Part shown: piece after piece, positions 1 to 64,000 of the stretch
Numbering within the stretch: the first letter of the stretch is position 1
Layout: every line of letters begins with the position of its first letter
From: Clavelina lepadiformis
Lineage: Eukaryota > Chordata > Ascidiacea > Aplousobranchia > Clavelinidae
Assembly: GCF_947623445.1 (NCBI RefSeq)
Contig: NC_135243.1
Span: 9,674,501 to 9,738,500, forward strand
Length of the DNA: 64,000 nucleotides
Direction: 5' to 3'
Made by a program: the position numbers and the translations under genes
Notes under the pieces: generated by a model
Seen by the model: the letters and a program-made list of their open reading frames with translations, nothing else
Told to the model about the DNA's origin: nothing
The model's database searches: none

Positions 1-199
1 TTCTACAGTTTCCAGCAATGCTATCTGCTGGTTAAATAATCCCCTCGAATCCAACGTTTGTAAATGCATGCGATGTTTTAAAGCTATTTTTGCAATGTTC
101 AAATCGCCTTACGAACTTTTCTACCATTTATTACACCACAACTTTCAAACTCAACCATAACCTTGTCATCAAGAAATTTCTCACGCGCGATGTCTTTAG

Positions 200-871
200 A
201 TATAACGTGTCTCAGTTAGAGGAGTGGATCCGCAAACACAACTTGGGTGAAAGCAGTGTGTTGAGCACGCTCGATCCGTTAGTTCACGCCTCGCAACTAC
301 TGCAGGTTAAGAAAAGCACAGATGGTGATGCTGAGGAAATCTGTGAGATGTGCACCAGCCTTAACTCTAACCAGGTATTGTGTTGTATATATGCAGTTTT
401 AACCTGTTGTAGAAACAGATGATACAGTAGTGGAAATGTCGACCTTGAACTTTACGAGATATGGTATTGTATGAACTGAAATAAATCGCAAGCTAACTGA
501 GTTTCGGTAAAAATTAAATTTTTACCGAATTCGTAGAATTTCAATAAAGTGAACTATAGTTAAACCCCGTACATTTAACTAACGACCCCACTACAAGCTT
601 GCCGCCAAGTCTTTTATTTGCGCAGATCGTTAAGCTCCTGCAAATGATAACACCGACTAATGATTACGAAGAACGTGTCCCGGTCAAATTTGTTAAATCG
701 GTCCAAGCCAAGCTGCGGAATAAAAAACACCAAGTATCCAATGATAGCCTTCTCTTGGACACCAGCCGCCTGTTCGGTGTTACTTTCTCTTATTGCCCAT
801 CATCGCTTGCCCTTGAACAAATTGCCATCCCGGACAACTTGCGTTACGTCGCGCATATTAAAGCAGTGTGA
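200..871 (+). CDS. MYO5: Class V myosin, C-terminal end (dilute domain), partial
   Basis: Last two exons of an unconventional myosin V, an actin motor that carries organelles and vesicles; the C-terminal globular (dilute/DIL) domain binds cargo adaptors. Exon A is 200-374: acceptor ending at 199, donor GT at 375. Exon B is 626-871: acceptor CAG ending at 625, stop TGA at 869-871. The junction is phase 0. Diagnostic blocks are YNVSQLEEW, the [16 protein letters not shown] block, EERVPVKFV and the [11 protein letters not shown] block, which match the end of vertebrate myosin V almost column for column. The motor, IQ motifs and coiled coil must lie upstream of the window. The extreme C-terminus (about 12 residues after IAIPDNL) is not conserved with what I recall of vertebrates. 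Which MYO5 paralogue it corresponds to cannot be told; an invertebrate would be expected to have one. Confidence 0.93.
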
Positions 872-3517
872 ATGGCGCCAAGTGTGATCAGGGTTCTGGC
901 AATACCATTGACTTTTCCATGTTTCTTTATGCATTAAAGGCGTTCTCGTAATTCCTAACATTTTTGCCGGGTTTTGATTGCTCCGCTGTTTTACTTGTAT
1001 AAGAACAAACTTCTTAGCGCAGTTCACGTCTCTTGGAGGGTTTTATTTCCAAGTCATTTCCTAATGAACAGCAAAACGTATACTTTAGCTATGTTGCACC
1101 AGGTACGGTTGTGTAGGGTGCTGCGATGTGGCTAGTTTATGTATCGTGCTATATCGTTTTATTTGCTTGCTTTTGACGTATTTATTGATTCCAGTATAGA
1201 TTTTGCACGATCAGATTGGCATTGTATGCTACATTTACAGCTAGTACATATTCTAACGAGCGCTTATTAAAACTCTAACCCTTGTGATAAAGCTCACCAG
1301 TATTTCACTGTTATAATTTTAAGATCATAGACACTGTAGTAAATGCTAAGTCATAGCATTAAGCGGAACTCGCAAATAAACTCATCGTATCATTGCTGTC
1401 ATTTCATATCAATATTTCCAGTGTTGATTTTTGTCGGAGTTCTGCCATGTTCTAAAGGTTGGCGCTTCTACGTTGTATTCGTATTTGAGATGATTTGCGC
1501 ATCATTCACATTATTCCACTTTATTTTGCGGTGCATTTATGTCAAATTGAGTTCTGTTGACACTGTAAATTATAACGCAAAATGATTTTCAATTTACTGT
1601 GCTGGCTGCCTCCAACGGTTAGCCTGATTTGGGTTGCTAGTTGTCAAGCAGAATCATATTGACAATATGTTGTTAACAAAATTATGTAACAATCAGCCAT
1701 GTAAAGATGTAATTACCTATTATTCTGTGTGCATGTAGTAACTATCTATATTACCAATTTACCTACATATGAAAATCAAATGTAACTGATGCAAAGGTTG
1801 TAGATGTCTTAATTTAAAGGATATCGAAGTCAGTAAATACCGATGTAAACTATGCTCAAGCTTTGCCTGAGGAAACCGCTTTCAGGTACTTCTTGCCTGT
1901 AAGAATATAATGTTCATCTACTCTGTTTAATGCAGTTAATATTACGTAGCAAAGCAGTACGCATTATTTCGTGTTTATCGAATATCAACTCATTTATTCT
2001 TGTAATTTGGTTCGAGCGAAAAACCTTCTGGTTGATTGATTGTCCTTGCAAATCAATTTGCCCCGCTTTTTGTGCAATATACTTCCAACTTGCATGTCGA
2101 CTTGTTCGGACGTGAAAATATAGTGAAAGTAGTTGAAAGTGGTGTTTTGAGAAATAGTAGTTACTTATTCAGGTTTGGATTTTTAAACGTATACAATATC
2201 TGATTTTGATGCGTATAAAAAGGGGGCTGAAAAATGCAAAGGTTATGTTATTTATTCCTTGAATGGTGGAAAGGGGCGCAATAGTTCAAGCTGCTCCAGG
2301 CGTCCAAGATTCACGCTACATCACTGGCTACGAAAGTAGGCTGTTTAAACCAAATAGTGACTTAGTCACTGTCATCCAAATCATTGTGTAAAAAGAAATT
2401 CGGTATAAATCACAAACATTTGTTAGAACTGTGACTAAAGAATGAATTTTTTTAAGTTAGTGCTTGTTGGTACATTCCAATATGGCAACCCACAAAATTG
2501 TTAAGAAAATAGAACTCACGAAAATCGAAACATTTTTTTGTCATTCTCATGAGTAAACAGATAGCTCAGAAAACGTAGCCTATTTCATTATTTATAAACA
2601 TTGAAAAGACCGATTTTTATTACCAAGTGACAAACAGTAGTTGTGGTAGAGATTTTTTATTTGTTCATTTGGCGCAAGTTTGCGCGAAAAATATGATTTT
2701 ACTTTATGTTGTATAAGTTAGCAGTTGTATAATATCGATCCATATCTCTTAGTGTGAGCCACAAGAACTCAAGTAGGCATTATTTAATCTTGTTTCTATA
2801 GTTTTTCATTCGAAACTGATCACTTCGGAATAATATGTTTTTATGGCCCAGTTAACAGTCGTCGTTTATTCAGTTTTGGAGTTATATGTTAACATTTTGT
2901 CTACTTCCTATTCATTAATAAATGAACCATGGTAGTTGGTAATTTTCTTTCATAAACATGACGAACTGCATAAGATTACAATTGAAGGTAGATGATACAG
3001 TGAATTTTATTTATGCCATGCATTTAATTATAATGTTTTTGTTAATGTAAATAATGTACTAGAGTATTTTGATTACTTGTATAAAGTTCTGCTTGACTGC
3101 ATACCTTATGAACAACCGAGGTACTTATTCTCAACAACATAGAGAAATGTTTGCACAGTTGCACTGAACTAGATCGCAGGCCACTTCGCCTATAGTTTGT
3201 CATGGCTATAATTGCACTCTTTGAAATATTGCTTCATACCTAAACACTTTGAAATTTTAACGTGTAATGTTTTTGCCTGTAAATAAATTAGAACCAAAAT
3301 CAAATATGTTTTGTACAAAAGATTGTTAGAAGAAGGCAAAGTTTTTTATTAGGCTATTAGTGTTGTCATTTTAGTAAAGTTTTTTGAAAAATTTGTTTCG
3401 ATCATTTTTAAGCGTAGCAGTCGATTTGTATAATTTTGTAATAGCCTTATGCATTATTATGTTTAGATATTTTCAATTTTATAGCTAACATTATTTAATA
3501 AAAGCGATTGCCGAGAA
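872..3517. other. MYO5 3'UTR and intergenic sequence
   Basis: AT-rich, with no coding signal I can support; the open frames here are short and have no homology I recognise. Candidate polyadenylation signals AATAAA occur at 2917-2922 and 3282-3287. Both are far from the MYO5 stop, so the true 3' end of that transcript is uncertain. Confidence 0.5.
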
Positions 3518-3934
3518 ATGCAGCCTAATGCTGTAGGTCGAGCAATCGCTGATCCCGGTAACCTTGTGCTTCTCCTGATCGGATTTATCACCATCTTGCT
3601 GATGTTGCACGGAGACACAATCATCAAAATTCCAAGATACCGGGGAGTGGAATACATGTCCAAGGAATCAGGAGAACAATTTGTTTTTGATGAAGGTGAT
3701 GAGTTCCTGAAGCTCGAAGAAGTGACAGTTTTTGCGGATCCCACAGATAATCCGAATTGGCAACCTCCGTGTCTTCCCAATGAAGCTCCCGATTACGAAG
3801 AGAAAATGAAAAAATTAAAAGAAGATCTTGAAGTGGTCAGGGTCGAAGAATTGGTTGAAAAAATTGAAAACGAATTTAAAGAAGTGTCAGAAGAAATCAA
3901 ACAAGAAAACGCTGAACAACCAAGCAGCAATTGA
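3518..3934 (+). CDS. Unrecognised single-pass membrane protein, 138 aa
   Basis: Intact single-exon reading frame of 138 residues that I cannot assign to a family. Residues about 15-31 form one hydrophobic segment (NLVLLLIGFITILLML), following a short N-terminus without a typical signal sequence. The middle is acidic and aromatic (FVFDEGDEFLKLEE, then NPNWQPPCLP). The last ~50 residues are Lys/Glu-rich with heptad-like spacing, suggesting a charged helix or coiled coil. Codon use looks coding, the frame ends cleanly, and AATAAA lies 129 bp after the stop. Sequence ending in TATAG about 35 bp before the ATG resembles a splice acceptor, so the 5'UTR may be spliced or trans-spliced. Topology would be one TM with a cytosolic acidic tail (inference). 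It could also be the only coding exon of a fast-evolving known gene. Confidence 0.6.
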   Translation: MQPNAVGRAIADPGNLVLLLIGFITILLMLHGDTIIKIPRYRGVEYMSKESGEQFVFDEGDEFLKLEEVTVFADPTDNPNWQPPCLPNEAPDYEEKMKKLKEDLEVVRVEELVEKIENEFKEVSEEIKQENAEQPSSN

Positions 3935-4062
3935 GCTACTTTTAGTTGTTCAAAGAATATCGAAATTTAGTTATTCAACAAGACGACCTAAATTTATAGC
4001 CGTGCGCTACTTTTTGTATTTCAGACATTATACCAATCATATTCTAAAAAAACGTAGAAGTG

Positions 4063-4068
4063 AATAAA
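4063..4068 (+). promoter_or_regulatory. Polyadenylation signal AATAAA
   Basis: Canonical hexamer 129 bp downstream of the 3518-3934 stop codon; it fits as the 3' end signal of that gene. Confidence 0.55.
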
Positions 4069-5176
4069 TTTACTGCTGTACTATATGATATTTCGTTTTG
4101 TGCTAAAGTACAACCAGTACGTACATTTCAAGGCTAACGTTTTAAATGGAATGAATTAGAAAGTTCGTGTAAAAACTTGTATCAAAGCTTGTGCTAAACT
4201 TAATCACGTTTTGATGGGTATTGCTGCGAAATAGTCTGACACTGCTACGTCTTTCTTGAAGGTTGTACTGTATTTCATTTAATTTCAACAAAAAGGCTCA
4301 AAGGTTGTGAAATACATCTATTTCACTGTAGGTTTCCGAAAAATATCTGCAGCCACTTCAAGCATAAAGAGACCGTAAAACAGGTAAATCTGTTCTCTAT
4401 GATTTTGTTGGACGTCTTACGCAGGGCTTTAAAAAACCTGTTTAGACCAATCAGAAGGCGTCATGGTTGGTGTTGTTTTCTAGCCTGGAAATTACCCTAG
4501 CAGTTGGTGTGCTTGGATGTCACTGGTCGCGTGCAGAACTAGGCTACAAATTGCTATGAAAGTAGCTAAAATTGTTTTTTAGGCCATAAATTCTGCTGTA
4601 GATTTTGCACCTCTGTTAAAAAAGTTTGAATCACGGTTTTTTAGATGGCATCGTATGGAATGTTAGTCCAAAGCATTCAACAGTGCAAAATTTCAGAGAG
4701 CCCGATGGAGGATATTTTGAGTAATCAGTTTTGTAGTAAATTGACTGTATAATAAAACAAACAAGACTTCTAAGGCATTTTTTGGTGTTTAACCGCTCCT
4801 AAAGCGCTGCATTGTTTGCTGCAAAAGTCAGAATACGAGCTGATGGACGAGTGGCAGTCACAAGGCTTGTTTATTTCAAATGTCATAAAAACAAAATTTC
4901 AGATCACAGTAGCACCAAATAAAACGCTAACGGGCAGTGAGTGGAGGAAGCCAGTGATTTGAAAACTGGTGACTGATTTTTAAAACTAAAGTGGTAAAAA
5001 CTCATCGTGGTTAGAACTTACTGGATTGGGTGAGTTAACTGTCGATAGAAATGGCAGTGATTAAATTATTGACGTGTTACTAAAAACTGTTGAAAAAAGA
5101 AATTGGAAAACCACAACCAAAGCACCTCACAAGTCTTGCGACGCGAAATTTTAGGACGTTCTTAATCAACAGCTGT
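4069..5176. other. Convergent intergenic region (orphan gene / NSUN2 3'UTR)
   Basis: No coding signal seen. On the minus strand an AATAAA (TTTATT on plus, 4870-4875) lies about 300 bp past the NSUN2 stop and is a plausible NSUN2 poly(A) signal. The two flanking genes converge here. Confidence 0.45.
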
Positions 5177-11812
<6,636 letters not shown>

Positions 11813-12717
11813 TTTTGCCAGATGTTGTCGAAATATCTTCAAAATAAAATTTTTAAAATTCTTTTGTCAACTTCATACATTTTACAGGTAAAATTGTTGA
11901 AATTTAAGCAAAAATGAAAATCTCACTCAATATGTTATAGTTTACCGTATATAGGTTCAGTCTGGTGAAAATTCTTGCCAAACACAACTTGTGAAGCAGT
12001 TTGTAAATTTCAAGGGTCAATCTGAACTAAAGGAGTTTACTAAATGGCAGATCTTAGTGTAACCTTAAAATTAAGGTTCCTTCAACAAGAGTTTAGATCA
12101 TTTATATACAATAATTGATGCACACATTATTATTGAAGAAAAGTAAACATTTACATAACCGGTAGTTTGGCATCATTACTTTTGCATATTATACAAAAAA
12201 GTTAGCAACTTCTTACAATAACATTAGTTACATTACAAAATCAAAAAACAGAAAATGCACACATAAATACAATGTCATAGTGCACTCGACTATAACAAAC
12301 TGCTTTGCAAAAACTTGCAAACTCTTCATAAAAAATACTTGGAAATTGGGAAATTAAAATTTTTCTGAGTTATTTTAAAATGCTCATCAACGAAAGTTAA
12401 TACATCATGAGACAACTAAACAAAAGTATAACAATTTAACAAGGCAAGTAGATATAATGCATGTTTAAAACATAAACTCTGCACAAACATGAAGAATGAA
12501 AAGTGAAAATTAAAATATTATGTCAACTGGACATTTGATTGAAATATCAGATTTGAAGAAATTGGATTTAAAAAAGGTCCAAACTGTAAAATAATACACT
12601 TTGCAAAAACTAGTAAACAATATCAAAAATCTTGACAAACAATCATTATGCCGATCACAAAAACCTAAGGTTGTTTTTGATAAATTTTTCTCTGACCCTA
12701 CTGAACAACCAGAAGTT
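11813..12717. other. Spacer between NSUN2 start and chitobiase-like gene 1
   Basis: Roughly 0.9 kb of AT-rich DNA. It must hold the NSUN2 promoter and the 3'UTR of the chitobiase-like gene at 12718-13884. I see no further coding sequence and no convincing core promoter motif. Confidence 0.45.
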
Positions 12718-13884
12718 TTAGAGTTTTTTCAATAAACTTGCATAATAACTCATAGTATTCCACATAGCAGCAGTTTCACCTTCAATTTTTGGGTCCGTTG
12801 AAAAGTAGTCAAGCGTTGCCGAATTCCACATGCTTAGACCTCCTAGTTTTAAATTTAAAGCTAACTTGTATTTTAACATGAGACTTAGGTCATTATCAAA
12901 CCAGTACTGGTGGTAAGTCCCATTTTCTAACGTAGTGAAGTAAGGAGAAGCGGATTTTGCATCCCATTTCAACCCACCTTGAACTGTATCACCACTTAGT
13001 ACTTTCATCATATCAGCATAAATAAGCTGTCCGTTACTTTTACGCTTTCTTATACCATTACTAAGAGTAAGGAGCTCCTTCCTTTCAGCTTTATCCAAAA
13101 TGCACCTATTCTCACCAGAAGCATTATGAAATTCAGCACAGGTGAACTGGTAACCATACCAAGGTACTGCCATTACCAAATGATCGCTGGAGATTGATAG
13201 ATTTTTGATGTACAACGGGTAGGATTCTATCAATAAATCAAGTGGACAGTTGGCACTTGCATATGTTGTGCTTTGCATAGCATCATAATCCATTACAATA
13301 AGGTAATCGGTGTATTTGGCGATAGATGAGAAATCATATCTACGACCAGGATATGATCCAGAGCCTACATAGGGTGAGTATGGAATGTCAAATGAAAGAG
13401 TAAAAGATGGATTTTGCTCTTTTAATGCATAATACGTTTCACGTGTGAGAGCAGTTATGCCATCAACTTCACTTTGATTGATGGCTGCACCTTCAATATC
13501 AACATTCAAGCCATCAAGTGAATATTTGTCGATCGTATTGATCCAAGAATCTACAATCTGTTTTCGGTCATTTGGATGTAGCAGCTTCTTGACGTCGGCA
13601 TCAACTAAACTTGTCACTCGAACGTTTTTAGAATGTGCGTAGCAATATAAATCTTTTGCTTTCTCCAGGTTACCCACAGCAATAACGGTGCTAATCTCAG
13701 TCCAATTCCATTTCTTCCAACTGTTATCATCAGTAACAATTGCGAAAACAACTATTTCTCTGGACTGTTGTCTTACAGGTGTGCTGCACAGTGCAGCTGA
13801 ACTACATGGACAAAGAGCAAACGATGTTGAAATATGACCAGTTACACCCATAAATAGGAGAATTGTAAACGGAAAACTTGCCAT
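12718..13884 (-). CDS. Di-N-acetylchitobiase-like GH18 hydrolase, copy 1 (388 aa)
   Basis: Glycoside hydrolase family 18 enzyme of the chitobiase (CTBS) type, which in vertebrates removes GlcNAc from the reducing end of N-glycan core chitobiose in lysosomes. Residues 1-23 are a signal peptide (hydrophobic, ends before LCPCSS). The chitobiase Cys-rich start CPCSS...LCSTP follows, then YCYAHSK (80-86). The GH18 active-site motif DGLNVDIE is at 124-131, with Glu131 as proton donor. VMDYDA, the MAVPWYGY block, GGLKWD, HQYWFDN and MWN...LDY are the usual CTBS landmarks. Several N-glycosylation sequons occur, including NWT at 60-62. It is a single uninterrupted exon, unlike the multi-exon human CTBS. 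First of three same-strand paralogues. Lysosomal delivery is inferred from the family. Confidence 0.93.
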   Translation of the reverse strand: MASFPFTILLFMGVTGHISTSFALCPCSSAALCSTPVRQQSREIVVFAIVTDDNSWKKWNWTEISTVIAVGNLEKAKDLYCYAHSKNVRVTSLVDADVKKLLHPNDRKQIVDSWINTIDKYSLDGLNVDIEGAAINQSEVDGITALTRETYYALKEQNPSFTLSFDIPYSPYVGSGSYPGRRYDFSSIAKYTDYLIVMDYDAMQSTTYASANCPLDLLIESYPLYIKNLSISSDHLVMAVPWYGYQFTCAEFHNASGENRCILDKAERKELLTLSNGIRKRKSNGQLIYADMMKVLSGDTVQGGLKWDAKSASPYFTTLENGTYHQYWFDNDLSLMLKYKLALNLKLGGLSMWNSATLDYFSTDPKIEGETAAMWNTMSYYASLLKKL

Positions 13885-15201
13885 TGGTTTCTCTAATACA
13901 ACTTCACAATTACTTAAATTAAAAGGTTTCTATAACCAAAGTGAAAAACATGAAAGTTTAAGCATTATTTCAGATTAAGATGATCCCGCTGCAAGCGATT
14001 TTATAATACTGGTAGTAGTGCTTTAAAATTTTCCAAAGTAGCAATTTGCCCTCTCAGTGAAAACAGCAGACAATGAAAAACATCAATATTTTGAGCTATA
14101 ATAGTGCAGTTTAGTTAACATGGCTTATTTGCAATTGGCATTGGCAACAAATTGAAGTTTAAAACATGAATTAAAAGAATATTTTACTACAAACGTACGT
14201 AGTACTGATCCACTACGCACAAAAGAAAACTCATGTTTACGTTTGTTCTAAAATCCCCTAAATTAGAAGTTACAAGGAAGTCATTAAAGCAAAACTGGAA
14301 ACAGTTGAAAATCAGAATTCCAGCTTCAACACGGGATGCATGTAGAATTGTAACATTATTTTTTATTCACTACTTTCAGTACAAATTTCTAAATTCTAAG
14401 GAATTTTTTTTTCAGAAATACAAAGGTATGGTAAGTGGCACAAAAGGTGATTGAACAGTGAATTTAATTATGTACCAATATCATGATATATGTAACTATG
14501 TTTTCATTGATAGCTTTAATTTGCAAACTTGTATGCTAAATTATACACAAAAATCAAAAAATTGAGCAAATGTGCTAAATGGCAAACTAAGTAAATATCA
14601 ATGCATCAGAAACAGTTGTACACTTACTTGTTCAAAGACGCACAAACTGAAGGGTCAAGCCACCAGTGCTAAAACAAGTAAACTTCACAATCACAAATGA
14701 AGTAAGCATCCAACAAAAAAATTGTTCATACGACCATAACAACAAGATAAAGCAATTATTGTCAAAGGTTTTGTGACGTATAAAGCCACAAAATACTGTA
14801 TAACACTTTTTATGATGTCATTGATGATGATGATGGCATCACTGTGTAAAATCAATAGTCGATATGGTATACGGTCGATTGAAGTAAAATTCAAGTGTGG
14901 GTGTAGCTTAAGCTTATTTACATTTCAAAATGATGCAAAGTGGTGATTCCTCTAAGATGAAACAGTAATCACTTTTAGCAAAAAACAATCTTAGGTTAAG
15001 AGTTGTACATATTGTACAATATACAAGTGAAGCTGGCATGTCTTCACAACAAATATACACCGATGTATTTTACCTGTACAAGATTACCGCCAACAACTTA
15101 GACTAAAATACGCCATATAATGAAGTCCATCGATTGTCACCACCACAAATTAAGGATTGACTGATATAAACCCATATAGATTTTGAAAATATTGTCTAGA
15201 C
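13885..15201. other. Intergenic DNA between chitobiase-like copies 1 and 2 (part)
   Basis: AT-rich, no gene recognised. It includes the upstream region of copy 1 on the minus strand; a TTAG acceptor-like sequence sits about 10 bp before its ATG. Confidence 0.4.
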
Positions 15202-16069
15202 CAGTGGTTCTCAACCGCCGGCCCGCGTCAACTTTCCTGCCGGTCCGCCAATATATTACAATTTTATATCTCAATTGCAAAATGCAAGATGTTGAAGGCT
15301 TGTCCATTGATTAAAGAAATAAAACATCAAATTTTAAACTGATTTAGAACTTTGCTAGTTCCGTAATTTGCAGCTCTGTCACGCAACATAGAGCTCATGG
15401 TCGATTTTGTACTTTATCGTACGTCACAATGCTGTAAGTGTTGTGTCCAACTGTTTAAGACCAGTTGTATGTGAATTGTTTGTGAAAGACTTTTAAACAA
15501 AATTTAACAACAAAAGAAACCCAACAGTGAAAATCAAGTTAGTAGTAGCTTTAACAGTACAGAGGAAAAAACTACTACTTCAGATTTACAACATGACTTG
15601 AAACGATCATGCAATGCTGATATGGATTACGCAGGAACAAGCAAAAAGGAGACTTCATAAGGTAGTATGATAGTAAGTTCTTAGAGCTTGGTTTCACTAT
15701 TGCTCCTAGCAGTGAATAAGTACCGCTGCCCATGTGCTCAGTCTGCGCGAAAATACTTTCAAACGATGCAATGAAACCGGAGAAAAGCTTTTCATCGTTA
15801 TCTCTCATCAAGACCAAACAAAGATATCGTGAGGAAGTCAACTCTGTACTTCGCCTTGCAGAAACTTTAATAGAACCACATGTAACACGTATGATATCAA
15901 AAAGACAGCAGCAAATTTCTCATTAAATTGAAGTTTCCATTCTTTGCTTTTGAGTTGGATATTTTTGTCGTAATTAAATTTTGGGTTGATTTTTGAAGGC
16001 CCACCGGTCCGCAAAATTTATTTTGAAATTTTACCGATCCGCAAGCAAAAAAGGTTGCGAAAACCACTG
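15202..16069. mobile_element. hAT (Charlie/ZBED-like) deletion derivative with exact TSD
   Basis: 868-bp insertion flanked by a perfect 8-bp target-site duplication, GTCTAGAC at 15194-15201 and 16070-16077. The termini are imperfect inverted repeats: CAGTGGTTCTCAACC on the left, CAGTGGTTTTCGCAACC read inward from the right. Inside, on the plus strand, 15732-15926 reads MCSVCAKILSNDAMKPEK, resembling the BED-type zinc finger of ZBED5-type hAT transposases. It stops after 64 codons, so the copy is non-autonomous and probably internally deleted. Confidence 0.88.
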
Positions 16070-17138
16070 GTCTAGACGGAAGATTTGGAGAACTTGACTA
16101 ATAATATTAGTGAACCCCAATACAACACTACCAACTTTCCCAGTATAAATGCATAAACTGCAAGTTACTTCAAGCCTAACTAACCCACAGAAGTCCTATC
16201 ATGACAATGAAACCTGTTAAACCACAGCTTATGGCCTGCACAAGATAAATTCTATTCGGTACCCACTTATATTTCTATCCAACACCAACTGTAAAGTTTA
16301 TAAATTTTGCATTGGGATATCATAATTATAAGACGTCACTACATGCATCATAAGACAAGGCAAACTTGCAACATATTTCTGGCAATATTGGCTAAATTGT
16401 GCTACACAACATTGAAAAATTGCAAGCTAGATATAATCACTGGCAAGTCTTTCACTTACTACTGTATTGAAAATACCATTTGTATCAATGTTTTAGAACT
16501 GGGCCTTTTTCCCCCTCTTTAGTATGAAAAACAAAGTTAACTTTAGAAACAGTGACAATTACAACAGCATTAAGAGGTACTTAGAACTATTGCAAGGTTC
16601 AGATGTGTATAAAATACAGACAAGATGCAAGGTGCGTAGTCAAAAACCACAATGAAACAACTAGAACATTTCAAAGAAAAGAAACCAAAAATCAAAATAT
16701 CATCTACCTAAAATTCTAGATTAACAAATTACCATAAAAATGGCAAACTGCTAGAATTTAAATCTAATATATAGATACATATACCTGAAAATGAAGGAAC
16801 TCAAACTAATAAGTCAACAATAAACTTATCTACAAAGAAATATCTGTGTAACCGTGGCTTGATATCTAACATGTTATTGTGCATAAACCACCTGGGCACA
16901 AAAAATTAAGTGTAAAGAAGATTTGTGAAAAAATTCAACTAAACACAATGATCTAAACCTGCAAATATGCAAAAAATGAAGGTGATATTTAAAGTTACTC
17001 ACAGTCTGTAAGAAATTGAAAATTTTGGGAAAACTTCGCAAAAAACATCTTGAGAGTTTCAAAAAAAAGAGTTTAAGTAAAGTAAACAGTTATACAACTA
17101 AAGAAACTATGTCTCAATGTCTGGTTTCTGACATACAA
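16070..17138. other. Intergenic DNA downstream of chitobiase-like copy 2
   Basis: AT-rich, no coding sequence recognised. It should contain the 3'UTR of the gene at 17139. Confidence 0.4.
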
Positions 17139-18290
17139 TTAAAGTTGTTTTAATGCTCTTGCATATTCTGATATGGTATCCCACATGGCTGTGGTTCTAG
17201 CTTTAACTTTTTTGTCTGTTGAGTCATAATCAAGCATTGCTGTATGCCACATACACAGCCCTCCAAGCTTCAATTTCAGAGCTAGTTGATACTTAAGTTT
17301 AAGACTTTGAACATTATCAAACCAGTACTGGTGATAAGTCCCATTTTCCATGGTAGTAAAATATGGAGATGCTGATTTTTTATCCCATTTCAACCCACCT
17401 TGAACTGTATTACCACTTAGCACTTTCATCATACCAGCGTAAGTCAGTGACCAGTTCTTGTTGAAGAGTTTACTTCCGTTAGCAAAAGTGAGTAATTCCT
17501 GCCTTTTACTTTGAGATAACACACACCAGTTTTCATTGGAATTATTAATGAAAGTGGCACATTCAAAATTATAACCATACCATGGTACTGCCATCACTAA
17601 TTTGTGGCTAGGGATGGCGAGTTCATTTGTGAACAATGGATAGGATTTGGCTATTACATCATAAGGGCTGTTTGCACTGGCGAAAATGCCGCTATCCATC
17701 GCATCGTAATCCATCACAATAATGTAATCAGTGTATTTTGCAATTGCAGCAAAATCATATCCACGGCCACCTCCAACATTAGGTGAATGTGGGGCATCAA
17801 AGGAAATTGTTAATGAGGAACTGAAATTTTTTAAAGCATGATGTGTTTCTTTAGTTATGGCGGTAATGGCATCAACCAAAGTCTTGTTGAAGGCATTTCC
17901 TTCAATGTCTAGATTCAAACCATCAAGAGAATATTTTTTAACTGTATCAAGCCATGAATCCAGCAATTGCTTACGATAAGCATGTTGAGTAAGTTTATTC
18001 ACATCAGCACGTACCAGAGAGGTTACCCTAACTTGCTTAGAATGAGCATAGCAATACAATTCTTTAGCACTATCCAAGTTATCAACAGCAATTATTGTGG
18101 TAATTTCAGTCCAATTCCACTTTTTCCATCCATCTTCTCTGCCAATTGCAAAGGCAATTATTTCTCTGGTGTGCTTTTTCAAAGGTGTACTACACAAATC
18201 AGGAGAGTTGCACAAACACTGTGCAAAACAAACTGGAAAACACCATACCACAACCACTATTTTTAGCAATCCTAACGGAGAATTTGACAT
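17139..18290 (-). CDS. Di-N-acetylchitobiase-like GH18 hydrolase, copy 2 (383 aa)
   Basis: Second intronless GH18 paralogue. I start it at the ATG at 18290 (MSNSPLGLLKIVVVVW). The frame stays open 8 codons further, but the sequence ending TTACAG six bases before this ATG is a strong 3' splice acceptor, so the upstream ATG is probably intronic or in a trans-spliced outron. Residues 1-23 form a signal peptide ending VCFA. The active site DGLNLDIE is at 123-130 (Glu130 proton donor). VMDYDA, the MAVPWYGYN block, VQGGLKWDKK, HQYWFDN and MWHTAMLDY are all conserved. All catalytic residues are intact, so it should be active. The closest relatives in the window are the copies at 12718 and 19784. Confidence 0.92.
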   Translation of the reverse strand: MSNSPLGLLKIVVVVWCFPVCFAQCLCNSPDLCSTPLKKHTREIIAFAIGREDGWKKWNWTEITTIIAVDNLDSAKELYCYAHSKQVRVTSLVRADVNKLTQHAYRKQLLDSWLDTVKKYSLDGLNLDIEGNAFNKTLVDAITAITKETHHALKNFSSSLTISFDAPHSPNVGGGRGYDFAAIAKYTDYIIVMDYDAMDSGIFASANSPYDVIAKSYPLFTNELAIPSHKLVMAVPWYGYNFECATFINNSNENWCVLSQSKRQELLTFANGSKLFNKNWSLTYAGMMKVLSGNTVQGGLKWDKKSASPYFTTMENGTYHQYWFDNVQSLKLKYQLALKLKLGGLCMWHTAMLDYDSTDKKVKARTTAMWDTISEYARALKQL

Positions 18291-19783
18291 TTTACCTGTA
18301 ATTGCATAAAGCACACAAAACTAGAGAAAAAAGGGACTGTATGAAAAATTATTCAACGTGAGGGTCATTTTCAATAAACTCAACTCAATAAATCAAAGAT
18401 GCAATGGTAGTCAAAACAACATGGATAATCACAAATGCATCACTCTAGGGTTTCAACCTTATTATGAAGGATTTATTAAACGTATTTAAGGCAAAACTCT
18501 CACACACAAAGGAAAATAAAGCACAAATCACTTCAGCTATGAATAATCATGACACAAAAAGACTTCCCATTGGGATCATTTTTATTGCAGTGAATGCGAT
18601 TTCAAAGAACTTCCCTATAAGGAGTTTTACAAATCTTTCAAATAAGACTGATTGCAATAGTACAGGGCTTCTCAAACTGTGGGTCGTGACCTTTTGTAAA
18701 ATGGGGTCACAGAACTAAAACGTTTGAAAAGCCCTGCAAGAGTATAGTCACACAGCATGGGTAATAAAACTGAAAGGGTCAAAGTAAGCGGTAAACAGCT
18801 GCCTATGCACTCTATTACACAAATATCACTAACTAACAGAAACAATTAGACATAGCATCCGTATGAGAATGCGTGAGTGTATTACAAAGAGGTATACCTA
18901 GATTGTAGGTTATACACTGGCATAAGTAAATGGAATGCAGAAAAACATTGGTATTGTGGTGATTGTTGAAGATGGCTGAAGTTGAAGATAGATTGTTAAA
19001 GAAGACACCACCACAAAAACTTAGCACATTCTTTAGCAATTTTACAAACAATATGAATTTAAATTATTTAATGTATATATTGTAACTACACTGAATTTAG
19101 CTATAATACTCATAACTATAAAAATGTTGCTATTAAATGGGAACACAATGTTAGTGCATACAGTAATTAGTATAGTATTCATTTTGACATTGCACACATA
19201 ATTCATTACAAATATAGATCATGCGTTTCAAATTCTCTTTCTAAAATAAAACAAAACAGATGAAACTAGTTTATAAAATTATTTTTTGCCATATCATTGC
19301 ATATTGTAACACCAATAAAACAACAAAAGATGCGAAAGATAGTTTTCTTATTAAAAATAGTGAGTGAACAACGCCAACTTAACAGCGATCAATTCTTGGC
19401 CACACAAAAAGAAAAATCCTGCATCAAAACTTAGAAACAATTATGCCTAATATCAAAAAATTAATTTGAAATTGAAAAAAACAGTTGCATAAAAAATTAA
19501 CAAAACACGAATAACACTATAACTGAGGCAGAAGAGATTATAATTAACTAACCAAACCAATAACAACGACAACAACATAGTGAATGAGGTAAAACCCGGA
19601 ATATTTTTCTGAAGGAAATATTCATTCACAAAAACAGTACTAAAATGCTGTCTTGCTAATCACTTCAGCGACAGTATTATTAAAATGATGCTTAGATATT
19701 TGCATTCTACATAATGCCAAGCACGTGACTACACAATGTATAAATGTCATAATTCAAGCCAGGTTGAAAATATTTAACAATTA
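18291..19783. other. Intergenic DNA between chitobiase-like copies 2 and 3
   Basis: Contains the small hAT-type MITE at 18663-18736; otherwise AT-rich sequence with no coding signal. Confidence 0.4.
18663..18736. mobile_element. 74-bp hAT-type MITE
   Basis: Inverted ends CAGGGCTTCTCAAACTG and its partner GTTTGAAAAGCCCTG enclose GGGTCGTGACC...GGGGTCACAG. Flanks are CAATAGTA and CAAGAGTA (7 of 8 bases match), as expected for a somewhat aged 8-bp hAT duplication. A related 3' half occurs at 27164-27213. Confidence 0.75.
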
Positions 19784-20908
19784 CTACTTGTTACGCTTCA
19801 ACAAGTATGCGTATTCTGATAGTGTGTTCCACATCGCTGCAGTTTCACTTTTTATCTTAAGATCAGTCGATGAATAGTCCAGTGTTTCAGCACGCCACAT
19901 AGTAAAACCACCAAGGTTTAATTTAAGACCAAGTTCATATTTCATTTTCAAACTTTGAACATCATCAAACCAGTACTGGTGGTAAACTCCATTTTCTAAT
20001 GTAGTGAAGTAAGGAGAAGCGGATTTTTCATCCCATTTTAATCCACCTTGAACAGTGTCATTGTTGAGAACTTTCATTATGTCAGCAAAGTTTTTCTGAG
20101 ATTCTTGACTGTCAAGAATTACGCATAAATCATAGCCTGTTCTATTATAAAATTTACTGCATGTATAATCATACCCGTACCATGGAACAGCCATAACCAA
20201 GTGACTGGCAGGTATTGAAAGGTTAGTTATGTACAAATGGTAGGATAGGGTAATGAGGTTTAATGGACTGTTTGCATTAGCAACAAGAACATCAAGGGTG
20301 GCATCATAATCCATTACTATGAGATAATCAGTATAATTTGCCAGCGCAACAAAATCGTAACAAAATCCAGTCAAACATCCCACTATGTCTGGGGAGTAAG
20401 GAACATCGAAGGAAACTGTAAAAGCATGGTTAAGACTTTTTAATATCATGCGTGTTTCACGTGTAATAGCTGTTACACTATCAACTATTTCTTGATTAAA
20501 TGCATTCCCTTCAAGATCAAGATTTAAGCCATCAAGATGATATTGCTTCAACTGTGTCACCCAAGAATTTAAAACCTGCTTACGATATGCTGTTTGAGTA
20601 AGTTTTGAAACATCAGCACTAACCAAAGTAGTTGCACGAACGTTTCTAGAACGAGCATAACAGTATAATTCTTCAGACTGGTCTAGATTGCCGACAAGGA
20701 TAATAGTAGTGATTTCAGTCCAATTCCACTTCTTCCAGCTGTCATCAGTAACAGTAATAAATACTGCCAATTCTTTTGCAGATGTTTTTGGGATTGGTTC
20801 ACACAGTTTTTCAGAACTGCATGGACATTGTGCATTCGTATTGGTAAGGCAATTTAAGAAAACCATAGAGATAACAAATAGTCTAAGGCAATGGGCTTCC
20901 AGTCCCAT
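19784..20908 (-). CDS. Di-N-acetylchitobiase-like GH18 hydrolase, copy 3 (374 aa)
   Basis: Third intronless GH18 paralogue, head-to-tail with the other two. Signal peptide about residues 1-26 (ends NTNA), then QCPCSSEKLC. The active site DGLNLDLE is at 126-133, with Glu133 as proton donor. The VMDYDA, MAVPWYGYDY and VQGGLKWDEK blocks, HQYWFDD, and MWRAETLDY are conserved. It is shorter than the other two because about 13 residues are missing between CVILDSQES and ADIMKVL. AG directly abuts the ATG, again like a splice acceptor. Predicted secreted or lysosomal hydrolase of GlcNAc-beta-1,4-GlcNAc; substrate is inferred from the family. Confidence 0.92.
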   Translation of the reverse strand: MGLEAHCLRLFVISMVFLNCLTNTNAQCPCSSEKLCEPIPKTSAKELAVFITVTDDSWKKWNWTEITTIILVGNLDQSEELYCYARSRNVRATTLVSADVSKLTQTAYRKQVLNSWVTQLKQYHLDGLNLDLEGNAFNQEIVDSVTAITRETRMILKSLNHAFTVSFDVPYSPDIVGCLTGFCYDFVALANYTDYLIVMDYDATLDVLVANANSPLNLITLSYHLYITNLSIPASHLVMAVPWYGYDYTCSKFYNRTGYDLCVILDSQESQKNFADIMKVLNNDTVQGGLKWDEKSASPYFTTLENGVYHQYWFDDVQSLKMKYELGLKLNLGGFTMWRAETLDYSSTDLKIKSETAAMWNTLSEYAYLLKRNK

Positions 20909-22492
20909 CTTTATTGACGTTTACAATATTATAATTATTAATATATAATATATGAGCTTTCAATTCGAACCTAAACAAAAACCAATATACTCTAATATTA
21001 ACAACAACATTTTGATTTTGTGTAGGTTGCAGCAGAAACAATAAAACATAAGACAGAAAATTCAAAACTATAAATTATACAATACCTTGAGTTTCTTATA
21101 ATATTTGATAAAAAGATATTTTTTAGTAGGTAATGGATGTTAATTGCATGTTATAAATATCTTTTATACAATAACAAAGTGTCGTATCAATATAGCCTAT
21201 AAACAAGGATTAAAATTTTAGCTTATACATATTTTGGAATCTGCGTAATGTGACCATGATCATCGTGAAAGCAAACTAGTTTGGTCATAGTAATAATATA
21301 TACCCAAATGGTCAAATAATACCTGAAGTTGCTGTAACTATATTTCGATTAACATGATTAGCAACAAACGAAACAAATAAATATTTTGGTCTTTTGTAGC
21401 TCAGCACAGCCTCATGTTTTATCATGAACCATAACCATGAGTTGTGATGTATAAAGAAATGATGTTAACTGTCATATGGGACACGAGACACATATCCAAA
21501 AAACATGCATTCAGACAAGGTGAAGTACGAAATGAAGTTTAACATGTACATGAATGTATGAAAAATTATAGGCCTAGCAGAAAGTGTAAAAAGTGGTGTA
21601 ACATTCAATATTTGGTTATTAAAAATTAAGATTTTTTGTTCGGAAAAATTTTGGAACTTTCCATAATGATCATAAAAAGCATTTGATCAAAGTATCCGTA
21701 GCTATATTAAGTGGCTTCTAACCTTCTACTGTGTTTGCATGACCAAGTGTAGGCCAACTTCATAATAATTTTAAAGTTTGACTAAAATAAATTACAAACA
21801 ACAATATGATTTAAATATGCAAAATGTCTAATACAGACAGAAAATTTTATATACTGTATCTGATAAGACAACACCTAAAAGAATAAACTACATATATATA
21901 TTCAATAAACTACATAAAAATATTTTAATTTTTAATTACAAAAAATTTTGTCGAATGATATATAAATAACTAGCATTGTAAACAAAAATTATCAGTCAAA
22001 CACTTACTTTACATAGCAAAAAAGTAAGTGGGGTGCGCCCGCCAACGAGTGTTTCTGTTGCTTAATGAACAACTGTCATTAAAACCTTGACATGGATCTG
22101 TAGCGGCCTGGGTGGTATTTTTTAATACCTTTACATCATTTCTTGTAAAAGTGTTTTCTAATTATTGATTGAAGTTTATGAACTTGTTTTTTTGACAAAC
22201 ACTTTAACTGTCGTTTGATATTTGGAAACTTTCTCTGAATAACTTTTAGTACGTTTCCAGGTTGTTTTGCAGCATCAGTGCAGATAAGAAGCCTTTATTG
22301 GAAATGCCCGCTTCTTAACTTTAACAATTATTATTTTAATTTATTTATGTCTAAATGTGTCGGCTTTAGCTAAATATATCTCACATTGTTTTCCTCGCTG
22401 CACATGTTATGAAATGCTGCGTTTTTCTTGTCGAAAATTTTCAATCGGGAGTCATTCCATATATAATCAACCAGTCCCTTTACCCACCAGTC
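20909..22492. other. Intergenic DNA upstream of chitobiase-like copy 3
   Basis: AT-rich with no recognised gene. It should hold the promoter of the 19784-20908 gene at its left end. Confidence 0.4.
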
Positions 22493-22894
22493 CAGTGGTT
22501 CCCAACCTTTTTTTGGTTTACGGCACCAAAAGATTTGGTGGCACCCACAGTCAAACCAAAAAGTTTCTGCATAAAATAAAAATATTTTTGAAAAGAGTTT
22601 TTGCAAAAACAGAACTAACTACAGCTCCGGATCATATCATGATCAATTTATTGAAGTTCACTTCAAACAAAATCAGTGCGAAAATTGCGCTCGAGTTTTA
22701 GCGCAAATCCTTTCAATGTCTGGTCGCACATTAGATAATTCTACTCTCATCTCTTCTTCAACAGCAAGTAACCTTTCTCTTTTTTTGGTTTTTATGTTGG
22801 TGAAAATGGAAAATCCAGTCTCGACATACGACATGGAAATTTGCTTAAATGAATTCCTTGACCTAAAAAATGGTAAAAATGACATTTGTTTCAT
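22493..22894 (-). pseudogene. Truncated hAT transposase 3' end
   Basis: On the minus strand 22894-22673 encodes the C-terminal dimerisation region of a ZBED/FAM200-type hAT transposase: blocks ETGFSIFTNIKTKKRERL, MRVELSNVRPDIERIC, and a final QFSH. The terminus CAGTGGTTCCCAACC at 22493 is the matching transposon end, about 180 bp beyond the stop. I find no other end or target duplication, so the element is 5'-truncated. Confidence 0.75.
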
Positions 22895-23457
22895 TATTCT
22901 ACCTTCAGAAATAGAGATATTGAATAAGTTACTAAGCGTGACCAGTGCTCACAACCTAATATCCCTCAAGTGGTGGAAATTTCACATTGTAAGAAATAGA
23001 AAACTTGAGCTTGAGATATTTAAAAAACTTTTTTTCAATTTTAAAATTTTGGAAGCTCTACAACATATATCCAAACCATCAAAATCTATGACAAGTTACA
23101 AGTTACATGACAAGTTAAATCTATGACAAGTTACACTATGAGGTTACAAATTAAAAAAAAAATGGTTGATTATTAGCTATACATGGAATGACTCCTCCAT
23201 CGGTTTCAAGTTTTATAAGCTCGCAGTTCTACCAGCGAGCAGAGATCGAGATTTAGATTGGTGGCCATGCTGACCCTAATAACTTTGTTAGATTCTTTTA
23301 TTGGTCCGCAATGCACGTTTTCGCCCTCGAGATCTTGTCACATTTGTCCATCCAATTTGTGAAAATTTTTGTCAATAACTACTACTGTAATATGTTTGCG
23401 ATCACCGGCGTCAGCGCAATTTTTCGTCCCCTACATTGAAGACGAAAAATAAAATGA
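22895..23457. other. Unclassified AT-rich sequence
   Basis: An open frame continues to 23126 on the plus strand, but it is antisense to the transposase fragment at its start and has no recognisable coding character. Possibly more decayed transposon sequence. Confidence 0.3.
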
Positions 23458-23661
23458 ATGAATGAACAACAGCTTCTTCACCACAAGTTTGACATAGCAA
23501 CATACATGGACTTCTTTTCCCACCTGTCTGCAGTTTGTCAACCCTGTGCTGACCGCCTTATGATTGGAACTGATGATGAAAAGGCTCTACATGTGGCTAT
23601 AGCTCGAGCTTTCCCAAATTATCGTCTTATTTTAGGTCTTTGTCATCTTAAACGTACGTAA
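23458..23661 (+). pseudogene. MULE-like transposase fragment
   Basis: 67-codon open frame whose second half, IGTDDEKALHVAIARAFPN followed by LGLCHLKRT, resembles the MULE transposase domain signature (TDgEkAL...aFPna...lC.HlKrN). No flanking repeats found; a remnant only. The family call is from motif shape, not from alignment. Confidence 0.5.
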
Positions 23662-24138
23662 CTTGAAAGTTCAACTCATACATAAAACATCATTAAATGA
23701 ATGCACTTGTGAAGATATAATGAACATTGAACATGTATCTTGAATTACTGAATTCAAATGACGATGTTGAACATCAGATGAAAGAAAAGAAATTGCTAAA
23801 CTATTGCAAAGACAAGTGTAATGATATGACCTACTATTAAATTAATAATTTGGACGAAAATGAGAAAAATAAATCTTAATATACTATTAAAATGTATAAA
23901 GATTGGTCGTAAAAAAAATAAGATTTATAGTGTAATACTCAAGCCTCTAAATTTGGTTTATCATCCCAATTCTTTAAAAGCAACAAACATACGTTCCTAT
24001 TGTTTCCGCAATTCCTCACGGATCTTAACAAAAATTCCCCTATTGTGCTACAATAAATATTTTTTTAATCAGCCTTCTTGGTTTCGTCTTCTCTAACTGA
24101 GTAACGGGTGCCTCCTAACTTAATACAGGTTTACTTCG

Positions 24139-24363
24139 ATCGACGATTCGATTTGTGGGTGGATTGTCAGTCAGGAACCTTTGTTGTTAAAAAAGTGTTC
24201 AATTGATCTAGGAATGCTGTCGCCATACATCCACCAACTTGTACTTGCCCAAATACTGCAAAAGCTGAGGAGACAAAGTCTCGCTGAGGCGGCATCACTA
24301 CTTGAAGGAGTGGTTGGTTGCAATTACCCATGGGATGATCTTGAGCAGTTAAAGGAGAAGTGA
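24139..24363 (+). other. Unrecognised open frame in transposon-rich DNA
   Basis: An open stretch ending with a stop at 24361-24363 encodes a helical segment (MLSPYIHQLVLAQILQKLRR and SLLEGVVGCNYPWDDLEQL). It has coding-like composition but no family I recognise. Its position between a MULE-like and an hAT remnant suggests mobile-element origin. Confidence 0.35.
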
Positions 24364-24488
24364 AGTAGTCCTTTTCTGCAATTTGAAAAAATAATAAGGC
24401 AGCGTCCATTTCATTGACTGCCAGTTACCGACTTTGGAAAAAGCTACTTCGGAAAACGGCTGGTGTTTTACGCAATTGGTGTTTTCTT

Positions 24489-24550
24489 ACTTCGTTAAAC
24501 GGCGGCCAGTGAAGTAGCCACTTATTTTACCGGCCGCCGTTTACCGAAGT
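24489..24550. repeat. GC-rich hairpin in AT-rich DNA
   Basis: 19-bp arms 24489-24507 and 24532-24550 (18 of 19 paired, core AAACGGCGGCC) with a 24-base loop. Related motif GCTACTTCGGAAAACGGC lies just upstream at 24443-24460, so the unit may itself be repeated. Confidence 0.65.
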
Positions 24551-25142
24551 AGGAAATTAAGAATACGGTAAACGTGAATGAATTGGAATGTATGCTGATT
24601 TTCAACTTCAAACAATGTACTAATTTTTGCAAAGTGTATGTTAACCTAAATTTAATCCCCTCTTACCCAAACTCTCACATCTCGTGACAAAATTACTAAG
24701 CTACGCTTCGAATTTAAATAAACACTGTTTTTCAACTTAAAATCACATTTTTACAAAGTCTAATTCGCTTAAAACTAATCCCCTCTGACCCAAACTCTCA
24801 TGTTTTATGATTAAATCAGACAATAAGTAAATTTAGACAAAAAAAAGTCAAGTAATAGCAAAATTCGAAGAGACCTCTGTCATATGAACCTCATCGCCAG
24901 CCACTATGCCACAACATTGCTTTCTTTTACCCTTATAAAATAAAACAGATAAAATAAAATCATACTGACCGGGGTTGAGTTGACCGACCACCGGGAATCA
25001 TTCTTTCTTTGTTAAGTTGCTTACACGTAGTATAGTTCAAACCTTTTCAACTACGTATTGGAAAAAGCATTTGACTTTTTCAAATATATTGTATCTTTGG
25101 AGCAAATTGAATTGCAAGTTTGAATTGTTAGTCTATTTAGAG

Positions 25143-26240
25143 CAGGGCTACTCAACTGGCGGACCGCAGTCTGAATGCGGACCTTTTCAGTGTTGAATTC
25201 GGACCTTACCTGTCTCACTATTTATGCAAATGAAATCGGTCATCATTAGTTTTATTATTACTGCTTATTGAATTAATCAGCGAGTGTGTAAGTGGTACCT
25301 CAAACTAGTCTTCTCGCGGTTTTTGTTAATAGGTCGTTTGTCAATCGGAGCAGCTGGCGTTTTGCGCCATCTTCTGTTAATAAAACAATGTTTATACAAG
25401 TTTAGTACAAAACCACTAAGGAGATATAGCCTTCGACAGCGCTCTTTCTGGGTAAAGCCCAACATTAGCAAGGCTTTCAAAAACAATGCAATTTATACAG
25501 ATTTACTTGTACACAACAATATAAGATGGTTAAGTAAGGGAAGAGGTTTGGAGAGATTTTGGTTGATTAGGGAAGAGTTAACGCAGGCATTTTCGGCATT
25601 TTTAAGAGATGATGAAAAAATGGAGATACTGTAGTTGGTTTTTTTAACTGACATGATGTCACACCTCAACGACTGGTATGTAAAACTGCAAGGAGAAAAA
25701 ATACTATTTTTGATTTAATCGCAGCAATTCATGCATTTCAGAAAAAATTAGAAATTTTTAAACATGATATTCAGAGCCAACTTGTCCATTTACCGAGACT
25801 TTTGGAACAGAGTAAAGGTAAAAATGATTCTGGTACCAGATATGTCCAATTTTTTGAAAAGCTGATTACCAACTTTGCAGTGCGATTTGATTACTTTTTT
25901 CTTGGCAAACAGTTGCTGCTGTTCATTGAAAACCCCTTTCTAGTATGAGACATTACAGAATTCTCAGTTGAAGTGAAGGACACATGTAAATGGGTAGATG
26001 CAGCAAACATTCAACTGGAACTTATTGAATTCCAGGAGAACATAGCAGTGAAAAAAATCATTCTGTGATAATACACCAGAAAAGTTTTGGTCAAAGGAAG
26101 GGTTCCCAAATAATTTTCCTGCTCTTCGCAAATTGGCAGTGCAAAGACTAAACTAAACAAAAATGAACAACATTTTTGCATTGGTCTTCGCTAATCTAAT
26201 TGCCCATGGTTGACAGTGGGTTGGTTGAGTGACCTTTAGA
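25143..26240 (+). pseudogene. Decayed hAT transposon with broken transposase
   Basis: The left end CAGGGCTACTCAACTGGCGGACC begins at 25143. Coding remnants on the plus strand include YTDLLVHNNIRWLSKGRGLE and EELTQAFSAFLRDDEKMEIL (up to 25634), then in another frame LTDMMSHLNDW and, after a further shift, HDIQSQLVHLPRLLEQS. These match the GTF2IRD2/ZBED-type hAT transposase order. Several frameshifts and stops separate them. The right end GGTTGAGTGACC near 26238 is the decayed partner of the left end; flanks ATTTAGAG and TTTAGAAT agree only partly as a duplication. Not functional. Confidence 0.8.
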
Positions 26241-26869
26241 ATACCACATTAAATAAAAAAGGTGTGTTATACTGTCATATATTTAAATTGTTGCGGAAAG
26301 TTGCCTCCTGTTGCGCTTTCTATTCTTCTATTATATCTTTTTACACCTTCTGTTTTTCTGTTTGTTTTCTGTTGTGCTTTCTCCTCACTATAGTGTCTTT
26401 ATTATTTTGTTTTAACTTTTTTCCTTAATTTTATTTTTTAACTTAATCTATTCTTTATTTTTTACTTTATTTTAAATGTTATTTTGCGTTATCCTTATTT
26501 TCTCTTTACTGTTCTCGAGGTAAACATGCGTGTTACTTTCTCTCTTTGTTTCCCGAATTGAAATTGCACCATGGGTCAGCATAATAATTGTTCTTGGTAT
26601 AATTATTGCACACTGGAAAAGAGTAATGCAAAAACAATCTCAAACAGGAACCACCATAGAAATCAAATTGTAATAATTGTAGCTATAAACACCTGCAAAG
26701 CAATTAAAATCATCTTGAGCACGACATAGCAGGTGAAAAAGTTCAGTGGCAGATTACAACACTATCTTGACTTTAAACGAACGATCTCTCTCGAGTACAT
26801 TAACTTAATCAAAGTTTGTGGGAGCAGACATCTGGTGGTAAAGTGGGGTATGCGGTGAATAGGGTTAGT
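26241..26869. other. Unclassified non-coding DNA
   Basis: Pyrimidine-rich tract (about 26310-26530) followed by AT-rich sequence; no gene or repeat recognised. Confidence 0.35.
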
Positions 26870-27482
26870 TCGGATGTCAAGAATATTCATTACCCAGATG
26901 CAGATAACGGATATATCTGAATATTTATGTTTTAACTTTGAACCGGTTAACCGGATAATAATTCCATTATGCGGTAATAATAATTAACCGGATTCCATTA
27001 TGTGGTTCTTTTATTACTGTAGGTTACAGCTACTGTACTTTTGTGGATTGTGTGCATTTGTATGATTTTGCCAGGTACAAAAACACCACTTGAGGTTTGT
27101 AATTAGACGTTGATTGCTTTAATATCTTTAATGTGTAGTCTATCCATCAAAGGATCGCATAAAAATCCCTTTTATAAAATGGGTCACAAAACTAAAACGT
27201 TTGAAAAGCCCTGTTGTAGAGGATACAAGACAAAGAGTCGTCAATTGAGGTTTTAATCAAGTTGAGCATGGGGTCAAACATTTAGGTTACCATTCTGTTA
27301 GGTTACCTGTATCTGAAAATAAGTGAAAAATTACTAAAAAGTCATAAAAACGTAAAAGTGCATTAATAAAATTATTCATAGAATTTGTTATCCAGTTAAC
27401 CGACAAATTTTTATCTGGATATCAGATAGCTAAAATTGTCTCAGTTAATTGGTTAACCGATATCCGGATAGTCCAACATTAG
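26870..27482 (-). repeat. Dispersed repeat, copy A (second copy at 57749)
   Basis: Read on the minus strand it begins GGACTATCCGGATATCGGTTAACC at about 27475 and shares the order of motifs with the plus-strand copy at 57749. The left edge AGGGTTAGTTCGGATGTC resembles an inverted version of that end, suggesting a DNA transposon with terminal inverted repeats. It is interrupted by an hAT MITE fragment at 27164-27213. No coding capacity seen. Confidence 0.6.
27164..27213 (+). mobile_element. hAT MITE fragment related to 18663-18736
   Basis: Shares TTTTATAAAATGGGTCACA and AACTAAAACGTTTGAAAAGC plus the terminal CCCTG with the MITE at 18663-18736; the 5' half is missing. Confidence 0.6.
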
Positions 27483-28363
27483 CCATAAGCTTGGGCCACT
27501 TAAATTTCATACTTGGTCTGGTAAGGCAACCTTGTTCCCCCTGGTAATCGATGCCAATCTTCATAGTCCCACAGTTTCACAAAGTTGGGCATCGAACATT
27601 TTTAAGGGGGTCCAGTTTTAAGACCTTGGATGCCAGTGGGCATCTACTCAAAAAAGTTAAGGTTATTCCCCGCCCTTCGTGTTGCATTAAATTTGTTGAA
27701 TGTTGTCATGACTATTTCAAATTTATTCTGGTGGATACAGTGTAATTTTTCAATATCTATATAAAAAAATTCTGTTTTACCTAACACAGTATTATTTGTT
27801 GTCATAACCTTCATAGTATGACTCAAGCAATTTTGGACATTTTACTCATGTTAGGCTAATTCTAGTCATGATGGACCTTTTCTGGGTTATGGCCACCATA
27901 TTTTTTGCTGGCCAGACTTTTTCCATTTCTTATGCTTAACAATAAATTATTATTGACCCACTTGACCATTTTGATTTTTTTAGGTGTGTAACTAGTAACC
28001 TTTTTTGTACATCGGATTGTAAAGATTTCACTCAGTTGAATTGCATGTTCACAAAATCTTTTCTAGTTTTTGTTTTAAGGCGTTTTAAATTTTACGTGCT
28101 TGATTTGTTGGATATGCCATCAAAGTCTGTGGTCACTATAGCATCCAATGTAAAAGCGTAAAAACGTTTGTGTGGCAGAAGCTACACTTGAGATAAATTT
28201 ATTTTTGCTTGCATATAAAGAAAAGTTTGAAATAATCTTAATAGAGTTTAATGCAAACTTAATTACTATGTCTAAATGCACAGCAGTTGTCAAAAATAAA
28301 GCATTTATGTGTGTTTTGCAGGTTTTCTTTGATTGTGCTTAGTTTTTTTTACCAGCTGGTTAA
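27483..28363. other. Upstream region of C/EBP-gamma
   Basis: No coding exon recognised. Acceptor-like TTTTGCAG (28314-28321) and TTTTTTTTACCAG (about 28342-28354) lie 10-45 bp before the ATG, so the 5'UTR may be spliced. Confidence 0.4.
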
Positions 28364-28789
28364 ATGGAATTCAGCCAATCAAGTTCCAAGGGGGCTGGAA
28401 AAGCTACTCCACCCAGCAAAATCAAAGTAAAAAGTCAACTGAATGAAACTGATAGTGAGTACCAAAAGCGTCGAAACAGAAACAACATCGCAGTTAAAAA
28501 AAGCCGTTTTAAATCCAAAGTCAAAGGAAACAGTACTCTTGATACTATAAACCGACTAAAAGTTGAAAATGTTGAATTAGAAAGTAAGGTGGAAGGTCTT
28601 AGCCAAGAGCTATCAACTTTAAAGAAGGTATTTATGGAACATGCAAGAGGATTTGGTGGTGGTGATGCCCAGCTACCAGATTTACAACAATTGGAGCAAC
28701 AACTTGGATATAAACTTACTGAGAAATCTCCAGCTCAACGTGCAGTTCAGGCTTCTCTTAATACAGATCCAGATGACTCATCAACCTGA
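28364..28789 (+). CDS. CEBPG: C/EBP-gamma bZIP transcription factor (141 aa)
   Basis: Short bZIP nuclear protein without an activation domain; in vertebrates it heterodimerises with C/EBPs and ATF4 and modulates their activity. The basic region is residues 32-53 (EYQKRRNRNNIAVKKSRFKS); the AVKKSR core and the following KSK are typical of C/EBP-gamma, where other C/EBPs have AVRRSR. The leucine zipper runs about 60-90 with L/V/I at heptads (TLDTINRLKVENVELESKVE). It ends FMEHARGFGG, like the human LFLEHAHN block. Human CEBPG is 150 aa, so length agrees. Intronless CDS, as in vertebrates. The canonical C/EBP gene lies 5.4 kb downstream on the same strand. Confidence 0.95.
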   Translation: MEFSQSSSKGAGKATPPSKIKVKSQLNETDSEYQKRRNRNNIAVKKSRFKSKVKGNSTLDTINRLKVENVELESKVEGLSQELSTLKKVFMEHARGFGGGDAQLPDLQQLEQQLGYKLTEKSPAQRAVQASLNTDPDDSST

Positions 28790-30450
28790 ATTTTTATGTT
28801 GTTTTTGCCATTCTTCTTTTTCAGCACTGTGGTTTTTGTGCCCAATTGCTAACGATGCAATAATTATAATTGTTTCATAATAAGTTAGTTAAGTCAGATT
28901 GTTGGGATTGTAATATTACTAGCATAAGTTTTGTAAATGAAAACTATGTAGCACTTTTTGTGTCACTTTAGTTCCATGGAAAATCCTTTCATGTTTTCAA
29001 TTGTAAACATGGTAACATTAGTAACATTACACTATCTGTTTTGGCAGATTAAAATTTAGGTAAACAGAAAATCCTTTCTTAATAATTTTAAGTTGTATTA
29101 TACCATTAAAGTTTTAAAATTATCTTTTGTGTGGTCTAACCCTAATATCGTCATTTAATACTTGCATGTTGTCTATGTAAACAACTCACACATTCTCAAC
29201 AATTATATTGTTCTTTTTGCGTTTCCCTGTTCTCTGCGATAACATACCAGTATTGTGGTAATGATAATAGCTACTATCTATATTATATCAACTTTTATGT
29301 AACATGTTGAGTTAAGGATATGCGACCATGCTATTTCAGTTTTGACTCAAGTTTTATGGTATGCAACTTGTAGTATATTTTTGAACTCTTTTACCAACAT
29401 ACATATCTATCTATGAATGTTTGTTGAGTGACTGAGTGCATGAGATAGGCTTGATGTTAAGAGAAAATTTATGTTTTTGTTGCATATTATTATTGTCATT
29501 TTAAGTGTAGTAATGTAAATAAATCCTGATTAACCGAATTTTCATAATGTAGACTTTTTCAAAGTCATGATAGTAGGATACAAGATATTAGTTTTACTAA
29601 ATTTTACATCATTTATGTTCTTATCATGACTAAGTGTGCCATAAAATTTCTGCTTATTGATGAATTTTCTTACAATGTTGACTGTTGTTATAATTTAAGA
29701 AATCACAAGTTCCTTCTGCTTACATCACTGTAATGAAAGAGATCGTCATACTTAAATTTGTCATTTCAAACACTTTCACTCAAACAAAGCGTTAAGTGCC
29801 AGATGACTCCCAGTTAAGGGAGCATCAGATTGCAGAGGGGCACAATTCACAAACACAATTTTTGGGACATCAAAATTGTGCACCATAAATCATATTATTT
29901 TTCGTCAAAAGCGCGGCGGAGACGATAAATCCAGCCAGTTGCTACTGATCCAATACGGCGTAGAATACTAGAATACGGATATCTACACTGTATTTGATAT
30001 GTATACTATAATAATATGCTCCCATCGTCACAGATTCTTTCGGCACCGAGGACTTGGTAATCAATTGATTAATTATTATAACTTGTTCAAATTTTTAAAC
30101 ATATAAGTAAAAATTAACCGATTTATTTGTAATAGAATTGCTGTCAACTGAAATTATAATTATAATCGGTTTCCCACACATATGTTACGATTAACTTTTA
30201 ATCTAACTAGAATTGATTTACGGTTAACTATTTGGCAGTTTTTCAAGGCCATACAAATAAGCTTATTTATTTCAACATGGTGCACGCCTGTATGGTCATT
30301 CGATCAGTCAAGCTTGATTTGTTGTTGTAAACAATTAGGCTAAGTCTCGATTGACGCGTCATAAACACGTGGTCTAAATGTAAAACAACCGGAGCTTCAA
30401 TAATTGCATACCCATAAATTAAGATGGCAAAACTGTTAGAAGGGGTACAG
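28790..30450. other. C/EBP-gamma 3'UTR and intergenic DNA
   Basis: AATAAA at 29518-29523 may be the C/EBP-gamma poly(A) signal; an ATTAAA near 29104 is an alternative. No other gene recognised. Confidence 0.4.
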
Positions 30451-30924
30451 TAGTGGTTCCCAAAGTAGGCCTATGGGTCGCGAAGTTTCAAAAATGTTTC
30501 GCACACTCGCGCCGAGGCAATGCAAATCTGGGTATCGAAGGTCAGAAATAGGTCGTGTTGTGTATTTTCAAGATTCCTGTTTTCAAGTTCTTTGAATATC
30601 TCATCATAGAATGAAATGTTTGATGTAATAATAAACTGAATTATTCCATCATAGACATTTCATCCGAGAGTTCTAACACATGCGTGGTAAAGGATAACGT
30701 GGTTTGTAAGTCCACAAGTCAAGATTAGTTGATTACGGTACTATTTTGGAGTAAAGTTATTAAGCTTACTGTTTTTACTGTGTTTTGTTAAAGGGTTAAT
30801 TAGTTAAAAATTAAGATGTTAAAAGGTATGTAATTGTGCTGCAATACGCTGTTTGAGACTTGCGTTGCGAGGTATTCACCAAACTCAGATTTGGGTCGTG
30901 CTGAATAAAGTTTGGGAATCGCTG
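30451..30924. mobile_element. Non-autonomous hAT element with exact TSD
   Basis: 474-bp element with ends TAGTGGTTCCCAAA and, read inward from the right, CAGCGATTCCCAAA (11 of 14 match). The 8-bp duplication GGGTACAG is exact at 30443-30450 and 30925-30932. GGGTCGCG and GGGTCGTG follow the ends, a common hAT subterminal motif. No transposase reading frame seen. Confidence 0.85.
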
Positions 30925-31397
30925 GGGTACAGTGTATGGAGGTTGCAGTGGTCTGCTTCATAATATTTATAAAGTGCTACCCAGTGTTTCTTAAGTGAGG
31001 ATAGGGGATAATTTTAGCAGATAATTAGGGGATGCTGAAAATGGCGTTAAAAGCGATAACCGTAATGGGTAGGCTTACCATAATTTTGTGGCTTCAAAAC
31101 GGGACGCTTTTGACATATGACGTCATAATAACATTTTTATCGAATACAATGAAATAAATAACAAACAAGATCACGAATTCTTCTTCAAGAAGTACCGGTA
31201 CGCTACACAGCAAAAACAATAATAAGAACATGCTAATGTTCGTGTATGGCTTCTATGCGGTATGCCTATGCTGGCTGACTAAATGCCAAACCAGGACGTT
31301 TGGCCGACCGATCGGGACGCCGGGACAAGACGTTAAAAAGGGGGACTGTCCCGGCTAAAACGGAACGTATGGTAAGCCTAGTAATGGGGTTCTAGGT

Positions 31398-31557
31398 CGA
31401 TTCAACCCACGGACGATTCAACCCAGGACGATTCAACCTACGAACGATTCAACCCGCGGACGATTCAACCCGCGGACCTCTCAACCCCCGGACAATTCAA
31501 CCCACGGACGATTCAACTCAGGACGATTCAACCCCCGGACGATTCAACCCACGGACC
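31398..31557 (+). repeat. Tandem repeat array, left foldback arm (~10 units)
   Basis: About ten degenerate 15-16 bp units of consensus GGACGATTCAACCCAC. Variation is mostly in the last two or three bases (CG, CC, AC, AG). Confidence 0.9.
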
Positions 31558-32280
31558 TTTCACGTACTTATGGCTTAGTTATTACCAAGTTACTTTGTAG
31601 CCAATTGTAAGCTTAATATTGGACAGTCTAGACTCTAGAGTTAGGCCATCCTGAATAGGCCTGTAGGCTACGTCGTGGTTAACGGTTATGGTACCATTGC
31701 AATCGTACCGTATTTTGTTCAGGTACAAACTTCAAACTAATCACAACGAAATAAGCAAAATTATAGCACACAGAATCCCCCTCTCTGCTATAGGAAAGGT
31801 TATTCGTTTATTTTCAAATTATAATAAATTGACTGGAGACAATACTATTCTCAAAATGTTCCATCTCCCGATTCAAATTTTTTTGCGGGAAATCTTCATT
31901 CCCATCAACAAACAGTTGTTTCTAAGGTTTGACTTTTAATCGACGTGTAGGCTTTATTTATTTTTCGCTAAGCAGGCCTACTAGTTACAACACGGTATAT
32001 AAACTTGCTTTTATTTCAACACAAGATGTGTATTGGTATAGTAATAAAAGCGGCATCCATGCCTGATAACGAACTGCGTAGACGTTTTTGTAAATGGGTT
32101 AAATCGACCTAGAACCGAACAAAATACGGTACGATTGCAAAGGTACCATAACCGTTAACCACGACGTACAGGCCTATTCAGGAAGGCCTAACTCTAAAGT
32201 AGAGACTGTCCAATATTAAGCTTACAATTGGCTACATAGTAACTTGGTAATAACTAAGCCATAAGTACGTGAAAGGTCAG

Positions 32281-32453
32281 TGGGTTGAATCGTCCGCGTG
32301 TTGAATCGTCCGGGGGTTGAATCGTCCGTGGGTTGAATCGTCCATGGGTTGAATTGTCCGTGGGTTGAATCATCCTAGGTTGAATGGTCCTGGGTTGAAT
32401 CGTCCGCAGGTTGAATCGTCCGGGGTTGAATCGTCCGCGGGTTGAATCGTCCG
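32281..32453 (-). repeat. Tandem repeat array, right foldback arm (~11 units)
   Basis: Inverted counterpart of the left array, units GTGGGTTGAATCGTCC. The minus-strand open frame across it (32254-32526) is a by-product of a repeat unit without stops and is not a gene. Confidence 0.9.
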
Positions 32454-33198
32454 ACCACCCCGTAATGGACGTACTGCGGTCACTATAGGGAATATAGGCG
32501 ATTTCTCCTGCATACTGCACCTCCAAATTTATGTTAACTCAGCTGTAGCTCATTAGAATTAAAACATTTGATTATAAAACAATGATCGACATCAAGACTT
32601 TCGTCGGAATTTTAGTGTCACAACGACGAAATGCGATCTAGTGCTGACTACTGATTAGTTATATCTTTCATTTTGGTGTTTTCCTTACTTCCATTTAACT
32701 AGCCTACAGCGTGTCCATTTTCTTTTTAGTGCATTATATTTTAGTTTAAGACAGGCTATCAAATAGGCTACCCCTTTTGTGTAGTAGGCTAACTCTCAGC
32801 TTTAAGTAATTTAATTTTGATTATTACCGATTTAATAAATTCTATTTTGTTATTTTCCGGTTGAAAAATTCTCATATGGGTTATTTCATTTTTATCAATT
32901 CCAGTTGGTTGTTTTTGTTCGAATTTCGTAGATAAGTTTTGAGAAAAAGGCTCTCAAACTTTGGAGGGGCTGACAACATTCAAACATTATAACAAACTCC
33001 TAAATGAATAACGTTTTTAAACTTTTATAAATTGCGTATACGTGTGGAATTTCCTTGCACTCCTGCTCGTGGGAGTAGAAATTCGAACTACGGTATATAA
33101 CAATTTAGACCGATCATTTCGCACGGAAGTGAAAAAAGAGTTCTTGCTGAATCCTGTTATTTTCGGACTTGACCAGTCCCTCGGTTTTTGTACTAGAT

Positions 33199-33209
33199 GG
33201 GAAAGTCCC
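33199..33209. promoter_or_regulatory. NF-kB-like half-palindrome GGGAAAGTCCC
   Basis: An 11-bp GGGA...TCCC motif 11 bp upstream of the palindromic C/EBP site. It differs at one position from the 10-bp kB consensus, so this is suggestive only. Confidence 0.35.
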
Positions 33210-33220
33210 GTTTTCCAGTA

Positions 33221-33230
33221 ATTGCGCAAT
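33221..33230. promoter_or_regulatory. Perfect palindromic C/EBP binding site
   Basis: ATTGCGCAAT is the optimal C/EBP dimer half-site pair with no mismatch. It lies about 960 bp upstream of the C/EBP ATG and 195 bp upstream of the CRE/TATA pair. Confidence 0.6.
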
Positions 33231-33424
33231 GCTTTCGACACAAAAAGTGTTTAAGGCCGTAAACGAATCAAGAAATTTTCTAATGTAAGAGTAAGGAAAG
33301 ATTTTTAAATAAAATTTATTTACAAAAAAGATGTTTTGACAGTAATATTACATCACTGCAAGAATTTTACGTATTATACTGGTTTAATTACGACAACAAC
33401 AAGATGCGGATGAATACAAAGCGA

Positions 33425-33439
33425 TGACGTCATATAAAA
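33425..33439 (+). promoter_or_regulatory. CRE abutting a TATA box
   Basis: TGACGTCA (33425-33432) is immediately followed by TATAAAA (33433-33439). On the plus strand this would place a start site near 33465 and give C/EBP a ~720-base leader, or a shorter one if spliced. Confidence 0.5.
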
Positions 33440-34187
33440 TGGTTTAAGATCTTGTGATGACCTCTTAGCGTCGCAATTGTTAACAAAGAACGTTCTGGTT
33501 TAGTTAGGCTAGAGAAAGATTTGGCAGGCTACTAGGATTTCTACTGGTGTCCACTAAGTCATATGCTCAGGACTGAACTATCCACTGATTCATCACGAGT
33601 TGGTGTAGACAGACAAATAAATAAAGCCTGACTCTCATACCGCGTTTTCAATGGTACCGGTACCTCCCTACAGTATAGCCTAAGATGGTGATTAGGTGAG
33701 CTATTGCCAGATTGTGCGGTGCGGTACAGTAGTAGTTTTGTGGTTTGAAACTTTGTATGGTCCTGAAATGCTTAACGTTTAAAAATCCCAAACATAATTA
33801 TAACTTGACGCTAATAATACCCGAAATTTCCCAGCTTGGCAAAGCACTTTAATAAACTCTTGCGAGTAGCTTAGTATGTTATTCTTGACAGACTACCTGC
33901 GCATCAGAAGTCTGAAAGTGCAATATCATTACCTGCTGAGATATAAAGTCGACAGAAGTGTCTAACTTAGCAGTTAGTGTGGCAGAATTTGATGTATTTT
34001 GTAAACATTTTCATACCAGTGAAGGATCTGACTAAATCAATGGTTTTTGTATTGTTTGGTACTGGTATATAGGCTAGTGATACTGGTAGCTTAGTCAATT
34101 TAAAATTTTCAAGATGATTAAATAATCTACTTAAAATTATTCTCTAGATTCACAATTCGATAGGCCTTACGATTATGAGGCCAAGCA

Positions 34188-35132
34188 ATGGCTTTTGATC
34201 CCAATTTGAATCGTGGAGGAGCTTGCAAAATTCCTATGTCTAATACAAGTTGCACTGAACTATCTGATTTGTGTCAGAACGACGAATCATTGGACTTTTC
34301 CCAATATATAAGCAACAGCGGAAACTTAGAACTCTGCAGTGACGAGCTCTTTCAGAATATATTTTCACCAGAATCGCCTTCAACAAAAGTTGTAAAAGGG
34401 GAAGAGCTTGATCAATTTGACTCGGAAGTTGAAAGTTGGTATTGTGCAAGTGAACCAACTTCTGCCTGTGCATCAGCTTGTTCATCGGCTGCCCCTTCTC
34501 CCGTGCCATTTAATTATTACAACACTCCACCTGTGACTCCACAGTCTGATCGTTACCGATCAATTTCTCCCAGTACTTTGCAATTTGATGGACTGAACAA
34601 TACAATGGCTGGAAGATTTGCTCCAATTCGGGAAGAAGATCCAAGCAACAATTATGTTCCCGTACGGCAATTACCTGCAGAAGCAGCCCAACTCCAAGAG
34701 CCAGTTGTGATAAAACAGGAACCCGGTATTCAGCAACCTATGCAACCACCACCTTACAGTTTGCATGTGAAAAAGGAACAAAATGCCACTCTTACAAGTC
34801 AACAAGTCGTCAACATCGGCAGTAATGAACATTCCTCCAATTCTCTAAAGCAAGCAGCAAAGAGATCTGCCACTACTCATTACAAAGGCCCAAACAAGAA
34901 AAGTAAATCCATTGTAAAAGGTACTGAAGAATATATGTTAAAGCGTGAAAGGAACAATGTAGCTGTTCGTCGCAGTCGCGACAAGGCAAAAATGAAGGCG
35001 ATTGAAACCCAAAAGAAGGTTGAAGAGCTTTCAACGGAAAATGAGCAGTTACATAAAAGAGTGGCTGAGCTTTCGCATGAACTTAATACCCTTAAAAATC
35101 TTTTGAAATCACTGCCCCATGTTAGTGCCTAA
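34188..35132 (+). CDS. Canonical C/EBP bZIP activator (alpha/beta/delta type, 314 aa)
   Basis: Intronless C/EBP transcription factor, pro-orthologue of vertebrate CEBPA/B/D/E. The N-terminal activation boxes are recognisable: NDESLDFSQYI (31-41) and SDELFQNIFS (51-60) correspond to the C/EBP-alpha ETSIDISAYI and DEFLADLF blocks. TPPVTPQS (113-120) aligns with the TPPPTP GSK3/proline-directed kinase site. VVIKQEPG (173-180) matches the vertebrate sumoylation motif at Lys176; VKKE (194-197) is a second candidate. A basic Lys/Arg patch (about 221-246) leads into the basic region EYMLKRERNNVAVRRSRDKA (248-267), then a leucine zipper to about 307. Nuclear, binds ATTGCGCAAT. A perfect site of that kind lies upstream. 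Confidence 0.95.
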   Translation: MAFDPNLNRGGACKIPMSNTSCTELSDLCQNDESLDFSQYISNSGNLELCSDELFQNIFSPESPSTKVVKGEELDQFDSEVESWYCASEPTSACASACSSAAPSPVPFNYYNTPPVTPQSDRYRSISPSTLQFDGLNNTMAGRFAPIREEDPSNNYVPVRQLPAEAAQLQEPVVIKQEPGIQQPMQPPPYSLHVKKEQNATLTSQQVVNIGSNEHSSNSLKQAAKRSATTHYKGPNKKSKSIVKGTEEYMLKRERNNVAVRRSRDKAKMKAIETQKKVEELSTENEQLHKRVAELSHELNTLKNLLKSLPHVSA

Positions 35133-36310
35133 AAGTTTGTTTGTTAAAGAGACTTATATAATATATATTTAATAGAATATGTTTTAGTCACTAAGTTCCA
35201 TTCTGTTCCACATTTTAACTGCTACTTAACTTGAAATTTTCACTTTATTTTTTGCGTGGTTGACATTATAACATTGCATTTTAACACAATCAAGTTTTTA
35301 ATGCATTGCTTACATGAATTTTATTATTACGTATTCATTGAGTTAGTAGCATTTAATGCATTGGTTTGTAAAATAGAATGAAAACCCAACTGTTAATATT
35401 ATTTATACAGTAACAATTCCATGTATCAATATTGTGTACAAAATATATAAATATGGTCAAAACTTAAATTGGTATGAGGCATGTTTTATGCAAAGTCGGT
35501 GCCTATTTTTCCTTCGGTAAAACTGCTGACTGATAGATTTGTTATTGTTGATGTGAGGAGGCTTGGAAAACAAGACCCGACCATGTTGGTGTTACTTTCT
35601 AGTATTGCATGTGCGCATGGTTTGGGTTACTGCATATGAGTCATAATTAACAAAATTAATCAGCTGTATAAACCGTTCATTCGTAAAGCATTTCATGCTA
35701 ATTACTTCATTTTTATTGCTCTGTTCCTTTACAATCTTTGAATATAAAAATGAAAGAAAACTCCAAGGGCTGCTGTGTTATACACGATTTACTGAAAAGC
35801 CGGTTGAGTAATACTAGCTGTAGGCATAAATTATAGTCTATAATGTTAAATTGATATGTAAGTGTGACTGTGTGTAAAGCAGTGTTTATGTGGAAGAAAC
35901 TGCATTTTGTGTTAGTCCAGTGGGCAACAAACAAGTGCAGTGTACTTAATTAATTATTAACCAAAGGAGGAACTATATGAAGCCTCCCAAACAACAGGGT
36001 CAAAGTCCGCATGAATTGTTGATGCTTTAAATACTTTGACAAGCCAAATTATGACCTCAATGCAGCTTTCTGATAATTATTTTGATGCAGCAGAAATCCC
36101 CTAACATAATTTCCCTTATCTTTTGTATTTTTTATGGAGGCCTTTTCCAAAACAACTTTTAATCAAAAAGACATAAAAACAATAGAAATACACAGTGAAC
36201 AATGGAAAATGCAATTGAACAGAATGTGAAACATGGTAAGCATACATGCTGATACTAAACAGTAAAAACGCTTTAAAACAGGCCTCCATGGGCAATGTCA
36301 ACCACAAATT
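35133..36310. other. C/EBP and SPIDR convergent 3' region
   Basis: 1.2 kb between two tail-to-tail genes, so it must hold both 3'UTRs. A minus-strand AATAAA (TTTATT at 35712-35717) is a candidate SPIDR signal. No extra gene recognised. Confidence 0.45.
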
Positions 36311-39300
36311 TCAAACATGAGCAACCTCCTCAGCGACAAAACTTCTTTGTACTGATATGCTGAACCTTCCGTACACAAAGCACACTACTGGGCCGATGGT
36401 TTTACCAATTAATGATGTTGAATTTATATCCTGTAAAACAGATTCCCATACATTGGGTTCTGAATGCCTTCTTCCCATACTGAAATAGCTTACTTAAAAT
36501 GGACTTTGAATTAATATTTAGCTATACTACTAAACACCGATAGCTAAACAAACTTTATATTTTTGTTACAAGTTGGTCTCTGGGAATAGTGCACTGTGAC
36601 CAACCACAGTGCTAAGTAATACATTTGGTAGGCTAATGTTTCTATAGAACTTACTTGAACAGATTGAAAATTTAGCATTTCCACCACCGTGCTGTAGAGA
36701 ACCTAGACATGAAAATGTGTATATGAAATATAGAATAATATAAATGTAATAAAGCCAAGAAAGTTTTTGATGATCAAGATTAGAAGAGTGTTGCAAGTAA
36801 GGAATAACTTTATCACAACAAAAACATCCTCAATATGTCACCTTAAGCTTTACTCTGTACTGCATTTGTACAATTACAAGAATGTTCAAGAATTCACCTT
36901 GAATAGTACCGTTTTGTCCCACACAATCATGGAGCCTGTAATACAGAAATATTTTACGAAAGTAAAAATAATTAATGTTTTAACCAAGCATTTAAAAAAT
37001 AAGCCGGCTTATATTAGCCAAATAAACAGGAAATAGTTGTGCTAAATAAAAGGGTTGATCGTGACAAATCAGCGTTAATTCATCTCCTTATAAGAGCAAA
37101 AAAAGCTGTAAGAGCGCATGACAAATGTAAAAAAGTGATGACAATTTTGCACGTGCAAAATAGTTCACACCAGGAAGTAGGTAGAGACGGCAGCCATGCT
37201 ATCATATTCCAAATAGCAAGCGTGATGCCTTAAAACAATGAATGCACTCACATGATCGCTTGTATGTTTCTGGTTGAGCGTGACTGTACGTCATCTGTAC
37301 TTTGTGGCAAAATGCTACATATGACACCTGCAAAAATGCCTATCTAATTTATTCTGCATGGTGCAATGATCTCAATTGACTCTGGCACAATTTGCAAGAC
37401 AACAATTTACTTTGAAGACAATTACTATTTAACATCTCAACAAAACAGGATATAGCAATCAATGCTAGGTACAATTTCAAGAATGGTTTGATTTACTTAT
37501 ATTTAGTGTATCAAAGTTCGTATACCAATGTAAAATGACACATTAACATTTAATGAAAATATATGCAAATTGTATAGTATAATTCCATATATAATAAACG
37601 CTATTGGGTTGTAAGCATACCTTCCAGTTTCACAAAGGAACCTGGCTCTGATTTTTCATTAATAAATGGGACAAAAGGAAACTTCATATCCCTTAATGCT
37701 TCCACTGACTCGGCGTTTATTCTGGGCAAACGACCGCTCCAAGAAAATCTTGTTGATTTGCCAATATTAACCACATGACTGTATGCATCCAGAAGGAGAC
37801 AGCCATCTGAAAAACAAGATGACATGTTGTCGCACAATGTTATAAGGGTATTTTTGTAAACAAACGTTAGCTTCCAACAAACAAGATGTACAGTGTGTGA
37901 CTGTGATGTCATCGTCAAAGGTAGCATGCCTATACTGCATTAAGTAATCTTTAACAAAATTGTTGTATTGAAAATGTTTTTCACAAACCTGACGAAAACT
38001 GTAAGTCCCTTATTACAATTACGTCACCATGATCGACGTGCAAGGTAAAAATATTGCAGATTTCAATCCCAAAAATTTTGTCAGATGTTTCATCAGCAAC
38101 ATAAAACATTGGCATGTTTAAACGTACTGCATCACTCTCTGACTGCTCAGGGCAAGGGTAGTGCTTGTGAAGTATTTTACACACTATGTTCCATCTATCA
38201 ATATAATTTAATTTCACTGTGTAAAAAAGCTGGAAACAAAGTTATTCGAAGATTACTAGTACACTAATCTAAGCACAAGAAAGCCATAAATTAAATGAAA
38301 ATTTAATGAGTATAACAGTTTATACTGTATAAAATTAATCCAAAGAAAATAATAGTAAATATTGTGTAAAATAGAAAGCGGATTGTTTAACTATATTGAA
38401 ACATTTTGTGTTAAAGAATGGGAAGCACACATAACAGCAATAGCAATGTAAGAGGGTAATGCCGGGTGTAACAAAACTACCTTTCACAAACAATTTCACC
38501 AAAATATGGTAAGGTTGGTAAGTATAGTTTTCAAGTGTGAGGAACTGAACAGTTCCTGAAACCCTCGTCTTTTTTGCAGACATACAAACAACTACCTATG
38601 TCAGTTACCTTGTTGAAGGAAGTGAAAGTTCACCCAGCTGTTCAAAGTTAGACAACTTGCACCACTTTGTGGCTTGATAAAGAACATCATTCAATATTGA
38701 GCCATCGATGTCAGGCCTATTTAGTTCGCTGCATTTGGGAAACTTGCGGATGTTTTTTTGCGCCAAATCATGTGATGTTTCAGTTGGAATCATACATGTA
38801 GTCACTTCCCTCCTTGCTAATAGTTTATAGCAAAAACTCGGTGGTTGCAATCGTGAACCTTGTGAGCTTCCTGAACCCTGTACTCAACAAAGACAAACAT
38901 CAATTGAATCTATACTGCACAGGCTTTTACAGCACAAAACATAAGGCACTCAGTTAAATTATTGTCAATATTCAAACGCTAAGAGAAAACTGTAATACAA
39001 ACAATTAAACTTGCTCAATACTTGATAACAAAATACCAAGTTTTTCTGAAACTTTGAATAAGAAAACAATGCAACATTAATGCACATTCAAAGCAATTTC
39101 TGCTAAATTTCATTTCCCATATTAATGTTATGTTCTGATAATAACTGAAATAAGCAGATAGTATGTGATATTTTCATCTGCATTTGTCTCTAACTAGGGA
39201 AATTTTTACATGTAACATGGCACACTAAGGCCAACTTTGTGTCTTAGTATCAGTTATAACAGTCAAGGTTACCAGAATACTCACGGCTGCTTCTTGGCTC

Positions 39301-42300
39301 TGACTTTGGCTGTTTTGAACCTGAAGCAAGCCAAATCCTGATGGATTCCAGATGTAATCAATCAAGTTGAACAGCGCAGGTAATCTATTACAATTCTTTA
39401 TTCATAGAAACCTTATTATTTGCACTACCAACAGCAACAAATTTACAATATGCATTTTATGATGAAAAAATTAAAAAACCGTCATGTTTTAGTCAATATT
39501 TGCATGTTTCATAAGAGAAACTGCTTTTAAACTGGACTTTGTACTGGGATTGCTTAAAAATATTTGGTACTACTGAACAACTTATTTAAAAACGTGCAAG
39601 CACTTACTGAACTCTATTCATTCTTCCCTTAAGATAAAGCTTGCTAAAATAGACACGCTGCCCCTCACCATATTTGATTAAGTGTACCCAGGAATCACTG
39701 GAACACAGAGCTGCATCCAGCACAATTTCAAAAAATATTCCAAAAGCATCTTCGCATAAAAAAGTTTTCCTAAAAATAAAGCATGGAAAGTTGATGGAAA
39801 ATTTGTTTAAACAGGTAGTGGTATAATTTGTCAGAAATAACAATCCTTATAGTCTGCAGAGTTGGTCGCTTAAATGAGTATTATGGTTAATCAATACAAC
39901 GTTTTATAAACTAAAGTTATGCAAGTTGTACAAGCAGTTTGATGATGTATGATATGTTTCAACAACAAGTATACTTCACAGCATCGCCATGCCATAAGGT
40001 GCGGTAAATTCTTTGAATCGTCGCCGCTAAGCATACTCCTTCTGCACATTGTTGACTCTCTAGTGCCTCCAAGAGGCTTTCACAAGGATGAAAAGGAGCC
40101 TCTTTGAGTTGAGCTGTTGAGTTATGCTGTTCCACATATACCTAGCAAGTAAAAAAATAATTTTTCCACCAATTGTCAATGGTTGAGTAACTTGTATTTA
40201 CATAAAACAAAGAAATAAATTATATCAAAACAACAACTAGATGCCACCAACAAAATATATACATAGTATATAAACATAAAAACAAAATCGGTTCATTAAT
40301 TACAACTCATTGATTAATCATTGAAATGTCATACAACCTTTGCTTCTAAAATATTTATTAAATTTAAAGTAGCTGTACAAAGATTAACCTCTGAATCGTT
40401 TCTTCTAGTAAAGGATGTAGTTAGATCTGAGGTTTCAACTTCTAAGTGGTAAATGCACATAAGAACTGGGAAATCATGTTGTTCAACTTTCATTTCCTTC
40501 CTTGTGTACGCAGTACAATAATTAATACAGTATAACCCCGGTAAGCTGGCCATCCACAGGGCGGTTGGGACCAGTGTCAAATGGTTGTGTTAGTGAAACA
40601 GAATACTATACATTGCAATAGAATAAAAAGCTATTCCGGACCGCAAGTAAGTGGTCGTGATACTGAGGTGATCGTTAACTGGGGTTCTACTAGATTATCT
40701 TTGTAAAATGTGTAAAACAGTAAGTTAAATGATAGTTTGTACTTTAATGCTAAAGGTGTGTAATGTCTCATGAAAAGGTTTTTTAAAATTTTCTAAATCC
40801 TTTTTTTACTGTGGTGCATAACAACTAAGATGACAAAACGGAAATGGTGTAGCAAAAATAACATATGATAGTAGTTCTCTGTAAACATCATCAATATCAG
40901 TACATTGAAGATTTATATTAATCTGTTGGCCACCGGTATTTTATTTCACCAACATGTTTTACTATTCTTAAATCCTGAAAACATAGAAACATACCAAGGT
41001 GGGTAAATGGTAAACACTGATGTAAGATTTAGATTATTTGCAATCACATCATCATGACGAAAAAGTAGAGTATAGAAGCTGTTTGCAGTATTTCCTTTCT
41101 TAAACGCTGGTAACACCTGCAAACAATATTACAAGTTTAGTTTTAACAATTAAATCATTTTTATATCAGGAGAAAAATCTTAGGTTTGATCAATTGTTTT
41201 AAAGCTTTTACTAAAAACATTAAAAATAATAATTAGACAGCAATGCCACAAACATTACTTTATCTGCCATTGAAGATGAATTTCATGAAAACCTGAACTT
41301 TTACAATACCATTATATTCCATGAAAAGGGTTATAAAATCATAAAACTAATTACGTAGGTAGGAATTGCGGCCCCATAAGCACCAAACCACTCACTTTAC
41401 ATTCCATTATATGAAGTATCCCTTCTTTATGATGAGAGACTATCTTCAAAGTTAAACCACTTTGTGGACCTTTGATGGAATAGAAAACTTAAAAAATGAA
41501 CGGGAAGTAAAAGAAAGTTTATATCGTTATAACACCTTGGTTGTCAGTTTGATTTGTCTCCTTCAACTGGTGTTGAAACAAAACTTTTCTTGTTTGTTCC
41601 TGTTTTAAAACTCTTTGTAGCTGTTCTGCAAGCCCATCTCTGATAACATTAAAAACTGCATCAAATTTGTCCAGTAAAATTTAATTATCTAGCAACTAGT
41701 TAAGAGTATTTAAAGTGCTTGTCCATAAACATAACATGTCCATATGTCGATACAAAAAGTTAATTTAATTAATTGCAACTTAATTAAAACTGTTTACAAT
41801 TGTACCATTGATTAGAAACATTACTTTATAAACTTTTTCTTTTTTGCGGAGTCATAGGGTTGTGTGTGGTCCATGCTTGATTTCACACTACTTCTATCAG
41901 TCTTTTTCTCATCTAGTCTTCCAACTAGAGATTCAATCCAGCTCGAACCTTTATTGTTTGATGACGATGTTTCTTTAGTATCCTTGGGAGACAATTCTTG
42001 GACAGATGTGTTGCTTTCATTTTCCAACGCAGAAATGTTACAGCTTTCCTCACCATCAAGTTCAATTTCCTGACAATAAACAACAAGTTGATAAAAACTA
42101 TATAACTGATATCTACACAATGATACAGAATAAAAGCGATTAAACAACATGTGGCGTAAAAGTCTATCAAATTGTTAATATAAAAACAACAAAGAGTCAA
42201 TCCAAATACAAATTTACCACAACCTTTTCAAACTCACAATTAACTAACTGTTTTAATACTTGCTTTTTCTGAAGCTTGAGTGGTGGAATCTTCAATAGTG

Positions 42301-45300
42301 TTGCCGGTTAAAGTGCAATTTTCCGATACATCAAGCTGGCTCTCTATCAAGTCTTCCAGGTTTTCATCTGCGTCACTATCTGGCTATAAACAAACAAAAT
42401 AGTTATGTAACTATAGCTAATAGTAGAGGGATTGCTGGAGTGAAACTAAACATAAGAAAACACCAAAACTATATAATTTCTAAATATTAGTAAATCTACT
42501 ACATCCTTTGCTCGCTACTTCTCAATTGCAATAAGCTGTACCAGTGGCACAGCTAATGGAGTGTGATCATAACCCGAATTCTCTACATTGCTATTTTCAT
42601 TGGCATGTAGGGATAAGTAACTTGCACCGGCAAACGAATCAAGTGGGATACCTTGTGATATACACAAAAATATTTTTTATCATACATACGGCTGTAACAA
42701 AGCCTTATTTAAACTTTTAATAATAATGTTAAATTACACTTGCAGTATAAAAAACCAGCAGATGCACAAAATGAAAATATTAGTCACCAGGTGTTATTGG
42801 ACTGATCGGCAATAACGATGGTTTTCTGGATCTTTTCTGCACTGTTGAAAAGCGTCTTTGAGAAAGTATTGGACTACCTGCAACAATTGTGGTCCCAGTC
42901 TCAATATAAACAAGTGCTAATACTGCAATAAAACTACTACTTTCAATTGATTTGCGGATTTGGTTAGACATATATTGCAAATTGTTTGCATTAACCTACT
43001 GTCGTAAATGCTGCCAAGTATCAAGGTGGTAACGGATTATTTAATTAGAAACAAACTTTTCATAATTGTTGGTGAAGTAACCTTCAACCACTTTGCCTTT
43101 ACCTTCCCACATTACTTTACGATACTTACAATTACTTTACTATCTATTCAATTTCACGCTCTGATAACCAATTCATCATCATTAAACTGAATGATTCAAT
43201 TAATTTTTACGGCAAACAACTGCAAAAACTTAAAACATTGCTTTAATTTCAAATTTCTGTTTCCTCTTCTACTAACCTCTCATGCAAGGAATTTACCTGA
43301 GGGTGTGCTTTTAACAATACTACCAGATGAGTCGATAGATTTTCTTCTGGATCCATTTAACACAGGACTAGCTATTACGCCTGAAACATAGCATATAAAT
43401 ATATAATATTTGATATATTAATATTTTAAAAACAGTATATGTATGTTGGTATCATATTGAAGAAAGTCTTTGCACGACCTAAACTGATTTTTCATCGCGT
43501 AAGCTTTGGTTACCAAGTTTGTCTTTTGTGCAAGTTCTAATGGATATATAAACCTTTTTGTATATTTTTGGATTTTGATTTTATTGCCTAAATTTGGAAC
43601 TGTTTGCCAGGACCACTGAACAGAAGCAAACATTGTTCATACCTTGCCTAAGAACGATATTACGATAGTTCCACCAGGTATCGTACATTGTACACTTATC
43701 GCTTGATTGCAAGCTCAGCGCTCTAACCACTCAGCTACCACTTTGTTGCTTGGCTTAATTTTTAAATAAATGTGTCAGGTTGTTACAAACTATTACATCT
43801 ATTTATTTTGTGAAACTCACCGAAAGATTCAAACTCAGGGAGACCTTCGTGATCCAACCGATAAAGAGCTTCATCGTCACTTGAACTCCACTGAATACTT
43901 CCGTCTTGAGAAAAGGGTGCTACAGCTTGAAAAAAAATTGCTGTAAGCATTTGTGAGAGCTCGAACATATGACATTCTTATCAAAGAATGGAAAGAATTA
44001 AATAAATCTTGAAAAATGCTTTATTGATATACTATAGATAAGTGCAAAATCTACATCCAAGGTAAACAGGCAGTAAAGTTGTTGTATTAAATAAAAACAT
44101 TTCACAAATTATAAATCGTAAGACAAACATTCTACTTTTTACATCAACTAATATCAAATACTTAAACAAATCGCAAGTTTTTAAGAAAAGCAACCAAATA
44201 ATTGCAGTGTGATTTGCACATATGACATACTTGTACAGACATTTAGCATGCATTAAAATAAAAATGTTGCTTTTGTTGTTGTTTTCTGATTTAATAAGCA
44301 TCGTTTTTGCAGTTTGACCACCTAGCATAATGGGGTATAATAATTTTACAAGAAAATTTGAAACTTAACATTGCTTTTTAATAGACTTCTCTTGCAACAA
44401 TAAATAATCTTGTGTTTTTTTGGGGCGAAATGTAAAGGTTTGGGTCATTGGTGGCAGCTTGGTAAAGTATCCAGGAGTGCCAAATGACCAAACCAAACAC
44501 AAAGTATAACGTGTTCAGACGGATATATTTGTAATAAAGGTTTAGCTGTTAGTTAGTCTTAAAATTACGTCCAACTCACATAAAAAAGTCATAAACATAT
44601 GAGTATTGAACATTCTTTTGATTTGATATATATGAAAAGTATCAAGGCTTTTTTTAAAGAAATCTTAAAAGATTTGGGAGTATTCATTAAGTCATACTCT
44701 TTTTGCATAGAAAATTGGCAGAAAGGTATTTATTCAACAACAAATACTAGCAAACCAAAGCAATTATGAATTAACACATATAGTAGAATCAAATTAACAT
44801 GACCACGGATAATATGACCACTGGCTTTAAATGACCATTTTGGGATGGTACATTTTGCCATACAAAATTCTCTGTTTACTATGACCAGTCTTCAAATAGC
44901 CTACTATGACCACTTTTTCATTTTTTTTAGATTTTTTTGTGTCATTTGTGCCTTGTGTATTTTCAGTTTACCTACTGACACTCACTTTAATGTTACTGCT
45001 TACCATTAATAAAATAAATGATGAATTCAATATTTTTTTGTCATTTTGCACCTAACTGTTATTGATCCTGGTGTGGTTAAAAAGTATTGAAGCAGTTTCG
45101 GTTATGGTGACTATTTCAAAATTATGACTTTTTCTTGGTTGCTTATAAAAAAAAGAAACATTTTTTGGCTTTTCTTTTCTTTTAAGGATCGGAGGTTCTT
45201 CTTCTGTGCAAGCAAGAAAGGTGTCAAATGAAATGAAATAAAATGTCAAAGGCATCACTTTCCTTACTGAAGAACAGGACTGTGGTCTTAGCCTACTGGT

Positions 45301-47003
45301 GTGCTATTTGGACAAAACAACTCCGTTGTGCACCTGCCGTATTCTGCAGTCTGGCCGAAGGCCACATTGACTGTGTTGGGGGTCCTGCCTGTTGCACCTG
45401 CATGCAACAGTATACATGATACATATTGGTTAAAAAATGTACAACATATGGACTGTTTGTTTATAAAAGACAGCATATTGGTATGTTGTAGGCATACATA
45501 CTTGTGTGACCTAATCTAGCTTCGAAATAAAGAACCGGAAAAGCATCCACCAGGTGCAGACCATGGCCAAGGAAGCAGAATATTCAGTATGTGACATTTG
45601 TTATAATGCAGCATTTTATTAACACATTTTGTTAATGCATTGCACAACTTATTGTCATACAAATGCTTTTTTGTGGTATATGCTTAATCCAATAAGAAAA
45701 TCTAATGAGACTAAAGTTTCGAATTCAAGTCAACTCATAGATTTTTTCCAAACATACCCTTAACAATATGCTGCTTGATGTAATACAGAAATATATGATT
45801 ACTTCTACACAATGCGCTTTAACAATTACTTAGAGTGACTTATATTCAAGGGCGACGACATTATTGTTTGTTTCTTATTTTTTTGCATATATGAGCTATC
45901 AATAAATGTATCTTATAATTGTGGCAATGCAGTATGTTAGGCTAATACTTGTTTGCTGCATTAAGTTTAATGAATAATGCTGATGTATGTTGTAATTTTT
46001 ACTTATTACTACCAGAGTCTACATAAAGCCACATAAACAGGTAAAGCGTTTAATATTTTCCCATGATTAAAAAGGTTGTAATTATCGCTGCCAATCAAAC
46101 TTGCCTGAGTATTTGCATAATGGACAACAAACGTCCAACAAAATGTTTGCTTTTTCACCCATTTGGTTGTATGTGTGCGTTTTTCTTATTTTCTCCCACA
46201 AAGTATGGTAAATAAACATTGCTTGGGGGTGACCGATGTACAGCGGCTCCAATTGTATTATTAACCCCAAAATTTAAGCAGTTTTTCGTTGTATCGTTGC
46301 AAAATTATTTTTCAAAATGTGACCACAGCCAGATGGCAGGTCAAAAGACAAAATTCCTGTCAGCGTCTTCAATATAATGCATAGGGCAGCTCTGAATTCT
46401 ATTTCAATAATCTTGAGGTTACGCAGTCTGCAAGTAGTGAAAACTACAGCAAGGGGCAAGTTCACTGATCAGCGCTGTGTATTTGACGTCCAACTGCGTA
46501 TTAATCGAGTTAAAAGACAGCAAGAATCAATTTGAACACCTGGCCCAAAATTAAACTCCAAAGCGAGAACTATAACAATTAGGCCATTGCATCAGTTGAT
46601 AAATATTAGACTAGCATTACTAACAGAAAGGCAAAGAAATGTAAATAAAAACTTTACTTCCTTGGAAGAAATAGCAACAAAAGTTTATACATATCAGTAC
46701 TACAGTCTATACTCTATACAGTTTAGTATATAAATACTTATATATATAAGTACATATATTACATATATATATATATACCAAAAGGAAACACAACCAATCT
46801 GTGAAGCAATTAACATAAAATAATCAGTATTTAAGAATATATGTATTACACAACACACAATAGATCATACCAAGTGTTAAAAATTTATCTTTGGTGGCAG
46901 ATTTTTTTGTTTTTTTCCTCGGTGGTGTGTTTGATGTTTTAATCAGGTCAGAAAAGTTTTCACAACATTTCTCCCAGTCTTTATTTGGAAAACGTTTTCT
47001 CAT
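36311..47003 (-). CDS. SPIDR: SPIDR, scaffold protein involved in DNA repair, ~20 exons
   Basis: Homologous-recombination scaffold that in vertebrates links RAD51, BLM and FIGNL1. Exon model: 47003-46871, 43925-43821, 43380-43297, 42877-42788, 42651-42542, 42383-42249, 42069-41825, 41639-41536, 41487-41396, 41116-40995, 40500-40338, 40141-39975, 39769-39608, 39384-39285, 38877-38609, 38563-38481, 38216-37989, 37806-37621, 36702-36655, 36492-36311. Every phase fits; total 935 codons versus about 915 in human. Recognition rests on QWSSSDDEALYRLD, DGLAEQLQRVL, SGLTLKIVSHHKEGILHI, FTIYPPWKEMK, a long C-terminal OB-fold-like region, PPSFCYKLLA, and the end SLIGKTIGPVVCF. The N-terminal third is acidic and Ser-rich. 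The first exon and the last two junctions are least certain. Intron 1 is 2.9 kb, the others short. Confidence 0.9.
40528..40692. mobile_element. pogo/Tigger-like MITE in a SPIDR intron
   Basis: Ends CAGTATAACCCC and, from the right, TAGTAGAACCCC; TA precedes the left end. It sits 28 bp from the acceptor of the SPIDR exon ending at 40500, so it lies in the polypyrimidine/branch-point zone without entering the exon. Confidence 0.65.
46734..46779. repeat. AT dinucleotide microsatellite
   Basis: Interrupted (TA)n runs in SPIDR intron 1. Confidence 0.7.
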
Positions 47004-47339
47004 AATATCCAGGGATCCAGTTAACTTTATTGAACGGATTGCTTGGTTTTACCAGATACGATATATATGAGTCAAATGCAGAATTAATAAAATCTTGCAA
47101 TTATAGCATGATCTGGGTATAGAAAGCCAAGAAAAATAATTTTTTTACAAAATCTTTATCATTTTTATAACAATTATTCTGTGAATTACTGTAAAATGAG
47201 CCAGAAACATACTAACCGCCGCTAACCGCACATATTTTAGAGAAAAAAAAACAAGTCTTTTGTTGTGAAATTAACTGAAAATGCTTGTACAAAAATTTCG
47301 ATTGTAGGCAGATTATTGCAAGAAATTAGCAGATAACTT

Positions 47340-47870
47340 TCAAAGCTTGGTTTCCAGAAGATTGTTGCCATTTTTGATATCTACAGACAACAGGCTTATA
47401 TCTCTTCTGGACCCAAGATGTAAAAACAAGTGGATTGATGACGGTGTTGAAAATTAAGAAGCTATGAATTTGCTGGCAATATATGTGTCAAGTAGAAGTG
47501 GCAGTAAGGATGAAAAGAGACATAGAACAAAGGATGAAGAAGAAATTCCTGTGAAAAAGCCAAAAATATTTACCTTTTTGAGTGGAGGCTTGAAGAAGAA
47601 AAAATCAAAAAGTTCGTTGAATGAAGTCAAGGCTTATTTGAGGGAAGACATGATTCCATTTGATGAAAACTCACTGATGTATTGGAAAATAGATCTGCCG
47701 ATCTTCCGACACTTGCTAAGTTAGCAAAAGAATATCCGAGTCTAACTGCAACGTCTGCACCTAACGAAAGACTTTTCTCAATTGCCTGAAATTTCTACAT
47801 TGGAAAAAGAAGCTGGGCACAGATATTCTTCGCAGCCTGGTTTTCATAAAATGTAATGCAACTGTTTTCG
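47340..47870 (+). pseudogene. hAT transposase C-terminal pseudogene (ZBED1/4-like)
   Basis: Plus-strand coding remnants DNRLISLLDPRCKNKWIDDG (about 47388-47447), then 47464-47724 with EVKAYLREDMIPFDENSLMY, followed after a frameshift by KLAKEYPSLTATSAPNERLFS. This is the hAT C-terminal dimerisation module in correct order, with at least one stop and one frameshift. It lies just upstream of the SPIDR start and could carry that gene's promoter sequence. Confidence 0.8.
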
Positions 47871-48320
47871 AGCAAGTGAAATCTAAAATCTGCACTTGTT
47901 GTTAAATTTGCCTGTTCTTATCATTTGTTTTTAAATTAAAGATTGGATAAAGTTCAGTCTAATGAATTTGGGTGTGCTCAATCTGAGAATGGTTGTTTTT
48001 CCTTTCAGATCAATGCCGTTTTTATATGAATGGTACTGTCAATTTGTCTCTGCTAAGTGTGCTTAGCATGGCTTTACATTTTATAAATATTGACTTGATG
48101 GTTGTGTTGTTTTTCCTGAAAATTTTGTGACATGTAATTGTAATAAATTACATGTCTACGAATAATTGTAATTCCTTCTTTTCTGGACAGAGTAACTGTA
48201 ATGTAATTGAACAATTTTACAGAATAATTGTAATTTAACTGAAATCATGTAATTGATCCAACTTTGGTGTACATAGCAAAGTACCTCAAAGACATGACAT
48301 GCCAAGTGCAATCTCTAAAC
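47871..48320. other. Non-coding DNA with ATTACA/TGTAAT palindromes
   Basis: 48125-48260 contains repeated TGTAATTG and ATTACATG motifs in both orientations (for example ACATGTAATTGTAATAAATT followed by ACATG), probably a small inverted-repeat element. No gene. Confidence 0.4.
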
Positions 48321-48627
48321 TAGGTTTTCTCAACCAGGGCCTGGAGGGCTATGGGGACGTTCTCCGGGGGCCACGAGCAGATGCCTCACTAGTGAGTTAT
48401 AGTGTAGTAGTACAGAAGATTAGGCAAAGCAGGACATAAGTTTCTAATGTTTTTGTGCTTGTGTTTGCTGTGCAATATTAGTGGCTCGAAGGCTATTTCG
48501 CAAGCAGTAGTGAAGTAAAAAGTGTTTTGCAAACAGAAATTTACAGTTTTTATTGATGAGCAGGGGGCCACGGATTTTAAGGGTCAATGTAAGGAAGCCA
48601 TGATGTCTGAAACGTTGAGAACCACTG
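48321..48627. mobile_element. 307-bp hAT MITE with exact TSD
   Basis: Ends TAGGTTTTCTCAACC and, inward from the right, CAGTGGTTCTCAACG. An exact 8-bp duplication CTCTAAAC flanks it at 48313-48320 and 48628-48635. Confidence 0.9.
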
Positions 48628-49324
48628 CTCTAAACAAAGGAGACACTGTGCTCTTTTTTTTATGAAACCAAATTTACGCCGCTTGACTTGGTTAATTGTA
48701 GGTCACGTCAAAGATCTTCAGGGTAACTCTTGTGAATGACTGGAAAGTATGGCAGTTTTCGTTAAAAAATTTTGCGAACAAAGATGCAAATTGTGGCGTG
48801 GATTGAAACGTCAGTTCTTTACTTATTATAAATTTGCGTTTTCAAACAAACAGTTTCTTTGTAAAATTATTATAAATCAGCGTCAAGATAAAAAATTTAC
48901 AGTGCACGTTGATGAATCTCCTGTGTGCAGCTGCTACACTTTCCATTATCGCTCATGTTGAATGCATCCTGGATTAATAGTAATGAACAAAACAAATTAC
49001 TGAGTTAAACACCAAGTTATATTAAACAAAAATACAGTTGCCTTTTCATTGCACGCTGTCATACCAAAATTTGTGCTTTAATATGCAAGATTACTTGTCC
49101 AAAGCTGCCACACTTTTCTAGTTAAGCTCACACTAATTTGCTTTCAAGGCCAAAAAGGGTTACCATATTATAATTTGTCAACTTTCATAAACGAATGTCG
49201 GTAAATTAGGGCCTAGTTTCTTTGTAAAAGAAATTCATCCAGATGGACCAGATCCACCTGGAGCCACTGCAGGAAAGTTTGTATTTTCTGGTGCAGAATT
49301 GCCGTTTTTCCCTATATTCTATAC
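48628..49324. other. Intergenic DNA
   Basis: No coding or repeat signal I can support; the 70-codon plus-strand open frame at 48749 has no recognisable features. Confidence 0.35.
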
Positions 49325-49763
49325 CAGTGGTGGGCAAACTGCGGCTCGCCGGCATGTTTTTTGTGGCTCTTCTAGTCGAATCGTAAAATTCCAAAAAAAT
49401 TGTAAAGGCTACCAAGAGTACCGTTTATGAACGTTTCTCTCCTTTTCTTTTCTTTATTTACGCCAGCAATTCGTTTATGACGTAACACTAGACGTAGAAT
49501 CCGAAGAGTTAGTTAACAGCAAGTCAACTCAATTTCATTGCTAAGGCAGTAAGCTTTAACTCAGTTTAGTCTACTTAAATACACTGCAAAACGAAAACGA
49601 TGACATCTAATGCTAGCAAAAAACGAAAATGTGAAGATGAAAATATAGGTTTTAATCTAGAGTGGGAAGAAAACTATGCGTTTACTAGTCATAATTTTGA
49701 GGCACTCTGGTACCTGTATTTTCTGCAAATGGCTCTTCCATTGAATACATTAGCCCACCCCTG
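49325..49763 (+). mobile_element. hAT deletion derivative with exact TSD and transposase N-terminus
   Basis: 439 bp, left end CAGTGGTGGGCAAACTGCGG, right end CCCACCCCTG. An exact duplication TTCTATAC lies at 49317-49324 and 49764-49771. Starting at 49600 the plus strand reads MTSNASKKRKCEDENIGFNL, the typical start of a GTF2IRD2/EPM2AIP1-type hAT transposase, cut off after about 30 codons by an internal deletion. Confidence 0.88.
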
Positions 49764-51493
49764 TTCTATACTATAAGTATTATGCTGGCACGGCATTACG
49801 GTAAATTTTGGTATTAAATTTATCCGGCGCACCGAAAGCAAACTTTCCACTAGCCTAGCAGGGCTATAGGGCCTGGCGAAAATTCACAAACGTAAGTTTG
49901 GTAGCTGGAACTCAGGTGGTGAGAAATCACTGCAGAGTTGTGCAAAATTCACAATTTCCGAATTTTCATTTTCGGTAATTCCCCGAAATGTGGTGTGGTG
50001 CTGGCATTATTATTGTTTATTATTTCCTACGCAATACACATAGCCTACAATACAAGAAACATACCGAGTGCAATCGAAAAGTCAAGTCGAAATGTTGATC
50101 GCATGATCATATATTTCTTGAGTTGATCAATGTTTGTGTTTGTTATTATGCATGAAGACCGGAGTACAGGACAGTCTTTTATGACATGGTGGGCTGTTTG
50201 GGTTTTCCATAAATGGCATTTATTACTTTCTGCTAGACCCATCCAGAACAAATTTAAACCAAAGCGTCTTTACTCAGATAGTAGCCGGTTTAGTTTAATC
50301 CAGAGGTGTGTTTGAAACTCGTGGCCCGGAGGAGAGGTGGTAAATGTATCAAAGTATGACGTCAAGATATTGGTATTTCAAATAAAGTTGCGTTGTAGTA
50401 GGCCTATTGCTTGCGCGTGAAGTATTACACGACAACCATATTCGCCATAAAGACCGCGTACACTGGCGGCTATTGTTACAGGATGAGCGAGGTACTATTG
50501 AATATATATTGATAACTTATTTTGCTCCTGTTACGATGGTATGAGTTCTCATTCCTCAAACGGCCTGACTAATGCTGTTTAGCTGCTTAATTCTGTCTAT
50601 ACATATTACTAAATGAAGTTCCCATTTTTATTTATTGTCAGACACAAAAGCTTACGTCTTTGGGCAAAGCTTACTGCTGTTACATTGAACATGAGGAACA
50701 AGTGAAAGAGAAAAGGAAAGATTGCAAACATTACATCACTATAGGCCTATATATAGCAGTAACACCAGCTTAAGATTGCGTAATTTATCTGTACATCATT
50801 AACGAGAATTTAAGTTTGGTCAGAAATTATATAGGTATATCACAAGATCCCAAAATCAGATTTCAGCATTTATAAAGCAACCCATGACTCGTGACGTAAC
50901 CATCACAGTGGAGACAGGAGGGGAGATACAGCACTTTCAGGTAGCCCCTCCACAAACGTCCTTAGCCGGCGTCTCAAAGAGAACCATCTTGGAGCTGAAC
51001 GGCGAAAGAGGGTTTCGTATAGTAAATGGCCCAGGTTATCTGCTTTTGAAAAGAGCTTATAGCAGGCCACATTACGGCGAATTTCAGGAGGCTCTGTGCT
51101 AACTAAGCGTGTTGTTGTTAGAGTTGTTTGTAGTTAATTATTGCTTGATTGTTCGTTAGTCTAACTCCATTGATAGCGCGTTCATTAACCACTGATAGCC
51201 TAGTTGAGCATCCCAGTGCCAAAACCACACTGCCAATGTTTTGCATATTGATATATTATGGATTCTCAACGAAACGGTTACTGTTTTCAGAGCACAGAAT
51301 AGAGCTGCATTAGTAGACCGTTAATATCAGACTGCCCAATTAAGAACTGGTGCGTTGAGCACTGTAGTAGCCTACTAATGGCGTAAATCGGAAGTAACCA
51401 AAACTGGGTTGCGTATACTAAACACGACCAAAATATAGCACGGCACTTATTGATAAACACGTGAAATAGAACCCTAAAATTATTATAATATCT
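49764..51493. other. Intergenic DNA
   Basis: No gene recognised. An open frame at 50884-51102 (72 codons) reads VTITVETGGEIQHFQV and has no family I know. A fragment CCAGAGGTGTGTTTGAAACTC at about 50301 resembles an isolated hAT end. Confidence 0.35.
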
Positions 51494-51860
51494 TCAGATC
51501 TGCATGAAAATTCCGTAAGTATAAGGGCTAGTTTTAACAATGGAAGTATTTAAGTGTATTGGTGTAGAACGAGTGTCTCCTGATATAATGCGCATAACTT
51601 TATGCAGTTGCAAATCGAGTTGTCGGACATGCGTACTGCGGCTCCATACTAGTGCACAGTACTCCGCAGCTGAGTGGACCAAAGCCAGGATAGATAATCT
51701 TAGGACACTGAATGATGCTCTCCATCTCATTCCTGCGGAGCGCTTTATTAAAATAACACGAAATGCAACTTTTATTTTAAAGTCCTTGGAGATGGTGTTT
51801 GAAGGTGAGGCTGCGGTTCAGGGTCATACCAAGATCGGTTGGTTGAGGGTCGAATTTCAG
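51494..51860 (-). pseudogene. Non-LTR retrotransposon reverse-transcriptase C-terminal fragment
   Basis: Minus-strand reading shows LGMTLNRSLTFKHHLQ, a frameshift, then RLSILALVHSAAEYCALVWS and LDLQLHKVMRIISGDTRSTP. These are landmarks of the region after the RT core in jockey-superfamily LINEs (LRISTLALVYSTAEYCAPVW in intact copies). Truncated at both ends with internal stops; a dead 5'-truncated copy. Confidence 0.8.
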
Positions 51861-53027
51861 CTCTGTATTTGAAGCAAATCTTATTTGGAGTTTAGGTATA
51901 GGTTTCTTGGTTCAGATATTTGCAAAAGTGGAAAACAGATAAAACCGTCTTGTTGGCTGAAAGTTTCAGTCTCCAATTGTCGTGGTTCTTGATAACAATG
52001 TTCAGATCGATGGGAAGTTTTTTTTTCGACTTTTTTGAACGACTCAGTAGAATAAGTTACTGTGACGTCGTATACATGTAGCCTACCTGGTGGTCATGGG
52101 CGGCTCGTACATACGGCTATAGCCTTTCCTGTACTTTTTGTCCAAAGCAAGTAAAACGCTAGCATGTTTTAGTTTGCGATTCTTCTTTCAAAGCGTTCAA
52201 TATTTTACTGTTATTTTTTTTAATTTTCAATTGGAAGCACCTAGAGCTGTACCCAGAAGTGTTTAGGTTTGTTGTTTTTTTTGATTCGCAGAAGGGAAAT
52301 TCCCTGTTAACAAAATAGCTTGTGGTTTGGGCCGCAGGAGAAGTATCTCAAAATGATACCAAACCATGCAGCATACCCTAGCTTTCTACTGGTTTGAAAT
52401 AACCAGTTGACACTGTGTGGAGGTGAGTGTTATTGCATTGATACTGAATGACTTAACTACGTGTTACTGCAACAGGAATTTTCACTTGTAGGCTAGGATG
52501 GTTTTAATGGTTATTTTAACGATGAAATAGGCTGAGTAAGTGCACGTTCTAGAAACCGCCTAGACTTGAACGCCTTGTGCTCAACAAGAGTGGACAGGGT
52601 TCATTCCGAATGGGGTTAGTATGCAAGAAAAACATAAAACCTTTAAGAAACCCAGATTATTAAATACCAACACACGGCAGCCCATACCAAAGTTTTCGTT
52701 CGTACCAAAGCTCATTAGAAAAAAATTAACTTTAAGTTAGGCTTACATTGCATATTATACAGTCATGCAGATCTTTCAAAGTAGGTCACTAATTTGTCAA
52801 AGGTGAACGGTTGTGTATCGGTTCACTTATCTATTTGATAAAATGATTGTTTTTGCATAGACTACTATCGGTAAGATTACACGTCACTTTGACACTATTA
52901 GAGTAATGCAGTCCACTCGTTTGCACAAAGCAACTTGTCTGATTTAATCATTGCAGCTGCAATTCTACGTGCCATCTACCTGTATAACTATGATTTCTGT
53001 GTCGTAAGAAGTTATAGACTTTGTACG
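51861..53027. other. Intergenic DNA
   Basis: Nothing recognised beyond AT-rich sequence. Confidence 0.35.
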
Positions 53028-53145
53028 GTAATGGTTCCAGGTCGATTCAACCCACGGACGACTCAACCCAGGACGACTGAACTCATGAACGATTTAAATT
53101 GGGAAGATTCAACTCACAGACACATTAACCAATGGTCGTCTGTAT
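53028..53145 (+). repeat. Partial copy of the foldback-element terminus
   Basis: GTAATGG, then TTCCAGGTCGATTCAACCCA and about five degenerate GGACGATTCAACCC-type units, matching the left arm at 31381 onwards. The inner arm sequence is absent, so this is a solo end or deletion remnant. Confidence 0.75.
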
Positions 53146-54759
53146 AAGACAAATCGTGTCATAATGAATAAAATAAAAATAGCCTTATTTTTTGCATTGT
53201 TTTTATTTCGCCATTGACTGTCAGGAGCGAAAGGTATGGCGCTAGCGTGGTTGTAGAATGGTCAAACAAAAAGTACTCTTACATACAATCGACAAACAGG
53301 AAAATGCTGCAAATAGCCCTATATCGTGCTACTTTTTTAGTACCGGTACCATCGGTATTTTTTCAAAGTACCAAATTACTTTTTCAAGAAAATTAAGTCG
53401 GTGTTGGTATACTTTTAAAGCACTTTTAAAATGATTACTTCAAGGTTTTAAGAAGTATGTTTTTTTAAACTTCCTTTTAATTAAAACTTAGTGTCATTTT
53501 TAGCGCTTTTTGTTATTTTTTAATCTGCAAATGTCTAATAAAGTTGCAAGAGTGAGTTGACATATTTTTCACCTACTTAACCTTCAGCGGGGTCATCATA
53601 ACAGCGGCAAAAATTGCACTTGCAGCCGTGTTCGCTGTAGAAAAAGTTCCAAACTATTTTTTGAAATAGTACCGAATGCCGGTACCGTCAGTAAATTTTT
53701 GCCAAGCGCTGTGTATTTTCAAAGTGCCGTCTGCCTACCTCTGATTACAATACAGTGGTCCTACAACGATGGAAAGTTTACCAAACCAATTCAATAATGA
53801 AACAATGTAGCCTAGCCGTACTAGACTATGCAATGCCAATACACCTTCAACTGGCAATAAGTTTACAAGAATACTCTGTCCGTCAGACCATGGGTTCAAA
53901 TCAATCATTCATTTTTTATTGCATTAAAATCATTTTGCAAGAGGGTATATAGTCGAATGTCTATAATTAATCTATACCATTGTCTGCAGACAAATGAGAA
54001 CCAAAATTTTTGATAGTCTGTCGTATTTAGTTGATTGCAAGCCGCGGTTTATAAATAGTTTTTGGTCATCATCTTGCGATTTAGACTACATAGGCTACGA
54101 GGGCATCTTGCATTTAGAGACGGCCTACATTTTTTATCAAATCGAAACTTGACGTCTTTGTAATATTGTCGTGGAGAATAAAGAGTATAGGCTAGTCCGC
54201 TGGTATATTGGAAATGATTATAAGAGCCCACAGGGTACCTTATGTTCACATGCGGCTTACTGTTTTACTGCAAACGAGGTGGCTTAAATTAATTTTCAGC
54301 ACCATCACATGCGCACATGGAATACTGGCACATAGCTTAAGATCGAGGGCGAATTAGGATCAAGGAAATATTATAAGCTGCATACGTTATGTCATGCTAC
54401 ATTTGCTTACTGCGTTTACATTCATTCCACTTTTTGTTATTGACGCGGTCAAGACGAAAAAGTTGCCAATCAAAAAAATATCAGGACCAAGTAAGCTAAA
54501 AAAAAATTAAAAAGTGAAAAGATCGAGAGGAAAATTTATAAAACAAACATTGCAGACTAGGTTATATGGCAAGCTATGTTTATTGGTATAACCATCTTTA
54601 CCCTCGGGCTGCAGGTGGAACTAGGACCAGCCTCCATAAACTTGGCGATGATTCCTCAAATCGTTCGAACCACGGTTAACGAGTTTGTTGTTGTGCAAGT
54701 TCCGCTGTATGGATACAATTTTGTTAAATTGCCTTAATTTTCTTTAGAATTGTTTATCA
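53146..54759. other. Intergenic DNA
   Basis: GGTACC-centred motifs such as AGTACCGGTACC occur near 53339 and again as CCGGTACCG near 53679 in inverted-looking sequence; possibly a decayed inverted-repeat element. No gene recognised. Confidence 0.35.
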
Positions 54760-54895
54760 GGATCACGGGACAAGAGCAAGCGTCGTTAATAACTTCCTCA
54801 AGAGCAGGTTATGTCCGCAATTGAGAAGCCAACCCGGTTCGGATTTTTACAAGCCAAAGCAGGCGCTCTAACCTTCCGCAACCAAGCCGATAGTG
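54760..54895 (-). repeat. tRNA-derived SINE-like element
   Basis: On the minus strand GGTTGCGGAAGGTTAGAGCG resembles a tRNA D-arm/A box and, about 35 bases on, GGTTGGCTTC is an approximate B box (8 of 10). A non-tRNA tail follows. The cloverleaf is not intact, so it is not a functional tRNA. Confidence 0.45.
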
Positions 54896-55090
54896 ATTGA
54901 TGTTTATTATAACGTCATTATGATTTGTTTTTGTTATTTCAGTTCACATCTATCGCAGTTGATTAGAAAAGACTGCCAGGCTTCGTGATGCTGTTCGCAG
55001 TAGCGCAGCTTATTAAGAGATGCATTTGGCCATGCCAGTCTCATAAAACCATTTTTGGAGGTCATAAGCGTTTTTCATGTTGTTATAGAC

Positions 55091-55470
55091 CAGGGGTTCT
55101 TAACCTGTGGGTAATTACCCACTAGTGGGGAATTTGAGGATTTCAAGTGGGTAACGAAACACAATGTTAAATCTGGAATCAGATTTGCGTTGTGCAATCT
55201 CAAAAATAGAGCCTGACATTGACTCGATCGTCGCTGAAAAGCAAGAACAAAAATCGCATTGACGTTGTTTGAAACTACGTAAACGTTCTTTAATGCTATT
55301 CTTCTCATTGAAATTGTTCTTTTTGTTAAATACCATTGTGCTTTGGAATATGTCACACAGGTCACTAGGATTCATTTTGATTTTTCAGTCAGTTTTAAAA
55401 GTATGTGAGGAATATAGGTTTATTAAGTAGCGGAAGTGGGTAATGAAAAGAAAAAGGTTAAGAACCCCTG
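55091..55470. mobile_element. 380-bp hAT element with exact TSD
   Basis: Near-perfect terminal repeats CAGGGGTTCTTAACC and GGTTAAGAACCCCTG (15 bp, exact reverse complements) with an exact TTATAGAC duplication at 55083-55090 and 55471-55478. Minus-strand frames inside (for example MNPSDLCDIFQ) may be transposase remnants. Its perfect termini suggest it is the youngest hAT copy here. Confidence 0.92.
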
Positions 55471-55478
55471 TTATAGAC

Positions 55479-57748
55479 TATAGAGATATGTCTTTTCGTT
55501 CATCGGATTGTTTGGTATTCGATTACTTATCGGCTATAAATTAAGACATTTAATATGTGGGTTATGCAGCGTTAAAAATCTTTTTATAAGGCATTTCAAA
55601 ATTGTTCACCATAATTTGTGGACTCTGTTGACTATCGTAGGTAGTCCATATAGGCCTACTATATTAGAATACATTTTATTTAAAGCGGTTTTTAAATTGT
55701 AAAACATTTTTTGTGCATGTCGGGTGGGGTTTACGAACGCAATAATTAAGCAAAGTCCTCGCTCCAAGCTGGCACCTTCAATATACCTTCCTCTCATTCA
55801 TCTTGATGAGTGGTGCGCAAAAACTGCCTCTGTCCCCGGGCGCATAGCTACGCCTCTGCAACTAAACACAAATATTTTGTTTCTAATGAATAATAATGGT
55901 CAAAATAGGGGAGTTAATAACAATATTTACTTTAACCTCTGGCCTCATAACACATATAAGGTAGGCTATTATTAAGTCTGAGCGAGTTGGAGCAAACAAT
56001 TAGTTCTAAAACCAAACAAAGATGACTGCTAACAAACGTGGAAGTGAAACTTACTTTTTGAACACGTGGTAGTGCTGCAGGGGCATTTTCTTAAATGGAA
56101 TGTTGCAAAATGTAAATTTAAGGCGAAGGAGAGGGACGCTGACGAAGGCTACGCAGCAATCGTAAATTTTAAACGGTTTGGTAATCGTCGGGCGGTGGTT
56201 GACTCATTATTGAGCGTAGTCGGAAACGATAACATCATGTTTTGTTTGTCTGCGTTTAGTTAAACATGATATCTTTGCGTAATTGGGCTTGTGTTGGAGT
56301 GCAAGCATGCAGTCCAGAGCTGAAAGTCTATGAATTGTGAATCCGTTCTCTACTTTGGTATTAGCTAGTGTTTTGCTGTTTCGGTGTCATTTCTTTTCCG
56401 ATTCACTAAGTTTTCCAGTCTGGTGGTAAATCACGATTACATTGAACGTAATTGCTGGTTGATCAGAATAATCAAAACAACAGCTGTTACTTACATTTGT
56501 TTCCTAAAACACAGATGTGTGTTACAGTTATATTCAATCCATCAATAGCCTATGATGTGAAAATTCTACTCACAAAGTGTAAAATCAAATGTTTCGGTAA
56601 TACTATATACGAAAACTACTAAAGTTAAGCCACATGCAGGTCAAGTGAAATACTGTAAATCAAAACAAATCAAATTAGATTTAAACGCGAATCAAAACAG
56701 GGAAAAGGTGAGTCAGTTCATGGTCAGGTGAGTCAGATCTTTTTGCCAGAGGCCCGATGAAAAATGTTTTTTATACACACTTCTACAGTCCAACTTTCAC
56801 ACATCACATGCTGATGTGCGTGCGTTGTGTAAACGTTGGATCAGGGGCTAAGACTTGAGAGGAATAATATTAGTAGGTTAGTAGAGCTCCATAAAATAGA
56901 CAAAAGTTTGTTTTTTAGCTATCATGCTTATATTATAGGTTTGTCTACAGAAGTGAATCTATAGGGTAATATTGGAATAACTCGTTTGAACAATTTGCAG
57001 ATTGACAAATTAATTTAACAGAGTGCTGGTATATTAATAACAATGATTAATTAAGATAGGTTAAAGCAGAGAGTATTACTTCTTGTTATATTAACGTGTG
57101 ATAGTTGTTATTTTGTATCTGTATTAATGTGACACACAAATCTTTAGACTTATTAAGTTGGTCTTCCACATAGTTTGAGAATAATTTAAAATACTATGAT
57201 GATATATTTGCTGTATATCTGTTTATAACATCCTGGTCACAATCTGCAAACCGTATTATGCTGGATTTTAGTTTTAGCCGAATACTGTAATACAATAACT
57301 GGTAACCTGCCTTTCATCATGTGATGTAATGTTTGAAGAAGTGTACTTATGTATAGGAACTAAGTGATCATACCAAGTGTGAAATGCACAGGAAAGCTGT
57401 TAGCCTAGCCCTAAGTTGTATACATTATACAGCACTATCTTTTGTATATAAACATATATACATAAGATACCTTTTGTTGAGTGTTAAAAAACGTAAAGAT
57501 TTAAGATGTCATTTTAGTATTTTTTAAAATGAAAAAACTTCCAAATCAGAAATTTAAAGCCCAAACTGTTAATGTTATGGCCAAATTTGGGCAAGTACAA
57601 CAGTTTCAACCCCAATAATACTAGGAAATATTTGATCATAAAACTTAACATGTGTCTATTTCAAAACAAACTCACTTTATATACCTAGAATTCCTTTAAA
57701 ATAGATTGTGAAAGAATTTCATACTTCATATGAAAATGTCTGAACTAG
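55479..57748. other. Intergenic DNA upstream of LHFPL2-like gene
   Basis: No gene recognised; contains the paired AP-1 motifs at 56709-56735. Confidence 0.35.
56709..56735. promoter_or_regulatory. Two AP-1 motifs exactly 20 bp apart
   Basis: TGAGTCA at 56709-56715 and 56729-56735, each within GGTGAGTCAG. The spacing equals about two helical turns. It lies 1.6 kb upstream of the LHFPL2-like ATG. Confidence 0.4.
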
Positions 57749-58000
57749 GGTTGGACTATCCGGATATCGGTTAACCGAATAACTATGGCAATTTTAGCCA
57801 TATGATATCCGGATAAAGTTTAGTCGCTTAAAACGATAATAAATGCATAACCTTAATGGTGCATTTTTATCAAATTTTGAACTCTTCCGTTTTCAGAAAT
57901 GGGTGGTCTAGCAGAACAGAAGTAGTGTTTGATTTCATGTTGAACATAATTTAAAAGCTTAGTTCACAGCTCTTCGTCTTGTATTCTCTACAAAACGTTA
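57749..58000 (+). repeat. Dispersed repeat, copy B
   Basis: Starts GTTGGACTATCCGGATATCG, then GGTTAACCGAATAACT, and keeps the motif order of the minus-strand copy at 26870-27482, including a shared CTTGTATTCTCTACAA-like block near 57978. Confidence 0.65.
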
Positions 58001-58318
58001 AGTGTTGAAAGAATTAATTCTATTATGTCACAAACAGTACACAAATCCAATTGAAACGCGTCAGTGGAATTACAAGTTATCCTCCAGGCATTAACACTTT
58101 AGTAGAAGCATAGGAATGCGAGTTAGGAAGGACTGTTAATATTGTTTATTTGTTTCACTGTAATTTGGATCAACAGCAAGAGTAAGAGCCGACTTATGTC
58201 AAATAAATTGATGTCCATTTAAGAAAACTATGAGTGAATGTGTTTCAATAAATGTGCAAGTGTTTTTGTTATTACAGCAGTGTTAAAATAAGTATATTAT
58301 TATAGCAACCTGAGCAAG

Positions 58319-59616
58319 ATGTGCTGCTATGTCATTGTAACAGTGCGCTCATTGCTATGGGCCCTTCTAAGCATTACTGTATGTTTGGCTGAGCTTGCAG
58401 CATTTATGAGTGCCCATTGGCTGGTTGGTCAGTCAACACCAATTCAATCAAATGGATCCAATGTTGTACTTTCACAAGAGAGTGTTAGAACTACCGGATT
58501 ATTTCTTAGATGTGAGCAAAAAGGATCCGCTAATTTTATGAGTGTATCAGACAATTGCCGAGTCTACGCTCACACTGTTGGCGAAATTGCATCACCCTTT
58601 TGGGTGGCCACTTGCATTTTTATGGTCATTGCTATTCTCTTCCTTTTTATCGTTGCATTGTTTTCTGTTTGGGCATTGTGTTTTCGCAATCTTGGAAGGA
58701 AGAGCATCTTCAGTATATCTGGCATTTTGCAAGCCATAGCAGGTTATTACCAAGCAGTTTTCATATATACTGTGTTGTAGATTAGTAGGCCAACCTTACC
58801 TTAGTTGTTCTTGTCATAATACAATGTATTTTATTTAAATTCACTTCGATCATCTCAAAATGCAACTGTGTGTTCTTACCAATTTTTATTTGATGTCACT
58901 TAACAAGTTCGAAAGAATCGTGTAATACTAAATGCAATAAACGTTTAAGAGATATCTGCTGTTACAGGTTTACTCCTAATATTTTCCCTTGTTTTGTTTC
59001 CTGCTGGCTGGGGTTCAGACAAAGTCAAGGAAGAATGTGGTCACCAGGCAGCTGCTTTTAATGTATGTAACAAATTTGGATTCCCTAAAGATAATATAGT
59101 TGTGCCACTGCCAAGTAACTAAAACAGTTGTTATATTGTTACATATTGTCATCTGCTTTACGTTGATGGGAGCCAAGGGAATAAGTAATAGCCATCACAA
59201 GTCTTGTCTGTTGTATATCCTAACAATATGTAACATGTTAAAATATTTTGTTGGTTACTGTTATTGTTTTCTTAGTGTAAACTAAAGTCGTTTAGGAATA
59301 AAGCAAAATCATGCAGCCATGTTTCTTAAATGGATTTTGTATTGTGATATTTACTATACGTTGGAAATAATGCAGTGTTCTACATTTTTAAGTATTACAG
59401 GAAACAACAAACATTTTATATATTTATATAACTCATAATATATATGTTTTGCAGCTCGGAACATGTCACATCGGATGGGCATATTATGCTGCTATGTTTG
59501 GGACACTTATGTCTTTTCTTTGTGCTGTGCTGTCTAACCAAGCTGAAGCAGCCACTGGCAGCGAGACGGTTGAAAATGATATTATTGATGGAAAAAACCC
59601 AATCTGTGCACTTTGA
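58319..59616 (+). CDS. LHFPL2: LHFPL2-like tetraspan membrane protein, 3 exons (226 aa)
   Basis: Four-TM protein of the LHFPL family (claudin-like superfamily). Exons 58319-58742, 58968-59062 and 59455-59616 join in phases 1 and 0 to give 226 codons; human LHFPL2 is 228. TM1 is about residues 7-29 (start CCYVIVTVRSLLWALLS). An extracellular loop carries AAFMSAHWLVG and the CEQKG / NCR cysteines. TM2 follows GEIASPFWVAT, TM3 lies in LQAIAGLLLIFSLVLFPAGW, and TM4 follows CHIGWAYYAAMFGTLM. The tail ends DGKNPICAL, matching the LHFPL2 EGKNLICLL end, which sets it apart from LHFPL1/3/4/5. Upstream TATAG and an AG directly before the ATG suggest a splice or trans-splice site. Confidence 0.93.
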
Positions 59617-62600
59617 TTGACAATGGTTCCTGGTAATGATTACCAAGGCCAAGGTCAAAATTAAAACAAACAAGTTAACCAAGTATTATACTGGAGCTCA
59701 CGGAGAAGATTTTCATCCAGTTTGTTAATTTGCAAAGAAGGCGGTTGCAAAAATATTTATGAAAAGATGATCATGTTTTATAATCCTTAAATTTTCTCAA
59801 TTGATATTCAAGTATTTTTATGTACTAAACTGCAACTTAATTCAAAATTCACACACACATATATATGTATACTTGTTTTGTACTATCAGTCGATATATAA
59901 CCATAAAACGTTATATTTGACTCACACATCACACACAAAAAAGTTTAGTTTTAATAGGTATTTAATTGGTATTTGTCCAGGATCATGTTGTACAATATAC
60001 ATCAATTGGTTAGGTGTTTAGTTTGCCCACCAAATAACTAATGTTTTGTTTGCTTTCGTTTCTCATAGCGAGCTTGGTATTTAGCTCAAGTCAATGAAAT
60101 TTAAAGATAGACTATTTGCTATTACTCGATTTCTTCAGTCACAATTCGTTCCTACCGCAAATTATCCGCTTTTACAAGTTCTTTTTTCTTTAATAGATTT
60201 TTTTACTTATGTGTGTTACACCAAGCTTTGCACTAGAGCTTTGGTCAAGTTAATTAACACCCTAGCTGGTGTAACCGGTTCATTTTCTCGATACCCACGT
60301 CATTTACCGTTTGGTTAGGTATTTGTCTCCAACATTATTACCCTTTTCACAATAATTTAGTTCCTGTTGGGTTGAGCATGGAGCGTTCGATGTTGTTTCT
60401 CCTAACCAGTGTGATAAACTTATATCAAGCGTTGAAGGTCATAAACGCTTTTGTGTTTTATAGGTCTTTGCCGTTTGGACAGTGACGTTTTGTTCTGCAA
60501 ACCTAATCGCGTTCGTTTTGTATTATTGCGACATCATTCGAAAGTTGAACTGGCACTTCGACGAATGACATGTTGTGTTATGTTTTGTGCGCACCTTGCC
60601 TCAAACGTTGCGCAACCGGTTTTTAGTGGGTATTTACTATTCACGCACAACTGTTCCATGCGTTTGTGGCAACACCAAACCGTTTCTCAAAAGAAGTGTC
60701 ACAAAATGTTGTGTAGTTCAAGGATTCGATGTTTTTTCCCAGCCGCTATGACAAAACTATAGTGAATCATGAGGACAACAATTTTTGAAAACGATTACCG
60801 CGTGATGGATTTTACAGCTTACACTGTAAACTGTGCACCAACTGCACGAACAACTTCAAATTTAGATTTTTTTGCAGTAATTTTATCTGGCATAGCCAAT
60901 GGAAAATGTGGTCGTAAACATGCATAGGTTTTTACACCGTTGGGAATAATATTCCCAGAGGTTGAACTTTCTACAAAAATTCAAGTTAAATCTCTTGGGC
61001 ATAGACGCACGGGTCAAGTATGTTGTTTGCTGTTTTTGCTTACCGACCTCCATTGTTTTGACATCTGCTTTGATGCCAAAAGTTTGATTTTTCAATTAAT
61101 AGATTTCCTCTGCAGGCTACAGAACGTAAAACGTTTTCTTGTTAAATTAAACCGACGATTTTCACAGCTAACCCGGTTAAATTGAATTAATTAATAATTT
61201 ATCCGCAACGAAATAGGTTAAGCTAGTTTTAATGGCAACGAAACCCGCCAGTAACACGCAGGCATGCTTAAATAGTGTTATGTAGTATGAATTACCCCTT
61301 TTCTCTTGTATTGTTCCATTTGTAGATAGGTATTAATGCCATGTACTCAATGTATGTTCTCCCTTGCACGCGTGTTTTACACAGTCTCGTGTGGATTGTG
61401 CGTGTCAATGTATGTGTGCGTGCAATAGCGGTCAATTATATGTGTTGCTATTCTACTTTTATTTAAATATTTGTGAAAACTATTACACAGTATTTGAAAA
61501 TACTGCAATACGGTCTTTCATGGCAATGCTTCCAGTTTACATAAAAGCAGTAGTTAAGTTCGCATACCAATAAATTTTTTGAAGTCGTGTCCATGTAATA
61601 CCCACACGGCATGATAAGCCAACATACTGTATATTTGCTCTCTACGCTACTCACATTCCTTAGTTGCCTTTGAACAGTTGTTCCATGTAGTGGATGTATA
61701 ACGCCAACCGTCGAATAAGTGCACTTGATGTAGTCGTTTGAACATGGCTTCCAGCTCTGATTATATTACCCGAGCCTTAAAACTTTATCAAGTGTCAGTA
61801 TTATTGGAGTTTGCCAACTTACAACTAACGTGTTTGTACTGACCGATAAATTTGTGCTTTTGCCATCATTGGTTATATGTTCGATGTGCGCGCTACGGTT
61901 TACTCGAGTCGGTGCTACTGCTTCTAGTTAATGCTTGTGTTTTTGTGTATTATTACGCGTGTGGCGCTTCCTACACTGTACTATGTTTATTTTCGTGGTT
62001 TGATTTCATATCAACATCATTACAGAACTTCGTATGTGCACATGGTTTGTTGCTGAAGGTAACGCTATTACTGGAAACGAAAAGCGTTTACCTTAGCTAA
62101 CCAATTACGCGGTCTATCATCAATTCAGGCCGATGATGAGAGGAAAGTTGCTGATAAATCGGTCTGTTAACAGAGACGTACGATATGACGTTCCTCTCAA
62201 ATATTTACTCTGATCGGAACACGTTATATCGTCACAGAGCGGCTTTATTGATGGCGTATTTGAGCAAAGACTGGTATCTTTGTAGAATTTCGTACAATTG
62301 GAGTCCCAACAAACTTCAAGCAATGTTTCACTCAGACCACTGCGTGCTAGATATAAATCAGCCGATATCGCATGGCATTTTGTTTGCTATTTTGGAACCA
62401 TTTTCAGGTTGTTTTGTCAGTGTCACAGCTTTGATATACTTCAGACTATATTACCAGGCCCGCTTGTCATATCTTAGTTAATATTATTGTAACGCGATGT
62501 AGGCCTATATATGTCAGCATACAGTACGCTCATTGGCAAAATTTTTAATTCATGAAAAGCCCATGTTACGGTAATGATCACGACTCCTGCAAATTTCACT

Positions 62601-62638
62601 GAAGCGTTCAGTTGATATTTTTTGCATTATAGGTAGGC
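59617..62638. other. LHFPL2-like 3'UTR and long intergenic region
   Basis: 3 kb with several 60-100 codon open frames on the plus strand (60094, 60451, 61852, 62185), but none shows homology or coding-like composition; they are T-rich and hydrophobic by composition. I see no gene. Confidence 0.4.
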
Positions 62639-62857
62639 CTACTGATAGATCTGTTGTTCCACAAGTTTCTCAGCATTTCTTGCATCGGCAATAGCCTGTA
62701 AAAAGCTCATTGTGTCTAACTCGGATAAGCTGTCAAGTGCGCACGTTCCCGTTCTCGTTGTCAGAAGAGCCGTAATCTTCTTTATTAAGTCGGATTGCGG
62801 TTTGGTGAACGTCAGACTTGAGCCGGTTCGATTGGTTAAGTGTAATACTGTGGCCAT
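62639..62857 (-). CDS. Possible small protein, 72 aa
   Basis: Minus-strand open frame, start ATG at 62857 in context TTACATGGCC, stop at 62639. Composition looks coding: MATVLHLTNRTGSSLTFTKP, then an amphipathic stretch with LSELDTMSFLQAIADARNAE. No family recognised, no signal peptide or TM. A perfect CRE lies 60 bp upstream, as expected near a promoter. It may be a complete short protein or the first exon of a gene; no clear donor was found before the stop. Confidence 0.45.
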   Translation of the reverse strand: MATVLHLTNRTGSSLTFTKPQSDLIKKITALLTTRTGTCALDSLSELDTMSFLQAIADARNAEKLVEQQIYQ

Positions 62858-62916
62858 GTAAGTTTGTTTTCGTATTTGTCTCTCAGGGTATACGGCTTTC
62901 GTAACGAGGTTACGAC

Positions 62917-62924
62917 TGACGTCA
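62917..62924. promoter_or_regulatory. CRE palindrome TGACGTCA
   Basis: Perfect 8-bp CRE, 60 bp upstream of the minus-strand ATG at 62857 in the most CpG-containing stretch of this end of the window. Confidence 0.5.
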
Positions 62925-64000
62925 CAAACGGAACCGCAGCATTACTGTAGTGCATGCATTTAAGCCTTGATGCTCGAAGCTATGGTAGGTAAATATAACA
63001 GCCACATGATTAATGGCTTCAAGCATGGGTCACTTTTCGCCTTAAGCAAAATACGAAATTTTAGTATTGTGCATTTGTTATTTAATACGCACTTCATGTC
63101 TGCCTCAAGACGACCAAAATTCCCTAATTGTGCATAATCATACAGGTATTATCTCTATACCTTTACTCATAAACATGATTCATATCAAGTCCCGCATAGG
63201 GTCGACAGACCCCATTCTGTCATTTACATCATCTTTGCGTTGTCGAACGTAGAACGCACTTTCATTGACATGGTGGGTAAAGTTACTTTTAGCCAACTTA
63301 AAAAATATCGAAAATATCATTCATTCTGTTAGTATTTCTAAATACTTCAAAAGACTGACATATTACTCATGGGATTCTCAGTTGTATTGTTTGTCGTAAG
63401 GCAGGTACAGGGTATACTAACAAAACGCTGTAAGAAATCACCACTTCAGAAACCGCAAGATACAGAATTCTACGTTCTGACACGTTTTACGATAACCGCA
63501 AATGAAGTGGTTTAACCGGTAAAATGATACTATTGAAAGTAAACCTCATAAACCTACAGTATGTCAGTTTCCATTTTAAAAAATGAATTTCCAGATAAAG
63601 AGTAAAACATTTCCACAATTGCTAATATGAGTTGGTCTCACTTTACAAAACAAAAATGATCTCAGCATGCATTTCCAGTATCAGTTTCTAATACAGGTTT
63701 ACAAATAAATTAGTAATTATAACTAGCTAAATGGTATGATGTATATACATACGCCATGGTAATAATATTTTGTTTGATAAATGTTCGCATATGTTTGATA
63801 AATGCACTGTATTAAACATATGCATGTAACCATGTAACCTGAGCAATGCACAGAAAACAGTGAAAACAAGCTTATCGTTACGTGACCTACAAGCCTATCA
63901 GACCAAAAACACTTCTCAATCAGTCATTTTTCATAATCTGTGCAGGGCTTATTTAGGTCTGGGAAGTTTAAACCTGCCCCATCAGCAAACATGTGTTAGC
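62925..64000. other. Terminal intergenic sequence
   Basis: No gene or repeat recognised to the end of the window. Confidence 0.35.

What the first reader, a model, noticed from the sequence alone, without database searches (positions are those of the whole stretch)
28364..47003. C/EBP-gamma, C/EBP and SPIDR linked in one locus
Seen: C/EBP-gamma (+), a single canonical C/EBP (+) and SPIDR (-) are adjacent, with C/EBP and SPIDR tail to tail 1.2 kb apart. From memory, human CEBPA and CEBPG are neighbours on 19q13 and CEBPD lies convergently beside SPIDR on 8q11. The window therefore looks like the pre-duplication arrangement from which both vertebrate loci descend, with SPIDR kept beside CEBPD and CEBPG beside CEBPA. 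Orientation of C/EBP and SPIDR agrees with human; CEBPG orientation does not.
Basis: partly seen in the sequence, partly recalled or inferred. Interest (0 to 1): 0.78.

Follow-up and report, generated by a model that had tools for sequence, protein, structure and literature searches.

The report
Ancient C/EBP–SPIDR gene neighbourhood in tunicate
In a sea squirt, three genes that human chromosomes keep as two separate neighbour pairs sit side by side, which fits one ancestral neighbourhood that was copied and thinned out in vertebrates, although outgroup genomes are still needed to prove it.

Summary
The window is on chromosome 4 of an assembly whose sizes fit Clavelina lepadiformis. C/EBPγ (28364-28789, +), one canonical single-exon C/EBP (34188-35132, +) and SPIDR (about 47003-36311, -) are consecutive. 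C/EBP and SPIDR are tail to tail, 1178 bp apart. SPIDR was the doubtful call: a spliced alignment scores 260 (six shuffles 127-143, 11 other stretches 91-143) and hand-joined exons match Pfam DUF4503 above its cut-off. Among 8 of 14 genome-wide bZIP_2 matches read, only these two are C/EBP-type; all 11 SPIDR matches are this gene. Human KIAA0146/SPIDR and CEBPD lie 1.0 kb apart (PMC4741589).

The ancestral-locus reading is likely but not proven. C/EBPγ groups with human CEBPG (98/99). The canonical C/EBP is unplaced among CEBPA/B/D/E, as a pre-duplication gene should be, but the domain is short (human rows mostly recalled). A wider chromosome-scale block is not supported: 2 of 7 scored human neighbours, PRKDC and PEPD, lie on this chromosome, no clear excess over chance. 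No outgroup animal genome could be searched. It is a new example of a known kind: conserved microsynteny around a duplicated transcription factor.

The parts
28364..28789 (+). C/EBP-gamma: single-exon coding region, 141 aa, bZIP near the N terminus, no long activation domain
34188..35132 (+). canonical C/EBP: single-exon coding region, bZIP at the C terminus
35133..36310 (.). 1178-bp spacer between the convergent C/EBP and SPIDR stop codons
36311..47003 (-). SPIDR gene span, candidate ATG at 47003 to stop at 36311; exon ends in the N-terminal half are uncertain
41531..41641 (-). SPIDR exon, motif GLAEQLQ (recalled human GLAERLN)
39297..39771 (-). SPIDR exons at the start of the DUF4503 match (ALFNLIDYIW and neighbouring exon)
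38635..38868 (-). SPIDR exon, PPSFCYKLLA stretch
36314..36436 (-). last SPIDR exon, followed by the stop at 36311-36313

Best explanation
The window holds a retained ancestral C/EBP neighbourhood: C/EBPγ, C/EBP and SPIDR, of which C/EBP and SPIDR are convergent. The common ancestor of tunicates and vertebrates had this order. The two vertebrate genome duplications copied it. One descendant kept C/EBP with C/EBPγ (CEBPA-CEBPG) and another kept C/EBP with SPIDR (CEBPD-SPIDR); the CEBPB and CEBPE copies lost both companions. C/EBPγ and C/EBP probably began as an old tandem pair. Shown here: gene identities, order, orientation, and no second copy found in this genome. Inferred: the ancestral state and the loss pattern. 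Gene roles (C/EBP as activator, γ as a partner lacking an activation domain, SPIDR as a DNA-repair scaffold) are recalled from the families and were not tested.
For: Identities. Two C/EBP-type genes among the 8 of 14 bZIP_2 matches that were read; one SPIDR. Convergent spacing is 1178 bp here and 1.0 kb between KIAA0146 and CEBPD in human (PMC4741589 table, passages seen). C/EBPγ pairs with recalled CEBPG at 98/99. PMC4736632 (passages seen) puts the CEBP/CEBPg split on the bilaterian stem, with a duplication perhaps before cnidarians, so the pair of genes predates vertebrates. By my own arithmetic, two named genes being neighbours by chance among an assumed 15,000 genes is about 1 in 7,500, and both pairings together far less.
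Against: No outgroup gene order was available. Only one tunicate was examined. Other close neighbours (MYO5, NSUN2, GH18 genes, LHFPL) are not known from any vertebrate CEBP locus, as far as I recall. The chromosome-scale test gave 2 of 7 scored markers on C4 (expected 0.84; P of 2 or more about 0.20, my arithmetic).
Confidence: 0.8

Rival explanations
1. Coincidence: SPIDR, or C/EBP, moved next to the other independently in the tunicate lineage and in the vertebrate CEBPD lineage.
For: Tunicate genomes are much rearranged (recalled), 5 of 7 scored human neighbours are on other chromosomes, and gene pairs noticed after the fact carry a search penalty.
Against: Same partner, same convergent orientation (human strands recalled) and similar 1.0-1.2 kb spacing, plus a second pairing (C/EBPγ) in the same place. 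The chance figure stays small even if about 20 neighbour pairs could have been noticed (my arithmetic).
Confidence: 0.1
2. The gene called C/EBPγ is a tunicate-specific tandem copy of C/EBP, so its adjacency says nothing about CEBPA-CEBPG.
For: Tandem, same strand, 5.4 kb apart; short bZIP alignment with a long branch (1.4).
Against: It pairs with recalled human CEBPG at 98/99; it is closer to recalled CEBPG (39/74 identical) than to the window C/EBP (30/69); it has no long activation domain.
Confidence: 0.05
3. The linkage is far older than chordates (bilaterian or earlier), so it is not special to the chordate pre-duplication state.
For: CEBP and CEBPg split on the bilaterian stem or earlier (PMC4736632, passages), which would make the C/EBP-C/EBPγ pair an old tandem duplicate.
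Against: Not testable here; nothing speaks against it. It is compatible with the best explanation and would only push the date back.
Confidence: 0.45

Closest known systems
Human 8q11.21: KIAA0146/SPIDR, CEBPD, PRKDC, MCM4, UBE2V2 (PMC4741589, passages)
   Same: A canonical C/EBP directly beside SPIDR with about 1 kb between them; convergent orientation (human strands recalled). PRKDC is on the same chromosome here.
   Different: No C/EBPγ beside human CEBPD (recalled). Here PRKDC lies 5.8 Mb from the window genes and MCM4 is on C3.
Human 19q13: CEBPA-CEBPG-PEPD (recalled)
   Same: A canonical C/EBP beside C/EBPγ. PEPD is on the same chromosome here, 1.7 Mb away.
   Different: Orientation: tandem here, pointing apart in human (recalled). 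No SPIDR at the human locus (recalled).
Conserved metazoan microsynteny / genomic regulatory blocks (recalled; search listing only)
   Same: A developmental regulator kept beside an unrelated gene over long times.
   Different: No conserved non-coding element or co-regulation was tested here.

Membership tests
C/EBP family (canonical) | C-terminal basic leucine zipper closest to C/EBPs | tested here: met
   bZIP_2 56.4 bits at residues 247-298 of the 315-residue query; best PDB matches C/EBP beta then alpha, ATF2 next at E 1.9e-4; grouped with C/EBPs at 99/100
C/EBP family (canonical) | Binds CCAAT-type sites as a dimer | not testable with these tools
   no assay
C/EBPγ subfamily | Short protein, bZIP without long N-terminal activation domain, C/EBPγ-type basic region and zipper end | tested here: met
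   141 aa with bZIP at 30-82; with recalled human CEBPG 98/99 in the tree; CEBPG sequence and its diagnostic residues recalled, not from a database
SPIDR (DUF4502-DUF4503) | Pfam DUF4503 over its cut-off | tested here: met
   37.3 bits, cut-off 27, on exons joined by hand with a recalled human guide; no match in unspliced frames
SPIDR (DUF4502-DUF4503) | Pfam DUF4502 over its cut-off | tested here: inconclusive
   17.9 bits, cut-off 27; matches profile positions 267-373 of 376, before DUF4503; the N-terminal exons were not included
Pre-duplication C/EBP locus | Single C/EBP, single C/EBPγ, single SPIDR, linked | tested here: met
   6 weak bZIP_2 matches were not read
Pre-duplication C/EBP locus | C/EBP falls outside each vertebrate paralogue clade | tested here: inconclusive
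   unresolved among CEBPA/B/D/E in a 78-column tree
Pre-duplication C/EBP locus | Same linkage in outgroups (amphioxus, ambulacrarians) and other tunicates | not testable with these tools
   I found no tool here that holds animal genomes other than the window's own
Pre-duplication C/EBP locus | Other genes of the vertebrate CEBP neighbourhoods on the same chromosome beyond chance | tested here: not met
   2 of 7 scored markers on C4, expected 0.84; UBE2V not recognised, CSE1L and SLC7A did not complete

The most novel reading that the evidence does not exclude
The convergent C/EBP-SPIDR pair has stayed together for over 500 million years because SPIDR carries regulatory DNA of C/EBP (a genomic regulatory block) or because the two share a transcription-end region, so that the vertebrate CEBPD-SPIDR pair is the direct, functionally constrained remnant of the proto-C/EBP locus.
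Probability: 0.25. Interest if true: 0.6.

Novelty: new member of a known kind. Interest (0 to 1): 0.42.

Why it matters
It gives a concrete, cheaply testable model for how the C/EBP loci of vertebrates arose: one neighbourhood copied, with companions lost differently from each copy. It also marks SPIDR and CEBPG as single-copy tags of two of the four copies. If the C/EBP-SPIDR pair proves conserved across animals, it is a candidate for regulatory linkage at CEBPD, a gene of inflammation and cancer. As a gene-order finding in a single species it is modest.

Tried and rejected
Direct Pfam scan of the three minus-strand frames and the six-frame genome search with DUF4503 found no SPIDR. I rejected absence as the reading because SPIDR is split into many short exons; the spliced alignment and the Pfam match of the joined exons support it. 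A tblastn of recalled human SPIDR was weak exon by exon: best 27.3 bits (E 0.11), best of each of 20 shuffles 22.3-25.0 bits.

A PDB search with the joined SPIDR gave nothing useful: one match, E 0.93.

PRKDC, MCM4 and UBE2V came from the published 8q11 set; six more were noted before their results were seen, of which five were answered. UBE2V was not recognised and CSE1L and SLC7A did not complete, so these three were dropped before the count. MCM4 was told from other MCMs by a recalled motif, PEPD from its relative XPNPEP3 by reading it against recalled human PEPD. A mitochondrial COX1 search, meant to check the tunicate genetic code, found none; the organism rests on assembly sizes instead.

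Papers: nothing on C/EBP-SPIDR linkage outside vertebrates was seen in the search listings (titles, counts and starts of abstracts only, capped lists); two searches returned none. Irimia and colleagues' microsynteny paper (recalled) is not held, so earlier notice of this pair is not excluded.

Full report
Where the window lies. The window is C4:9674501-9738500 of a 209.06-Mb assembly in 95 contigs. Contig lengths seen (C1 28,783,666; C2 26,529,800; C4 25,070,715; C5 24,617,235; C9 15,725,681) fit the chromosome table of the Clavelina lepadiformis assembly: 28.79, 26.54, 25.74, 25.07, 24.62..., 15.73 Mb (PMC10884593, passages). The tool names no organism, so this is an inference from sizes. The C1 and C2 lengths are about 0.01 Mb below the printed ones, and the printed assembly has 102 scaffolds and 210.1 Mb.

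The three genes. The open frame 28364-28789 (+) is a 141-aa bZIP protein with its bZIP at residues 30-82. The frame 34188-35132 (+) is a canonical C/EBP with its bZIP at the C-terminal end. Its closest solved structures are C/EBP beta (E 6e-21) and alpha (6e-16), with ATF2 next at 1.9e-4. The γ-type protein also matches C/EBP beta best (E 4.5e-12); no C/EBPγ chain appears in that list of 20.

SPIDR. This was the least certain call, because no Pfam family matched the raw frames. The score was 260; six shuffled queries gave 127.0 to 142.75. The same query on 12 stretch/strand pairs of the window gave 260 at the SPIDR place and 90.9 to 142.7 at the other 11. Exons are collinear from the N to the C terminus, and the last one ends in a stop at 36311-36313. 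Exon translations joined by hand (537 aa, not every junction at a checked splice site) match Pfam DUF4503 at 37.3 bits (cut-off 27) and DUF4502 at 17.9 bits (below its cut-off of 27), in SPIDR order. That these two families are SPIDR's is recalled. The exons were chosen with the recalled guide, so the Pfam score is not wholly independent; the frames themselves are the window's. N-terminal exons (about 42-47 kb) are poorly fixed. Searched over the genome, the joined protein finds only this gene: 11 of 11 matches at C4:9710814-9716141.

Copy number. The bZIP_2 family search gave 14 matches genome-wide (27 candidates scored). Eight were fetched and read. The two window genes are C/EBP-type. The C5 match reads as NFIL3-like and the C1 match as PAR-like; in the tree both fall in the PAR/NFIL3 group (99/100), the C1 one beside recalled HLF (89/100), while the C5 one is not resolved inside the group. 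The four others read (37.3 bits or less) lack the C/EBP basic region; one looks ATF4-like (by eye). The six unread matches score 30.2 bits or less and could in principle hide a diverged C/EBP.

Orthology. In a 12-row, 78-column tree the γ protein joins recalled human CEBPG at 98/99, and the canonical protein sits unresolved with CEBPA, B, D, E, fly slbo and the γ pair. Identity of the canonical protein is highest to CEBPB (44/74), then CEBPD (36/67), CEBPA (41/77) and CEBPE (40/77); by alignment score the order is CEBPB, CEBPA, CEBPE, CEBPD. The data do not put it inside one paralogue, but cannot exclude it.

Comparison with human. PMC4741589 (passages) lists KIAA0146 at 48,336,094-48,811,028 and CEBPD at 48,812,028-48,813,279, with PRKDC, MCM4 and UBE2V2 in the same amplicon. 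That KIAA0146 is SPIDR, the human strands, the order beyond CEBPD and the CEBPA-CEBPG-PEPD neighbourhood are recalled. The gap is 1.0 kb in human and 1178 bp here. C/EBPγ lies 5.4 kb upstream of C/EBP here. No further gene was seen between them: three ATG-started frames of 50 aa or more have no Pfam match, and one fold-back repeat element lies there.

Wider neighbourhood. The window also holds the end of a MYO5 gene (DIL domain, 36-419; myosin-head-like frames in the left flank read by eye), NSUN2 (5180-6195, minus strand, PUA_NSUN2 over its cut-off in one of two exons), three GH18 genes (12721-20920, minus strand) and an LHFPL gene (58292-58777). None is a neighbour of a human CEBP gene as far as I recall. 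Five recalled neighbour probes (UBE2V2, SNAI2, KCTD15, an SLC7A, PTPN1) had no match better than E 0.18 in the window plus 30 kb on each side; a sixth, LHFPL-like, found the known LHFPL gene at only E 0.026, so sensitivity is limited. Chromosome-wide, PRKDC (C4:15.48 Mb; a weaker match also on small contig C48) and PEPD (C4:8.01 Mb) are on the same chromosome. MCM4 (C3), ARFGEF (C3, two places), PDCD5 (C8), GPI (C8) and Staufen (C7, one match at 32.3 bits) are not. UBE2V could not be recognised among 42 matches, of which 30 were fetched and read; CSE1L and SLC7A did not complete. C4 is 12% of the genome, so 2 of 7 is no clear excess. The two on C4 are the genes directly next to human CEBPD and CEBPG (recalled), but that is hindsight.

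Judgement. C/EBPγ-C/EBP-SPIDR in this tunicate most likely keeps the order of the last common ancestor of tunicates and vertebrates. The vertebrate pairs CEBPA-CEBPG and CEBPD-SPIDR are then two partial copies. CEBP and CEBPg are held to have diverged on the bilaterian stem, with the duplication perhaps before the split from cnidarians (PMC4736632, passages), so the C/EBP-C/EBPγ pair may be an old tandem duplicate. Whether SPIDR stays by chance or because of shared regulation is open. The missing evidence is outgroup gene order, which I could not get with these tools.

Noticed in passing
window 31386-32461: Fold-back repeat element in the C/EBPγ-C/EBP spacer: two 16-bp repeat arrays in opposite orientation plus further complementary arms (145 nt at 94%, 52 nt at 98%), probably a non-autonomous DNA transposon; one more exact unit at 53044.
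   Followed up: partly
window 34174-34236: A 7-codon out-of-frame upstream ATG (34174) overlaps the C/EBP main ATG (34188), with a second in-frame ATG at 34236 and an acceptor-like TTCTCTAG ending at 34148; vertebrate CEBPA/B also use upstream frames to set isoforms (recalled). May be chance.
   Followed up: no
window 12721-20920: Cluster of three single-exon GH18 genes on the minus strand, chitobiase-like by eye.
   Followed up: partly
window 1-7215 and left flank L073-L075: MYO5 gene running in from the left flank (+) and NSUN2 (-) beside it.
   Followed up: partly
G000:C48:5343-5690 (L062): Small contig with a 3533-aa open frame matching DNAPKcs_CC3, besides the PRKDC exons on C4; perhaps a contaminant or associated organism.
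   Followed up: no
L077, about window coordinates 79300-82500 (beyond the window's end): Pieces of a reverse-transcriptase-bearing retroelement in the right flank, by eye.
   Followed up: no
L076, about window coordinates 69804-71341 (beyond the window's end): Right-flank frames with a QDLSMK motif that may belong to a transcription cofactor; not identified.
   Followed up: no
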